NCBI RefSeq assembly: GCF_012034175.1
Contig: NZ_JAATEJ010000013.1
Span: 62,001-126,000, forward strand
DNA: 64,000 bases
From: Actinacidiphila epipremni
GTDB lineage: Bacteria > Actinomycetota > Actinomycetes > Streptomycetales > Streptomycetaceae
Direction: 5' to 3'
The first letter of the stretch is position 1. Every line of letters begins with the position of its first letter. A program made the translations under genes and the position numbers. Below the pieces are notes generated by a model, which worked only from the letters and a program-made list of their open reading frames with translations, ran no database searches and had not been told where the DNA came from. Of the stretch, positions 1 to 64,000 are shown piece after piece.

Positions 1-1155
1 CTGACCGGGCTGCGCTTCGTCGCGGCCTTCCTGGTCTTCGCCTTCCACGCCACCTTCCTGCCGTCGCGTTACATCGGCGGCGGCCTGGGCGACACCCTCG
101 GCGACATCCTGGCCAAGGCCGGTTTCTACGGGGTGTGCTTCTTCTTCGTCCTCAGCGGCTTCGTGCTGACCTGGTCGGCCCGGGCGGACGACACCGCGCC
201 GCGGCTGTGGCGCCGCCGCCTGGTCAAGATCTACCCCAACCACCTGGTCACCTTCGTGGCGGCGGCGGTGCTGATGGGCATCGCCTCGCAGAAGATCATC
301 GCCGACCAGGCCGTGGAAAACCTCTTCCTCGTCCAGTCGTGGGTGCCGGACCTGGCGACCACCAACTCGATGAACGGCGTGAGCTGGTCGCTGTCGTGCG
401 AGGCGTTCTTCTACCTGTCCTTCCCGCTGCTGCTGCTCGTGGTGCGGCGCATCCCGGCCCGGCACCTGTGGACGGCGCTGGCCGCCGTCGCGGTGCTCGC
501 GGTGCTGCTGCCGCTGGTCGCGCAGTACGCGATCGGCGGCGCGAAGCTGCCGGGCATCGCCTCGGGGCAGTATTCGTTCGAGCAGATCTGGTTCGTGTAC
601 TTCTTCCCGCCGGTGCGCGCCCTGGAGTTCGTGCTGGGCATGCTGCTGGCGCGGATCGTGCAGACCGGCCACTGGCCGCGGGTCGGCCTGCTGCCGGCGC
701 TGGCGATCGCGGTCGGCGGCTACGTGGTCGTCTCGCACCTGCCGTATCTGTTCTCGGTGGGCGGCCCGGCGGCGCTGCCGCTGGTCCCGCTGGTCGCGGC
801 GGCGGCGCTGGCCGACGTGGGCGCCAAGCCGACCGGCGGGCTGCGCAGCCGCGTCCTGGTGCGGCTCGGCGAGGTGTCCTTCGCCTTCTACATGGTGCAC
901 AGCCTGGTGGTCGACTACGGCTACCGGTGGCTGGTCTCCCACCACACCTGGTCCCCCGCGGCCGGCGTCGGCGTGACGCTCGTCGCGCTCGCGCTCTCCC
1001 TGGCCCTGGCCCACGCGCTGTTCAGCTGGGTCGAGACCCCGCTCGTACGGCGCCTGTCCACGCCCCGGTCCCGTCCCACGGCGGTGCCGTCCGCGCCGGC
1101 GCCCGCGACCGCACCGGTCGGGGCCGGCCCCGCAGTCCTGGAGGTCAAGGAATGA
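1..1155 (+). CDS. Membrane O-acyltransferase (acyltransferase-3 family), 5' end outside window
   Basis: This is an integral membrane acyltransferase of the acyltransferase-3 family, whose members move acyl groups to hydroxyls of sugars, macrolides or cell-wall glycans. The frame is open from base 1, so the first codons are missing, probably only 10-20 residues. Early in the visible part is the family's His in the first membrane segment (F-A-F-H-A-T), followed by the FFFVLSGF segment and the basic RRRLVKIYP loop. About ten hydrophobic segments follow, ending in a polar Ala/Pro-rich tail. The stop overlaps the ATG of the P450 (ATGA, 1152-1155), so the two are probably cotranslated. Position at the head of a tailoring operon suggests a role in decorating the polyketide; the acyl donor and target cannot be read from sequence. 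It could also be an unrelated neighbour captured by the operon. Confidence 0.85.
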   Translation: MTGLRFVAAFLVFAFHATFLPSRYIGGGLGDTLGDILAKAGFYGVCFFFVLSGFVLTWSARADDTAPRLWRRRLVKIYPNHLVTFVAAAVLMGIASQKIIADQAVENLFLVQSWVPDLATTNSMNGVSWSLSCEAFFYLSFPLLLLVVRRIPARHLWTALAAVAVLAVLLPLVAQYAIGGAKLPGIASGQYSFEQIWFVYFFPPVRALEFVLGMLLARIVQTGHWPRVGLLPALAIAVGGYVVVSHLPYLFSVGGPAALPLVPLVAAAALADVGAKPTGGLRSRVLVRLGEVSFAFYMVHSLVVDYGYRWLVSHHTWSPAAGVGVTLVALALSLALAHALFSWVETPLVRRLSTPRSRPTAVPSAPAPATAPVGAGPAVLEVKE

Positions 1156-2372
1156 CCGAGACGACCACGGCCCCCGCCGGCGCCCCGGAGGTCCCGGAGT
1201 ACCCGCTCCCGCGCAGCTGCCCCTACCACCCGCCGGCCGGCTACGACCGCTACACCGCCGAGGGCCCGGTGACCCGGGTGCGGCTCTACAACGGCCGCCA
1301 GGTGTGGGCCGTCAGCGGCCACGCCGAGGCCCGGCAGGTGCTGCTGGACGCGGCGACGTACTCCTCGGACCGCATCCACCCGCACTTCCCGGCGCTCGCG
1401 CCGCGCTTCGAGTCGGCCCGCAAGGTCCGCAACTTCATCGGCATGGACCCGCCGGACCACACCGTGCAGCGCAAGATGATGCTGTCGACGTTCACCGTCA
1501 AGAAGGTCGCGCAGCTGCGGCCGGGCATCCAGAAGCTCGTCGACGACCTGATCGACCGGATCGAGGAGCGCGGCCCGGTCGCCGACCTGGTGCCCGACTT
1601 CGCGCTGCCGGTGCCGTCGATCGTCATCTGCGAGCTGCTGGGCGTGCCGTACGACGACCACGCCTTCTTCGAGCAGCAGTCGCGCCGCGTCGTGACCGGC
1701 TCGACGACGCTGGAGGACAGCGCGGCGGCCTTCGGCGAGCTGAGCCGCTACCTGGACGGGCTGATCCGGCGCAAGCAGGCCGAGCCCGGTGACGGGCTGC
1801 TGGACACGCTCATCGCCGAGCAGGTCGACACCGGCGCGCTGACCCGCCGCGACCTGGTCGACATCGCGCTGCTGCTGCTCGTGGCGGGGCACGAGACGAC
1901 CGCAAGCGCGATCGCGCTGGGCGTGGTGACGCTGCTGGAGAACCCCGACCAGCTCGCCGCGCTGCGCGCCGACGCCTCGCTGCTGCCGACCGCGGTGGAG
2001 GAGCTGCTGCGGTTCATGGCGATCGCGGACGGCGTCGCCCGGTTCGCCACCGTCGACACGGAGCTGGCCGGGCACCGGATACGGGCCGGAGACGGGGTCG
2101 TGGTGGTGATCTCCACCGCCAACCGCGACGAGCGGGCCTTCGCCGGGGGCGACGCCTTCGACGTGGCGCGCGGGGCGCGCAACCACATCTCCTTCGGGCA
2201 CGGGGTGCACCAGTGCATCGGCCAGAACCTGGCCAGGGCGGAGATGGAGATCGCGCTGAGCACGCTCTTCCGCCGGCTGCCCGGCATCCGGCTGGAGGTG
2301 CCGTCGCGGCGGCTGCCGCTGAAGGAGGCCGGCGGGGTGCAGGGCGTGTGGGAGCTGCCCGTCACCTGGTGA
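1152..2372 (+). CDS. Cytochrome P450 (CYP105-like, tailoring)
   Basis: A 406-residue soluble bacterial P450, likely to hydroxylate or epoxidise the polyketide using electrons from the ferredoxin encoded next. The I-helix oxygen-activation motif AGHETT is at residues 245-250, and the heme-ligand motif FGHGVHQCIGQNLARAE has its axial Cys at about residue 355 (codon at 2214). The N-terminal SCPYHPPAGY and C-terminal ELPVTW are typical of the CYP105/107-like actinobacterial group. The ATG at 1152 overlaps the acyltransferase stop and has a strong GGAGG a few bases upstream. It is clearly related to the second P450 of this cluster (minus strand, 38997-40232), which shares nearly the same N-terminal and heme motifs, suggesting duplication and specialisation. 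Substrate is not predictable from sequence; an epoxidation or oxidation of the triene region would fit an abyssomicin-type pathway. Confidence 0.95.
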   Translation: MTETTTAPAGAPEVPEYPLPRSCPYHPPAGYDRYTAEGPVTRVRLYNGRQVWAVSGHAEARQVLLDAATYSSDRIHPHFPALAPRFESARKVRNFIGMDPPDHTVQRKMMLSTFTVKKVAQLRPGIQKLVDDLIDRIEERGPVADLVPDFALPVPSIVICELLGVPYDDHAFFEQQSRRVVTGSTTLEDSAAAFGELSRYLDGLIRRKQAEPGDGLLDTLIAEQVDTGALTRRDLVDIALLLLVAGHETTASAIALGVVTLLENPDQLAALRADASLLPTAVEELLRFMAIADGVARFATVDTELAGHRIRAGDGVVVVISTANRDERAFAGGDAFDVARGARNHISFGHGVHQCIGQNLARAEMEIALSTLFRRLPGIRLEVPSRRLPLKEAGGVQGVWELPVTW

Positions 2373-2437
2373 CGGGGTGTCCGCCGGTACGCGGGCGGCG
2401 GTGCTGGAGGTCCGCCGGTGCGCCGGACGGACCGGGT

Positions 2438-2490
2438 GGCCGGTCGCCGGTGCGCGGCGGGTGAGGGGCCGGTCGCCGGTGGGCGGCGGG
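2438..2490 (+). repeat. 24-bp direct repeat pair in the P450-ferredoxin spacer
   Basis: Two copies of a 24-bp GC-only unit differing at one base occupy 2438-2461 and 2467-2490, in the 196-bp gap between the P450 stop and the ferredoxin start. The rest of the gap is very GC-rich and I see no convincing promoter or gene in it. Slippage or short duplication in a spacer is the simplest explanation. Confidence 0.6.
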
Positions 2491-2568
2491 CGGACGTAAG
2501 GGACAGGTGCGGGCGGTGCCCGCCAGGAGGTGGCCGCCCGGCGGGGGCGGCCGGAGGAGGAGGCGCGG

Positions 2569-2772
2569 ATGCGCATCACGGCGGATTCCGACAGGTGCCT
2601 GGGCGCCGGGCAGTGCGTGCTGTCCGCGCCCGACCGGTTCGACCAGTCGGACGAGGGCACCGTACTGGTCCTCGACCCGCGGGTGGACGGCGACGAGGAC
2701 GCCTCGCGGCTGCGCGAGACCGTCGCGCTGTGTCCCTCGCAGGCCATCGCACTCGTGGCGGAGGAGGGCTGA
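2569..2772 (+). CDS. Ferredoxin, 3-cysteine ([3Fe-4S]-type)
   Basis: A 67-residue ferredoxin that should pass electrons to the P450(s) of the cluster. Only three cysteines are present, C10, C16 and C55 (the last in L-C-P-S), and the position where a fourth ligand would sit in the first loop is Gly/Ala (CLGAGQC). That is the usual pattern of the single-cluster [3Fe-4S] ferredoxins that accompany actinobacterial P450s. The ATG at 2569 is chosen because a long GGAGGAGGA runs just upstream; a GTG at 2530 would add 13 low-complexity residues with no better ribosome site. No ferredoxin reductase gene is in the window, so a general cellular one is presumably used. Confidence 0.93.
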   Translation: MRITADSDRCLGAGQCVLSAPDRFDQSDEGTVLVLDPRVDGDEDASRLRETVALCPSQAIALVAEEG

Positions 2773-2774
2773 CG

Positions 2775-3659
2775 ATGCCGGTGACCGGACGGCTGGTCGA
2801 CGCGCTCGCCGACTACCGCGCGGCGCCGCTGGCGCTGCACCGGCTCCCGCCCGTGCCGGGCGTGCGGGTCAGACAGGAGCTCGTCCCCGGGCCGTCCGGC
2901 GCGCCCGACGTCCTGGTGCGGGTCTACCGGCCCGACGACACGACGGCCGCGCTGCCCGCGGTGCTGTGGATCCACGGCGGCGGCTTTGTCCTGGGCGGCA
3001 TCGACTCGGTGCACCTGAGCGCCGCCCAGGCCGCTGCCGCCGCCTCCGCGGTCGTCGTCGCCGTACGCTACCGGCTCGCGCCCGAGGCGCGGTTCCCCGC
3101 GCCGCTCGACGACTGCTACGCCGCCCTGACGTGGCTGGCCGGCAACACCGCCGAGGTCGGGGCCGATCCGGCGCGGCTGGCCGTCGCGGGCGGCAGCTCC
3201 GGCGGGGCGCTCGCGGCGGGCCTCACGCTGCTGGCGCGCGACCGCGGCGGGCCGCGGCTCACCTTCCAGCACCTGAGCACACCGGTGCTGGACGACCGGC
3301 TGACCAGCGGGTCCATGACGGCGTTCACGGACACGCCGATCTGGAACCGGCGGCTGGCGGAGGAGAGTTGGCAGCTGTACCTGGGCGACCTGGTGGGCGA
3401 CGCGCCCGTCTACGCGGCGCCCGCGCGGGCGGCGGACCTCAGCGGGCTGCCGCCCGCGTACATCTCCACCGCGCAGTTCGACCCGCTGCGCGACGAGGGC
3501 ATCGCGTACGCGCTGCGGCTCGCGGACGCCGGTGTGCCCGTGGAGCTGCACAACTTCCCCGCCGAATACCACGCGTTCGGGCAGGGCGGCGACCCGCGCG
3601 ACCAGCGGCGGATCGGTGCGGAGCACCTCCAGGCGCTGCGCCGCGGGCTGCACCCGTGA
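2775..3659 (+). CDS. Alpha/beta hydrolase, HSL (family IV) esterase type
   Basis: A 294-residue alpha/beta hydrolase of the hormone-sensitive-lipase-like esterases. The oxyanion motif HGGG is at residues 67-70. The nucleophile elbow is GSSGG with Ser142 as the probable nucleophile, and Asp236 (FDPLRDEG) and His266 (EYHAF) complete the triad, so the enzyme should be active. It starts 2 bp after the ferredoxin stop and overlaps the next gene by GTGA, so it is in the same operon. Its job in the pathway is not clear. Possibilities are removal of an acyl group installed by the upstream acyltransferase, an editing or release hydrolase substituting for the missing thioesterase, or an acyl-eliminating step in tetronate formation. 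The known tetronate hydrolases are alpha/beta hydrolases too, but I cannot say they share the HGGG subtype. Confidence 0.88.
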   Translation: MPVTGRLVDALADYRAAPLALHRLPPVPGVRVRQELVPGPSGAPDVLVRVYRPDDTTAALPAVLWIHGGGFVLGGIDSVHLSAAQAAAAASAVVVAVRYRLAPEARFPAPLDDCYAALTWLAGNTAEVGADPARLAVAGGSSGGALAAGLTLLARDRGGPRLTFQHLSTPVLDDRLTSGSMTAFTDTPIWNRRLAEESWQLYLGDLVGDAPVYAAPARAADLSGLPPAYISTAQFDPLRDEGIAYALRLADAGVPVELHNFPAEYHAFGQGGDPRDQRRIGAEHLQALRRGLHP

Positions 3660-4858
3660 CGACGGAAGAGGCCGGGCCGCCCGGGTCGCGGGCGCGGCTG
3701 CGACCGCCGTCACGGCCGGGGCTGCGGGTCGGTGTCGGGTACCTCAACTTCGTGGCCTCGCCCGAAACGGCCGACGCCCGGGGGCTGTTCGGCGAACTGC
3801 TGGACGACGCGGTGTGGGCGGACGGCGCCGGGTTCGCCGGGCTGTGGGTGACCGAGCACCACTTCTCGACCTACAGCCTCACCTCCTCGCCGCTGCTGCT
3901 GCTCGCGCAGGTCGCCGCGGTCGCGCCGCGGCTGCGGCTCGGCACATCGGTGCTGGTGCTGCCGCTGTGGGACCCGGTGCGGCTGGCGTGCGACGTGTCG
4001 AGCCTGGACGTGCTGTCCGGCGGGCGGCTGGACATCGGGATCGGGCGCGGCTACCAGCCGCACGAATTCGCCGTGTTCGGCCGCTCGCCGCAGGACAGCC
4101 GGGCGCGGTACGAGGAGACGGCGCTGGCGCTGCGGGCCCTGCTGGGCGCGCGGGACAGCACCTTCGCGGGCACGCGGCACCGGCTCGACGTGCCGGCGAC
4201 GGTGCTGCCGCGCACGGTGCAGCGACCGCATCCGCCGATCTGGGCGGCGGCCCTGAGCCCCGACTCGGTCGCCTTCGCGGTGCGGGAGGGCTTCCACTTC
4301 ATGGTCAACGCGGCGATGCCGGAGAAGGCGGTGCTGGAGCACTGCCGCAGGGTGCGGCGGGCGCTGGCGGACGAGGCGGGGGCGGCGGGATCTGCGGGCT
4401 CGGCGGCGGCTGGGGGTTCGGCGAGGTCTGTGGGCTCAGCGGCGGGTTCGGCGGCGGGCGAGGGTGGTGCCGGTGTGCGGGAGATCGCCGTCAACCGGTT
4501 CCTCCACGTCGGTACGGACCCGGCGCTCCGGCGACTTGCCGTGCGGGAAGTGGCTCGGCAACTTGCCACGTCCAAGGCGCTCGCCGAGGGCGGTGCGCCG
4601 GTCGGCGGGGCGGCGCCGGCCCCGCTGCCGGAGGAGCTGACGGCGGACGAACTCGCCGCGGCCGAGGAGCTGTTGGTCGCCGGGACGCCGGACGAGGTGA
4701 CCGAGCAGCTGGCGCGGTACGCGGACGCCGGGGCCACGTACCTCATCGCCGGCTTCCGCTACGGCCTCTTCCCGTCCGAGGCCGCCCGTGCCTCGATGCG
4801 GGCCTTCGCGGCGCGCTGCCTGCCGCGGCTCGCGGCCGGGTCGGCCGTACAGCCGTGA
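3656..4858 (+). CDS. Luciferase-like (LLM) flavin-dependent monooxygenase
   Basis: A 400-residue member of the bacterial-luciferase-like superfamily, expected to use reduced FMN and O2 and so to need a flavin reductase supplied elsewhere. Family signatures visible are the N-terminal GVGYLNF strand, WVTEHHF around residue 60, the LRLGTSVLVLPLWDPVR segment, DVLSGGRLDIGIGRGYQP, and a C-terminal G-T-P-D-E-V. The GTG start at 3656 overlaps the hydrolase stop (GTGA). Between about 4372 and 4470 a low-complexity Ala/Gly/Ser stretch interrupts the barrel where relatives would be expected to have a short loop; it looks like an in-frame microsatellite expansion. Enzymes of this family in polyketide clusters do Baeyer-Villiger, hydroxylation or epoxidation chemistry, and flavin monooxygenases are reported in abyssomicin-type clusters. 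The exact reaction here is inference. Confidence 0.88.
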   Translation: MTTEEAGPPGSRARLRPPSRPGLRVGVGYLNFVASPETADARGLFGELLDDAVWADGAGFAGLWVTEHHFSTYSLTSSPLLLLAQVAAVAPRLRLGTSVLVLPLWDPVRLACDVSSLDVLSGGRLDIGIGRGYQPHEFAVFGRSPQDSRARYEETALALRALLGARDSTFAGTRHRLDVPATVLPRTVQRPHPPIWAAALSPDSVAFAVREGFHFMVNAAMPEKAVLEHCRRVRRALADEAGAAGSAGSAAAGGSARSVGSAAGSAAGEGGAGVREIAVNRFLHVGTDPALRRLAVREVARQLATSKALAEGGAPVGGAAPAPLPEELTADELAAAEELLVAGTPDEVTEQLARYADAGATYLIAGFRYGLFPSEAARASMRAFAARCLPRLAAGSAVQP

Positions 4859-5002
4859 CCGGAAGCCCGCCCTCCCCGCTTTAGCGCGCCCAAAGAGCAC
4901 CGTTAGGCCCCGCAACGACGCTGGCCGGACGTGATAGCGCAGGAACACCTGTGCGTCACGGACTGTATGTGCCCGTCGTCGACGAGGGAGCCGGTAGCCC
5001 AG
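4859..5002 (+). promoter_or_regulatory. Upstream region of the first PKS gene
   Basis: This 144-bp gap separates the tailoring genes from PKS1 and holds the only clearly less GC-rich stretch nearby (about 4878-4906, with TTTAGC and GTTAGG as possible -10-like elements). No clean -35/-10 pair is visible. The gap could contain a PKS promoter, or the whole run from position 1 may be one transcript. Confidence 0.3.
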
Positions 5003-8000
5003 ATGCGCACAGATCCCGCAGCCCGTTCGCAGTCGCCCGCCGGATCGTCCTCCGCCGGGGTCGGACCGGTCGCCGTCGTGGGTGCCGCGTGCCGGCTGCC
5101 CGGGGCGCCGGACGTCGCGGCCTTCTGGGAGCTGCTGGTACGCGGCGGGGACGCCGTCGGCGAGGCCCCGGCCGGCCGCGACCTGGGCGACGGCCCGCGG
5201 CGCGGCGCCTTCCTCGACGAGGTCGACCGCTTCGACGCCGAGTTCTTCGGCATCGGCCCGCGCGAGGCCGCCGCGACCGACCCGCAGCAGCGGCTGCTGC
5301 TCGAACTGGGCTGGGAGGCGCTGGAGAACGCCCGCATCGTGCCCGCCGCGCTCGCCGGCACACGCACCGCCGTCTTCACCGCCGCGCTGTGGGACGACTA
5401 CGCGGCCCTGCACCACCGGGCCGGCGCCGCCGCGCTCGGCCGGCACGCGATGACGGGACTGGCGCGCGGGGTGCTGGCCAACCGGCTGTCGTATGTGCTG
5501 GGGCTGGCCGGCCCGAGCCTGACGGTGGACTCGGCGCAGTCGTCCTCGCTGGTCGCGGTGCACCTGGCGTGCGAGAGCCTGCGCCGCGGCGAGTCGGACC
5601 TGGCGATCGTCGGCGGCGTCAACCTCGTTCTGGGTCCGGACAGTTCGGCCGCGAGCGCGGTCTTCGGCGCGCTGTCGCCGGACGGTGTGTGCCGGACGTT
5701 CGACGAGCGCGCCAACGGCTATGTGCGGGGCGAGGGCGGCGTCGCGCTGGTCCTCAAGCCGCTGGCGGCGGCGCTCGCCGACGGCGACCGGGTGCTGTGC
5801 ACGCTGCTGGGCAGCGCGGTCAACAACGACGGTGCGACGCCGGGCCTGACCGTGCCGGACCGGGCCGCCCAGGAGGACGTGGTGCGCGCCGCCCACCGCC
5901 GCGCGGGCACCTCGCCCGCGTCGGTGCAGTACGTCGAACTGCACGGCACCGGAACGCCGGTGGGCGACCCGATCGAGGCCGCCGCGCTCGGCGCCGCGTT
6001 GGGCGCCGGGCGGGATGCCGGCGACCCGCTGCTGGTGGGCTCGGTCAAGACGAACGTGGGTCATCTGGAGGGCGCCGCGGGCCTGGTGGGGCTGCTCAAG
6101 ACCGCGCTGGCCGTCCGGCACGGCCGCATCCCGGCGAGCCTGCACTTCAGGACGCCGCCGGCCACGATCCCGCTGGCCGAGCTGCGGCTGGACGTCGTCA
6201 CGGAGACCAGGAGCTGGCCGCGCGGGGACGGGCAACTGCTGGCGGGCGTCAGCTCGTTCGGGATGGGCGGCACGAACTGCCATGTGGTGGTGGGGTCGGT
6301 GACCGCCGACGTCGTCGCGGCGGGTTCCCCGGGCCCGGGCGGGTCCGCGGCGGCCGGCTCGGCGGCGGGTGGGACCGCGCAGGAGGGCGCGGGCGAGGGC
6401 GGGCTGCTGCCGTGGCTGGTCTCGGGGCGCGGGGCCGAGGCGCTGCGCGGGCAGGCGGCGCGGCTGCGCGACCGGGTGCGCTCGGCCACGGAACCCGGTG
6501 CCGGGGAGCGCGGCGAGGAGCGGGGCGGCGAGCGGGCCGTGGACGCGGCCTACGCGCTGGCCGCGACCCGTACGCACTTCGCCGACCGGGCCGTCGTGCT
6601 GGCCGCCGACCACGCGGCGGCGGGCGAGGCGTTCGACGCGCTCGCGGAGGGGCGACCGCACCCGGCGGTGGTACGCGGCCAGGCTGCCGCGTCCGGCGGG
6701 GTGGCGTTCGTCTTCTCCGGGCAGGGCAGCCAACGCCCCGGTATGGGCAAGGAGTTGTACGAGGCGTATCCGGCGTACGCGGCGGCGTTCGACGAGGTCT
6801 GCGCGGCCCTCGACCCGCACCTCGACCGGCCGCTGCGCCCACTCGTCCTCGACGGCGACGAGTCGATCCACCGGACGCAATACGCCCAGCCCGCGCTCTT
6901 CGCCCTCCAAGTCGCCCTTGTCCGGCTGCTGGAGAGCTGGGGCATCACGCCCGACGTCCTCGCCGGGCACTCCCTCGGCGAGCTCACCGCCGCCCACGTC
7001 GCGGGCGTGCTCACCCTGGCGGACGCGGCCCGACTGGTCGCCGCCCGGGCCCGGTTCATGGGCGAGGCCACGCCCGGCGGCGCGATGACCGCGCTGGAGG
7101 CGACCGAGGACGAGGTCCGGCCGCTGCTGGACGAGACCGCCGTCTCGATCGCCGCCGTCAACACCCCCTCGAACCTGGTGGTTTCCGGCGACCCGGAGGC
7201 CGTGCAGCGCATCACCGGGCATTTTGCCGCGCTCGGCCGCCGCACCCGCGCCCTCACCGTCAGCCACGCCTTCCACTCCCCGCACATGGAGCCGGTCCTG
7301 GACCGCTTCCATGTCGCGGCCCTGGGCGTCGCCTACCGGGCACCCCGTATCGCGCTGCTCACCAGCGGCGACCCGACGAGCGCCGCGTATTGGACCGAGC
7401 ACATCCGCGGCACGGTCCGCTACCACGACGCCGTCCAGGCCCTCACCTCCCGCTACCACCCCGCCGCCACGCTGGAGATCGGCCCGGACGCCGCCCTCAC
7501 CCCGCACACCCCCGACGCCGTCCCGCTGCTGCGCCGCAAGAAGGCCGAGCCGGAGACCGTGCTGCGCGCCCTCGCGGCGGCGCATGTCCGGGGTGCGGCG
7601 GTGAACTGGGCGGCGCTGCTGGGCAGTCGGGGCGGCCGGCCGGTGGACCTGCCGACGTACGCCTTCCAGCGGCAGCGCTACTGGCTGGACTCCGTCGCGG
7701 CCTCCCCGGCGCCGGTGCGACGGCCGCAGGCGGTGCCCGAGGCCGGCGAGAGCCCCGCGCCCACCGCGCCCGAGCCCGCGGCGCTGCTGGACCTGGTCCG
7801 TACGCACACGGCGATCGTGCTCGGGCATGTGACCGCCGAGGCCGTGGACACCGAACGGACCTTCAAGGACCTGGGGTTCGACTCGCTCGCGTCCGTCGAG
7901 TTGCGCGACCGGCTCCAGGAGGCCACCGGGGTCGGGCTGCCGTCGGCGCTGGTCTACAACCACCCGACGCCCGAGGCCGTCGTACGGCTGCTGCGCGAGC

Positions 8001-11000
8001 GGCTGTCGGGCGAGGCGCGGCCGGGCGGCGCGCGGGCGGCGGGGGCCGTGGCGGCGGCCGGCGACGACCCGGTCGTCATCGTCGCGATGGCGTGCCGCTA
8101 CCCGGGCGGCGTCAGCTCCCCCGAGGAGCTGTGGGAGCTGGTCGCGGCCGGCGGCGACGCCATCGGGCCCTTCCCCGACGACCGCGGCTGGGACCTGGAC
8201 GCCCTCTACGACCCGGACCCGGACCACCCGGGGACCGCGTACGTCCGCGAGGGCGGCTTCCTGCGGGACGCGGGCGCCTTCGACCCGGCGCTCTTCGGGA
8301 TCAGCCCGCGCGAGGCCGAGGCGATGGACCCGCAGCAGCGGCTGCTGCTGGAGACCGCGTGGGAGACCTTCGAGCGGGCCGGCATCGCCCCGGACTCGCT
8401 GCGCGGCACGCGCTCCGGCGTCTTCGTCGGCGCGACGGCGCAGGACTACGGGCCGCGGCTGCACGAACCGGCCGAGGGCTTCGACGGCTATCTGCTGACC
8501 GGCAGTACGGCGAGCGTCGCGTCGGGCCGGGTCGCGTACACCTTCGGTCTTGAGGGTCCGGCGGTCACCGTGGACACGGCCTGCTCGTCGTCGCTGGTGG
8601 CGCTGCACCTGGCGGCCCAGGCGCTGCGGCAGGGCGAGTGCGACCTGGCGCTCGCGGGCGGCGTCACGGTGATGGCGACGCCGGGCATGTTCCTGGAGTT
8701 CAGCCGGCAGCGCGGGCTCTCCGCGGACGGCCGCTGCAAGCCCTTCGCCGCGGCGGCCGACGGCACGGCGTGGGCCGAGGGCGCGGGCCTGCTGCTGCTG
8801 GAGCGGCAGTCGGACGCACGACGCAACGGCCACCACGTGCTGGCCGTCGTCCGCGGCTCGGCGATCAACCAGGACGGCGCGTCCAACGGCCTGACCGCGC
8901 CCAACGGCCCGTCCCAGGAGCGGGTGATCCGCCAGGCGCTCGCGCAGGCCGCGCTCGATCCGGCCGACGTGGACGCCGTCGAGGCGCACGGCACGGGCAC
9001 GCGACTTGGCGACCCGATCGAGGCGGAGGCGCTGCTCGCGACGTACGGGCAGCACCGGCCGGCCGAACGGCCGCTGCTGCTGGGCTCGTTGAAGTCCAAC
9101 ATCGGGCATGCGCAGGCCGCGGCGGGGGTCGCGGGGCTCATCAAGATGGTGCTGGCGATGCGGCACGGCGTGCTGCCGCGCACGCTGCATGTGGACGCGC
9201 CGACCCCGCATGTGGACTGGACGGCGGGCAACATCCGGCTGCTGGCCGAGGACACGTCCTGGACGACGCCGGACGACCGGCCGCGGCGGGCCGCCGTGTC
9301 GTCCTTCGGCATCAGCGGCACCAACGCGCACGTCATCGTCGAACAGCCGGTGGAGGAGCGGGAGTCGGACCCGGTGCCGGTCGCACCGGCGCTGTGGCCG
9401 CTCTCGGCGCACAGCCCGGAGGCGCTGCGGGCCCAGGCGGCGCGGCTGCGGGCGTACGTGGCGGAGCGGCCGGCGGTGGACGCGGGGCTCGTCGGGCGCG
9501 TCCTGGCCGCGGGGCGGGCGGAGTTGGCGCACCGGGCGGTGGTCCTGGCCGACGACCGCGACGAGGCGCTGGCCGCGCTCGCCGCCCTGGCCGAGGGCGC
9601 CGATCACCCGGCGGCCGTGCCGAGCACCCGGGCACGCGGCGGCAGGGCCTTCGTCTTCTCCGGCCAGGGCAGCCAACGGCCCGGCATGGGGCGGGAGTTG
9701 TACGCGGCGTATCCGGCGTACGCGGCGGCCTTCGACGAGGTCTGCGCGGCCCTCGATGCGCACCTGGACCGGCCGCTGCGCCCACTCGTCCTCGACGGCG
9801 ACGAGTCGATCCACCAGACCCGGTATGCGCAGCCCGCGCTCTTCGCGCTCCAAGTCGCCCTTGTCCGGCTGCTGGAGAGCTGGGGCATCACGCCCGACGT
9901 CGTCGCCGGCCATTCGCTGGGCGAGCTGTCGGCTGCGCACATTGCCGGCGTTCTCACGCTGCCCGACGCGGCCCGCCTCGTGGCCGCGCGCGGGCGGCTC
10001 ATGTACGCGGCCGTCCCCGGTGGCGCGATGACGGCGCTGGAGGCGACCGAGGACGAGGTCCGGCCGCTGCTGGACGAATCCGCGGTCTCGATCGCCGCGG
10101 TCAACAGCCCCTCGGACCTGGTGGTTTCGGGCGACGCCGACGCCGTGCGGCGCATCGCCGACCATTTTGCCGCGCTCGGCCGCCGCACCCGCGCCCTCAC
10201 CGTCAGCCACGCCTTCCACTCCCCCCACATGGAGCCGGTGCTCGACGACTTCCGGGCGGTCGCCGAGACCGTCGACTACCGGCCGCCTCGTATCCCGCTG
10301 GTCGGCGGCGGCGACCCGACGAGCGCCGCCTACTGGACCGCGCACATCCGCGGGGCCGTGCGCTACCACGACGCCGTCCGGGCCCTCACCGCCGAGCACC
10401 GCCCCGCCGCCACGCTGGAGATCGGCCCGGACGCCGCCCTCACCCCGCACACCCCCGACGCCATCCCGCTGCTGCGCCGGGACCGGCCCGAGCCGCGGAC
10501 CCTCGCGCTCGGCCTCGCGGCGGCCTTCGCGCCGCCCCGCCCGGCCGGCGCCGGGCACCCGGTCGTACAGGACCTGCCCACGTACGCCTTCCAGCGGCAG
10601 CACCTGTGGCTGCGGCCGGCCGCGGCGGGGGCCGGCGCGCAGGGGCTGGGGCTGGACGCGTCGGGGCATCCGCTGCTCGCGGCGGCGGTCGAGCAGGCGC
10701 AGGACGGCGGGCTGCTGCTCACCGGGCGGCTCTCCCGGGACGCGCAGCCGTGGCTGGTGGACCACGCGATCCTGGGCGCGGTGCTGCTGCCGGGCACGGC
10801 GTTCGTGGAGTTCGCGCTCGCCGCGGGCGAGCAGGCCGGGGCGCCGCGGGTGGCGGAGCTGACGCTGGAGGAGCCGCTGGTGCTGCCGGCGCGGGGCGCG
10901 GTGCAGGTGCAGGTCGCGGTGTCCGCCGCCGGGCCGGACGGCCGCCGGGCGGTGGGCGTCCACGCGCGGGCGGAGGGCGGCGAGTGGACCCGGCACGCGT

Positions 11001-14000
11001 CGGGGACGCTCGCGCCCGGCACCGCTGCCGCGCCGGGCCCGGCGGGGGCGTGGCCGCCGCCGGGGGCGGAGCCGGTGGACGTCGAGGAGCTGTACGCGTC
11101 GCTGGACGCGCTCGGCTACGCGTACGGGCCGGCCTTCCGCGGTGTCCGGGCCGCGTGGCGGCTGGGTGAGGGCGAGCTGGCGGCGGAGCTGGCGCTGCCC
11201 GACACCCGGGAGGCCGCGGGGTATCTGGTCCACCCGGCGCTGCTGGACGCGGCCCTGCACCCGCTGGTGGCCCGCGCCGCCGAGGGGGCGGCGGGCGGCC
11301 TGCCGCTGCCCTTCTCCTGGTCGGGTGTCGAGCTGTCGGCGACGGGCGCGGACGCGCTGCGGGTGCGGTGGTCCGGCGACGCGTTGACGGCGTGGGACGG
11401 GGCGGGGCAGCCGGTGCTGGGCGTCGAGGCCCTGACGCTGCTCCCGGCGGACCCGGCGCGGCTGTCGGGGGCCGGCGCGCCCGCCGGTGACCTGCACCGC
11501 GTGGCGTGGGTACCGCTGCGCTCGCCGGCGGCGTCGGGGCCGGCCGGTGCCGGTGCCGTTCTCGTCGCCGGGCCGGCCGAGCTGCCCGCCGACGTCCCGC
11601 CGGTCGTCGCCGTGCCCGTACCGCCCGGGCGCGGCGCCGCCGGCTTCGCGCTGGGCCTGGTACGGGACTGGCTCGCGGAGGAGCGGTACGCGGACGCGCG
11701 GCTGCTGCTGCTCACCCGGGACGCCGTCGCCGCGGTCGAGGGGGACACGCTCGCCGACCCGTGGGCCGCGGCGGTGTGGGGCCTGGTCCGCTCGGCGCAG
11801 GCCGAGCACCCGGACCGGTTCGCCGTCGCGGACACCGACGACCTCGACGCCCTGCCGGCACTGGCCGCCGCGCTGCCGGACGAGCCCCAACTGGCTTCGC
11901 GGGGCGGGGTTTTGTACGTGCCCCGGCTGGTCGCCGCGCCCATGGCCTCCGCCGCGGAGGGCGGCTTCACCGGGCGGAGGGTACTGGTCACCGGCGCCAC
12001 CGGCGGGCTCGGGCGGCGCCTGGTACGGCACTTGGCCGAGCGGCACGGAGTGCGGGACTTCCTGCTGCTCAGCCGGCGCGGCCCGCTCGCGCCCGGCGCC
12101 GGCGAACTCGCGGACGAGCTGCGCGGCTTCGGGGTCCGGGCCACCTTCGCGGCCGTCGATGTCGCCGACCGGGGCGCCCTGGCGGACGTCCTGGCGCAGG
12201 CGGTGCACGAAGGGCCGCCGCTGGGCGCGGTGTTCCACCTGGCGGGCGGGCTGGACGACGGCACCGTCGCCGGGCTGACCGACGAGCGGCTGGACGCGGT
12301 GCTGCGGCCCAAGGCGGACGCCGCGCACCATCTCCATGAGCTGACACAGGAGTTGGCGCCCGAGCTGGCCGCCTTCGTGCTCTTCTCCTCCGTCACCGGT
12401 GTGACCGGCACTGCCGGGCAGGCCAACTACGCCGCCGCCAACGCCGCGTTGGACGCGCTCGCCGCGCACCGGCGGGCCCGCGGGCTGCCCGCGGTGTCGC
12501 TGGCCTGGGGGCTGTGGGCGGACGCCGACGGCATGGCGTCGGGGCTGGGCGGCGCCGAACGGGAGCGCTGGGCGCGCTCGGGCCTGCTGCCGCAGGGCAC
12601 CGACGAGGGCCTCGCGCTGCTGGACCGGGTCCTCGCGGCCGGCGCCGCCGGGAGCCTCGTCCCGGTGCGCCTCGACCGCGCCGCCCTCCGCACCCGGGCC
12701 GTGGCGGGCCCGCTGCCCGCCGTGCTGCGCGATCTCGTACGGGCCCCGCGCCGCCGGGCCGCCACCGCCGCCGTGCCAGCCGCCGACGGCTCCTGGGCCG
12801 GCCGGACCGCCCGCCTCCCGGTCGCCGAACGGACCCGGGCCGTACGCGAGTTGGTACGCGGCACGGTCGCGACCGTGCTCGGGTACGCGACACCGGCGAC
12901 CATCGACACCGGCCGGGCGTTCAAGGAGCTCGGCTTCGACTCCCTCACCGGCGTGGACCTGCGCAACCGCCTCGCCGCGGCGACCGGCCTGCGGCTGTCC
13001 GCCACGGCCGTCTTCGACCACCCCTCGCCCGGGTCCCTGGCGGCCCACCTGCTCACCCTGCTCCCCGGGGCGGACCGGGCCGACACGGCAGCCGCGGTGG
13101 CGACGGCGGCCGGCGTCCAGGATGACCCGGTCGTCATCGTCGGGATGGCGTGCCGCTACCCCGGCGACGTCACCTCCCCCGAGGAGCTGTGGGAGCTGGT
13201 CGCGTCCGGCGGCGACGCCATCGGGCCCTTCCCCGACGACCGCGGCTGGGACCTGGACGGCCTGTACGACCCGGACCCCGACCACATCGGCACCTCCTAC
13301 TCCCGCGAAGGCGGATTCCTCTACAGCGCAGGCGAGTTCGACGCGGAGTTCTTCGGGATCAGCCCGCGCGAGGCGGTCGCGGCGGACCCGCAGCAGCGGC
13401 TGCTGCTGGAGACCGCGTGGGAGACCTTCGAGCGCGCCGGGCTGGACCCGACGGCGGTGCGCGGCTCGCGGACCGGCGTCTTCGCCGGCGTCATGTACAA
13501 CGACTACGGCTCGCGCGTGGCCAAGGCCCCCGCGGAGCTGGAGGGTTACCTGCTGACCGGCAACACCTCCAGCGTCATCTCGGGCCGGCTCGCCTACACC
13601 TTCGGCCTGGAGGGCCCGGCGGTCACCGTGGACACCGCCTGCTCGTCGTCGCTGGTGGCGCTGCACCTGGCCGCGCAGGCGCTGCGGCAGGGCGAGTGCG
13701 ACCTCGCGCTGGCCGGCGGCGTCACGGTGATGGCGCGGCCGGACACCTTCGTCGAGTTCAGCCGGCAGCGCGGGCTCTCCGCGGACGGCCGCTGCAAGTC
13801 CTTCGCGGCGGGCGCGGACGGCACCGGCTGGTCGGAGGGCGTGGGCCTGCTCCTGGTGGAGCGGCTGTCGGACGCACAACGCAACGGCCACCGCGTGCTG
13901 GCCGTCGTGCGCGGCTCGGCGGTCAACCAGGACGGCGCGTCCAACGGCCTGACCGCGCCCAACGGCCCCTCCCAGGAACGCGTCATCCGCCAGGCCCTCG

Positions 14001-17000
14001 CGCAGGCCGCCCTCGGCCCGGCCGACGTGGACGCCGTCGAGGCGCACGGCACCGGCACGAAGCTCGGCGACCCGATCGAGGCGCAGGCGCTCATCGCCGC
14101 CTACGGTCAAGGCCGCGCGGAACCTTTGTGGTTGGGCTCGCTCAAGTCCAACATCGGCCACACGCAGGCCGCCGCGGGCGTCGGCGGCATCATCAAGATG
14201 ATCCAGGCCATGCGGCACGGCCTGCTGCCGCGCACGCTGCACATTGACGAGCCGACACCGCACGTCGACTGGTCCGAGGGCACCGTCCGGCTGCTCACCG
14301 ACGCGCGGCAATGGACCACGCCGGACGACCGCCCCCGCCGCGCCGCCGTCTCCTCCTTCGGCATCAGCGGCACCAACGCCCACGTCATCCTCGAACAGCC
14401 CCCGGCGGACGCCGAATCCGCTCCCGAGCCGCACGCCGACCGCCTCACCCCGTGGCCGCTGTCGGCCCGCAGCCCCGAGGCCCTGCGCGACCAGGCGGCC
14501 CGCCTGCACGCACACGCCCAGGCCGAACCCTCACTCCCCGCCGCGCAGATCGCCCGCACTCTGGCAACGGGCCGCGCGGCCCTGGAGCACCGGGCCGTCG
14601 TCCTCGCGGACTCCGCTGCCGACCGGCTCGCCGCCCTGGCGGCCCTGGCCGCGGACGAGGACCACCCGGCGGTGGTACGCGGCCAGGCCGCCGCGTCCGG
14701 CGGGGTGGCGTTCGTCTTCTCCGGCCAGGGCAGTCAACGCCCGGGCATGGGGCGGGAGTTGTACGAGGCGTATCCGGCGTACGCGGCGGCGTTCGACGAG
14801 GTCTACGCGGCCCTCGACCCGCACCTGGACCGGGCGCTGCGCGAGCTGGTCCTGGACGGGGACGAGGCCATTGACCGGACGCAATATGCGCAGCCCGCGC
14901 TCTTCGCGCTCCAAGTCGCCCTTGTCCGGCTGCTGGAGAGCTGGGGCATCACGCCCGACGTGCTCGCCGGGCACTCGCTGGGCGAGCTGTCGGCTGCACA
15001 TATTGCCGGCGTTCTGACCCTCCCGGACGCCGCCCGGCTCGTCGCCGCGCGGGCCCGGCTCATGGGCGCGGCAACGCCCGGCGGTGCGATGACGGCGCTG
15101 GAGGCGACCGAGGACGAGGTCCGGCCGCTGCTGGACGAGACGGCCGTCTCCGTCGCGGCCGTCAACAGCCCTACCAACCTGGTGGTTTCCGGTGATCCGG
15201 CTGCTGTCCGGCGCATCGTCGAGCACTTCGCCGCGCTCGGCCGCCGCACCCGCGCCCTCACCGTCAGCCACGCCTTCCACTCCCCCCACATGGAGCCCGT
15301 CCTCGACGACTTCCGCGCCGTCGCCGGGACCGTCGACTACCGGCCGCCCGTCCTCCCTCTCGTCAGCGGAGGCGACCCCACCGCCGCGGACTACTGGACC
15401 GCGCACATCCGCGGCACCGTCCGCTACCACGACGCCGTCCAGGCCCTCACCGCCGAGCACCACCCCGCCGTCACCCTGGAGATCGGCCCCGACGCCGCCC
15501 TCACCTCGCACACCCCGGACGCCGTCCCCCTGCTGCGCCGCAAAAAGTCCGAGTCGGCGAGCCTCCTGGCTGCCGTCGCGGCGGCCTATGTCGCGGGCGT
15601 GGCCGTGGACTTCAGCGGCACGCTCCCGGCCCCGTATCCCCTTGTCGATCTACCGACATACGCCTTCCAGCGGCGCCGCTACTGGCTGAGCGCCACCGCG
15701 GACGACGACGCCGGGCCGCTGCTCGGTGAGCCGGTGGAGCTCGCGGAGGACGGCGGGCTGCTGTTCTCGGCGCGGGTGGGGCGCGACCGGCTGCCGTGGC
15801 TGGCGGATCACGCGGTTGACGGGGTGCCGCTGGTGCCGGGCGCGCTGCTCGTCGCCCTGGCGCTGGAGGCCGCGGGCCACACGGACGCGCCGGCCGTCGA
15901 GGAACTGGCGCTGGAGGCGCCGCTCGTGCTGCCGGCCGACCGGGCGGTGGCGCTCCAGGTCGCGGTGTCCGCGGCGGACGAGGACGGCCGCCGGCCGTTC
16001 TCCGTGCACGCCAGGCCCGCCGACGACGCGCCCTGGGAGCGGCACGCCGCGGGCCTGCTCGGCCCCGAACCGCAGCCGGTGGGAGCGGCGCCGCTGGGTG
16101 CGTGGCCGCCTGCCGGGGCGCGGCCGGTCGAGGTCGCGGAGGCGTACGCGGACCTCGCCGCGCTCGGTTACGGCTACGGTCCGGCTTTCCGCAACCTCGC
16201 CGCCGCATGGCGGGCCGCCGACGGCACGCTCTTCGCCGAGGTGCGGCTGCCCGACGAACTGGCCGACTCCGCAAGCGGTTTCGCCCTGCACCCGGCGCTG
16301 CTGGACGCGGCGCTGCATCTGCTGCCGCTCCAGGGCGACGGCGGCGTGCGGCTGCCGTTCGCGTGGTCGGGCGTGCGGCTGCGCGCGGTGGGCGCGACGT
16401 CGCTGCGGGTACGGCTGGCGCCGGTGCCGGGCGGTGACGCGGTGGCGGTGCTGCTGGCCGACCCGGCGGGCGGCACCGTCGCCGAGGTCGACCGGCTGGC
16501 GCTGCGACCGCTGCCGCAGGGCGCGTTGGCCGCCGCGAGCGGTGGCAGCCCGCTGTACGAGGTGGCCTGGGTCGCGGCCGGCCCCGCAGCCGCCCCGGCC
16601 GCACCCGCCGCGCGCCTGGTCCGTATCGGGGCGGCCGGCTCCCCCGCCGAGGCTGCGGGCAGCGCGCTGGCGCACGTCCAGGAGTGGCTGGCGGACGGTG
16701 CGGAGGGCACGCTCGCCCTGGTCACCTCGCATGCCGTCGCGGCCCTCGGCGGTGAGGGTGTACGGGATACGGCGGCGGCTGCGGTGTGGGGCCTGGTGCG
16801 TACCGCGCAGAGCGAATACCCGGACAGGTTCGTGCTGGTCGACACCGACGGTACGGCCGCGTCCGAGGCGGCACTCGGGGCGGCGGCCGGCTCGGGTGAG
16901 CCGCAACTGGCGCTGCGTGACGGCCGGTTGCTGGTCCCCCGGCTGGCGAGGACGGCCGCCACGCCTGCCGGGCCCGGTGTCTTCGGCGCCGGTACGGTGC

Positions 17001-20000
17001 TGGTCACCGGCGCGACCGGGGCGCTCGGCGGGCTCGTCGCCGAACATCTGGTCACCCGGCACGGCGTGCGGAACCTGCTGCTCACCAGTCGTCGCGGGCC
17101 GGAGGCACCCGGCGCAGCCGAACTCCTCGACCGGCTCCACGCGCTCGGCGCGCACGCCGAGTTGGCGGCCTGCGACGCCGCCGACCGGGACGCGCTCGGC
17201 GCGCTCCTCGGCGCCGTCCCCGCCGAACGCCCCCTGACCGGTGTCGTCCACGCGGCGGGCGTGCTGGACGACGGCCTGCTCACCGACCTCACCCCCGGCC
17301 GGCTGGCACATGTGCTGAGCGCCAAGGCCGACGCGGCGCAGCATCTGCACGAGTTGACGCGCGGCAGCGACCTCGCCGCTTTTGTGCTCTTCTCCTCCGT
17401 CGCCGGTGTCGCCGGGACCGCCGGGCAGGCCAACTACGCGGCAGCGAATGCCGCGTTGGACGCGCTGGCCGAGCACCGGCGCGGGCTCGGGCTGCCGGCG
17501 CGGTCGGTGGCGTGGGGGCTGTGGCAGGGCCTCGACGGCATGGGCGCGGAGCTGTCGGCGGCCCACCTGGCGCGGCTGCGGCGGACCGGTATCGCGCCGC
17601 TGCCCGCGGAGCAGGCGCTGCGCCACTTCGACGCGGCCCTCGGCGCCGATGGGCCCGCGGTGCTCGTCGCCTCGGCCTTCGACACCGCCGCGCTGTCCGC
17701 GGCGGACCCGGCGCCTCCTGCGCCGCTGCGCTCGCTGATGCGGGCCCGCCCGGTGCGGCGCACCGCCGCCGCGGCGGGAACGCGGCGGGAGGGCTCGTTC
17801 GCGGAGCGGCTGGCGGGGCTCGCCCGGCCCGAGGCGCGGCGGCTGGTGCTGGACCTGGTGCGGCGGACGGCCGCGACGGTGCTCGGCCACAGCGACGCGG
17901 GCGCGGTCGCGGACGGCCGCGCGTTCACCGACCTGGGCTTCGACTCGCTCGCCGCGGTCGACCTGCGCAACCGGCTCGGCGCGGCGACCGGCCTGCGGCT
18001 GCCGACCACGCTGGTCTTCGACCACCCGACGCCGGTGGCGCTCGCGGAGCAGCTGCTGGCCGAACTGCCCGCCGAACTCACCGCCGCCGAGGGCAAGTCG
18101 GTGGCCCCCGGCTCCGCCGCGGTCCCTCGTGACACGGACCCCATCGCGATCGTGGCGATGGCCTGCCGCTATCCGGGCGGGGTGCGCTCGCCCGAGGACC
18201 TGTGGCAGTTGGTGGCCGACGGGGTGGACGCGGTCTCGGAGTTCCCGGCCGACCGCGGCTGGGACCTGCGGACGCTGTACGACCCGGAGGGCGCGCGGAC
18301 GGGCAGTTCGTACACCCGCCACGGCGGATTCCTGCACGACGCCGCGGACTTCGACCCGGACTTCTTCGGGATGAGCCCGCGGGAGGCGCTCACGACCGAC
18401 CCGCAGCAGCGGCTGTTGCTGGAGACCGCGTGGGAAGCCTTCGAGCGGGCGGGGGTGGACCCGCACACGCTGCGGGGCTCGCGGACCGGAGTGTTCGCGG
18501 GCGTGATGTACAACGACTACGGGGCGCGGCTGCACCAGGGTGGGCAGGCCCCGGACGGCGTCGAGGGCTACCTGGTCAGCGGCAGCGCGGGCAGCGTGGC
18601 GTCCGGCCGGGTCGCGTACACCTTCGGTCTTGAGGGGCCCGCGGTCACCGTGGACACGGCGTGCTCGTCGTCGCTGGTGGCGCTGCATCTGGCGGCGCGG
18701 TCGCTGCGTGCCGGTGAGTGCGACCTGGCGCTCGCGGGCGGTGTCACGGTGATGGCGAGCCCGGCCACGTTCGTGGAGTTCAGCCGGCAGCGCGGGCTGT
18801 CCGCGGACGGCCGCTGCAAGCCGTTCGCGGCGGCGGCCGACGGCACCGGCTGGAGCGAGGGTGCCGGGCTGCTGCTCGTCGAGCGGCTGTCCGACGCCCG
18901 CCGCAACGGCCACGAAGTGCTGGCGCTGGTGCGGGGTTCCGCGGTCAACCAGGACGGCGCCTCGAACGGGCTGACCGCCCCCAACGGCCCTGCCCAGCAA
19001 CGGGTGATCCGCGCGGCGCTCGCCGACGCGGGGCTGGCGCCCGCCGACGTGGACGCCGTCGAGGCGCATGGCACCGGGACGACGCTCGGTGACCCGATCG
19101 AGGCGCAGGCGGTGCTCGCGACGTACGGCCAAGGCCGGCCTGCGGAGCGGCCGTTGCGGCTGCGGTCGGTGAAGTCGAACATCGGGCACACGCAGGCCGC
19201 GGCCGGCGTCGCGGGCGTCATCACGTCGGTGCTGGCGATGCGGCACGGTGTGCTGCCGCGCAGCCTGCATGTCGACGAGCCGACGCCGCACGTCGACTGG
19301 GCGGCGGGCGCGGTGGAGCTGCTGACGCAGCAGGCGCCGTGGCCGCAGGTGGACCGGCCGCGCCGGTCGGCGGTGTCGTCGTTCGGCATCAGCGGCACGA
19401 ACGCGCATGTGGTGCTGGAGCAGGGCGACTTCCCGGCAACCGCGGACGAGCGGGAGCCGGGGCGGCCGGTGGCCGATCCGGTGGTGGTGCTCGCCGCGCA
19501 CTCGGCGGAGGCGCTGCGTTCCCGGGCGGCCCAGCTGCGCTCCCTGGCCGAGTCCCGGCCCGAGCTGGACGCGGCGGCGCTGGCCCGTACGTCCGCCGGC
19601 CGGGCGGCGGCAGGGCTGGCCCACCGGGCGGCGATCGCGGCGGGCGCCGATGTCCCGGCGGTGGTACGGGCGTTGGCCGCCCTGGAGGACGGCGGTACGG
19701 CCCCCGGGCTGATCCGCGGAACCACTTCAGGGGCGGCGCCCCGGGTGGCCTTCCTCTTCACCGGGCAGGGCAGCCAGCGGCTCGGCATGGGGCACGAACT
19801 GTACGACTCCTACGGTGACTTCGCCGCCGCGTTCGACGAGGTGTGCGCGGCGCTCGACCCGCACCTGGACCGGCCGCTGCGGGACGTGGTCTTCGGCTCC
19901 CCCGGCGCGGAGCCGGTGCTGGACCGCACCGGCTACGCCCAACCGGCGCTCTTCGCACACCAGGTGGCGCTGCTGCGGCTCGCCGCCACGCGCGGGGTGC

Positions 20001-23000
20001 GGCCGGACGCGGTGCTCGGCCACTCGGTGGGTGCCATCGCGGCGGCGTACGCGGCGGGCGCGCTGACACTGCCGGACGCGGCCCGGCTGGTCGCCGCGCG
20101 CGGCCGGCTGATGCAGCAACTGCCGCCGGGCGGCGCGATGGTGGCACTGTCGGTCGGCGAGGACGAGGCGGCGGCGCTGCTGGCGGGCTACGCGGACCGG
20201 GCGGGCATCGCGGCGGTCAACGGGCCGCGGGCGACGGTGGTTTCGGGCGCCGAGGACGCGGTGCTCGCGGTGGCCGAGCGGGCCCGGGCGGAAGGCGCCC
20301 GCACCCGGCGGCTGACGGTCAGCCATGCCTTCCACTCGCCGCTGATGGAGCCGGTGCTCGCCGACTTCCGCGACGTCGTCGCGGGGATCGACGTCTCCGC
20401 GCCACGGCTGCCGTTCGTCTCCGACGTCACCGGCCGGATCGCGACCGCGGACGAACTGGCCTCCCCCGACTACTGGGTGCGGCACATCCGGCAGGCGGTG
20501 CGCTTCGCCGACGGGGTGCGGGCGCTGCACGAGGACGGCGTGGGCGCGTACGTCGAGATCGGGCCGGACGCGGTGCTCATGACGATGGCCGAGGAGACAC
20601 TGGCCGAAGTGGGCGCGTCCGCACCGCTGTTGCCGCTGCTGCGGCGCGACCGCCCGGAAGGCGCGGCCTTCTCCGCCGCGCTCGGCGGACTGTACGCGGC
20701 GGGCGCCGGCATCGACTGGCGGGCCCAGCACGGCGAGGGCGAGCGCGCGGACCTGCCCACGTACCCCTTCCAGCGCGAGCGCTACTGGCTCGACGCACCC
20801 GCGCCGCGCGGCGGCGGCATCGACGCGGTGGGCCTGGCGGACACCGGCCACCCGCTGCTCGGCGCGGCCGTCGAACTTGCCGGCGGCACCGGCACGGTCC
20901 ACACCGGGCGGCTCTCCCTGGCCGCGCACCCGTGGCTGGCCGACCACGCGGTCTCCGGTGCGGCGGTGCTGCCCGCGACGGCCGTGCTGGACCTGGCCCT
21001 GCACGCAGCCCGCCGCTCGGACGTGCCGGTGCTGCACGAACTGACCCTGCACGCGCCGCTGTTGCTGCCGGACCTCGGCTCGGTGCTGCTCCAGGTGACG
21101 GTGGACGGCCCGGGCGGCCCGGACGGCGACGGCCTGCGGACGGTGACCGTGCACGGCCGCGAGGACGGCGGCGAGTGGACGGTGCACGCGAGCGGTGTCG
21201 TGGGCCCCGAGGACGAGGCGGAGCCCGCGGCGGACGGTGGGGAGTGGCCGCCCGAGGGGGCCGAGGCCGTGCCGGTCGCGGACGCGTACGAGCGGCTGGC
21301 CGCGCTCGGTTACGCGTACGGGCCGGCCTTCCGCGGGCTGCGGGCCGCGTGGCGCGGGGCCGGCGGGGAGCACTACGCCGAGGTCGCGCTGCCGGCGGCC
21401 GGTGACGGTTTCCTGCTGCACCCGGCACTGCTGGACGCGGCGCTGCACCCGCTGGCGCTGGACGGCCCGGGGCCGGGCGGCGGGCTGCGGGTGCCGTTCG
21501 CCTGGCACGGCGTACGGCAGCACCGGGCGGCGGCGCACGGCCCGCTGCGGGTGCGGCTCACCCCGGTGCCGGACGGCGAGCAGGAGGCCGTGGCGCTGGA
21601 GGTGACGGACCAGGAGGGCACGCCCGTGCTGTCCGTCGCGGCCCTGGCGATCCGCGAGGCCGACCCGGCGCTGCCGGCGTCCGGCCGGCCGCTGCACCAC
21701 GTGGAGTGGACCCCGGTCACCGCGGACGCAGCGGCGCCCGCCCCCGCGTACGACGTGCTGCACATGGCGGAGGAGTGGGCGCACGACCCGCACGCGGCGG
21801 TCCTCGGCGTCCTGGCCGCGCTGCGGGAACGCATCGAGGACGAGTCGGCACAGACCCCGCTGGTCGTCCTGACCACGGGCGCGGTCGCCACGACGCCCGG
21901 CGAGCCCGTCGAGGCCCTGGGCCACGCCGCCGTCTGGGGCCTGGTCCGCACGGCCCAGACCGAACACCCCGGCCGCTTCGTCCTGGCCGACACCGACACC
22001 CCCACGGCCCCTGCCCTCCCCCCGGCCCTCACCACCGCCGAGCCCCAACTCGCGCTCCGCGCGGGGAGGGTGCTGGTCCCCCGGCTGACCCGGGTGCCCA
22101 CTCCCGCCGGCCCGACGCCCCTCGCCGGGCCCGGCTCTGCGACCAGTACCCCGGCGGAGACCAGCGCCCTCGGTGCGCTGCCCGCCGACGGCCCATCGCC
22201 CGTCACCATTACCCCGAGCACGGCGGCGACGGCCGCCCCCGACACCGCCCCGATGGCCGGTGACACGCCCGAGGCGCGCGACCCCGACGACACCCCGCCC
22301 GCCACCGGCGTCTTCGGTGACGGCACCGTGCTCGTCACCGGCGCCACCGGGGCGCTCGGCGGGCTCGTCGCCGAGCACCTGGTCACCCGGCACGGCGTGC
22401 GGAACCTGCTGCTCACCAGCCGCCGCGGGCCGGACGCACCCGGCGCCGCCGCACTCCTCGACCGGCTCCACGCGCTCGGCGCACACGCCGAGTTGGCCGC
22501 CTGCGACGCCGCCGACCGCGACACACTCGGCGCCCTGCTCCGCGGCATCCCCGCCGAACGCCCGCTCACCGGTGTCGTGCATGCCGCCGGGGTCACCCGG
22601 GACGCGACGCTGAGCTCGGTCGGGGAGGACGCGGTCGGCGAGGTGCTGCGGGCCAAGGCGGACGCCGCGTGGCTGCTGCATGAGCTCACCGCCGAATCCG
22701 CCCCCGGCATACGGGCGTTCGTGCTCTTCTCGTCCGTCGCCGGCCTGGTCGGCAACGCCGGGCAGGCGCCCTATGCCGCGGCGAACGCCTATCTCGACGC
22801 ACTGGCCGAGCACCGGCACGCGCGCGGGCTGCCCGCCGCCTCGCTCGCGTGGGGCCTGTGGCAGGCCGAGGACGGCATGGGCGGCGCCCTCAGCCCCGCG
22901 GACCTGGCCCGTATCGCCAGGACGGGCATCGCACCGCTGACCGTGGCGGACGGACTCGCCCTGTTCGACGCCGCGTTGGCCTCGGGGCTGCCGGTGACGG

Positions 23001-23683
23001 TGCCGGTGCAGCTGGAGACCGCGGCGCTGCGGGCGGCCGGCGACCCGGCGCGCGTACCGGTGCTGCTGCGCTCGCTGGTACGGCTTCCGCAGCCGGCCGC
23101 CGCACCGCAGGCCCGCACCGGACAAAGCCCGGCGGCAGCCGCGACGTTGCCGTGGCTGCGCAAGCTCGCCGAGGCCGCGCCGGCGGACCAGCCGCGGGTC
23201 GCGCTCGACCTGGTGCGCGGCACGATCGCCGAGGTGCTGCACCACGCCCCGAACCGCACCGTGCCCGCCGACCGCGGCCTGATGGACATCGGCTTCGACT
23301 CGCTCACCGCGGTGGAACTGCGCAACCGGCTCGGTGCCGAGACGGGCCTGCGGCTGCCCACCACCGTGCTGTTCGACCACCCCACGGCGAGCGCGCTCGC
23401 CGCGCACCTGCACGGCGAGCTGTCCGACCGGCTGCCCGGCGCGGCCTCCGCGGCGCTCGCGCACCTGACGGACCTGGAGGCCGCCGTCACCGGCGCCGAC
23501 CTCGACGAGGAGGACAGGGGCCGGCTCGCCGCCCGACTCGCGGCGGTACTGGGCCGGTTGAGCCCCGGCGCCCTGCCCGGCACCGTGCCGGGCGCCGCCC
23601 CCGCGCCCGGCACCGACCTGCTCACCGCCGCCTCCGACGACGAACTGTTCGACCTCATCGACGGCCAACTCGGCGCCGACTGA
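5003..23683 (+). CDS. Type I modular PKS, loading module plus extension modules 1-3
   Basis: A giant multidomain enzyme of about 6,226 residues that starts the polyketide and carries out the first three extensions. Domain order: KSQ-AT-ACP, then three times KS-AT-DH-KR-ACP. All four ATs carry the HAFH motif of malonyl-CoA selectivity, so the product is an acetate-primed conjugated triene. The ATG at 5003 is preferred because GAGGGAG lies upstream and the KSQ begins soon after; an in-frame ATG at 4967 would add 12 residues. The protein ends with a helical region and an acidic tail ([11 protein letters not shown]), a docking element of the kind that pairs with coiled-coil heads like that of the next PKS. 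Phosphopantetheine serines are at about residues 961, 2647, 4315 and 6100. The ordered gene set and predicted product resemble the first PKS of the abyssomicin (aby) pathway; the symbol is left blank because orthology was not tested. Confidence 0.97.
5060..8010 (+). other. PKS loading module: KSQ-AT(malonyl)-ACP
   Basis: The ketosynthase-like domain (about 5061-6300) has Gln instead of the active-site Cys: VDSAQSSS, with the CAG codon at 5537-5539 (residue 179). The two catalytic His motifs, ELHGTGT and KTNVGH, are retained. KSQ domains decarboxylate the bound malonyl group rather than condense. The AT (about 6706-7600) has GHSLGE with Ser657 and HAFH, the malonyl signature, so the starter is acetyl made by decarboxylation of malonyl-ACP. 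The ACP (about 7780-8010) has LGFDSL with Ser961. Confidence 0.93.
8065..13080 (+). other. PKS module 1: KS-AT(malonyl)-DH-KR-ACP
   Basis: The KS has VDTACSSS (Cys1194), EAHGTGT and KSNIGH, so it is active. The AT carries HAFH (about 10208-10219). The DH has an intact HxxxGxxxxP (His1921), GYAYGPAF and LLDAALH (Asp2082). The KR has TGATGGLG, an LDD motif (B-type), the lysine in LRPKAD, serine and QANYAAANA. All domains look functional, so this module leaves an alpha,beta double bond. The ACP serine is residue 2647. Confidence 0.93.
13120..18080 (+). other. PKS module 2: KS-AT(malonyl)-DH-KR-ACP
   Basis: KS Cys2880 sits in VDTACSSS. The AT has GHSLGE and HAFH and is nearly the same sequence as the loading and module-1 ATs. 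The DH has [18 protein letters not shown] and LLDAALH, all intact. The KR has [17 protein letters not shown] (B-type) and QANYAAANA. Predicted to form the second double bond. The ACP serine is residue 4315 (LGFDSL). Confidence 0.93.
18135..23440 (+). other. PKS module 3: KS-AT(malonyl)-DH-KR-ACP, KR with altered LDD
   Basis: KS Cys4554 is present. The usually conserved IKMV after the last catalytic His region reads ITSV. The AT is of a different lineage from ATs L, 1 and 2 (GHSVGA, long linker) but still HAFH, hence malonyl. DH motifs are intact ([25 protein letters not shown]). The KR keeps the NADPH motif, Lys, Ser and Tyr, but the LDD region reads T-R-D and the Tyr motif reads QAPYAAANA. 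It still lacks the tryptophan of A-type KRs. Third double bond expected. The ACP has IGFDSL with Ser6100. Confidence 0.9.
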
Positions 23684-23755
23684 CCCCGATCCGCTCCGCC
23701 TCGCCCACGCGATCCCGGACATGTCCCGTCCGACAAGGAGAGTTGAGGACCACCC

Positions 23756-26700
23756 ATGACGACGAACGAGGACCGGCTGCGCGACTACCTCAAGCGCGTG
23801 ACGAACGACCTGATGCAGACCCGGCAGCGCCTGTCGGACAGAGAGGCCGAGCGGCACGAGCCGATCGCGATCGTCGCCATGGCGTGCCGCTACCCAGGCG
23901 GGGTGCGCTCGCCCGAGGACCTGTGGCAGGTCGTCGCGTCCGGCACCGACGCCGTCTCCGCCTTCCCCGGCAACCGCGGCTGGGACACCGCGGGCCTGTA
24001 CGACCCGGACCCGGCGCGGACCGGCAAGTCGTACGCGCGCGAGGGCGGATTCCTGCACGACGCCGACGAGTTCGACCCGGCGTTCTTCGGCATCAGCCCA
24101 CGTGAGGCAGTCGCGATCGACCCGCAGCAGCGCCTGCTGCTGGAGACCGCGTGGGAGGTCTTCGAGCGCGCCGGCATCCCCGCCGAGACCGTCCGCGGCT
24201 CGCGCACCGGCGTCTTCGCCGGTGTGATGTACGGGGATTACGGCGGCCGGATCCGCAAGGCCCCCGAAGGGCTTGAGGGTTACATCGGCACCGGCAGCGC
24301 GGGCAGCGTCGCCTCGGGCCGGCTGTCCTACACCTTCGGCCTCGAAGGGCCCGCGGTCACCGTGGACACCGCGTGCTCGTCCTCGCTGGTGGCGCTGCAC
24401 CTGGCGATCCAGGCGCTGCGCGGCGGCGAGTGCGACCTGGCGCTGGCGGGCGGCGCGACGGTCATCGCCTCACCCGGCCTGTTCGTGGAGTTCAGCCGGC
24501 AGCGCGGCCTGTCGCCGGACGGCCGCTGCAAGGCCTTCGCGGCGACGGCCGACGGCACCGGCTGGGGCGAGGGCGCGGGCCTGATCCTGGTCGAGCGGCT
24601 GTCCGACGCCCGCCGCAACGGCCACCCGGTGCTGGCCGTCGTACGCGGCTCGGCGGTCAACCAGGACGGTACGAGCGGGCAGTTGTCGGCGCCCAACGGC
24701 CCCTCGCAGCAGCGGGTGATCCGCGCGGCGCTCGCCGACGCGGGGCTCACCCCGGCCGACATCGACGCGGTGGAGGCGCACGGCACCGGCACGACGCTGG
24801 GCGACCCGATCGAGGCGCAGGCGATCATCGCGACCTACGGGCGGGACCGCGCGGAGCCTTTGTGGTTGGGCTCGCTCAAGTCCAACATCGGGCACACACA
24901 GGCCGCGGCGGGGGTCGGCGGCATCATCAAGATGGTGCAGGGCATGCGGCACGGCCTGCTGCCGCGCACGCTACATGTGGACGAGCCGACGCCGCACGTC
25001 GACTGGTCCGAGGGCACGGTCCGGCTGCTCACCGACGAGCGGGAGTGGGCGACGCCGGAGGGCCGGCCGCGCCGCGCCGCCGTCTCCTCCTTCGGCATCA
25101 GCGGCACCAACGCGCACATCGTCCTCGAACAGGCCCTGGCGGGCGACGGGGAGGGCGCCGAGTCGGCGGAGGGCGCCGCGCCCACGGCCCCCGCCCCGTG
25201 GCTGCTCTCCGCGTCGTCGCAGGCCGCGCTGCGCGACCAGGCCCGGCGGCTGCACGCCTTCGTCGCGGCCCGCCCGGACCTGGTGCCCGCCGACGCCGCC
25301 CGTGTCCTCGCCGAGGGGCGCAGCCATCTGGAGCGGCGGGCGGTCGTGGTGGCCGACGACCGTGCCGAACTGCTGGCCGGGCTGGAGGACTTGGCCGAGG
25401 GGGTGCCCTCGGGCAACGTCGTCGAGGGCTCGGCGCGTGAGCACGGCAGGACGGTGTTCGTCTTCCCGGGGCAGGGCTCGCAGTGGGACGGCATGGCCCG
25501 CGAACTCCTCGCCACCTCACCGGTGTTCGCGAAGCACCTGACGCAGGCCGCCGAAGCCGTGGGTGAGTTCACCGACTGGGACCTGCTGGATGTGCTGAAC
25601 GGCGCACCGGACGCGCCGCCGCTGGACCGGGTCGATGTCATCCAACCCGCCCTGTTCGCCGTCATGGTGGCCCTCGCCCGGCTGTGGGAGCACCACGGCG
25701 TGCGGCCCGACACCGTCGTCGGCCACTCCCAGGGCGAGATCGCCGCCGCCCACATCGCCGGCGCCCTCAGCCTGCACGACGCCGCCAAGGTCGTCACCCT
25801 GCGCTCCCAGGCCATCCACGCCCACCTCGCCGGCACCGGCGGCATGGCCTCCATACCCCTGTCACCGGAGGAGCTGGCGCCGCGGCTCAGCGCCTACACC
25901 GACCTGCACATCGCGGCCCTCAACTCCCCGACGTCCACGGTCGTCGCGGGGGACGCGGCGCAGCTTCAGGAGTTCGTCGAGGCGTTGAACGGCCAGGACG
26001 TCCAGGCCCGTACGATCCCGGTCGACTACGCCTCGCACACCCCGCACGTGCACACCCTCAACGACACCCTGCACGACCAACTCGCGGACCTGGCGCCCGT
26101 CGCGTCGGCCGTCACCTTCCACTCGACCCTGCACAACGAGGCCCTCGACACCACGCAGCTCACCGCGGCGTACTGGTACGACAACCTCGCCAACCCCGTC
26201 CAACTCGCCCCGGCCGTCCGCGATCTCACCGAATCCGGGCACACCACTTTCGTCGAGATCAGCCCGCACCCGGTCCTCGTCCACGCGCTCACCGACACCA
26301 CGAGCGCTGCCGCGGCCCCCGTCCTCATCACCCCGACGCTGCGCCGGCACGACGGCACCCTGCACCGCTTCCACCTCAACCTCGCCGCCCTCACCGCCCA
26401 CGGCCGGCCCTCAGCCTGGGCCGCCCTGCTCCCCACCGCGGCAACTCCCCCGCACGACCTGCCCACTTACCCCTTCCAGCACCGCCGTTACTGGCTGGAG
26501 GACGCCGCGGGCGGCGGCGACCCGGAGAGCCTGGGCCTGCGTACCACCCGGCACCCGCTGCTGACGGCCGCGACGACGCTCGCCGAGGGCGACGCGCTGC
26601 TGCTCACCGGCCGGGTCTCGACCCGCACGCACCCGTGGCTCACCGACCACGCCCTGCACGACACGCCGCTGCTCCCCGGCACCGCGCATCTCGAACTCGC

Positions 26701-29700
26701 GCTGCACGCGGCGCAGTTGCTGGACGGCCTGCATGTCGAGTCGCTGGCGCTCGGCACCCCGCTCGCGCTGCCGCCCGGCGTGGCCCTGGACCTCCAGCTC
26801 ACGGTCGGGCCGCCGCGTGAGGACGGCCGCCGTGAACTCGCCCTGCACGCGCGGCCGGTCGACCAGGAGGCGGACGACGCCGACGAGGCCGCGCCGCTGC
26901 AACTCCCGTGGCTCCAGGCCGCGTCCGGCGTCCTCGCCCCCGCCTCCACCGCGCCGCCCGCCGAGCCGTCGCCGGCGGCCACGCCATGGCCCCCGCGCGA
27001 TGCCGTCGAGGCCGATCCCGCCGCGATACGTGACCGGCTCGCCGACCTCGGGCTCGCGCCCGGCCCGGTCTTCGACGGTCTGCGCAAGGTGTGGCAGCAC
27101 GGTGAGGCGGTGTACGCGGAGGTCGTGCTCCCGGAGCAGGACGCCGCGCAGGCCGGCCGCTTCGGCGTGCACCCGGCGCTGCTCGCCGCCGCCCTCCAGC
27201 CGGTGCTGGCCAGCGCGGGCGGCGTGGGCGGGGCCGTGCTGCTTCCCACCGCGTGGCAGGACGTCACGCTGCACGCCGTGGCCGCCACCGAGCTGCGGGT
27301 CGCCCTCACCCGTGAGGCGGAGGGGTACGCCCTGGCGGCGTACGACCCCGCGGGCGGGCCGGTGCTGACGGCTGCGGCGGTCGTGCTCGCCCCGGTGCCG
27401 GTCGGTGTCGCGCATGCCGTGTCCGGGGCGCGCCCGGACTGGCTCAGCGCCGTGGACTGGCCCGAACTGCCGTTGCCGCAGGGGGCGTCGGAGCCTGGCG
27501 CCTGGGCGGTGGTCGGCGGCGGGCTGCCCGGCGTCCAGGCAGCGCCCTACGCCACCGTCGAGGCCGTCCTCGACGCCCTCGCTCCGGCGGACGGCTCCGG
27601 CGCCGACCCGCGGCCCGACGAGGCCGCCGCGCCCGTACCCCCCTCCCACGTCGTGCTCGTCGCCCCCTCCGCCGCCGACGCCCTGCCGGCGTTGCGCGCC
27701 TGGCTCACCGACGCCCGGGCCACCGCCGCCCACCTCGTCGTCGTCACCCGGCACGCCGTCACCGCGGGGCCGGACGACGTGCAGGACCTGGCCCCCGCGC
27801 CGGTGTGGGGCCTGGTGCGGGCCGCGCAGTCGGAGCACCCGGGCCGGATCACGCTGGTGGACCTCGACGGCGAGGAGCGCTCGGCCGGCGCCCTGCCGGC
27901 GGTCGTCGCCTCGGGCGAGCCGCAGGCGGCGGTACGGGCCGGCGCCGCCCGGGTGCCGCGGCTGGTGCGGCAGACGCATGCGGACCTGCGCGACGGCGGC
28001 ACGGGCATCGCCGCGGACGGCACGGTGCTGGTGTCGGGCGGTGGGGACCTCACCGCCGCGGTCGCCGGCCACCTGGTGGCCGCACTCGGCGCCCGCCGCC
28101 TCGTACTTCTCGGCGCGGACGACGAACTCCCCGAGCAGCTGGCCGCGTTGGGTGCGGACGTGGTCGTTGCGGACGGTACGGCGGCGGATCGGGACGCGCT
28201 CGCCGCGGCGCTGGCCGCGCTGCCGGGTGGCCAGCGGCTCACCGACGTCGTCCATGTGGCCGCCGCCCAGCCCCGCGAGCTGGTGACGTCGCTGGAGCCG
28301 GACGCCTTCGCCGCGGCTCTCGGCACGGCCGCCGACGCGGCCTGGAATCTGCACGAGCTCACGCTGGGCGAGGAGTTGACGTCCTTCACCGTGCTGTCGC
28401 CGGAGCCGGCGGCGACGCTCGGCGGTACGGGCCGGGCGCTCGCGGCAGCCGTGGGCGCCCAGTTGGACGCGCTGGCCCACCACCGGCGGGCCCTCGGGCT
28501 GCCGGCGGTCTCCGTCGGGTGGGGCCCGCGCGCGGAGGCGGCCGACGACGCGGCTCGCGGCGGCGGCCTGGTGCGCTTCGCGGCGGGCCGCAGCGCCGAG
28601 TTGGCCGGGCTCGCCCTGCGCGCCGCCCGGCCCGCGCTGCTCGCCGCGCGGCTCGACCGCTCGGGCCTGGCCGCCGCCGCGGAGGCCGGGCTGCTGGCGC
28701 CGCCGCTGCGGTCGCTCGCCGGGACCGTACGCACCGCGGCCACGGGCGGTGCGGCGGCGGGCGGTTCGCTCGCCGCGACGCTCGCGGGCTTGCCGCGGCC
28801 CGAGCAGAACCGGGCGCTGCTGGACGTCATCCAGGCGCATGTCGCCGCCGTGCTCGGGCACTCCGACCAGGGCGCGGTCGAACCGGCCCGCGCCTTCAAG
28901 GAGTTGGGCTTCGACTCGCTCACCGCGGTCGAGCTGCGCAACCGGCTCGCCGCCGCGACCGGCCTGAAACTGCCCAGCACCCTGGTCTACGACCACCCGT
29001 CGCCGCGCGCCCTCACCGACTTCCTGCGCACCGAACTCCTCGGCGCCGCGGCCGAGTCGGCAGCCGGGGGCGTGACGCGCGGCGGCGGGTACGACGGGGA
29101 GCCGATCGCGATCGTCGCGATGGCCTGCCGCTACCCGGGCGGGGTGCGCACGCCCGAGGACCTGTGGCGGGTCGTCGCGGACGAGGCCGACGTCATCTCG
29201 CCCTTCCCCGGCAACCGCGGCTGGGACCTGGACCACCTCTTCGACCCCGACCCCGAGCACGCCGGCACCTCGTACGCGCGTGAGGGCGGCTTCGTGCACG
29301 ACGCGGACGGCTTCGACCCGGCGTTCTTCGGGATCAGCCCGCGCGAGGCCACCAGCATGGACCCGCAGCACCGGCTGCTGCTGCAGACCGCGTGGGAGGC
29401 CTTCGAGCGGGCCGGCATCGACCCGACGTCGCTGCACGGCTCGCGCACCGGCGTCTTCGCGGGCGTCGTCTACACCGACTACGGCTCGCGGGTGCGGCTG
29501 CCGGCCGACATGGAGGGCTATCTGGGATTCGGTGCCGCGGGCAGCATCGCCTCGGGCCGGATCGCCTACACGCTGGGGCTGGAGGGCCCGGCCGTGACCG
29601 TGGACACCGCGTGCTCGTCGTCGCTGGTGGCGCTGCACCTGGCGGTGCGGTCGCTGCGCAGCGGCGAGTGCGACCTGGCGCTCGCGGGCGGCGCGACGGT

Positions 29701-32700
29701 GCTCGCCCACCCCGACATCTTCGTCGGCTTCAGCCGGCAGCGCGGCCTCGCGCCGGACGCCCGCTGCAAGGCGTTCGCGGCGGGCGCCGACGGCACCGCC
29801 TTCGGTGAGGGCGTCGGGCTGCTGCTGGTCGAACGGCTGTCGGACGCCCGGCGCAACGGCCACCACGTGCTGGCCGTCGTGCGCGGCACCGCCACCAACC
29901 AGGACGGCGCCTCGAACGGCCTCACGGCCCCCAACGGCCCTGCCCAGCAACGGGTGATCCGTGCGGCGCTCGCCGACGCGGGGCTGACGCCCGCCGACGT
30001 GGACGCCGTCGAGGCACACGGCACCGGCACCACGCTCGGCGACCCCATCGAGGCGCAGGCCATCATCGCGACCTACGGGCAGGAGCGCGCGGAGCCTTTG
30101 TGGTTGGGCTCGCTGAAGTCCAACATCGGCCACACGCAGGCCGCCGCGGGCGTCGGCGGCATCATCAAAATGGTGCAGGCCATGCGCTATGGGCTGCTGC
30201 CGCGCACGCTGCATGTGGACGAGCCGACACCGCACGTCGACTGGTCGGCCGGCGCGGTGGAGTTGCTGACGCAGGCCCGGGAGTGGGCGCCGAACGGCCA
30301 TCCGCGGCGGGCCGCCGTCTCCGGCTTCGGGATGAGCGGGACGAACGCGCACGTCGTGATCGAGGAGGCGCCGCCGGCCGCGCAGGAGGAGGCGGCGGTG
30401 GCCGCGGACCCGGGCGCGGCGGACGCGGCCGTACCGCAACTGCCCGCGCCCTGGCTGCTGTCGGCGTCCACCGAGGCCGCGCTGCGGGACCAGGCGCGAC
30501 AGTTGCACGCCTACGTCCTCGCGCACCCGGAGCTGCGGCCGGCGGACGCCGCGCGCGTCCTCGCCGAGGGCCGTCCGCTGCTGCACCACCGGGCGGTCGC
30601 CGTCGCCGACGACCGTACGGAGCTGCTGGCGGCACTGGAGGCCCTGGCGGCGGGTGCGGAAAGCCCGGACGTGGTCCTGGGCACGCCGCGGGGATCGGCG
30701 GGGAAGACGGTGTTCGTCTTCCCGGGGCAGGGCTCGCAGTGGGACGGCATGGCCCGCGAACTCCTCGCCACGTCACCGGTGTTCGCCGACCATCTGACCC
30801 AGGCCGCCGAAGCCGTGGGGGAGTTCACCGACTGGGACCTGCTGGATGTGCTGAACGGCGCACCGGACGCGCCGCCGCTGGACCGGGTCGATGTCATCCA
30901 ACCCGCCCTGTTCGCCGTCATGGTGGCCCTCGCCCGGCTGTGGGAGCACCACGGCGTGCGGCCCGACACCGTCGTCGGCCACTCCCAGGGCGAGATCGCC
31001 GCCGCCCACATCGCCGGCGCCCTCAGCCTGCACGACGCCGCCAAGGTCGTCACCCTGCGCTCCCAGGCCATCCACGCCCACCTCGCCGGCACCGGCGGCA
31101 TGGCCTCCGTACCCCTCTCACCCGAAGACCTGCACTCCCGCCTGGACGCCTACACCGACCTGCACATCGCCGCCCTCAACTCCCCCACCTCCACCGTCGT
31201 CGCCGGGGATGCCGCCGAACTCCAGCACCTGGTCGAGACGTTGAACGGCCAGGACGTCCAGGCCCGCGCCATCCCGGTCGACTACGCCTCGCACACCCCG
31301 CACGTGCACACCCTCAAGGACACCCTGCACGACCAACTCACCGGCCTGGCGCCGGCCACCTCAGCCATCACCTTCCACTCCACCCTGCACAACGAGGCCC
31401 TCGACACCACCCGGCTCACCGCCGCCTACTGGTACGACAACCTCGCCAACCCCGTCCAACTCGCCCCTGCCCTCCAGGCGTTGGCCGAGACCGGGCACAC
31501 CACCTTCGTCGAGATCAGCCCGCACCCGGTCCTCGCCCACGCGCTCACCGACACCCTCGCCGACACCGGCACCGACGCGCTCATCGCCCCGACCCTGCGG
31601 CGCCACGACGGCACCCTGCACCGCTTCCACCTCAACCTCGCCCACCTCACCACCCGCGACCACCCCAGCACGTGGACGGCCGCGCTCCCCGCCGCCGCGA
31701 CTCCCCCGCACGATCTGCCGACCTACCCCTTCCAGAACCAGCGCTACTGGCTGGAGGGCCCGCCCGCGCAGGCGGACGCCGGCAGCCTGGGCCTGACCGC
31801 CGCGGACCACCCCTTCCTCACCGCCGTCACGACCCTCGCCGAGGGCGACACGCTGCTGCTCACCGGCCGCATCGCGCCCCGCACCCACCCCTGGCTCACC
31901 GACCACGCCCTCACCGGCACCCCGCTGCTCCCCGGCACCGCCCTGCTCGACCTCGCGCTGACCGCCGCCCAGGAAGCCGGCGGCCTCGCCGTCGAGGAGC
32001 TGACGTTGGAGGCCCCGCTGGTCTTCACGGCGGCCGGCGGTGTACGGGTGCAGGTCGCGGCCGAGGCGCCGGACGAGGCCGGGCGGCGGCGGGTCACCGT
32101 GCACTCCCGGCCCGACGACCCGGACGCGGAAGCGGACGAGTGGACCCGGCACGCGACCGGCGTGCTCGCCCCGGCTCCCGCCCCGGCGCAGGCGTCCGGG
32201 ACCGGCACGCCGTGGCCGCCCGCCGGCGCGGCACCGCTCGACACCGAGGACCTCTACGAGCGGCTGGCCGGGCTCGGTTACGCGTACGGGCCGGCGTTCC
32301 GCAACCTGACCGCCGCATGGCGCTCGGCGGACGGCGCAACGGTGTACGCGGAGGTGGAGCTGCCCGACGAACTGCACGCGGACGCGGCCCGGTTCGCCGT
32401 CCACCCGGCGCTGCTGGACTCCGCGCTGCACGCGCTGGCGCTCGGCGAATTCCTCGGCGAGGGCGTGCGGTTGCCGTTCGCCTGGTCCGGCGTGCGGCTG
32501 CACGCGGTGGGCGCGACGGCGCTGCGGGTGTCGGTCGCGCGCGGTCCGGCGCAGGACACGGTGGCGGTTGCCGTCGCCGACCCCGAGGGCGCGGACGTGC
32601 TGGAGGCGCGGGAGCTGACACTGCGGCCGGTCCCGCAGGACCAGTTGCCCACCCGTCCGGCCCACCCCTCCGCCGGGGACGCGCTGTTCGCCCTGGAGTG

Positions 32701-35542
32701 GACACCGCTGCCCCAACCGGCCGCCACCGACGAGCCGTTGCCGCCGTACGCGCTGCTCGACACGGGTGACGCGGCGGCTCTCGACCCGGAGGTGCTGGGC
32801 ACGCCGGTACGGGCCGGCGACGCGGTGCTGGACCTGCTGTCCTGGCGCGGCGGCGAGTCGGAGGCCGACGTCCCGGAGGCCGTCGAGGAGGGCGTACGGG
32901 CGCTGCTCGCCCGGCTCCAGGGCTGGCTCGCGGCCGACGACCGGCCGTACGCGCGGCTCGTGGTCCTCACCGAGCGGGCGGTCGCGGTGCGGCCGGGCGA
33001 CCCGGTGGACCTCGCGGCGGCCCCCGCGTGGGGCGTGCTGCGCAGCGCCGCGACCGAGAACCCGGGCCGGGTCGCCGTCGTGGACTGGGACGGCACGCCC
33101 GCCTCGCTGCGGGCGCTGCCCGCGGTCCTGGCCACCGCGGAGCCGCAGGCGGCGCTGCGGGACGGCGCCGGATACGTACCGCGGCTGGCCGCCGCCGCGG
33201 TGCCGGCGGAGCTGCCGCTGCCCGCGGACGGTGCGGCCTGGCGCCTGGAGACGCCCGGCGGTTCGCCGGACGACCTGCGGGCCGCGCCGCACCCGGCGGC
33301 CGAAGCGCCGCTCCGGGCGGGCGAGGTGCGCCTCGCGGTACGGGCCGCGGGGCTCAACTTCCGTGACGTGCTGACCGTGTTGGGCATCGTGCCGGTGGGC
33401 GCGCCGCTGGGCACGGAGGCGGCGGGCACGGTCCTGGAGACCGGCCCGGGCGTCAGCGGACTCGCCGTCGGCGACCGGGTGTTCGGGCTGGTGCCCGGGG
33501 CGGTCGGCCCGGTGGCCGTCGCCGACCGGCGGCTGCTCGCGCGTATCCCCGACGGCTGGTCGTACGCGCGGGCCGCGGGAGTCCCGGCGGTCTTCGCCAC
33601 CGCCTACCACGGACTGGTGGAGCTCGCGGGCCTGCGCGCCGGGGAGCGCGTGCTGATCCACGCCGCCACCGGCGGGGTCGGCCTCGCCGCGCTGCAACTG
33701 GCCCGGCATGTGGGCGCGGAAGTCTACGCCACGGCGAGCCCCGGCAAGTGGGGCGTGCTGCGGGCGGCGGGCCTGCCGGCCGAGCGGATCGCCAACTCCC
33801 GTGACACCGGCTTCGAGCCGGCCTTCGACGGGGCGACCGGCGGTGCGGGCGTGGACGTCGTCCTGAACTCCCTGACGGGCGAGTTCATCGACGCCTCGCT
33901 GCGACTGCTGCCGCGCGGCGGCCGGTTCGTCGAGATGGGCATCGCCGACCTGCGCGACGCCGCCGAGATCGCCGCGCGGCATCCGGGCGTCGCCTACCAG
34001 CCGTTCGAACTCCTCGACATGGATCCGGAGACCGTCGGCCGCTCGTTGGCGGCGGTGCTGGACCTCTTCGAGCGGGGTGTCCTGGAACCGCTGCCGGTCA
34101 CGACCTGGGACGTACGCCAAGCGCCCGCCGCCTTCCGGCACTTCGCCCAGGCGCGGCACATCGGCAAGAACGTGCTGACGCTGCCGGCGTATCGGCCGGC
34201 GGCTGACGAGCCCGGCGCCGGCGGCTTCGGGCCGCACGGCACCGTGCTCATCACCGGCGGCACCGGCACCCTCGGCTCGTCGCTCGCGCGGCATCTGGTC
34301 GCGGTGCGCGGGGTGCGGCAACTGCTGCTCACCGGGCGGCGCGGGGCCGACGCTCCGGGCGCGGCGGAACTCGCCGCGGAGCTGGCGGAGTTGGGCGCGG
34401 ATGTACGGATCGCGGCGTGCGACGTCGCCGACCGGGCCGCGCTCGCGCGGCTGCTGGCGTCGATCCCGGCGGAGCAGCCGCTGACGTCGGTGATCCACGC
34501 GGCGGGCGTCCTCGACGACGGCGTGCTGGGCTCGCTCACCGGTGAGAAGGTCACCGCGGTGCTGCGGCCGAAGGCGACCGCGGCCTGGCACCTGCACGAG
34601 CTGACCCGCGGCCACGACCTCGCGCACTTCGTCCTCTTCTCCTCCATGTCGGGGCTGCTCGGCGGCGCGGGCCAGGCCAACTATGCGGCGGCGAACGTCT
34701 TCCTGGACGCCCTCGCCGCCCACCGCCGCGCCGAGGGCCTGCCCGTGACCTCGCTCGCGTGGGGCATGTGGGCCGACGCGAGCGGCATGACGGGGCACCT
34801 GGACGCCACGGACCTGGCCCGTATCGCGCGCGGCGGGCTCGCCCCGATGTCCTTCGAGGACGGCTGGGCCCTCTTCGAGGCCGCGCTCGCCACCGGTCTG
34901 CCCGCCGCGGCCCCGGCGCAACTGGACCGGGCGGCGCTGCGGGCCCGCGCGGGGTCCGGCGACCTGCCGGCGGTGCTGCGCTCGCTGGTCAAGGCGCCCG
35001 CGGTGCGCCGCGCGGCGGCCGGCGGCCGGGCGGGCGGCGGCGAAGGCGGCCGTTCGCTCGCGGAGCGGCTGGCGGCCCTGCGCGAACCCGAGCGCGAGCC
35101 GCTGCTGCTGGCGCTGGTACGCGACCAGGTCGCGGCGGTGCTCGGGCACGGCCGGGGCGACGACATCGCGCCCGAACGGGCCTTCAAGGAGATCGGGTTC
35201 GACTCGCTGACCTCCGTCGAGCTGCGCAACCGGCTCGGCACGGCCAGCGGGCTCAGGCTGCCGACGACGCTGGCCTTCGACTTCCCGACCCCCGCGGCGC
35301 TCGCCGGTCACCTGCTCGGCCTGCTGGTCCCGGAGGCCGACCCGGTGGCCGAACTCGACCGGCTGCTCGCGTCCGTGACCGCGGAGCACGCCGAACTGCC
35401 CGCGCTGCGGGAGAGGTTGCGGGCCGCGCTGCGGCAGTGGGAGTCGGCGACCGGGCCGGCCCCGCAAGAGGAGGAGGACCTGGCGGCGGCGACCGACGAG
35501 GAGCTGTTCCGCGCGCTGGACGAGGAGTTGGACGCGCAGTGA
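23756..35542 (+). CDS. Type I modular PKS, extension modules 4-5
   Basis: A 3,928-residue PKS that adds two propionate units. It opens with a coiled-coil docking head ([11 protein letters not shown]...) and ends with a helical, acidic docking tail ([14 protein letters not shown]). Module 4 is KS-AT-DH*-KR*-ACP with both reductive domains inactivated; module 5 is KS-AT-DH-ER-KR-ACP with all domains intact. Both ATs have GHSQGE and the YASH motif, the signature for methylmalonyl-CoA. The start ATG at 23756 follows AAGGAGAG. Carrier-protein serines are at about residues 1721 and 3817. The gap from PKS1 is only 72 bp, so the genes are probably cotranscribed. The two AT domains share a 288-bp identical block, a sign of recent gene conversion or duplication. 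Confidence 0.97.
23860..29045 (+). other. PKS module 4: KS-AT(methylmalonyl)-DH(inactive)-KR(inactive)-ACP
   Basis: KS Cys207 is intact, though the NQDG loop reads [10 protein letters not shown] instead of the usual [10 protein letters not shown]. The AT has YASH (about 26026-26037). The DH keeps its His but the motif reads [10 protein letters not shown] (Gly to Asp). The Gly-Tyr motif is degraded to LGLAPGPVF, and the catalytic Asp is Ala (LLAAALQ, codon 27185-27187, residue 1144). The KR has lost its nucleotide motif (SGGGDLTA, about 28034-28057), its lysine (LGTAAD in place of LRPKAD), and the Tyr and Asn ([11 protein letters not shown]). The beta-ketone should therefore be kept, with an adjacent methyl. 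Confidence 0.93.
29095..35330 (+). other. PKS module 5: KS-AT(methylmalonyl)-DH-ER-KR-ACP
   Basis: KS Cys1953 is intact. The AT is nearly a copy of the module-4 AT (GHSQGE, YASH). The DH has [18 protein letters not shown] and LLDSALH. The ER (about 33220-34190) has the LNFRDVL segment and the NADPH motif [13 protein letters not shown]. Its methyl-stereocontrol position reads G-I-V-P, that is Val rather than Tyr. The KR has [17 protein letters not shown] and QANYAAANV. Full reduction to CH2 with a methyl branch is expected. The ACP serine is residue 3817. Confidence 0.93.
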
Positions 35543-35559
35543 GCGCGCCACGGGCACAT

Positions 35560-35640
35560 GAGCCGCGGATGCGGCGTACGGGACGGTGTGTGGAGCGGCG
35601 TGCGGGACGGCGTATGGGACGGCGTATGGAGCGTTCAGGA
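35560..35640 (+). repeat. Short tandem repeats in the PKS2-PKS3 spacer
   Basis: The 115-bp gap between the second and third PKS genes contains several tandem copies of a GGGACGGCGTATGG-like unit. Nothing gene-like is seen; a GGGAGAGGGAG ribosome site sits at its right end, just before the PKS3 ATG. Confidence 0.5.
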
Positions 35641-35657
35641 CGTTCGGGAGAGGGAGC

Positions 35658-38600
35658 ATGAACAACGAGGACAGGCTGCGCGACTACCTCAAGCGCGCCA
35701 CCGCGGATCTGCGCCAGGCCCGGCGCCGCATCCGCGAGTTGGAGGACCGGGAGCACGAGCCGATCGCGATCGTGGCGGCCGGCTGCCGCTTCCCCGGCGG
35801 GGTCGACTCGCCGGACGCGCTGTGGCGCCTCGTCGCCGGCGGCGTGGACGCGGTCGGCGGCCTGCCCGACGACCGCGGCTGGGACCTGGACGCGCTCTAC
35901 GACCCGGACCCGGACACCCCCGGCACCGCCTACACGCGCGAGGGCGGCTACCTGCACGACGCGGCCGGCTTCGACGCGGCCTTCTTCGGCATGGGCCCGA
36001 GGGAGGCGGTGGCCGCCGACCCGCAGCACCGGCAGCTGCTGGAGGTGGCGTGGGAGACGTTCGAGCGCGCCGGCATCGCGCCGGGCGGTTTGCGCGGCAG
36101 CCGTACGGGGGTCTTCGCGGGCGTCGTGTCGCAGGCGTACGTGCCGCCGCCGGACCGCGTACCGGACGGCTACGAGGGCCACTTGATGACCGGCAACGCC
36201 ACGAGCGTGGCCTCCGGCCGGATCGCCTACCACCTGGGTCTTGAGGGCCCGGCGGTCACGCTGGACACGGCGTGCTCGTCCGCGCTGGTCGCGATGCACC
36301 TGGCCGCGCAGTCGCTGCGCCGCGGGGAGTGCGACCTGGCGCTCGCGGGCGGCGTGACGGTCATGGCGACGCCTGTGCTGCTGGTGGAGTTCAGCCGGCA
36401 GCGCGGCCTGTCGCCCGACGGCCGCTGCAAGGCGTTCTCGGCGGCGGCCGACGGCACCGGCTTCTCCGAAGGCGTCGGGCTGGTGCTGCTGGAGCGGCTG
36501 TCCGACGCGCGCCGGGCCGGCCGTACGGTGCTGGCCGTGCTGCGCGGCTCCGCGATCAACCAGGACGGCGCGTCCAATGGCCTGACGGCCCCCAACGGCC
36601 CCGCCCAGGAGCGGGTCATCCGCGCCGCCCTCGACGACGCGCGGCTGCATCCGCACGACGTCGACGCCGTCGAGGCGCACGGCACCGGCACGGTGCTCGG
36701 CGACCCGATCGAGGCGCAGGCGCTGCTCGCCGCGTACGGCGCGGGCCGCCCTGCGGACCGGCCGCTGCGGCTCGGCTCGGTGAAGTCGAACATCGGCCAC
36801 ACGCAGGCCGCGGCGGGCGCGGCGGGCGTGATCAAGATGGTCCACGCGCTGCGCCACGGCCTGCTCCCCCGCACCCTGCACGTCGGCGAGCCGACGCCGC
36901 ACGTGGACTGGGAGCGCGGCGGCGTCGAGCTGCTGACCTCGGACGTGCCGTGGCCGGCGACCCCGGACCGGCCGCGGCGCGCGGGCGTGTCGTCCTTCGG
37001 CATCAGCGGCACGAACGCCCACGTGATTTTGGAGGAGGCCCCGGCGGAGCCCGTTGCCTCCGGCACGAAGCCGGGCACGCCGGCCGCCGGGGCAACGCTC
37101 GCGGGGGCCGCCGACGCAGGGGCCGCGCCCGCGCAGGCGTCGGCTGGGGAGCCGGACGCCGCGGCTGCGGACTCCGTGCCCGGGCGGGCCGCCTCCGCCA
37201 GCTCCGAGTTCACCCCGGCCTCCGTGGAGGCCACCACCGGCGCCGAAGACGCCTCCGCCGTATGGCCGTTGTCCGCCCGGACGGAAAGCGCCCTGCGGGC
37301 GCAGGCCGGGCGGCTGCTCGAACGGCTCGCGGGTGAGCCGGAGTTGGACGCCGTGGGCGTCGGGCGGACGCTGGCGCTCGGGCGGACGGCGTTCGCGCAC
37401 CGGGCGGTCGTGCTGCCCGGCGGGCGGGACGCGCGGCTGGCCGCGCTCGGGGCGCTCGCCGCCGGGCGGGCGTCGCGGCACGCGGTGCGCGGGACGGCGG
37501 GCGGGCGGGTGCCCGTGGCCTTCCTGTTCACCGGGCAGGGCAGCCAGTACCCCGGCATGGCAGCCGACGCCGCAGCCGCGTACCCGCTCTTCCGTACCGC
37601 GCTGGACGAGGTGTGCGACGCCTTCGCCCCGCACCTCGAACGGCCCCTGCGCGAGCTGCTGTTCGCCGCCCCGGGCAGCGCGGAGGCCGAGGCGCTGGAC
37701 CGCACGGCTTATGCGCAGCCCGCGCTCTTCGCGGTCGAGGCCGCCCTCCACCGGCTGCTGACCCACCTGCTGGGCGCGCCCGAGCATGTCGCCGGCCACT
37801 CGCTGGGCGGAGTGAGCGCGGCCTATGCGGCGGGCGTGTTCTCGCTGGAGGACGCCGTACGGCTGGTCGCCGCGCGCGGGCGGCTGATGCAGGCGCAGCC
37901 CCAGGGCGGCGCGATGCTCGCGTGCGAGGCGTCCGAGGACGAGGTCGCCGCCGTGCTCGCCGGCATCGAGGGCGCGTTGGCGGTCGCGGCGGTCAACGGG
38001 CCGCGGGCCACCGTGGTTTCGGGCGACGCGGCAGCCGTCGAGGCGGTCGGTGCCGTCTTCGCCGGGCGTGGCCGGCGCACCAAGCGGCTGCGGGTCAGCC
38101 ACGCCTTCCACTCCCCGCACATGGACGGCGCGGTCGAGCCCTTCCGTGCGGTGGTGGCCGGCCTGACCTTCCACCCGCCCGCGCTCGGCCTGGTCTCGGA
38201 CGTGACGGGCGCACCGCTGACGTACGAAGAGCTGCGCGAACCTGGCTACTGGGCACGGCAGTTGACGTCGCCGGTACGGTTCGCCGACGCCATGGGCACC
38301 CTGCACGCGGCGGGCGTACGGGCGTATGTGGAGGTCGGCCCGGACGCGGTGCTGACGTCGATGGTGCCGGGCGTGCTGCCGGACGAGGAGCCGGTCGCGG
38401 TGCCCGCCCTGGTACGGGACCGGCCGGCGCGCGAGTCGCTGGCCGCGCTCGTGGCACGGCTGCACACGGTGGGCGCGCCGGTGCGCTGGGACGCCTGGTA
38501 CGACACCGGCGGCACCGGCCCGCTGCCGCCCGCGGACCTGCCGACATACCCCTTCGAGCACACCCGCCACTGGTGGACCGGTGTGGACGTCCCCGCGGGG

Positions 38601-38888
38601 CCCGCGCCGCGCGCGGAGGTCACCGCGCTGACGCCCGCGCTGCGGGAGGCGTCGCTGCTGGACCTGGTGCGCGAGCACGCCGCCGACGTGCTGGGCCACG
38701 GCTCGGCGGACGCGATCGACGCGGAGGCGAACTTCCTGGAGATCGGCTTCTCGTCCTTCACCGCGCTGGAGGTGCGCAACCGGCTGTGCGAGGTGACCGG
38801 GCTGCTGCTGCCGCCGGTGCTGCTGTACGACTACCCGACGCCGGCGGCGGTCGCCGGGTTCCTGGAGGAGCAGATGGCCGCGGCGTGA
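35658..38888 (+). CDS. Type I modular PKS, terminal extension module 6 (no thioesterase)
   Basis: A 1,076-residue single-module PKS. Order: coiled-coil docking head ([12 protein letters not shown]), KS (Cys206 in LDTACSSA, with EAHGTGT and KSNIGH), AT with GHSLGG and HAFH (malonyl), and one ACP. There are no reductive domains, so the last beta-ketone is kept. The ACP motif is atypical: IGFSSF instead of GFDSL, with Ser1033 (codon at 38754) as the probable phosphopantetheine site and Ser replacing the usual Asp. The protein stops about 20 residues after the ACP core. There is no thioesterase and no C-terminal docking helix, so this is the end of the line and release must be done by a separate enzyme. 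In tetronate pathways a FabH-like enzyme condenses such a beta-ketoacyl-ACP with glyceryl-ACP. The start is the ATG at 35658. Confidence 0.96.
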
Positions 38889-38909
38889 CCGGCCCGGTGG
38901 CAGCGCGAA

Positions 38910-38941
38910 GGAGCCGGCCCCTTCTCCAGGGGGCCGGCTCC
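38910..38941. terminator. Bidirectional hairpin between PKS3 and the convergent P450
   Basis: A perfect 12-bp stem (38910-38921 with 38930-38941) and an 8-base loop lie 21 bp after the PKS3 stop and about 55 bp from the end of the minus-strand P450. The stem is almost all G/C and no U-run follows, which is usual for Streptomyces terminators. It can serve both convergent transcripts. Confidence 0.8.
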
Positions 38942-38996
38942 CGTTGTGCACCCCACCCGGACCAGCGCCTCGCAGGCCGGGAGTCCTCGCGCCGCG

Positions 38997-40232
38997 CTAC
39001 CAGACGACGGGCAGCCGCAGGATGCCCTGCACGGACCCGCCGGGCTTGACGCCCAGCGCGTCGACGGGCGCGGCGGCCCGCAGCGTCGGGATGCGGGTGA
39101 CCAGTTCGCGCAGCGCGATCTCCAGCTCCGCGCGGGCCAGGTTCTGCCCGATGCACTGGTGGACGCCGTAGCCGAAGGCCAGGTGGTGGCGCGTCCCGCG
39201 CAGCACGTCGAAGGTGTCGGGGTCGTCGAAGACCTCGGCGGAGCGGTTGGCGGCGGCGTTGGGCAGGTAGACCGCGTCGCCCTCGCGCAGCACGACCCCG
39301 GCGATCTCGATGTCGGCCTTGACCACCCGCTGGATCTCGTCGGCGACCGACAGGAACCGCAGCAACTCCTCGACGGCGCCCGGCGCGACGGCCGGGTCGG
39401 CGCGCAACCTGTCGGCCTGCTCGGGGTGTTCGAGCAGGGTGAGGACGCTCAGCGCCATCATGTTGGCGGTCGTCTCGTGGCCGGCGACGAGCATGAACAT
39501 CGCGATGGTGGAGAGCACGTCGCGCTCCAGCTCACCGGTGTCCAGCCGCTCGGTGATCAGCTCGTCGAGCAGTCCCTCGGGCCGGGCCCCGGCGGCGAGC
39601 CGCGCCTGCTTGTCGACGACCAGCCGCTCGAAGTACGCGATGAGCGTGGCGCTGGCGTCGGCGGCCTCCTGCGCGGTGCTGGTGGCCATGAGCATCTGCC
39701 GGGTCTGCTCCTCGAAGAACTCGTGGTCCTCGTAGGGGACGCCGAGCAGCAGGCAGATCGTCGTGGACGGCACGGGCAGCGCGAAGGCCGGCACGAGGTC
39801 CACGCCGGGGCCGGCCGCCAGGACCGCGTCGATCCGCTCGGTGACGATCCGCAGGATCGCCGGCCGCAGGTCGTTGACGCGCTTGACGGTGAAGCTGCCG
39901 ATGAGCATGCGGCGCAGCACGTCGTGCTCGGGCGGGTCCATGCCGACCAGCGCGGTCAGCTTCGTGGCCGCCATCCGCGGCACCAGCACCGGGAAGTCCG
40001 GCCGGCTGCGGTCCGACGACAGCCGCGGGTCCACCAGCAGCTGCCGCGTCTCGGCGTATCCGGTGACGACCCACGCGACGCGCCCGTCGTAGAGCTGCAC
40101 CTGGGCGAGCGGCCCCTCCTCGCGCAGCTCCGCGTATCCGGCGGGCGGGTGGTACGGGCACCCCCTGGCCATCGGGAACCGCGGCAGCGCCTCGGTCACC
40201 GCCCCACCCGCGCCGACCCCGACCGTACTCAT
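38997..40232 (-). CDS. Cytochrome P450 (second, CYP105-like)
   Basis: A 411-residue P450 with AGHETT at residues 250-255 and the heme motif FGYGVHQCIGQNLARAE with Cys360. It ends LRLPVVW, like the other P450 of the cluster, and shares its N-terminal CPYHPPAGY, so both likely descend from one ancestor. The ATG at 40232 is chosen because GAGGGGG sits 6 bases upstream; a GTG at 40250 would overlap that site. It is transcribed toward the PKS genes and alone on this strand, so it may be the last gene of the cluster on this side and be under separate control from the divergent region to its right. Probable role: oxidative tailoring with the plus-strand ferredoxin as electron donor. The reaction is not predictable. 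Confidence 0.95.
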   Translation of the reverse strand: MSTVGVGAGGAVTEALPRFPMARGCPYHPPAGYAELREEGPLAQVQLYDGRVAWVVTGYAETRQLLVDPRLSSDRSRPDFPVLVPRMAATKLTALVGMDPPEHDVLRRMLIGSFTVKRVNDLRPAILRIVTERIDAVLAAGPGVDLVPAFALPVPSTTICLLLGVPYEDHEFFEEQTRQMLMATSTAQEAADASATLIAYFERLVVDKQARLAAGARPEGLLDELITERLDTGELERDVLSTIAMFMLVAGHETTANMMALSVLTLLEHPEQADRLRADPAVAPGAVEELLRFLSVADEIQRVVKADIEIAGVVLREGDAVYLPNAAANRSAEVFDDPDTFDVLRGTRHHLAFGYGVHQCIGQNLARAELEIALRELVTRIPTLRAAAPVDALGVKPGGSVQGILRLPVVW

Positions 40233-40343
40233 GAAGGCCCCCTCGCCCACCCGGCATTGGTGACGAGCATGATGAGCAGCCCCGGTAAAGCCGCGCTAAA
40301 TCCGGCCGCGGACCCGCTCGCGGTCACCGTGCGTGACACTTCT

Positions 40344-40393
40344 CCACCCTCGGGTGGGGGGCGAATTTCCACCTGCGTTCCACCCGAGGGTTG
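40344..40393. promoter_or_regulatory. Pair of near-identical palindromes in the divergent promoter region
   Basis: CCACCCTCGGGTGG at 40344-40357 is two perfect 6-bp arms around a 2-bp centre. CCACCCGAGGGTTG at 40380-40393 matches the reverse complement of the first at 13 of 14 positions. The two sites are 36 bp apart, lie in the 196-bp gap between the minus-strand P450 and the plus-strand membrane gene, and resemble a double operator. Candidate regulators are the response regulator encoded at 42200 or a pathway regulator outside the window. Confidence 0.6.
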
Positions 40394-40428
40394 AGGGAAT
40401 CGGAGCGCTCACGGCCGATATTCGAAGC

Positions 40429-40998
40429 ATGACGACTTCCGACTGGATCATCGACATCGCCCTGCTGCTGGTGGTCTTCCGCCAGATGCGCGAGGAGCGG
40501 CTCACCGCCCGGACGATCCTGCTGCCGCTCGCGCTCGTCGGCTGGGCGGCCAGCCGCTACCTGCACGACGTGCCGACGGCGGGAAACGACCTCGTCCTCA
40601 TCGGGCTCTTCACCGGGATAGGAGTCGCCTTCGGCGTGGCCGGCGGCCTGCTCACCCGGGTCAGGTACGCCGAAGGGCACGTCCGGATCAAGGCCGGGAT
40701 CGGCGCGGCGGCGCTGTGGGTGATCAGCATGGGCTTCCGCCTCGGGTTCGCCGTGTGGTCCTCGCACGCCTCGGGCGAGCGGCATCTGGGCCACTTCTCC
40801 GTGGCGCACGACATCACCGGCGCCCAGGCGTGGGTGGCCGCGCTGATACTCATGGCGTTCGGCGAGGTCATCTTCCGGCTGGGCACGATCGTCGCCCGCG
40901 GCCAGGTCCTCAGCAGCCGTGTCGCGCGGGCCCGATCGACGACACTGGTGCCCGGGCGCGACACGGCCGCCCGGGAGCGAACCCGCCAGGAGGCGTAA
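40429..40998 (+). CDS. Multi-pass membrane protein, function unknown (CcdC/DUF1453-like)
   Basis: A 189-residue protein with about five hydrophobic segments (residues 5-17, 28-42, 52-74, 88-108 and 130-150) and a basic, cytoplasmic-looking tail. The overall pattern resembles small CcdC/DUF1453-type membrane proteins, but this is by eye. It starts at the ATG at 40429; only a weak GAAG precedes it. It ends 38 bp before the sensor kinase, so it is probably the first gene of a three-gene operon and could be an accessory sensor or a target of the two-component system. Confidence 0.75.
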   Translation: MTTSDWIIDIALLLVVFRQMREERLTARTILLPLALVGWAASRYLHDVPTAGNDLVLIGLFTGIGVAFGVAGGLLTRVRYAEGHVRIKAGIGAAALWVISMGFRLGFAVWSSHASGERHLGHFSVAHDITGAQAWVAALILMAFGEVIFRLGTIVARGQVLSSRVARARSTTLVPGRDTAARERTRQEA

Positions 40999-41036
40999 GT
41001 GACGGGATGTGACGGTACGGGAAGGGGGCCGCGCGG

Positions 41037-42203
41037 ATGGTGAGCGTCCGCCGGCAGCCGGTCTCACGACGGGAGGCGGCCGGGGCGGCGACCGTGATCG
41101 CCGGCGGGGCGTTCTCGGTCGTCGCCGCCTCCGGGACTGCGGCGACGATCGCGGTGGCGGTCCTGGCGGTGTGCGGCGAGCTGGCCTTGTTCCTGCGCCG
41201 CCGGATCGTGCCGGCCGAGCTGTCCGCCGTGGCCGTGGCGGTCGTGATCGGCACGGGCCTGGCCATCACCGTCGTGGCGCCGCAGGGCCTCGGGCTGATC
41301 CCGGTGCTGGCCGGCGCGTCGGTCCTGCCGCTGAGCCTGCCGGCCGGCCCGTCGCGGGGTGCGGCGATCGCGGTGGTCTCGGTCGGCTTCGGCGTCACGA
41401 TCGCGGCGGTGTCCGACAGCTACGCCGGGCTGCTGGCGGGGACGGGCGCCTGGTTCGTCGCCGACCGGACGGTCGAGCACGAGGCGGTGCAGGTGGAGCG
41501 GGACCGGGCGCTGGCCCTGCTGGCGGAGGTGGAGGCGTCCCGGCACGCGGTGCGGGAGGCCGCGGCCGGTGAGGAGCGCAACCGGATCGCCCGGGAGATG
41601 CACGATGTGCTCGCGCACAGCCTGGCGGGGCTTTCGGTGCAGTTGCAGGCGATCCGGGCGGTGGCCGGCCGGGAGGGCGCGCCGCCGGCGCTGACCGGGC
41701 CGATCGACCGGGCGGCGCAGCTGGCCAGGGACGGCGTGCAGGAGGCGCGGGCCGCGGTCGGGGCGCTGCGCGCGGCGCCCTCCTACGGGGTGGAGGCCGT
41801 CGAGGGCCTGGTCGCGGGCTTCCCCGGCGAGGCGCGCCTGGAGGTCACCGGCCGGCCCCGGCCGCTCGCGCCCGAGACCGGGCACGCCGTGTACCGTGCG
41901 GTCCAGGAGGCCATGACGAACGCGGCGCGCTATGCGACCGGCAGCACGATCGAGGTCCGCATGGCGTGGGAGGAGCGGCAGTTGCTGGTCGGCGTGCGCG
42001 ACGGCGGGCTGCCGGCCGGCCGCCGGCCCTCCGGCGTCAAGGGCGGCGGTACGGGTCTGCGCAGCATGGCCGAGCGGATCGAGGCGGTCGGCGGCACGCT
42101 GGCGGCGGGACCCGAGCCCGGCGGCGCGGGGTGGCGGATCGGCGTCCGGGTGCCGGTCGCGCCGGGCGGCCCCGGGGAAGCCGGCGGGAAGGCGGAGAAG
42201 TGA
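41037..42203 (+). CDS. NarL-family sensor histidine kinase
   Basis: A 388-residue membrane kinase. Residues 15-140 form four or so transmembrane segments with little extracellular loop, so it probably senses the membrane. A helical linker follows, then the HisKA_3 dimerisation/phosphoacceptor motif NRIAREMHDVLAHSL with His189, then an HATPase domain (AVQEAMTNAARYA; GGGTGLRSMAERI). The stop overlaps the GTG of the response regulator, the normal coupling for a cognate pair. The signal is unknown. Position next to the cluster edge makes it a possible but unproven regulator of it; actinobacterial genomes carry many such pairs. Confidence 0.93.
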   Translation: MVSVRRQPVSRREAAGAATVIAGGAFSVVAASGTAATIAVAVLAVCGELALFLRRRIVPAELSAVAVAVVIGTGLAITVVAPQGLGLIPVLAGASVLPLSLPAGPSRGAAIAVVSVGFGVTIAAVSDSYAGLLAGTGAWFVADRTVEHEAVQVERDRALALLAEVEASRHAVREAAAGEERNRIAREMHDVLAHSLAGLSVQLQAIRAVAGREGAPPALTGPIDRAAQLARDGVQEARAAVGALRAAPSYGVEAVEGLVAGFPGEARLEVTGRPRPLAPETGHAVYRAVQEAMTNAARYATGSTIEVRMAWEERQLLVGVRDGGLPAGRRPSGVKGGGTGLRSMAERIEAVGGTLAAGPEPGGAGWRIGVRVPVAPGGPGEAGGKAEK

Positions 42204-42871
42204 CCATTCGGGTGCTGGTCGCCGACGACCAGGCGGTGGTACGGGACGGGGTCGTGCTGCTGCTGACCTCGGCGGAGGACATCGAGGTGGTCGGCGAGGC
42301 GGGCGACGGGCGTACGGCGGTACGGCTGGCCGCGGAGCTGCGCCCGGACGTGGCCCTGGTCGACCTGCGGATGCCGCTGCTGGACGGCGCCGAGGTGACC
42401 GCGCGGGTCACGGCGGCGGAGATCGGCGTACCGGTGCTGATCCTCACCACATACGCCGACGACGACGCGGTGCTGCCGGCGCTGCGGGCCGGGGCGGGCG
42501 GCTACCTGACCAAGGACGCCACCGGCGAGGCGCTGCTGGCCGCGGTGCGTGATGTCGCGGCCGGGCGCACGGTGCTCGACCCCGCCGTGCAGCGCCGCCT
42601 GGTGCAACTGGTCGTCACCGACCCGTCCCCGACGCCCGCGCCCGGGATGCCGCCCGAGGCGGAGGGGCTGACCCGCCGGGAGATCGACGTCGTACGGCTC
42701 GTCGCGCAGGGCCTGAACAACCGCCAGGTGGCGAAGGAGCTGGTCGTCGGCGAGGCAACGGTCAAGACACACCTCAACCACGTCCTGGCCAAGCTCGCCA
42801 TGGACGACCGCGCCACCCTCATCGCCTGGGCCTGGCACCACGGCCTGGCAGACCGCACCCCCAACGACTGA
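42200..42871 (+). CDS. NarL/LuxR-type response regulator
   Basis: A 223-residue regulator with a receiver domain (acidic pair DD at 9-10, phosphoacceptor Asp55 in LVDLRMP, Thr in ILTTYAD, Lys in YLTKDA) and a C-terminal LuxR helix-turn-helix (GLTRREIDVVRLVAQG ... NRQVAKEL ... TVKTHL). The GTG start at 42200 overlaps the kinase stop. It is the cognate partner of the upstream kinase and is a candidate binder of the palindrome pair at 40344-40393. Confidence 0.95.
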   Translation: MTIRVLVADDQAVVRDGVVLLLTSAEDIEVVGEAGDGRTAVRLAAELRPDVALVDLRMPLLDGAEVTARVTAAEIGVPVLILTTYADDDAVLPALRAGAGGYLTKDATGEALLAAVRDVAAGRTVLDPAVQRRLVQLVVTDPSPTPAPGMPPEAEGLTRREIDVVRLVAQGLNNRQVAKELVVGEATVKTHLNHVLAKLAMDDRATLIAWAWHHGLADRTPND

Positions 42872-43052
42872 CCCACCGCCCGCCCAAGCCACGCCAGCCC
42901 ACCCGGCCTGCGCACCTGCCCGGCCCGCAGGGTTCGCATGCCCACCCGGCCAACACGCCCGCCTGCCCCGGGCGCCGGCCCGCCCCGCCGCCCGCGGTAA
43001 ATCGGTTTCCGCCGCCCGGCGCCCCCGCTAGGGTTCGGCCAAGCCCGAGAAC

Positions 43053-43062
43053 CCTCGCGAGG
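43053..43062. promoter_or_regulatory. 10-bp palindrome overlapping the leader ribosome site
   Basis: CCTCGCGAGG is a perfect palindrome whose right arm overlaps the GAGGAG ribosome site of the small leader frame at 43072. A possible -10 element (TAGGGT, 43029-43034) lies just upstream. It could be an operator or an RNA hairpin hiding the ribosome site. Confidence 0.35.
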
Positions 43063-43071
43063 AGTTGAGAG

Positions 43072-43098
43072 ATGCCCGGTCGTCCGGGCGCGCGTTGA
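43072..43098 (+). CDS. Putative 8-codon leader peptide before the MFS exporter
   Basis: A minimal open frame ATG...TGA encoding M-P-G-R-P-G-A-R, preceded by GAGGAG at 7-bp spacing. Its own codons contain a CCCGG/CCGGG inverted repeat (43075-43088). It sits about 137 bp before the GTG of an exporter gene. Short leaders with strong ribosome sites before resistance genes can control them by ribosome stalling. The Arg/Pro-rich peptide would suit that, but this is inferred from layout only. The rest of the 364-bp gap (42872-43235) holds no other recognisable gene. Confidence 0.35.
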   Translation: MPGRPGAR

Positions 43099-43235
43099 CG
43101 TCGTAGGCCGTCGCCGGCCCTGTCATCGCGTGCCGCCAGCGAAGTGGCACAGCGAGCCCTCCCCGCCCCACCCCACGCATGCGGTTGCCGTGCCCGGGTG
43201 GCGGATCCTCGTTCTCAGCAGCTCAAGGGGTCCCT

Positions 43236-44561
43236 GTGCCGTCCGCTTCCCGTGCCCTGTCCGACGTGTCCCGTCCGGTTCCATCGCTGTGGCGGGATGC
43301 CGACTTCCGTCGGCTGTGGGTGGGGCAGACCGCCTCCCAGCTCGGGGAGCAGGCGAATCTCGTGGTCCTGCCGCTGCTCGCCGTTCTGACGCTGGGCACC
43401 GGAGCCGGCGGGCTGGGGCTGCTGCGGGCGGCGGGGCAGGCGCCGGTGCTGGTGCTGTCGCTGTTCGTGGGCGCGTGGGTGGACCGGTGGCGGACCCGGA
43501 CGGTGATGGTGCTGGCCGACGCCGGCCGGGCGGTGGTGCTCGGGGCGGCGGTCGTCGCGGGGGTGCTCGGCGTGCTGGGCCTGCCGGCCCTGTTCGCGGT
43601 GGCCGTCGCGATCGGCGCCCTGTCGGTGTTCTTCGACGTGGCGTACCAGGCGTCCCTGGTGCGGCTGGTGCGCCGCGACCAGCTCGTGCGGGGCAACAGC
43701 GCCCTGGAGGGCAGCCGGTCCGCGGCGCAGATCGGCGGCCCGGCGCTCGGCGGTGCGTGGGTGTCGGCGCTGCCCGCGCCGGTCGCCGTCGCGTCGAGCG
43801 TGCCGTTCTTCGTGCTGTCGTTCCTGACGATCCGGCGGATCCGCGGCAGCGAGTCCGTCCCCGAGCGCGCGGAGCGCCCCGCCCCGGTCCGGCGGCGGAT
43901 CCACGAGGGCCTGCGCTTTGTCGCCCGTGACCCCGCGCTGCGGGCGGTGGGCGCGGCCTCGGCGGCCTTCCAGTTCTTCTTCGCGGCCACCATGACCGTC
44001 TACCTGCTCTTCCTGCCCCGCGAGCTGCATTTCTCGGGCACCGCCGTGGGCCTGGCGCTCGCCGCGACGGGGCCGGGCGCGCTGCTGGGCTCACTGCTCG
44101 CCGCCCGGCTGCCCCGCCGCTTCGGCCACGGCACGGTCCTGGTGACGGCGGCGGCGCTCGGTGACGGGGTGATGCTGTGCGTGCCCGCGCTGCACGGCCC
44201 GGCCGCCCTGACGGTCCCCGCGGTCGTGGCGGTGAACTTCGCCTTCGGCGCGGTCGGCCAGCTGGTCAACGTCACGGTCATGGCCGTGCGGCAGGCCGTC
44301 ACCCCGGACCGTATGCAGGGAAGGGTCGCGGCCACGATCACCTTCGCCGGCATGGGCCTGGCCCCGCTCGGCTCGCTGCTCGGCGGTCTCCTCGCCCAGG
44401 TGTGCGGGCTGCGCACCGGCCTGGCGGTGACGGCCGCCGGGATGCTGCTGTCGCCCGCCGTGATGGCGCTGTCCCCGCTCGCCCGGCTGGGCCGTACGCT
44501 CCCGGCGCCGCGGGACGCGGCCCCGGCAGCCGCGCCCCCGGCAGAACCACCCCCGGCGTAA
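43236..44561 (+). CDS. MFS exporter (MFS_3 / EntS-like)
   Basis: A 441-residue major facilitator with about 12 transmembrane segments. The N-terminal DADFRRLWVGQTASQLGEQ is the hallmark opening of the MFS_3 group of multidrug and siderophore exporters, and GAWVDRWRTRTVMV is the loop-2 motif. The GTG at 43236 is preferred because AAGGGG lies five bases upstream. It could export the product of the adjacent cluster or be an unrelated drug exporter; nothing in the sequence ties it to the PKS. It converges with the htpX-like gene with only 8 bp between stops and no visible hairpin. Confidence 0.88.
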   Translation: MPSASRALSDVSRPVPSLWRDADFRRLWVGQTASQLGEQANLVVLPLLAVLTLGTGAGGLGLLRAAGQAPVLVLSLFVGAWVDRWRTRTVMVLADAGRAVVLGAAVVAGVLGVLGLPALFAVAVAIGALSVFFDVAYQASLVRLVRRDQLVRGNSALEGSRSAAQIGGPALGGAWVSALPAPVAVASSVPFFVLSFLTIRRIRGSESVPERAERPAPVRRRIHEGLRFVARDPALRAVGAASAAFQFFFAATMTVYLLFLPRELHFSGTAVGLALAATGPGALLGSLLAARLPRRFGHGTVLVTAAALGDGVMLCVPALHGPAALTVPAVVAVNFAFGAVGQLVNVTVMAVRQAVTPDRMQGRVAATITFAGMGLAPLGSLLGGLLAQVCGLRTGLAVTAAGMLLSPAVMALSPLARLGRTLPAPRDAAPAAAPPAEPPPA

Positions 44562-44569
44562 GGAAGAAC

Positions 44570-45472
44570 TCAGGCCGGCCGGCCGAGCTCCGCGGAGATC
44601 CTGGCCAGCGCGTCCAGCCGGCGCTGCAGGCTCGGGTGGGTGGAGAAGGCGGTGGCCAGCGGCGAGTCCTCGCGCAGCGCGGGGGTGAAGAAGAAGGCGT
44701 TGAAGGACCGGGCCGTCCGCAGGTCCTCCGTCGGGATCCGGGCGATGTCGCCGCTGACCTTGACCAGCGCGGACGCCAGCTCCGACGGCCGCCCGGTGAG
44801 CAGCGCGGCGGAGCGGTCGGCGGCCAGCTCCCGGTAGCGGGACAGGGCGCGGGTCAGCAGGAAGCCCAGCGCGTACGCGAGCACCGAGACCCCCATGACG
44901 AGGGCGAGCAGCGCGGCGGTGTTCTGGTCCTGGCGCCGGCCGCCGAACAGCTCGGAGTAGAAGGCGAACCGCACCAGCAGCCCGGCCAGCACGCCGATGA
45001 ACGAGGCGATGGTGATCACCGCGACGTCCCGGTGCGCGACATGCGACAGCTCATGGGCCAGCACGCCCTCCAGCTCGCCCCGGTCCAGCCGCCGCATCAG
45101 CCCCCTGGTCACGCACAGCACCGAATGGTCGGCGTTGCGTCCGGTGGCGAAGGCGTTCGGCAGGTCGGTCCCCGACACCGCGACCACCGGCTTGGGCATG
45201 TCGGCCAGCGCGCACAGCCGGTCCACCGCCCCGTGCAGCTCGGGCTCCTCGGCCGGCGTGACCGCCTTGGCGTGCATCGCGAACAGCGCGATGCGGTCGG
45301 AGAACCAGTATTGCGCGGCCAGCAGCGCCGCGACCACGACCACCACCAGCACGATCGACTTCAGCAGCGCGACCAGCGCGGCGACGAACGCCACGTACAC
45401 CAGCCCGAGCAGGAAGACGACCGCCACCATCCGGACGGTCAGCTGCCGGTCGGGCGCGAAGCGAGAACGCAT
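44570..45472 (-). CDS. htpX: HtpX-like M48 membrane zinc metalloprotease
   Basis: A 300-residue membrane protease with two N-terminal transmembrane segments (about 17-38 and 40-58), the zinc motif HELSH (His140, Glu141, His144), two further hydrophobic segments and the downstream conserved RELAADRSA glutamate region. HtpX-type enzymes degrade misfolded membrane proteins. The ATG at 45472 is chosen since GGGAGG lies 8 bases upstream. It is a housekeeping gene with no visible link to the cluster. Confidence 0.92.
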   Translation of the reverse strand: MRSRFAPDRQLTVRMVAVVFLLGLVYVAFVAALVALLKSIVLVVVVVAALLAAQYWFSDRIALFAMHAKAVTPAEEPELHGAVDRLCALADMPKPVVAVSGTDLPNAFATGRNADHSVLCVTRGLMRRLDRGELEGVLAHELSHVAHRDVAVITIASFIGVLAGLLVRFAFYSELFGGRRQDQNTAALLALVMGVSVLAYALGFLLTRALSRYRELAADRSAALLTGRPSELASALVKVSGDIARIPTEDLRTARSFNAFFFTPALREDSPLATAFSTHPSLQRRLDALARISAELGRPA

Positions 45473-45590
45473 GGACACCGCCTCCCACCGGCCCCCCGAC
45501 GACCGCCGGCGGACCGGAATGCACCTTTCCCCCTCCTTCCAGCATGCCGCGCCGGCACGCCCGGCGGCCCGCCCGGCGGCCCGCCCGCCG

Positions 45591-46919
45591 TCAGGAGCCC
45601 TTCTTCACCGGCGCGAGGATCGCGACGCACTCCATGTGGTGGGTCATCGGGAAGAGGTCGAAGGCACGCAGGGTCACCGGGCGGTAGCCGGCTTCGGCGA
45701 AGTAGGCGAGGTCGCGGGCGAGGGCGGCGGGGTCGCAGGCAACGTAGGCGATACGGCGCGGGCGCAGGCCCGCGACATGGTCGACGACGGTGCGGCGGGC
45801 GCCGGTGCGGGGCGGGTCGAGGACGACGAGGTCGGCCTCGGTGATGCCGGTACGGGGCAGGACGTGGTCGACCTTGCCCTGCTCGACGCGGACCCGGGGC
45901 AGGTCCTGGAGGTTGTGCCGGGCGTCCTGGACGGCCCGCCTGCCGGACTCGATACCGAGGACGGCGCCCTGCTCGCCGACGCGCTCGGCCAGCGCCCCGG
46001 CGAACAGGCCGACACCGCAGTAGAGGTCGAGGGCCATGTCGCCCTTGCGCGGCATCAGGCCCCGCATGACGGCCTCGACCAGCAGGTCGGCGGCCTGCCG
46101 GTGGACCTGCCAGAAGCCGCCCTCGCCGACCCGCCAGGTGCGGCCCGCGGCGCGCTCGCGCACGAAGTCGCGGCCGTGGACGCGGTGCACGGCCTGGTCG
46201 CGCTCGCCGATCCGCAGCACCGAGACCGGGCGGTCCAGCTCCACGATGGGCAGCCGCCCGCCGGGGCGCGGGGTCAGCACGACCTGGCGGTCGTTCGAGC
46301 CGGTCGCGGCGATCGCCTCGACGGAGGCGATCTGCGGCCACTGCCGGGCCTCGACGCCGAGCTCGGACACCTCGGGCGCGGCGATCATGCAGTGGTCGAT
46401 GACCTCGACGTCGTGCGAGCGGTGCCGGCGCAGGCCCGCCCGCCCCTCGGCGTCCACCGCGTACTGCACGCGGGTGCGCCACGCGGGCACCTCGCCCTTG
46501 GCGACCTTGTCGCCGGGCGCCGGCTCCACCGTGCCGTCCCAGCCGGCTTCCTGCGGGGTGAGCCCGGCGAGCCGGGCCAGCTGCTCGGTGAGGACGGCGG
46601 CCTTCAGCCGGCGCTGGGCGCCGGGCGCGGCGTGCTGCCAGTCGCAGCCGCCGCAGCGGCCGGGGCCGGCGAAGGGGCAGGGCGCCTCGACGCGGTCCTT
46701 GGACGCGGTCAGGACGCGTACGGCGTCGGCCCGCAGGTAGCGGGCCCCCTCCTCGCCCTCGGTGACCCGGGCCACGACCCGCTCGCCGGGCAGCGCGTGC
46801 CGGACGAAGAGCACCTGGCCCGCCTCGTTGCGGGCCAGGCAGTGGCCGCCGTGCGCCACCGGCCCGATCTCTACCTCGTACTCCTGGCCGACCAGTGACA
46901 AGGCGGGCTCGGTCTGCAT
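45591..46919 (-). CDS. Class I SAM-dependent RNA (uracil-5-)methyltransferase, TrmA/RlmD family
   Basis: A 442-residue enzyme with an N-terminal TRAM domain (residues 5-65), an iron-sulfur cysteine cluster (C-P-F-A-G-P-G-R-C-G-G-C), the SAM-binding motif LDLYCGVGLFAG, DPPRTG, and the catalytic nucleophile in VACDPAALARDL. These mark the RNA m5U methyltransferases (RlmD/RumA, TrmA). Whether it modifies rRNA or tRNA cannot be told here. It lies downstream of the KimA-like gene on the same strand, separated by a 163-bp repeat-containing spacer. Confidence 0.93.
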   Translation of the reverse strand: MQTEPALSLVGQEYEVEIGPVAHGGHCLARNEAGQVLFVRHALPGERVVARVTEGEEGARYLRADAVRVLTASKDRVEAPCPFAGPGRCGGCDWQHAAPGAQRRLKAAVLTEQLARLAGLTPQEAGWDGTVEPAPGDKVAKGEVPAWRTRVQYAVDAEGRAGLRRHRSHDVEVIDHCMIAAPEVSELGVEARQWPQIASVEAIAATGSNDRQVVLTPRPGGRLPIVELDRPVSVLRIGERDQAVHRVHGRDFVRERAAGRTWRVGEGGFWQVHRQAADLLVEAVMRGLMPRKGDMALDLYCGVGLFAGALAERVGEQGAVLGIESGRRAVQDARHNLQDLPRVRVEQGKVDHVLPRTGITEADLVVLDPPRTGARRTVVDHVAGLRPRRIAYVACDPAALARDLAYFAEAGYRPVTLRAFDLFPMTHHMECVAILAPVKKGS

Positions 46920-47018
46920 GGCGCTGCTGCTCCAGGTGTGCTGCGGGGTGGGCGACAGTCCACTGTACGGGTCCTGCGCCCGCCCCCCGAACCGCGAGCC
47001 CGGCCCGCGGAGCCGTAG

Positions 47019-47060
47019 GCCCCCGGACCGTCAGCAGCCCCCGGACCGTCGGCAGCCCCC
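47019..47060. repeat. 18-bp tandem repeats between the methyltransferase and transporter genes
   Basis: Two full 18-bp units (47019-47036 and 47037-47054, differing at one base) and a partial third lie in the 163-bp spacer 46920-47082. A slipped-strand origin is likely; no gene or terminator hairpin is evident. Confidence 0.55.
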
Positions 47061-47082
47061 GCCTCCGGAAAGCGAGCAGCGC

Positions 47083-49131
47083 TCAGTGCTCGCGGGCCTT
47101 CTCCCGCGGCTGGTGGTGGTGTACGGGGCCGCGGCGGATCGAGCCGGGCGCGTTCCAGTCGGCCCGGCGGCGGGCCCGGACCCGGGCGAGCTCGGAGGAC
47201 TCCAGCTGGTACGGCACGGACGTCACCATCACGCCCGGCGTGAACAGCAGCCGGCCCTTGAGCCGCAGCGCGCTCTGGTTGTGCAGCAGGTGCTCGTACC
47301 AGCGGCCGACGACGTATTCGGGGATGTAGACGGCGACCACGTCACGCGGGCTGTTGCGGCGCAGGCCCTTGACATAGTCGATGATCGGCCGGGTGATTTC
47401 CCGGTAGGGCGAGTCGAGGACCTTCAGCGGTACGTCGATGCCGCGCCGCTGCCAGTCGGCCTGCAGGGCCCGGGTGTCGTCGGGGTCGACGTTGACGCTC
47501 AGTGCCTCCAGGGTGTCGGAGCGCACCAGCTTGGCGTACGACAGGGCCCGCAGCGTGGGCTTGTGGAGCTTGGAGACCAGCACGATGGAGTGCACCCGGG
47601 AGGGGCGGACGTAGTCGTCGCCGGGCTCCTCCTCGGCGGCGATCTCGTCGGAGACCCGGGTGTAGTGGCGGCGGATCGCGGTCATGGTGGCGTAGAAGAC
47701 GCACATGCCGAGGACGGCGACCCAGGCGCCGTGGGTGAACTTCGTCAGCAGCACGATGACCAGCACCAGGCCGGTGAGGAAGGCGCCGAAGCTGTTGATG
47801 GCCCGGGAGCGGACCATGTGGCGGCGCTTGGCCGGGTCGGTCTCGATGCGCAGCAGCCGGTTCCAGTGCCGGACCATGCCGGTCTGGCTGAGGGTGAAGG
47901 AGACGAAGACCCCGACGATGTAGAGCTGGATGAGCCGGGTGGAGTCGGCGCCGTAGATGTAGACCAGGACGCAGGCGAAGCCGGCGAGCAGCACGATGCC
48001 GTTGGAGAAGGCGAGCCGGTCGCCGCGGGTGTGCAGCTGGCGCGGCAGGTAGCGGTCCTGCGCGAGGATCGAGCCGAGCACCGGGAAGCCGTTGTAGGCG
48101 GTGTTCGCGGCCAGGAAGAGGACCAGCGCGGTGACCGCGGCCAGGAAGACGAACGGGATCGAGTTGTGGCCGAAGACGGCCTCGGCGACCTGGGCGATGA
48201 CCGGGTCCTGGGTGAATCCGGAGCCGACCGGCCTGCCGTGGTCCAGCAGGTCGGTCGCCGGGTTCTCGGCCATCCGCACCTTGGTGTTTATCGCCAGCGC
48301 GATGATGCCGCAGAACATGGTGACGGCCAGCAGGCCCATGGCCGCCAGCGTCGTCGCGGCGTTCTTCGACTTGGGCTTGCGGAAGGCGGGCACGCCGTTG
48401 CTGATCGCCTCGACGCCGGTGAGCGCGGCGCAGCCGGAGGAGAAGGCCCGCAGCAGCAGGAAGATCAGCGCGAAGCCGCCGATCCCGGAGGACTCGGCGT
48501 GGATGGTGAAGCCCGCGGTGGGCGCGTGCATGTCGTGCCCGGTGGCGATCTTCAGCACGCCCCAGGCGATCATGCAGAAGACGCCGAAGACGAAGGCGTA
48601 CGTCGGGATGGCGAAGATCGTGCCGGACTCGCGCACCCCGCGCAGGTTCATCAGCATCAGCAGCACGATCATGCCGATCGCGCCGAGCACCTTGTGGGTG
48701 ACGAAGAACGGCACCGCCGAGCCGAGGTTCTCGATGCCCGAGGCGACCGACACCGCGACGGTGAGGACGTAGTCCACCAGCAGGGCGCTGGCGACCGTGA
48801 GGCCGGCGCGCGGTCCCAGGTTGGTGGTGGCGACCTCGTAGTCGCCGCCGCCGGAGGGGTAGGCGTGCACGTTCTGCCGGTAGGACGCGACGACGGTGAA
48901 CATCAGCACCACGACGGCGACCGCGATCCACGGGCTGAAGTGGTAGGCCGACACCCCCGCGATGGACAGGACCAGCAGCACCTCGCCCGGTGCGTACGCC
49001 ACTGACGACAGCGGGTCGGAGGCGAAGACGGGAAGCGCGAGCCGCTTGGGGAGCAGCGTCTCGCCCAGTTTGTCGCTGCGCAACGCCCGGCCGATGAGGA
49101 TCCGTTTCGGCAGGTCGGTCAGTTTGGACAC
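47083..49131 (-). CDS. KimA-like potassium/amino-acid (APC superfamily) transporter
   Basis: A 682-residue protein with about 12 transmembrane segments and a C-terminal cytosolic domain of about 200 residues. The N-terminal SDPLSSVAYAPGEVLL and RQNVHAYPSGGGDYEVA segments resemble the KimA (YdaO) potassium importers more than ordinary amino-acid permeases. Gene context agrees: two TrkA/RCK proteins are divergently transcribed from it and KdpDE is nearby. The GTG start at 49131 has no good ribosome site, and ATGTTA (TAACAT on the coding strand, 49138-49143) lies 6-7 bases before it, so a leaderless transcript is possible. KimA homologues are often controlled by c-di-AMP; I see no such riboswitch. 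Confidence 0.88.
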   Translation of the reverse strand: MSKLTDLPKRILIGRALRSDKLGETLLPKRLALPVFASDPLSSVAYAPGEVLLVLSIAGVSAYHFSPWIAVAVVVLMFTVVASYRQNVHAYPSGGGDYEVATTNLGPRAGLTVASALLVDYVLTVAVSVASGIENLGSAVPFFVTHKVLGAIGMIVLLMLMNLRGVRESGTIFAIPTYAFVFGVFCMIAWGVLKIATGHDMHAPTAGFTIHAESSGIGGFALIFLLLRAFSSGCAALTGVEAISNGVPAFRKPKSKNAATTLAAMGLLAVTMFCGIIALAINTKVRMAENPATDLLDHGRPVGSGFTQDPVIAQVAEAVFGHNSIPFVFLAAVTALVLFLAANTAYNGFPVLGSILAQDRYLPRQLHTRGDRLAFSNGIVLLAGFACVLVYIYGADSTRLIQLYIVGVFVSFTLSQTGMVRHWNRLLRIETDPAKRRHMVRSRAINSFGAFLTGLVLVIVLLTKFTHGAWVAVLGMCVFYATMTAIRRHYTRVSDEIAAEEEPGDDYVRPSRVHSIVLVSKLHKPTLRALSYAKLVRSDTLEALSVNVDPDDTRALQADWQRRGIDVPLKVLDSPYREITRPIIDYVKGLRRNSPRDVVAVYIPEYVVGRWYEHLLHNQSALRLKGRLLFTPGVMVTSVPYQLESSELARVRARRRADWNAPGSIRRGPVHHHQPREKAREH

Positions 49132-49343
49132 CCCGCGATGTTAAGGGATCGCACACGCCTGCGGGAGCGCCCGTGCAATGGAGGCGACCGGCCGCCGGGG
49201 CGCAACCGCGGGCCGCACAGGGCGCGTGTGTAGCTTTGGCCGCGGTCTGAGACGCTGGGAACGCCCCCGCGGACTCGGCGGCAGTGCGGGACGGGTCCGC
49301 GGGCACATCCGAGATGACTATGTTGGCAGCCGGAAGGACGGTC
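49132..49343. promoter_or_regulatory. Divergent promoter region between kimA-like and trkA-like genes
   Basis: This 212-bp gap must carry the promoters of both divergent potassium genes. TAACAT reading leftward (49138-49143) is positioned as a -10 element for a leaderless GTG start at 49131. On the plus strand GGAAGGA (49332-49338) is the ribosome site of the first TrkA gene. No riboswitch-like structure was recognised. Confidence 0.4.
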
Positions 49344-50012
49344 GTGCACGTCGTGATTATGGGGTGCGGGCGGGTGGGGTCCACCCTCGCGCACTCCCTC
49401 GAACAGCAAGGTCACACGGTCGCGGTGATCGATCAGGACCCGACGGCGTTCCGCCGGCTGGGCTCCGGGTTCGGTGGCCGCCGGGTGACCGGAGTCGGGT
49501 TCGACCAGGACACGCTGCGTGAGGCCGGAATCGAGGAGGCGGGCGCCTTCGCGGCCGTCAGCAGCGGCGACAACTCCAACATCATCGCGGCCCGGGTGGC
49601 ACGGGAGATGTTCGGCATCGAGAACGTGGTCGCGAGGATCTACGACCCCCGGCGGGCCGAGGTCTACCAGCGGCTGGGCATCCCGACGGTGGCGACGGTG
49701 CGGTGGACCGCCGACCAGATGCTGCGCCGGCTGCTGCCGGCCGGCGCCGAGCCGCTGTGGCGCGACCCCAGCGGCGGGGTGCAGCTCGCCGAGGTGCACA
49801 CCTCGCCGGCGTGGATCGGGCACAAGATCAGCAGGCTCCAGGAGGAGACCGGGGCCCGGGTGGCGTTCCTCACCCGGCTCGGCGAGGCGATGCTGCCGAG
49901 CGCGCAGACGGTACTGCAGGAGGGCGACCTGGTGCATGTGATGCTGCGCACCGACGAGGTCGCGGCCGTCGAGGCGGCCTTCGCCAAGGGACCCGAGGAG
50001 GCCCACTCATGA
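49344..50012 (+). CDS. TrkA/RCK potassium-channel regulatory protein (first)
   Basis: A 222-residue RCK protein: a Rossmann NAD-binding domain with GCGRVG at residues 7-12 and an acidic D at the end of the second strand (VIDQDP), followed by a TrkA_C domain in the last 80 residues. Such proteins gate potassium transporters in response to nucleotides. The GTG at 49344 is preferred over an upstream ATG (49320) because GGAAGGA is five bases away and the Rossmann fold then starts at residue 2. The stop overlaps the ATG of a second RCK gene (ATGA), suggesting a hetero-oligomer. No Trk/Ktr membrane subunit is in the window; the adjacent KimA-like transporter is the obvious partner to test. Confidence 0.93.
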   Translation: MHVVIMGCGRVGSTLAHSLEQQGHTVAVIDQDPTAFRRLGSGFGGRRVTGVGFDQDTLREAGIEEAGAFAAVSSGDNSNIIAARVAREMFGIENVVARIYDPRRAEVYQRLGIPTVATVRWTADQMLRRLLPAGAEPLWRDPSGGVQLAEVHTSPAWIGHKISRLQEETGARVAFLTRLGEAMLPSAQTVLQEGDLVHVMLRTDEVAAVEAAFAKGPEEAHS

Positions 50013-50683
50013 GGGTGGCCATTGCCGGGGCCGGCGCGGTCGGCCGGTCGATCGCGGCGGAGCTGCTGGAGAACGGGCACGAGGTGCTGCTCGTCGACAA
50101 GAACCCCACCTCGATCTCGGTGGAGCGGGTGCCGCAGGCCGAGTGGCTGCTGGCCGACGCGTGCGAGATCACCTCGCTCGACGAGGCCGCGCTCCAGCGC
50201 TGCAACGTGGTGATCGCCGCGACCGGTGACGACAAGGTCAACCTGGTGGTGTCGCTGCTCGCCAAGACGGAGTACGGCGTGCCGCGGGTCGTCGCCCGGG
50301 TCAACAACCCGAAGAACGAGTGGCTGTTCAACGAGTCGTGGGGCGTGGACGTCGCCGTCTCCACGCCGCGCCTGATGTCGGCGCTGGTGGAGGAGGCGGT
50401 GAGCGTCGGCGACCTGGTGCGGCTGCTGCGCTTCAGCCAGGGCGACGCGAATCTGGTGGAGCTGACGCTGCCGGAGGAGGCGGCGCTGGTCGGCACCCGG
50501 GTCGGTGACGTGGAGTGGCCGCAGGACACCTCGCTGGTGACGATCATCCGCGGCAACCGGGTGCTCACGCCGTCGAAGGACGACGCCCTCGAAGCCGGTG
50601 ACGAGCTGCTGTTCGTGGCGGCCCCGCACCGCGAGGAGCAGCTGGAGGACCTGCTGTCGCTCCAGGACGGCAGCGGGAGCTAG
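50009..50683 (+). CDS. TrkA/RCK potassium-channel regulatory protein (second)
   Basis: A 224-residue paralogue of the preceding protein, with GAGAVG at residues 7-12, a Rossmann domain (VLLVDKNP) and a C-terminal TrkA_C domain (LVGTRVGDVEWP...). It overlaps the first gene by ATGA, so both are made together. A strong hairpin follows its stop. Confidence 0.93.
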   Translation: MRVAIAGAGAVGRSIAAELLENGHEVLLVDKNPTSISVERVPQAEWLLADACEITSLDEAALQRCNVVIAATGDDKVNLVVSLLAKTEYGVPRVVARVNNPKNEWLFNESWGVDVAVSTPRLMSALVEEAVSVGDLVRLLRFSQGDANLVELTLPEEAALVGTRVGDVEWPQDTSLVTIIRGNRVLTPSKDDALEAGDELLFVAAPHREEQLEDLLSLQDGSGS

Positions 50684-50693
50684 AGCCCTGTTC

Positions 50694-50740
50694 TACGGCA
50701 CGTGGCCCGGGTCCGCTGCGGACCCGGGCCACCTGCCGTA
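50694..50740. terminator. Long bipartite hairpin between trkA pair and DUF3159 gene
   Basis: An inner perfect 14-bp stem (50702-50715 with 50719-50732, 3-base loop) is extended, after one C-C mismatch, by a further 7 bp (50694-50700 with 50734-50740). It lies between convergent genes and should terminate both transcripts. Confidence 0.88.
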
Positions 50741-50754
50741 TGACGCGCAGGCGG

Positions 50755-51555
50755 CTACTCGGCGGCCTGCGCCGCCTTCTCCCGCTCCGTGTCGGCCTTG
50801 CGCTCCTCCTCCTCGGCCGCCTCCATCTCGGCGATCACGTCGATCGGCGGCGGCGCCTTCACCAGGAAGATCCAGGTCAGGTACACCGACAGCAGGAACG
50901 GCGGGATGCCGAGGGCGACCTTGACCCAGCCCAGCTGCGTGGCGTTGCCCCACCAGTAGAGCGGGAAGAGGATCGCGGACTTGCCCAGCAGGATCAGGCC
51001 CCACGCCCAGCTGGCCTTGGTGTACGCCACCAGCCGGCCGGGGTTGCGGGTGCGCCAGGACAGGTTCTCCCGGAAGACCGGGCCGAGGATCAGGCCCAGC
51101 AGCGGGAAGCGGGCGAGCGCGGAGACCACGTAGGCGACGCCCAGGCCCAGGGTGTAGAGCATGCCGGGCAGGTAGAAGTTCTTCGCGTTGCCCGACAGCA
51201 TCGCGAACAGCACGCCGAAGCCGATGCCGAAGACACCGCTGAAGGCGTGCTTGAGGGTGTCCTTGCGGGCCAGCCGGACGACGGCCAGCACCAGGGACAG
51301 CGCGAGCGCGGCGAAGGCGGACGGCGCGATGCTGTGGTTGATCGTGTAGATCACCACGAAGACCAGGCCGGGCACGGTGGTCTCGACCATGCCGAGGACA
51401 CCGCCGAAGGCGTCCAGCAGCGCGGCCTCCGTCGCGGCCCGTACCTGCGCGGACCCCTCCGTGCTGCCGGACGTGCCGCCGGTTGGGGTCCCGGACGTGC
51501 CGTCGGGGCCTTCGCGGCCCGCCTTCTCGTGGTCCGTGTTGTCGATCGACGCCAC
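50755..51555 (-). CDS. DUF3159 family membrane protein
   Basis: A 266-residue actinobacterial membrane protein. A polar N-terminus of about 40 residues is followed by six or so hydrophobic segments and a charged, helical tail (AEMEAAEEEERKADTEREK). It fits DUF3159, whose function is unknown. The GTG start at 51555 is 3 bp from the stop of the OB-fold gene upstream, so the two form an operon. Location beside potassium genes does not by itself give a function. Confidence 0.88.
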   Translation of the reverse strand: MASIDNTDHEKAGREGPDGTSGTPTGGTSGSTEGSAQVRAATEAALLDAFGGVLGMVETTVPGLVFVVIYTINHSIAPSAFAALALSLVLAVVRLARKDTLKHAFSGVFGIGFGVLFAMLSGNAKNFYLPGMLYTLGLGVAYVVSALARFPLLGLILGPVFRENLSWRTRNPGRLVAYTKASWAWGLILLGKSAILFPLYWWGNATQLGWVKVALGIPPFLLSVYLTWIFLVKAPPPIDVIAEMEAAEEEERKADTEREKAAQAAE

Positions 51556-51558
51556 CGG

Positions 51559-51957
51559 CTACTCCTGTCCGACCGGACGCAGTTCGTATTTGGGGTTGAA
51601 CAGCACCGGACGGCCACGGTTCATGGAGATCCGGCCGGAGGCGATGATCCGGCGGCCGGGTTCGATACCGGTGATGCTGCGGCGGCCGAGCCAGACCACG
51701 TCCAGCGCGGCCGATCCGTCGAACAGCTCCGCCTCCAGTGCGGGCACCCCCGCCCGGGGACGGAGAGTGACCGTACGCAGCGTACCGGTGACCGACACTA
51801 TCTGGCGGTCGGAGCAGTCCTTGATCCGCGTGCACCCGACCGCCCGGGTCTCCTGCTGCAGCTCCTCGGAGTGCAGCTCCTCCTGGGAGGAGGACAGCCT
51901 GTCGAGCATGCGACGGAACCGGCCCGCTGGCCGCTCGTCACGGATGGCACCACTCAT
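51559..51957 (-). CDS. OB-fold nucleic-acid-binding-like protein
   Basis: A 132-residue protein with a basic N-terminal helix and a C-terminal OB-fold (VSVTGTLRTVTLRP ... LDVVWLGRRSITGIEPGRRIIASGRI ... VLFNPKYEL) like the anticodon-binding/RecG-wedge type. Function unknown; small OB-fold proteins next to DUF3159 genes are common in actinobacteria. It ends 3 bp before the DUF3159 start and starts 24 bp after the kdpE stop, so it may be read through from kdpDE. Confidence 0.88.
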   Translation of the reverse strand: MSGAIRDERPAGRFRRMLDRLSSSQEELHSEELQQETRAVGCTRIKDCSDRQIVSVTGTLRTVTLRPRAGVPALEAELFDGSAALDVVWLGRRSITGIEPGRRIIASGRISMNRGRPVLFNPKYELRPVGQE

Positions 51958-51981
51958 GCGTTCCAGCGTACCGGCCGGGGC

Positions 51982-52665
<684 letters not shown>

Positions 52666-52748
52666 CCGCCGCCCTTTCCCGTCCTCCTGGCCGCGCCCGG
52701 CCTGCCCGCGCTCACCGTGCCGGCCCTGCTCCGCCGCCGGCTGCCGGG

Positions 52749-55289
52749 TCATGTCGCCGCCGTCGCGGGCAGTCCCGGGCGGGCCGGCGCCCCGCCGCCG
52801 GCCGCGCGCAGCGTCAGCACCATCGTCAGGCCGCCGCCGGGGGTGTCCTCGGCGACCAGGGTGCCGCCCATGGCCTCGGCGAAGCCGCGGGCGACGGCGA
52901 GGCCGAGGCCCACTCCGGTGCCGCGCGGCGCGTCGCCGTACCGCTGGAAGGGCTCGAAGATCTGCTCCTTGGCCCGGTCCGGTACGCCCGGGCCGCGGTC
53001 GGCGACCCGGACCTCGACCCGGTCGCCCAGGGCGCTCGCCGACACCAGCACCTTCGCGCCGGGCGGGCTGTACTTCACGGCGTTCTCCACGACGTTGGCG
53101 ACGCTGCGCTCCAGCAGCCCGGGGTCGACCGCGACCATGGGCAGCGTCTCGGGTATGTCCAGCGCGACCCCGGCCTCCGGGACGCCGCCGAGTGCCCTCG
53201 GCACCACCTCGTCGAGGTCCAGGCCGCGGATCAGCGGGTTGACGGTGCCGGTCTGCAGCCGGGACATGTCGAGCAGGTTCCCCACCAGGTGGTCCAGCCG
53301 GTCGGCGCCGTCCTCGATGCCGGCCAGCAGCTCCGCCTCGTCGTCCGCGGACCAGGCGACGTCGGCCGAGCGCAGCGAGCTCACCGACGCCTTGATGCCG
53401 GCCAGCGGGGTGCGCAGGTCGTGCGAGACCGCGGCCAGCAGCGCGGTGCGTATCCGGTTGCCCTCGGCCAGCTCGCGGGCCCGGCCGGCCTCGTCGGCGA
53501 GCCGCTTGCGGTCCAGGACGACCGCGGCCTGCGCCGCGAACGCCGACAGCACCCGGCGGTCGGAGGCCGGCAGCACCCGGCCGGCCAGCGCGAGCGAGAG
53601 CCGGTCGCTCACGGCGACCTCCACGTCGGCGTCCTCGGGCCGCACGCACGGGCTCGGCCCCACCGAGGCGGCGCACGTCCACGCGTCGTGCGCGTCGTCC
53701 CGCTCCAGCAGCACCGCCGACCGCATCCCGAAGGTCTCCCTGACCCGCTCCAGCAGCGCCTCCAGCGAGCTCTCGCCGCGCAGCACACCGCCGGCCAGAT
53801 GCGACAGGATCTCCGCCTCGGCCCGCAGCCGCGCCGCCTGCTGGGTGCGTCTGGCCGCCAGGTCCACCACGGAGGCGACGGCGACGCCCACCACCACGAA
53901 GATCACTATCGCGATGATGTTCTCCGGCTCGGCGATGGTGAAGGAGTGGGTGGGCCGGGTGAAGAAGTAGTTCAGCAGCAGCGACCCGCCGACCGCGCAC
54001 ACCAGCGCCGGCAGCAGCCCGCCGGCCAGCGCCGCGGCGACGGTCAGGGTGAGGAAGAGCAGCATGTCGGTGGCCTGGCCCATGCCGGGGTGCCACTGGG
54101 TGAGCAGCACCGTCAGCAGCACCGGGCCCGCCACGCCCGTCAGCCAGCCCGCCAGCACCCGGGAGCGGCCCAGCTTGGCGCCCCGGGCGGCGGGCAGGCC
54201 GCGGCCCTTGGCGACCTGCTCGTGGGTGACGATGTGGACGTCGATGTCGGCGGACTCGCGGGCGACGGTGCTGCCGACGCCGGGGCCGAAGACGTACTGC
54301 CAGGGCTTGCGGCGGCTGCTGCCGAGGACGATCTGGGTGGCGTCCACACCGCGGGCGAAGTCCAGCAGCGCGTCGGGGACGTCGTCCCCTATGACGTGGT
54401 GGAAGGAGCCGCCGAGGTCCTCCACCAGGGTGCGCTGGACGGCCAGCTCCTTGCCGGAGCCGGACACCGGGCCCTCGCTGCGCACGATGTGCACGGCCAG
54501 GATCTGGCTGCCCGACCCTTTGGCGGCCATCCGGGCGGCGCGCCGGATCAGGGTGCGGCCCTCGGGCCCGCCGGTCAGGCCCACCACGATGCGCTCACGC
54601 GCCTGCCAGGCGGCGGATATGCGGTGCTCGGCGCGGTATTCGCGCAGGTACTCGTCGGCCCGGTCGGCGGTCCACAGCAGCGCCAGCTCGCGCAGCGCGG
54701 TCAGGTTGCCGGGCCGGAAGTAGTTGGACAGCGCCGCGTCGACCTTGTCGGGGGCGTATATGTTGCCGTGCGCCATCCGGCGGCGCAGCGCCTGCGGCGA
54801 CATGTCGACCAGCTCGATCTGGTCGGCGCGCCGGACCACCTCGTCGGGTACGGTCTCGCGCTGCCGTACGCCGGTGATGGACTCCACGACGTCGCCGAGC
54901 GACTCCAGGTGCTGGATGTTGACGCTGGAGACGACGTCGATGCCGGCCCGCAGCAGCTCCTCGACGTCCTGCCAGCGCTTGGCGTTGCGCGAGCCCGGCA
55001 CGTTGGTGTGCGCCAGCTCGTCGACCAGCACGATCTCGGGGGCGCGGCGCAGGACGGCGTCGAGGTCCATCTCGGTGAAGGTGCTGCCCCGGTAGTCGTG
55101 CGCGACGCGCGGCATCTGCTCCAGGCCGTGCGTCATGACCTCGGTACGCGGCCGGTGGTGGTGCTCGACGTAGCCGATGACGACGTCCGTGCCGCGCTCG
55201 GCGCGCCGGTGGGCCTCGGAGAGCATGGCGTAGGTCTTGCCGACGCCGGGGGCGGCTCCGAGGTAGATGCGCAAGGTGCCGCGTGCCAT
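52749..55289 (-). CDS. kdpD: KdpD, potassium/turgor sensor histidine kinase
   Basis: An 846-residue kinase of the normal length. The N-terminal KdpD domain has a Walker A (GAAPGVGKT, about residues 11-19) and VDELAHTN. A UspA-like domain follows (about 245-370), then four transmembrane segments (about 395-490), a GAF-like region, the phosphoacceptor AAVSHDLRTPLAG and the ATPase motifs (NVVENAVKYSPPG, DRGPGVP, GVGLGLAV). It responds to potassium limitation and phosphorylates KdpE, whose gene overlaps its stop. No kdpFABC is adjacent; upstream on the same strand is an ABC operon. Confidence 0.96.
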   Translation of the reverse strand: MARGTLRIYLGAAPGVGKTYAMLSEAHRRAERGTDVVIGYVEHHHRPRTEVMTHGLEQMPRVAHDYRGSTFTEMDLDAVLRRAPEIVLVDELAHTNVPGSRNAKRWQDVEELLRAGIDVVSSVNIQHLESLGDVVESITGVRQRETVPDEVVRRADQIELVDMSPQALRRRMAHGNIYAPDKVDAALSNYFRPGNLTALRELALLWTADRADEYLREYRAEHRISAAWQARERIVVGLTGGPEGRTLIRRAARMAAKGSGSQILAVHIVRSEGPVSGSGKELAVQRTLVEDLGGSFHHVIGDDVPDALLDFARGVDATQIVLGSSRRKPWQYVFGPGVGSTVARESADIDVHIVTHEQVAKGRGLPAARGAKLGRSRVLAGWLTGVAGPVLLTVLLTQWHPGMGQATDMLLFLTLTVAAALAGGLLPALVCAVGGSLLLNYFFTRPTHSFTIAEPENIIAIVIFVVVGVAVASVVDLAARRTQQAARLRAEAEILSHLAGGVLRGESSLEALLERVRETFGMRSAVLLERDDAHDAWTCAASVGPSPCVRPEDADVEVAVSDRLSLALAGRVLPASDRRVLSAFAAQAAVVLDRKRLADEAGRARELAEGNRIRTALLAAVSHDLRTPLAGIKASVSSLRSADVAWSADDEAELLAGIEDGADRLDHLVGNLLDMSRLQTGTVNPLIRGLDLDEVVPRALGGVPEAGVALDIPETLPMVAVDPGLLERSVANVVENAVKYSPPGAKVLVSASALGDRVEVRVADRGPGVPDRAKEQIFEPFQRYGDAPRGTGVGLGLAVARGFAEAMGGTLVAEDTPGGGLTMVLTLRAAGGGAPARPGLPATAAT

Positions 55290-55351
55290 GTCACCGACCT
55301 TAGAACGACCGAAGCGGACACATCGGACGCAGGTCCCGGTGCGGGGCGCAC

Positions 55352-55371
55352 CTTGACGCCGTCTTGACGCC
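55352..55371 (-). promoter_or_regulatory. 11-bp-period direct repeat upstream of kdpD
   Basis: CTTGACGCC occurs at 55352-55360 and again at 55363-55371, 63-82 bp before the kdpD start. Two 9-mers with an 11-bp period is the arrangement bound by OmpR/PhoB-type regulators, so this may be an autoregulatory KdpE site. The rest of the 204-bp gap has GC-rich microrepeats near the ABC gene (55437-55485). Confidence 0.45.
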
Positions 55372-55493
55372 GGACCCCGCCGGGCGGGGGCGCGTCCGCC
55401 TCCATGGTCCCTCCGCGCGGGGACCGGTGCCGGTCAGGCCAAGGTCAGGCCGGGCAGGCCGGGCCGGGCAGGCCGGGCCGGAACCGGCTCGGC

Positions 55494-56219
55494 TCAGGTG
55501 TCGGAGACGATGCGGCCGTCGCGCAGCTCCAGGACCCGGTCGGCCAGTGCGATGAGCTGGTTGTCGTGCGTGGCGACCAGCGCGGTGACGCCCTCGCTGC
55601 GCACCACCGCGCGCAGCAGCTCCATCACCGCCAGGCCCGTGTCGGCGTCGAGCTGGCCGGTGGGCTCGTCGGCGATGATCAGGTCGGGGCGGTTGGCGAG
55701 CGCGCGGGCGATGGCCACGCGCTGTTGCTGGCCGCCGGACAGCTCGCCGGGCCGCTGCGCGGCGTGGTCGGCCAGGCCCACCAGGGCGAGCAGCAGCGAC
55801 ACCCGCTCCTCGCGCTCGCGCGGTGGTGTCCTGCGCAGCCGCATCGGCACGCCGACGTTCTCGGCGGCGGTGAGGATCGGGATCAGGCCGAAGGACTGGA
55901 AGACGAAGCCGATACGGTCCCGGCGCAGCGCCAGCAGGTCGTCGTCGCCGAGCCCGGCGAGGTCGGTGCCGTCCAGGCATATCCGGCCGCCGTCCGGGGT
56001 GTCGAGGCCGCCGACGAGGTTCAGCACGGTGGTCTTGCCCGAGCCGGAGCGGCCCTTGAGGGCCACCAGCTCGCCGCGCCCGACGCGGAAGGACACCCCG
56101 CGCAGGGCGTGCACGGCGGTGTCGCCGCTGCCGTAGGTACGGCGCAGGTCCTCGACGACCACCATCTCGCCGGCCCGCGGCTCGGTCGCCACGGCCGTGG
56201 CGGACTGCTGCTCGGCCAT
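55494..56219 (-). CDS. ABC transporter ATPase (MacB/LolD type), terminal gene of operon
   Basis: A 241-residue ATPase with Walker A GRSGSGKT, Q-loop, signature LSGGQQQR, Walker B LIIADEPT and the H-loop His in ATHD. It belongs to the MacB/LolD/FtsE class that drives FtsX-like permeases without pumping through a channel of its own. It is the last gene of the operon; its ATG shares a base with the stop of the small linker frame before it (TGATG). Together with the second ATPase and two permeases it should form an exporter or a mechanotransmitter of unknown substrate. Confidence 0.95.
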   Translation of the reverse strand: MAEQQSATAVATEPRAGEMVVVEDLRRTYGSGDTAVHALRGVSFRVGRGELVALKGRSGSGKTTVLNLVGGLDTPDGGRICLDGTDLAGLGDDDLLALRRDRIGFVFQSFGLIPILTAAENVGVPMRLRRTPPREREERVSLLLALVGLADHAAQRPGELSGGQQQRVAIARALANRPDLIIADEPTGQLDADTGLAVMELLRAVVRSEGVTALVATHDNQLIALADRVLELRDGRIVSDT

Positions 56220-56377
56220 CAGCGCGGCCCCTTCCTGTCGTGTGCGGATTCTCTTTTTACGCGGTCGGGCGCGCGGTCGTGCGCGCGGGCCGGTACGCGG
56301 GCTCGTACGTGGGCTCGGGCTCGGGCGCGGGCGGGCGTCCCGCGCCGGCCGCCGGCGCCGCCGCCCCGGTCGCTCAT
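56219..56377 (-). CDS. Linker ORF 3 (52 aa), Arg/Ala-rich, coupled at both ends
   Basis: A 52-residue open frame filling the gap between the two ATPase genes. Its ATG overlaps the upstream stop (ATGA) and its TGA overlaps the next ATG (TGATG). The sequence is low-complexity and strongly basic (R-A-R-A-R-A-R-A, then alternating RAH/RAP units) and resembles no known family. It may be translated only to carry ribosomes from gene to gene, or may be GC-rich filler kept open by chance. Confidence 0.4.
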   Translation of the reverse strand: MSDRGGGAGGRRGTPARARARAHVRARVPARAHDRAPDRVKRESAHDRKGPR

Positions 56378-57354
56378 CCGTCGTCCCCCCGCTGCTCGCC
56401 GGGCCCCGGCCCGGTCCGCGGGCCCGCCGCCGCGTCGCGGTCGGGCCACACCCCGATGTGGTCGTGCTCCGCGGTGAGCCGGACGCGCCGGTGCAGGCCG
56501 TAGCGCTCGGTGTACTCCCGCGGCAGCTGGAGCCGCCCCACCCGGTCGAGCACGGCGTACTCCTCCGCGCCGTCCGTCCCGCCGCCGTCCCGGGTGCCCG
56601 CCCCCGGGCGCAGCACCTCGGTCGCGGTGCGGCCGTCGCGTATCCGTACCGTACGCCTGACCTGTCCGGAGACGGCCGGGTCGTGGGTAACGATCAGGAC
56701 CGTGACGCCCATCTCGGCGTTCGTGCGGCGCAGCGCGGCGAAGACCTCCTCGCCGGTGGCGGTGTCCAGCTCGCCGGTGGGCTCGTCGGCGAACAGCACG
56801 CGCGGGGCGTTGGCGGCGGCGACCGCGATGGCCACGCGCTGCTGCTGGCCGCCGGACAGCTCGCCGGGGCGGCGGCCCCGGCAGTCGGCGACGCCGAGCA
56901 GGTCCAGCAGCTCCAGCCCGCGCGCGGGGCGCCGGGCGCGGGGGACGCGCGCGTAGCCCATGGGCAGCGTGACGTTCTCCAGCGCCGTCAGGTACGGCAG
57001 GAGGTTGCGGGCGGTCTGCTGCCACACGAAGCCGACGGTGCGGCGCCGGTAGTCCAGCCGCTCGCGCCGCCCCATCGCGAGCAGGTCGTGCGCGGCGACC
57101 CGGGCGCGGCCGGCGGTCGGCAGGTCCAGGCCGGACAGGATGCTGAGCAGGGTGGACTTCCCCGACCCGGACGCACCGACGACCGCCAGCAGCTCGCCCT
57201 CCTCGACGGTGAGGTCCAGCCCTTGGAGCGCCTGCACCTCGACGCCCTCGGCGCGGTAGACGCGCACGAGGTTCTCGCACACGATCAGCCCCTCGTCCGG
57301 CACGGCCCCGGCGGAGGCCATGGCACGCGCCTGGAGCGCGGCGAGCTCGGTCAT
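56374..57354 (-). CDS. ABC transporter ATPase with AbrB-like C-terminal extension
   Basis: A 326-residue protein. Residues 20-240 form a MacB-type ATPase (Walker A GASGSGKS, signature LSGGQQQR, Walker B VLFADEPT, ATGEEVF). An extra tail of about 85 residues contains EEYAVLDRVGRLQLPREY and RVRLTAEHDHIGVWP, which looks like a SpoVT/AbrB swapped-hairpin half: V-D-x-x-G-R-x-x-L-P followed by a short beta segment. Such tails normally bind DNA or mediate dimerisation; here it may help pair the two ATPases. The start at 57354 overlaps the stop of the linker frame upstream. Confidence 0.92.
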   Translation of the reverse strand: MTELAALQARAMASAGAVPDEGLIVCENLVRVYRAEGVEVQALQGLDLTVEEGELLAVVGASGSGKSTLLSILSGLDLPTAGRARVAAHDLLAMGRRERLDYRRRTVGFVWQQTARNLLPYLTALENVTLPMGYARVPRARRPARGLELLDLLGVADCRGRRPGELSGGQQQRVAIAVAAANAPRVLFADEPTGELDTATGEEVFAALRRTNAEMGVTVLIVTHDPAVSGQVRRTVRIRDGRTATEVLRPGAGTRDGGGTDGAEEYAVLDRVGRLQLPREYTERYGLHRRVRLTAEHDHIGVWPDRDAAAGPRTGPGPGEQRGDDG

Positions 57355-57575
57355 ACGGTCTCCCCGTGGTCGTCGGGTGGGTTACGCGGCAGGGCGGACG
57401 GACCGGCGCGGGCCGTACGCGTCGGGGCGTACGAGTGGACGCCGCACGTCGTACGCGGCCGGGCGTACACGTGGACGCCGGGAGTCGTACGCGTCGGGGC
57501 ATGCGGGTGGGCGCCGCATGTCGTACGCGGCCCGGCGTACGGGTGGAGGCCCGGGGTCGTACGTCGTCCGGTCAT
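57351..57575 (-). CDS. Linker ORF 2 (74 aa), 12-residue tandem repeats
   Basis: A 74-residue open frame between permease B and the second ATPase, overlapping both neighbours by ATGA. Its core is four 12-residue repeats, RTTPGLHPYAGP, RTTCGAHPHAPT, RTTPGVHVYARP and RTTCGVHSYAPT, alternating P and C at position 4 and each with a GxHx(Y/H)A core. The alternation of His- and Cys-bearing units could bind metal, but this is speculation. The sequence GTATGACCG is repeated at both ends of the frame, as if the ancestral junction had been duplicated around an inserted repeat array. No family is recognised. Confidence 0.45.
   Translation of the reverse strand: MTGRRTTPGLHPYAGPRTTCGAHPHAPTRTTPGVHVYARPRTTCGVHSYAPTRTARAGPSALPRNPPDDHGETV
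57412..57555. repeat. Four tandem 36-bp repeats inside linker ORF 2
   Basis: Units start at 57412, 57448, 57484 and 57520, each beginning G(C/T)CGTACGCG, with a partial fifth from 57556. The units diverge by point changes but the 36-bp spacing is exact, keeping the minus-strand frame open. Confidence 0.85.
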
Positions 57576-60439
57576 ACCGCCTCCCCCAGGCGGAGCACCG
57601 CGCCCAGGCCGCGGCGGCGGCCCGCCCACGTCTCCAGGGCGACGGCGGCGGCGACCAGGGCGGCCAGGCCCGCGCCGAGGGCGGCGGTGAGGGCGTAGTC
57701 GGTGTGCAGGGCCGGCGCGGCGGGCCCGCCGGTGAATTCGCGCAGGGTCAGGGCCGGCCCGAGGATGCCGGGCAGCAGCAGGCCGAGCGTGACGCCGCCG
57801 GCGACCGCGGCGAGCGCCACGGGCAGCAGCTCCAGCACGTTCAGCGCCGCGATGCCGCGGGTCGGCAGCCCGAGGGTGCGCAGCCGCGAGGCGGTGCGCC
57901 CGCGGTCCCGGGCGCTCAGCAGCAGGTCCAGCAGCAGCGCCAGCAGGGCGAGCAGCACGGCGAGCCCGGTGCCGGCGGCGTACGTGCGGCGCACCCCGCG
58001 CAGCAGCCCGTCGTGCGAGGCGAGCGCCAGCTCCGCCGCCTTGACCCGGACCTGGCCGGTGGGCCCGGTGAGGCGCGGGGCCGTCGCGCGCAGCTCGTCG
58101 GCGTCCAAGTGCGGCCCGTACAGCAGCACGGCCGCGTCGGAGAACTCGCTCGCCTTGAGCATCGCCAGCGCGCCGGCGTCCACCAGCAGCAGCGGGCTGC
58201 CCGTGGCGACCGCCGTGCTGCCGGTGCCGCTCTCGCCGCGCCCGGCGTCGTGCTGGTAGACGCTCAGCAGCGGCCCGAGCGCCGGGTCGCGGCGGGCGGC
58301 GTCCGGCAGCCGCCCGACGACCCGGATTGAGACCGTGCCGTGCCGCAGCGTCGTGGTGTACGTCCCGCCGGTGCGGCCGTCGGCGAAGTCGCCGGTGGCC
58401 AGCGCCGGCAGGACGTAGCGCCCGCCGGCGGGCTGCGGCGCGGGCCGGCCGGCGAGGTGGGCCGCGGCCAGGGCGCGGGCGGCGGCGGAGTCCGGTGCGG
58501 CGGCGCCCACCGCGGCGGCGTCGAGGCCGGCGATGCGGGTGGCGTCGAAGCGGGCGCCGTCCGCGGCGCTGGTGAGCTGGACGACGAGGCTGCGGACGGC
58601 GGTGGCCCGCGTCACGCCCTGCACGCCGGCGAGCGCCGGGTCGGCCCGGCCGTCCCGCCCGGCGCCGATCACGGCCGCGTCGGCGCCCGCGCTCCACACC
58701 GCGGCGGTGGCGCCGCCGTCCGCGACGGTACGGGAGACCAGGCCGCCGAAGACCGCCGTGGACAGCGTCATGACCAGCACCAGCAGCGCCAGCGCGTGCC
58801 CGGGCGCCTCACGGGCGGCGCGGGAGAACGCGATGAGCGGCACCGTGCCCGGCCGGCCGCGGGCGGCGTGGGAGAGCAGCCGCAGCGGCAGCGGGTAGAG
58901 CCGCACCAGCAGCACCACCGCGGCGGCCCCGAGCAGTGCGGGCACCACCGCGAGCTGCACGTCGAGACCGCCGGCCCCGGCGCCATGCGCCCGCAGGACC
59001 AGCACGCCGACGGCGGCGAGCAGCAGCACCGCGCCCTCGGCGACGAGCCGGCGGGCGGCGGGCGGCCGGGCGGCACGGCCGCGCCGGTCGCGGGCGGCGG
59101 CCAGGGTGAGGGCCGGCAGCGCCAGCCAGGCCGCGGCGGCGACCAGGAGTCCCGGCAGCAGGCTGCCGGTGCCGCCGGGGGTGACCAGGGCGGCGGCGCC
59201 GAGTCCGAGGGCGGCGCCGAGCAGCGCGGCGGGCGCGGTCTGGAGCAGCCGGCCGAGCGCGAGGTCGGTCGCGGAGGCGCCGCGGGCGCGTTGCAGGGCC
59301 TGCGCGGCGGCGCGCCGGTGGACGGCGAGCCGGGCGGTGACGGCGACGGTGGCCAGGCCCACCGCGACGAGCCCGGCGAGCGCGAAGGACTCCAGGGTGC
59401 GGGCCTGCTCGCGGGCCCGTGCGAAGGGCGCCAGCACGCCGGGGACGCCGTCGGTGGTGGCGAGCGTGGAGGTGGGGTGGCGGCCGGTACGGCACGGGCC
59501 GGCCATGTAGTCCTCGGCGCCGGGGCAGTAGGCGTCGGCGACGGCGGCGCTGTAGGTGTCCACGGCGTCCTGGAGGGTGCGCAGCCCGCCCGGGGTGGCG
59601 AACCGGGTGGCCTGGCCGGGGGTCATCCGCAGCGAGGTGCGCCAGACGACGGTGACGGCGTCGCCGGTGCCGCGGCTGAGCTGCTGGAGCGCGTCGATCG
59701 AGGCGGCGTCGATCACCGCCTGGGCGCGCCACAGGCCGCCGGTGCGGGCGGGGTGGGCGAGCAGCGTCTCCTCGTGCCACAGCGGGGCGGTCGCGCCGGC
59801 CGGCGGGGTGAAGAAGCCGCTGACGACGGCGTCGGTGTCGTCGGAGCCGATGTCGCGCGAGAGGTGGAGGCGCTGGCCGAGGGTGAGGTGGAGGGCGTCG
59901 CGGGCGGCGGTGGAGAAGGCGACGGGGACGGACGAGGTCGCGGTCGCCGGGCCCGGCGGGGCGCCCTGGGCGTAACTGCCGGCGGCCGGCGCGTCGTCGG
60001 CGTAGAGCAGCCCGACCTGGAGCCGGCCGGCCGCGCTGGTGGCGCGCAGCGCCGGGACCTCGATCCGGGTGGAGTCGTGGGCCAGCATGCCCCGCAGCGG
60101 CGGCTTGGCGGCCTTGAGCAGGACGTCGCCGGTCGCGGCGAGGTCGCGGCCCAGGGTGGAGCGGGACGGGTCGGGGGCCGGGACGGCGTCGTCGCGCAGC
60201 AGGTCGAGGCTGTGGGTGATCCCGGTACCGTCCTGCCGTGCGACGGCGAGCCGGCTCCGCAGCGCGTCCCCCGCCCACCGGTCGAGCAGCCCCGGCCCCG
60301 CGGCGGTGACCAGCGCGAGCAGCCCGACGACCGCCGCCAAGCACCCCAGCAGCGCCGCCTCGACCCGCGCCTCCCGCCGCACCACGACATCCCGCACCCC
60401 GACCCCAACCCGCAAGCGCCCCCCACGCACCCGAGTCAC
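57572..60439 (-). CDS. FtsX/MacB-type ABC permease (permease B)
   Basis: A 955-residue membrane protein with an N-terminal transmembrane segment (about 20-45), a large extracytoplasmic domain, then clusters of hydrophobic segments around 360-400, 420-560, 600-625 and 800-920, and a conserved FtsX-like C-terminal end (LGLPTRGIAALNVLELLPV...). This is the duplicated-FtsX arrangement of actinobacterial export permeases. Start is the GTG at 60439, five bases after GGAGGGG and overlapping the stop of linker ORF 1 (GTGA). It pairs with permease A and the two ATPases. Substrate unknown. Confidence 0.88.
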   Translation of the reverse strand: MTRVRGGRLRVGVGVRDVVVRREARVEAALLGCLAAVVGLLALVTAAGPGLLDRWAGDALRSRLAVARQDGTGITHSLDLLRDDAVPAPDPSRSTLGRDLAATGDVLLKAAKPPLRGMLAHDSTRIEVPALRATSAAGRLQVGLLYADDAPAAGSYAQGAPPGPATATSSVPVAFSTAARDALHLTLGQRLHLSRDIGSDDTDAVVSGFFTPPAGATAPLWHEETLLAHPARTGGLWRAQAVIDAASIDALQQLSRGTGDAVTVVWRTSLRMTPGQATRFATPGGLRTLQDAVDTYSAAVADAYCPGAEDYMAGPCRTGRHPTSTLATTDGVPGVLAPFARAREQARTLESFALAGLVAVGLATVAVTARLAVHRRAAAQALQRARGASATDLALGRLLQTAPAALLGAALGLGAAALVTPGGTGSLLPGLLVAAAAWLALPALTLAAARDRRGRAARPPAARRLVAEGAVLLLAAVGVLVLRAHGAGAGGLDVQLAVVPALLGAAAVVLLVRLYPLPLRLLSHAARGRPGTVPLIAFSRAAREAPGHALALLVLVMTLSTAVFGGLVSRTVADGGATAAVWSAGADAAVIGAGRDGRADPALAGVQGVTRATAVRSLVVQLTSAADGARFDATRIAGLDAAAVGAAAPDSAAARALAAAHLAGRPAPQPAGGRYVLPALATGDFADGRTGGTYTTTLRHGTVSIRVVGRLPDAARRDPALGPLLSVYQHDAGRGESGTGSTAVATGSPLLLVDAGALAMLKASEFSDAAVLLYGPHLDADELRATAPRLTGPTGQVRVKAAELALASHDGLLRGVRRTYAAGTGLAVLLALLALLLDLLLSARDRGRTASRLRTLGLPTRGIAALNVLELLPVALAAVAGGVTLGLLLPGILGPALTLREFTGGPAAPALHTDYALTAALGAGLAALVAAAVALETWAGRRRGLGAVLRLGEAV

Positions 60440-60801
60440 CACCGCCCCTCCACCCTCCGGTTGACCCCCCGCACTCCGCCCACCCCGAACCGCGTACGCC
60501 GTACTCGCCGCACCCCGCCTGCCCCGAGCGGCGTAAGCCCACCGACCACCGGCACCACACGACCACCCCGCCGCACCCCGCCCACCCCGGCCCACATACA
60601 CCGGCCCCGCCCCACCCCGCCGGCCCCGAGCCGCGTAACCCCGCCGGCCACCGGCACCGCAAGACCGCCCCGACGCCCCGCCGGCGCCCGGCCCGTGCGG
60701 GCGGCACGGCCCGGTGCGCCTCGGCGTACAACCCCGCCCCGCAGCGCCGCCGGCACTGGCGCCGGCCCCGTACGCAAGCGCGCCCGCGCAGCGGCTCTCA
60801 T
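60436..60801 (-). CDS. Linker ORF 1 (121 aa), Gly/Val/Arg-rich repeat
   Basis: A 121-residue open frame between the two permease genes. Its ATG overlaps the permease A stop (ATGA) and its TGA overlaps the permease B GTG (GTGA). Two 34-residue repeats are visible (GG-L/R-V-P-V-x-GG-L/V-T-x-LGAGGV...). It has no recognisable domain. Being coupled at both ends, like the other two linker frames in the operon, is the main argument that it is translated. Confidence 0.42.
   Translation of the reverse strand: MRAAARARLRTGPAPVPAALRGGVVRRGAPGRAARTGRAPAGRRGGLAVPVAGGVTRLGAGGVGRGRCMWAGVGGVRRGGRVVPVVGGLTPLGAGGVRRVRRTRFGVGGVRGVNRRVEGRW
60481..60684. repeat. Two tandem 102-bp repeats inside linker ORF 1
   Basis: Unit 1 is 60481-60582 and unit 2 is 60583-60684, with a clear shared core (CCCCGAGC-GCGTAA-CCC...CACCGGCACC) at a 102-bp offset. 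The unit length is a multiple of three, so the encoded frame is kept. Confidence 0.75.
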
Positions 60802-63800
60802 CCCTCGTCCCCCGCCCGCAGGACGCGCACCAGGTCGACGCGGGCAAAGGCGCGGGACAGGGCGGTGACGACGGCGACGATGAGGAGGGCCGTGCCGAGG
60901 GCCACCGCGGCGACCTTCGGCCAGGGCACCGTCACCGCCAGGGGCGGCACGATCGGCGCGCCCGTGCCGTCCACGCTGACCAGCGGGGTGACGACGACGG
61001 CCAGGGCGGCGCCCAGCGCGCTGCCGACCAGCACGGCCAGCAGTGCCAGGCCCAGTTGCTCGGTCCACAGCAGCGCGGCCAGCTGCCGCCGGCGGACGCC
61101 GATCGCGCGCAGCAGCGCGAACTCGCCGCGCCGGGACCGCGCGGACATCGCGGTGTGCAGGGTGAAGCCGACCACGGCGAAGGCCGGCGCGAGCGCGAGG
61201 GCGAGCACCAGGGCCGCGTGGGTGCCGCGTTGCAGCGGGTCCTCGCGGATCCGCCGGGCGGCCTGCGGCACGGTGGTGCCGGTGCCGGCGGCGGGGTCGG
61301 CGCGCAGGGCGGTGGCCGCGGCGGTGGCGTCGCCGTGCCGGGCCGACAGCAGCCAGAAGGCGTCCGGCGGCGGGTCCGCGCCGGTCGCGACCATCGCGGC
61401 GGCCAGCGCCCGCGAGTCGACGAGCAGCCGGCCCTGCGTGTGGTCAAAGCCGGGGACGGCGCCGATCCGGCCGATCACCCGCACCTTGAGGTCGACGCCG
61501 GGCCCGCCGCTGAGCGCCACGACCGCGCCGGTGCCGAACTCACCGGTGGCCCGGAGCGTGTCGTCGGCGAGCGCGGGTACGGGCGGCGGTCCGGTGGGGA
61601 CGGGTCCGAGGGCCATGTCCCATGTCGGGGGCAGCGCGTCGGGGTCGGGGCCGCGGAAGGTGCCGGCGAAGAGCATGCCGGGCTCGGCGGCGTTGTCGCA
61701 CAGGTGCGGCCCGGTCACGGCCTCCCGGGCGACGTTGCCGGGGTTGCAGCCGGCGGCGTTGTGGACGGGGTTGGACAGGTCCCGCCACAGCCCGCCGTGC
61801 GGCGCCGCGTCGGAGCCGAGCCGCAGGTGGTACGTGCGGCGGGCGTGCGGGAAGCGGATGCTGACGCCCAGTCCGATGATCCGCAGCGGGTAGTGCCGCC
61901 CGGCGGCGGTGTGCTCGGTGAAGCCCAGCGGCACCTGCACGGTGTACGGCGTGCCGTCGGTGACGGGCAGCGTGACGGGGATGTGGTCGGCGAGCCCGTC
62001 GGCATCCTCGACCGTGAGGGTGAGCAGGACCGGCACGTACGGCCCCGGTCCGCCCGCCGACAGCCGTACCGTCAGCGGCAGCCGGGTGGGCCGGCCGGGT
62101 ACGGTCCAGCCGTGGTCGGGGACGGCGGCGCCGAGCCGGGCCAGCAGGCCGGCGGCGGGCTCGTCGGTGAGGTCGGGGCGGATGCCGGGGACGGGCCCGG
62201 CGCCGGTGGAGCGCCGGGCGGCGAGGATCGCCGCGGTGTCGATGCCCTCCGCGGACAGCCCCTGCTCGCCGCGGCTGAGCGCGAGGTCGGTGACGGGCGT
62301 GACGGCGGTCGCGCCGGGCAGCGCCGCGTAGACGTCGTGCCGCTGGCCGGCCGGCGGGGCGGCGCCGACGGTCTGCACCGGCGGCGCGATCCGCAGGTCG
62401 CCGCCGACGGCGAAGGCTGCCTGGTCGGTGGCGCCGCGGTCGAGGATGGCCAGCGCGGTCACGCCGAGGGCGCCGACGGCCAGCGCGAGGGTCATCAGCA
62501 GCGCGGGGCCGGTGTGCCGGGCGGCCCTGCGGCCGATCTGCCAGCCGCCGAGCGGCAGCACGAAGCCCGCGGCGCGCCGGGCGGCGCGGTCCAGCAGCGG
62601 TGCGGTCAGCGGCAGCAGCCGCAGCGAGAGCAGGGTCGCGGCGGCGGTCATCGCGACCGGGGTGAGGATGAGCACCGGGTCGACGGAGCTGCCGGACACG
62701 CCGCCGGCCACCGGGCTGCGGTAGTGCCGCAGTTCGAGCCAGCAGGCGACGGCGACCGCGGCGAGCACGAGGTCGGTGCCGGCCCGCTGGAAGGCGGCGG
62801 CCCGGGCGCCGCGCAGCCGCAGCCGCATCCCGGCGTGCCGGTCGGCTGCGGCGCGCGCGGTGGGGACGAGCACCGCGGCGCCGTGCACGGCCAGGGCCAG
62901 CAGCGCGGCGGTCCAGCCGGCGGGTGTGGCGCCGGAGGCGGGCAGGTCGCCGCCGAGCAGCCCGGCGCGGTGCAGGCCGGTCAGCAGCGGCCCGGCGAGG
63001 AAGGGCGCGGCCACGGCGGCGGGCACCGCGATCAGCGCCCACCCGGCGGCGGTCGCGCCGACCAGCCGGGCGGCGCCGGCGCCGCGGGCGCCCATGAGGG
63101 CGATCTCGGCGGCCCTGGCCCGGGCGAGCTGCCGGGCGGTGAGGACCAGCGCGGCGGTGGCGAGGGCGGCGAGCAGCGCGGCGGGGATGTCCATTCCGGC
63201 CCGGGCGACGGCCATCGGCGCCGAGAGCGCGCCGAGGACGTCGGGCAGCCGTGAGGTGCTGTAGACGTCCGTCATGGCGGGCGGGCGGCCCTGGAAGACC
63301 GACAGGGAGGTGTCGCTGCCGGCGAAGCGGGCGGCGCGGTCGCGCAGCGGGCCGATGCGGTCGAGCGTGAGCCGTGCGGTGTCGGGGACGGCGATCCAGG
63401 CGGCGACGGCGTCGGCGGTCAGCGCGGGCTGCGCGGTGAAGGCGCCGGGCGCGACGAGGGCGAGGGAGTCGCCGGTGCCGAAGGAGCTGCTCATCCCGGC
63501 GAGCACTCCGGGGTCGCCGGGTGCGGGCAGGTAGCTGCCGGTGAGCCGCATCGCGACCCGGTGCGGGCCGACCTGGAGCCCGAAGGTCGCGCCGACGGTG
63601 AGCCCGAGCCGGGCGGCGGCGCCCTGGCTGAGGGCGACCTGGACCGGGCCGCCGCCGCCCGCCGCGGCCCGGGGCCAGGCGCCGGCGGTGAGCCGGGCGT
63701 GGGCGGCGGGGTCGGGCAGGGCGAGCACGACGCTGGAGGCGCCGCTGACCGAGCCGTCGGCGCGGACGACGGAGTATTCGGAGGACAGCGACGCGGGGGC

Positions 63801-64000
63801 GCGCAGCGCGGTGTAGGTGCGGTGCGGGACGTCGCCGAAGAGGCGGTCGAGGGCGGCGCGTACGGCCTTGTCGCCGCCGGGCAGGTCCTGTGCGCGGTAG
63901 TGGCCCATGACGTCGACGCCGATGTCGGTGTCCGCGGCGAGCCGCTGGCGTACGGCGCTTTCCACCGCGTGGTCGGCGAGCGCGGCGAGGGCGGACAGCA
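60798..64000 (-). CDS. FtsX/MacB-type ABC permease (permease A), 5' end outside window
   Basis: At least 1,066 residues of a large two-part FtsX-like permease; the frame is still open at the right edge, so the N-terminus is missing. Visible: an extracytoplasmic domain, hydrophobic groups near the middle (ALLAALATAALVLTARQLARARAAE..., then GWTAALLALAVHGAAVLV and LLMTLALAVGALGVTALAIL), a second extracytoplasmic domain with two cysteines (AAGCNPGN ... HLCDN), and a C-terminal FtsX domain (GEFALLRAIGVRRRQLAALLWTEQ ... VDLVRVLRAGDEG). It is the first visible gene of the operon that continues with permease B and the two ATPases. Confidence 0.9.
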   Translation of the reverse strand, partial: LSALAALADHAVESAVRQRLAADTDIGVDVMGHYRAQDLPGGDKAVRAALDRLFGDVPHRTYTALRAPASLSSEYSVVRADGSVSGASSVVLALPDPAAHARLTAGAWPRAAAGGGGPVQVALSQGAAARLGLTVGATFGLQVGPHRVAMRLTGSYLPAPGDPGVLAGMSSSFGTGDSLALVAPGAFTAQPALTADAVAAWIAVPDTARLTLDRIGPLRDRAARFAGSDTSLSVFQGRPPAMTDVYSTSRLPDVLGALSAPMAVARAGMDIPAALLAALATAALVLTARQLARARAAEIALMGARGAGAARLVGATAAGWALIAVPAAVAAPFLAGPLLTGLHRAGLLGGDLPASGATPAGWTAALLALAVHGAAVLVPTARAAADRHAGMRLRLRGARAAAFQRAGTDLVLAAVAVACWLELRHYRSPVAGGVSGSSVDPVLILTPVAMTAAATLLSLRLLPLTAPLLDRAARRAAGFVLPLGGWQIGRRAARHTGPALLMTLALAVGALGVTALAILDRGATDQAAFAVGGDLRIAPPVQTVGAAPPAGQRHDVYAALPGATAVTPVTDLALSRGEQGLSAEGIDTAAILAARRSTGAGPVPGIRPDLTDEPAAGLLARLGAAVPDHGWTVPGRPTRLPLTVRLSAGGPGPYVPVLLTLTVEDADGLADHIPVTLPVTDGTPYTVQVPLGFTEHTAAGRHYPLRIIGLGVSIRFPHARRTYHLRLGSDAAPHGGLWRDLSNPVHNAAGCNPGNVAREAVTGPHLCDNAAEPGMLFAGTFRGPDPDALPPTWDMALGPVPTGPPPVPALADDTLRATGEFGTGAVVALSGGPGVDLKVRVIGRIGAVPGFDHTQGRLLVDSRALAAAMVATGADPPPDAFWLLSARHGDATAAATALRADPAAGTGTTVPQAARRIREDPLQRGTHAALVLALALAPAFAVVGFTLHTAMSARSRRGEFALLRAIGVRRRQLAALLWTEQLGLALLAVLVGSALGAALAVVVTPLVSVDGTGAPIVPPLAVTVPWPKVAAVALGTALLIVAVVTALSRAFARVDLVRVLRAGDEG

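Follow-up and report, generated by a model that had tools for sequence, protein, structure and literature searches.

The locus raises the question of what a polyketide synthase (PKS) module is doing with a dehydratase and a ketoreductase whose catalytic residues have both been replaced, and which product such a module would pass on. The module lies in the second of three PKS genes in the window, i.e. the 64,000-nucleotide stretch of DNA from Actinacidiphila epipremni that has been analysed; we call it module 4 (M4), since it is the fourth extension module, or the fifth when the loading module is included, and we refer to its two altered domains as DH* and KR*. The reading that we consider very probable is that this is the non-reducing module 4 of an aby-type synthase, whose dead KR* and DH* leave the β-ketone at C7, and whose domains are kept for their fold and not for their chemistry.

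The gene cluster and its modules

From its genes alone, the cluster is read as abyssomicin-type. An AbyU-type cyclase homolog (C7:46728-47135) matches the solved AbyU (5dyv) with an E-value of 1.1e-60 and the Pfam family AOC_like with 142.2 bits, the match to AbmU being far weaker (4.3e-15). The homolog and the tetronate genes are located upstream, with KASIII-like, FkbH-like and other tetronate genes adjoining the cyclase gene, all named by reading the translations and not by domain scan. According to Pfam and the motif positions, the first PKS gene, with four AT motifs, encodes the loading module and three DH-KR modules, the second encodes a DH*-KR* and a DH-ER-KR module, and the third encodes a minimal module. 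AT4 and AT5 carry the specificity motif YASH and the other five ATs carry HAFH; the features of an aby-type cluster, i.e. an AbyU cyclase beside tetronate genes, a three-gene PKS and methylmalonyl ATs in modules 4 and 5 only, are thus all found here. The product of module 4 would carry an α-methyl group, because the AT4 motif reads as methylmalonyl-specific; the same motif occurs in 11/11 clusters where AT4 was read, the window included, four of the 15 clusters described below being outside this count.

Table 1. Features of the second PKS gene, in positions of the window.
Feature	Position	Strand	Basis
Second PKS gene, AbyB2-like, 3928 aa: M4 KS-AT-DH*-KR*-ACP and M5 KS-AT-DH-ER-KR-ACP	23756..35542	+	ORF list, Pfam, ortholog comparison
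AT4 motif YASH, read as methylmalonyl-specific	26018..26044	+	motif; meaning as used in an excerpt of PMC5819245
DH*, putatively inactive dehydratase of M4	26498..27475	+	Pfam PKS_DH_N 84.3 bits, PS-DH 62 bits; AF2 pLDDT 82.3; top fold match 6obv
His965, catalytic His of DH*, kept	26648..26650	+	DH motif comparison
GLAPGP, degraded GYxYGP of DH*	27050..27067	+	DH motif comparison
Ala1144, replacing catalytic Asp of DH*	27185..27187	+	DH motif comparison
DH-KR linker and KR structural subdomain of M4	27476..28003	+	domain boundaries; model
KR*, putatively inactive ketoreductase catalytic subdomain of M4	28004..28651	+	Pfam KR 92.4 bits vs 210.2 for M5; residue table
SGGGDLT, broken NADPH P-loop of KR*, one residue deleted; deletion in 15/15 orthologs	28034..28054	+	residue table
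Ala1525, replacing KR Lys	28328..28330	+	residue table
Glu1550, at KR catalytic Ser column, adjoining shared one-residue insertion	28403..28405	+	alignment
Ala1563, replacing KR catalytic Tyr	28442..28444	+	residue table
Gly1567, replacing KR Asn	28454..28456	+	residue table
VVYT loop of KS5, ketosynthase accepting M4 product	29465..29485	+	alignment; motif background in an excerpt of PMC11321453
M5 DH, motifs intact, control	31766..32716	+	motif comparison, Pfam
M5 KR, motifs intact, control	34223..34861	+	residue table, Pfam

Catalytic residues of the dehydratase and the ketoreductase

Both domains have been aligned with their counterparts from M1-M3 and M5 of the same clusters, which are taken as active from their motifs. 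The controls keep Asp and His in 37/37 dehydratases and Lys, Ser, Tyr and Asn in 36/36 ketoreductases, so that the lesions of DH* and KR* are not a matter of chance, and the residue losses which an earlier note on this DNA had read from the letters alone are confirmed. In DH*, the Asp of HPALLD is indeed Ala, the His of DxxxH is Gln1148 and the Gly of HxxxGxxxxP is Asp969; the His-Asp dyad of active PKS dehydratases is therefore incomplete, the catalytic His being intact. The Gly-Tyr motif is degraded, again as had been noted.

In KR*, the loss of Lys, Tyr and Asn described in the earlier note extends to the catalytic Ser, so that all four residues of the Ser-Tyr-Lys-Asn tetrad of reducing PKS ketoreductases are replaced. 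The nucleotide-binding glycines, on the other hand, had been reported missing: the loop (TGxxGxxG in intact domains, TGGTGTLG in the aligned motif) is broken, reading SGG-GDLT with one residue deleted and Thr in place of the last Gly, but some of its glycines remain. The description of both domains as full-length holds for DH* (322 aa, against 317 aa for the M5 DH) and fails for the KR core. Relative to the M1-M3 and M5 ketoreductases, this core is short of the P-loop residue, of seven columns that include the Arg-Arg of the NADPH loop, and of 12 aligned columns that make up most of the lid, with two residues inserted close by making up for part of this last loss. Pfam still recognises both domains, with scores below those of M5 (KR, 92.4 vs 210.2 bits; PS-DH, 62 vs 90.7 bits). 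On these residues, KR* is predicted to be incapable of binding or using NADPH and would fit the C1 class, which performs neither reduction nor epimerisation.

Conservation of the lesions across orthologs

Module 4 has been read in 15 of the 24 genomes that bear an AbyU homolog, from Streptomyces, Herbidospora, Acrocarpospora, Frankia and A. epipremni itself. Every one of the 15 ketoreductases is dead by its residues and carries the same gaps, except for two lid columns that are each filled by a residue in one row. The replacing residues vary (A/G/S in the Lys column; R/A/S/G in the Tyr column), and Tyr and Ser are absent from all 15.

This absence decides against one alternative, namely that KR* is a C2-type ketoreductase that epimerises the AT4-derived α-methyl group, like the third ketoreductases of the DEBS and pikromycin synthases. 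Such a role would be in keeping with the α-methyl group in the module, with the selection on KR* described below, and with the alignment of the KR* model to the C2-type pikromycin domain (3qp9, Z 26.8); that score is no better than those of ordinary reducing ketoreductases, however, the residues of KR* fit the C1 class, and Tyr and Ser are the residues implicated in epimerase activity in the available part of PMC5331325. We have rejected the C2-type reading as very unlikely because both residues are lost throughout.

The lesions of the dehydratase vary from lineage to lineage: the Asp column holds Thr in 11 orthologs, Ala in one and the original Asp in three, these three having His replaced by Arg, and the S. 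fragilis group has lost motif loops. Since all 15 have lost both the second Tyr of GYxY and the His of DxxxH, the module 4 dehydratase may also have been crippled early.

The domains of M4 and M5 group together and apart from those of M1-M3 (support 98/91 for KR and 97/94 for DH), five outside ketoreductases fall on the M1-M3 side of the KR tree, and all 15 M4 ketoreductases fall on the same side of a branch with 100/100 support. The proposal that decay followed a module duplication is thus partially supported, the trees being unrooted. Local decay of the ketoreductase, as the note had pictured it, gives way to one old, shared set of deletions: separate deaths in each lineage are disfavoured by the common deletions, the common one-residue insertion and the 100/100 branch, and the loss would most simply be one old event.

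Module 4 was not found in the other nine of the 24 genomes, in all of which the best match to the KR profile is a ketoreductase with intact motifs. In four of these it is hidden by assembly breaks, because the AbyU contigs of two Micromonospora stop at the first extension KS, and where an M5-like KR occurs in Streptomyces sp. ISL-36 and S. poriferorum, its contig covers no modules besides M5, whole or in part, and the final one; in Herbidospora yilanensis, H. galbida, two Frankia and Parafrankia, module 4 may be absent, present but hidden, or different in kind. Searches with the KR* profile matched only the genome of origin among 35 genomes of the genus (E 1e-60; 89 candidates scored per genome), among 394 of the family (E 1e-60; just seven candidates per genome) and among 396 of the phylum (E 1e-56; just seven per genome); the 1e-60 cut would miss a KR* as divergent as that of Frankia, which scores 2.0e-58. 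The AbyU homolog gave four matches, two of them strong, in 160 genomes of the genus Micromonospora, and seven in the 394 family genomes, the sole strong one being the genome of origin.

Selection and predicted folds

DH4 and KR4, the two domains across the orthologs, evolve under purifying selection, i.e. they are retained and not rotting. In three groups of close relatives, dN/dS is 0.246, 0.240 and 0.268 for KR4 (upper 95% limits 0.340, 0.338 and 0.365) and 0.341, 0.318 and 0.354 for DH4, values obtained by the Nei-Gojobori method on GC-rich genes, with two strains as the Herbidospora controls; the bootstrap intervals stay well under 1 and share part of their range with those of the intact domains. 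Over deeper distances the constraint is looser: in a comparison of the eight strains that differ most, KR4 has a higher dN/dS than its intact counterparts (0.463 vs 0.241-0.371) and DH4 a slightly higher one than the dehydratases with intact motifs (0.485 vs 0.399-0.477), while among four Streptomyces DH4 has the highest value of five dehydratases and KR4 exceeds three of the four intact ketoreductases.

These values bear on the possibility that both are plain pseudodomains in neutral drift, preserved only by the open reading frame. The lineage-specific residues, the lost motif loops of the S. fragilis group, the lower conservation of KR4 over deep distances and the value of up to 0.531 for the M4 KR structural part in the fragilis group all agree with drift; intervals so far below 1 do not, and at 37 of the 75 positions conserved in intact ketoreductases the same residue stands in at least 14 of the 15 dead ones. 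Neutral decay is disfavoured by dN/dS, and we regard it as highly improbable. Avoidance of misfolding may explain part of the constraint, because DH* and KR* lie within one reading frame.

The predicted folds appear normal. The AF2 model of DH* (pLDDT 82.3) has a PKS dehydratase fold, with 6obv as its best match (TM 0.79/0.89), and the model of KR* is of middling confidence (pLDDT 70.6). Retention for structure, which the note had allowed for, is thus likely as far as selection and models indicate; the purpose would be that the module needs the fold of both domains for spacing, contacts or the path of the ACP. Since the KR deletions extend from Frankia to Streptomyces and both domains remain under selection, the question of why synthases hold on to dead domains can be addressed experimentally in a short assembly line.

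The product of module 4 and the next ketosynthase

In the preferred reading of a non-reducing module, KS4 and AT4 would add a methylmalonyl unit onto the triene chain; the β-ketone would stay unreduced, because KR* is presumably unable to bind or use NADPH and DH* lacks its catalytic Asp, and would pass to KS5 to become the ketone of the enone, placed at C7 by colinearity. The claim that the joint loss fixes the C7 ketone stands in this form, and the DH*-KR* loop would explain the ketone on which the antibacterial enone of abyssomicin depends. An abyssomicin review, in its available part, calls the enone essential and derives the hydroxyl at C7 of abyssomicins B and I from the ketone by reduction, at the cost of the Michael acceptor; an alcohol at C7 is for this reason no clean argument against a dead module 4.

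The same hydroxyl shows that C7 is reduced within the family, and could be taken to mean that a separate enzyme acting in trans, or KR5 reaching back, reduces the module 4 ketone. The review's derivation speaks against this, as does the aby biosynthetic model, which in the accessible text of PMC3625739 assumes inactive DH and KR domains in this module; KS5 lacks the enoyl-selecting Met, which counts against an enoyl chain but not against a hydroxyl. We give this alternative hardly any weight.

The KS5 loop reads VVYT in 10/10, KS2-KS4 have Met at the second loop position in 29/29 (the motif background is that of the available portion of PMC11321453), and KS6, for which a saturated chain is the expected substrate, likewise carries Val there (VVSQ in 7/8; no match in S. 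fragilis). VVYT may act as a "ketone gate". A further step, which we put forward only as a tentative and rather doubtful possibility, is that KR* is a conserved non-catalytic part: after an ancestral loss it would have become a selected scaffold that holds the geometry or guides the β-keto chain out of ACP4 and into a KS5 whose tuning has changed. If this is true, the inactive loop and the gate adapted to it downstream would form a natural unit for unreduced α-methyl ketones. The difference between VMYx and VVYT at the next ketosynthase might help to predict unprocessed chains in other clusters.

Comparison with known systems

The dead DH/KR pair is already known from abyssomicin producers. 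The inactivation itself is not new, because the aby paper of 2011 already describes the AbyB2 domains DH1 and KR1 as "likely to be inactive" (PMC3625739, as available in part); new here are the KR deletions common to 15 orthologs, the lineage-varying DH lesions, the purifying selection and the KS5 without Met. Module 5 of AbyB2, from the atrop-abyssomicin C synthase of Verrucosispora maris, has the same position and domain order, and both ATs are propionate-type; compared by its published residues and not by full sequence, it differs in its substitutions (His to Leu, Asp to Thr, Lys to Ile and Tyr to Val, whereas A. epipremni keeps the His and has Ala for Asp, Lys and Tyr). Module 5 of AbmB2, from the neoabyssomicin synthase of Streptomyces koyangensis, has the same position and a KR described as inactive, lacking the NADPH motif, Lys and Tyr, in the part of PMC5819245 available, where the DH is called "unclear"; its replacements (Lys to Glu, Tyr to Phe) are unlike those of A. 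epipremni, and its methylmalonyl ATs are in modules 2 and 5, instead of being paired in the second gene.

C1-type ketoreductases, as portrayed in the excerpt of PMC5331325, are likewise neither reductases nor epimerases by their residues and keep their structural subdomain; KR* adds to such point changes the shared deletions around the cofactor and the lid. The closest solved structure to KR* is the module 1 KR of the rifamycin synthase (PDB 9pat, 9pc6; E 5.3e-49, VIA Z 31.6). In the alignment this domain, unlike KR*, has all four of Lys, Ser, Tyr and Asn, and for this reason looks catalytically competent.

The inactive dehydratase and ketoreductase of module M4

The product of the second PKS gene carries extension module M4, with the order KS-AT-DH*-KR*-ACP, followed by module M5, with the order KS-AT-DH-ER-KR-ACP; the dehydratase and the ketoreductase of M4 (DH* and KR*) had been described as dead in an earlier note, and this observation is correct. 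In DH*, the catalytic Asp is replaced by Ala1144, precisely at 27185-27187 where the note had placed the substitution, and the reported degradation of the Gly-Tyr motif is borne out, with GYxYGP reading GLAPGP; His965 is retained, while DxxxH has Gln at its end. In KR*, the claimed loss of Lys, Tyr and Asn is also seen, the Lys/Ser/Tyr/Asn columns reading Ala/Glu/Ala/Gly. Among the controls, i.e. modules M1-M3 and M5 of the clusters that we have read, all 37 dehydratases carry His and Asp, and all 36 ketoreductases carry Lys, Ser, Tyr and Asn. The note had held both domains to be of full length: this stands for DH*, but KR* lacks one P-loop residue, seven columns that include Arg-Arg and twelve columns of the lid, close to which two residues are inserted, so the statement is wrong for the ketoreductase core. 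The Arg-Arg of active ketoreductases contacts the NADPH phosphate.

In AlphaFold2 models built on 14-row alignments, both folds look intact save for the deleted loops. The model of DH* (pLDDT 82.3, pTM 0.83) matches the 6obv dehydratase with TM 0.79/0.89, and the model of the KR* region (pLDDT 70.6, pTM 0.71), where most Rossmann core blocks exceed 80 and the area around 311-320 and the tail past about 350 are poor, matches rifamycin module 1 (Z 31.6, 342 residues, 3.5 A), DEBS KR1 (2fr1, Z 26.9) and the C2-type pikromycin KR (3qp9, Z 26.8).

The gene cluster

The window lies on contig C7 of a genome of 8.2 Mb. The cyclase encoded upstream of it, of the type of AbyU, a [4+2] cyclase, matches 5dyv (deposition title 'YD repeat-containing protein'), which we take to be AbyU, far better (E 1.1e-60) than AbmU (4.3e-15), so the cluster can be classed by similarity as aby-like. 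The library scan was for the cyclase only; the other genes upstream of the window are named from their translations: KASIII-like, FkbH-like, acyltransferase, flavin reductase, TetR, MFS and luciferase-like. The PKS genes are flanked by genes for two cytochrome P450s and one ferredoxin (window 135-2372, 2530-2772 and 38997-40250), which abyssomicin tailoring would lead one to expect. Between P450 and histidine kinase genes lies an ORF of 221 aa with coding-like composition (window 40333-40998, +), with zero matches in Pfam and NCBIfam at E 0.001.

Features of the PKS genes and the cyclase
Feature	Position	Remark	Method
First PKS gene	window 4931-23683	collinear with the other two	ORF calling
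Second PKS gene, M4 + M5	window 23756-35542	collinear	ORF calling and domain search
Third PKS gene	window 35586-38888	collinear	ORF calling
AbyU-type cyclase	C7:46728-47135	same contig, upstream of window	scanned against library
KS4 gatekeeping loop	window 24224-24244	VMYG	
KS5 gatekeeping loop	window 29465-29485	VVYT	
Further ketosynthase gatekeeping-loop sites	window 13490-13516 and 18503-18529		

Conservation of the lesions across AbyU-bearing genomes

A cyclase scan of an 84,980-species collection has returned 23 loci; when these genomes were queried with the window's DH*-KR*, at most 47 candidates being scored in any one, M4 turned up in 13, and a KR* profile over 11 of the 23 has added Frankia sp. 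EI5c, so that M4 is read in 15 of 24 genomes, window included. Lys, Tyr and Asn are absent from all 15 KR* (Lys column: A 11, G 3, S 1; Tyr column: R 8, A 5, S 1, G 1; Asn column: G 13, S 2), and the Ser column holds D (10), H (4) or E (1). The P-loop deletion, the loss of the Arg-Arg loop and a one-residue insertion ahead of the Ser column (14 plus Frankia) are common to all 15, and in the lid gap two of the twelve columns are filled, in one row each.

The Asp column of the M4 dehydratase holds Thr in 11, Ala in the window, and Asp in S. fragilis (locus L072), S. flaveolus (L071) and S. regalis (L040); in these three, His is replaced by Arg and the end of HxxxGxxxxP is missing, and in two of them GYxYGP is mostly gone, as if they had died by another route. 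Thus, every M4 dehydratase read lacks at least one residue of the His-Asp dyad (the start of the Streptomyces sp. or43 row is missing and its His is unreadable).

Among 35 genomes of the genus, KR* reaches E 1e-60 only in the one from which the window comes, so the cluster appears patchy within the genus and may have moved by transfer.

Evolutionary history

A branch with 100/100 support separates the 15 M4 ketoreductases from the rest in the maximum-likelihood tree, and the same holds for the 15 M4 dehydratases; the simplest reading is that ketoreductase function was lost once, in an ancestor shared by the clusters read. M4 and M5 group together against M1-M3 with 98/91 for KR, five outside KRs falling on the M1-M3 side, and with 97/94 for DH. 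The earlier proposal of decay after module duplication is consistent with this M4/M5 grouping; the trees are midpoint-rooted, with long-branch flags on the Frankia M4, the window M4 and others, so they agree with duplication, short of proof.

AT4 and AT5 (near 26018-26044 and 31274-31300) share 88% identity in the window; in Streptomyces sp. A0642 the figure is 100%. The M4/M5 DNA alignment of the window contains one identical block of 150 columns, which suggests gene conversion. In both the window and Acrocarpospora, KR2 and KR3, of the first PKS gene, cluster by genome and not by module, another sign of concerted evolution.

Selection on the inactive domains

We have estimated dN/dS (Nei-Gojobori, 1000 codon bootstraps) for groups of close relatives. 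KR4, the ketoreductase of M4, gave 0.246 (0.171-0.340) in four Streptomyces, 0.240 (0.154-0.338) in four Herbidospora and 0.268 (0.198-0.365) in the three-member fragilis group, against 0.157-0.257 (Streptomyces) and 0.237-0.351 (Herbidospora, two strains) for intact KRs; DH4 gave 0.341, 0.318 and 0.354, against 0.244-0.319 and 0.329-0.417 for intact DHs. Neither is close to 1 in any group. Two comparisons speak for a cautious reading. In Streptomyces, DH4 tops all five DHs and KR4 exceeds three of the four intact KRs; among eight diverse strains, KR4 reaches 0.463 (intact KRs 0.241-0.371) and DH4 0.485, slightly over the intact DHs (0.399-0.477): the constraint is real, yet somewhat looser at depth. 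The structural part of the M4 ketoreductase gave 0.187 in the four Streptomyces (counterparts 0.351-0.454) and 0.531 in the fragilis group. Intact KRs conserve 75 columns; at 37 of these, at least 14 of the 15 dead KRs still carry the same residue, three have a new fixed residue and 35 are variable.

The acceptor ketosynthase

The VMYH loop of PikKS3 helps to choose alpha,beta-unsaturated chains, with Met against the double bond (PMC11321453). Met occupies the second loop position in 29 of 29 KS2, KS3 and KS4 domains, the expected enoyl acceptors, whereas KS5, which accepts the product of M4, reads VVYT, with Val at this position, in 10 of 10 clusters, so the chain arriving at KS5 is probably not enoyl. 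The KS5 loop does not separate a ketone from a hydroxyl or a saturated chain, because KS6 also has Val there (VVSQ in 7 of 8). The earlier reading, that the two losses would fix the ketone at carbon C7, appears sound.

Comparison with known abyssomicin systems

According to a review, the abyssomicin Michael acceptor lies at C7-C9 and is essential for antimicrobial activity (PMC6100094). The 2011 aby paper calls the DH and the KR of AbyB2 module 5 likely inactive and gives the residues (PMC3625739), and the 2018 neoabyssomicin paper calls the KR of the corresponding module inactive and leaves the DH open (PMC5819245); both number the loading module as 1, and their module 5 is our M4. The main text of a genome-mining survey of abyssomicin clusters contains none of 'module', 'domains', 'inactive' and 'ketoreductase' (PMC7176366), and in the passages covered from these papers we have not met the shared KR deletions, the selection test or the KS5 motif. 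To the inactive M4 loop, already published for these two relatives, our comparison adds three points: every one of the 15 clusters read shares the ketoreductase loss, which is most simply an old one; selection still acts on both dead domains; and the gate of the following ketosynthase is different.
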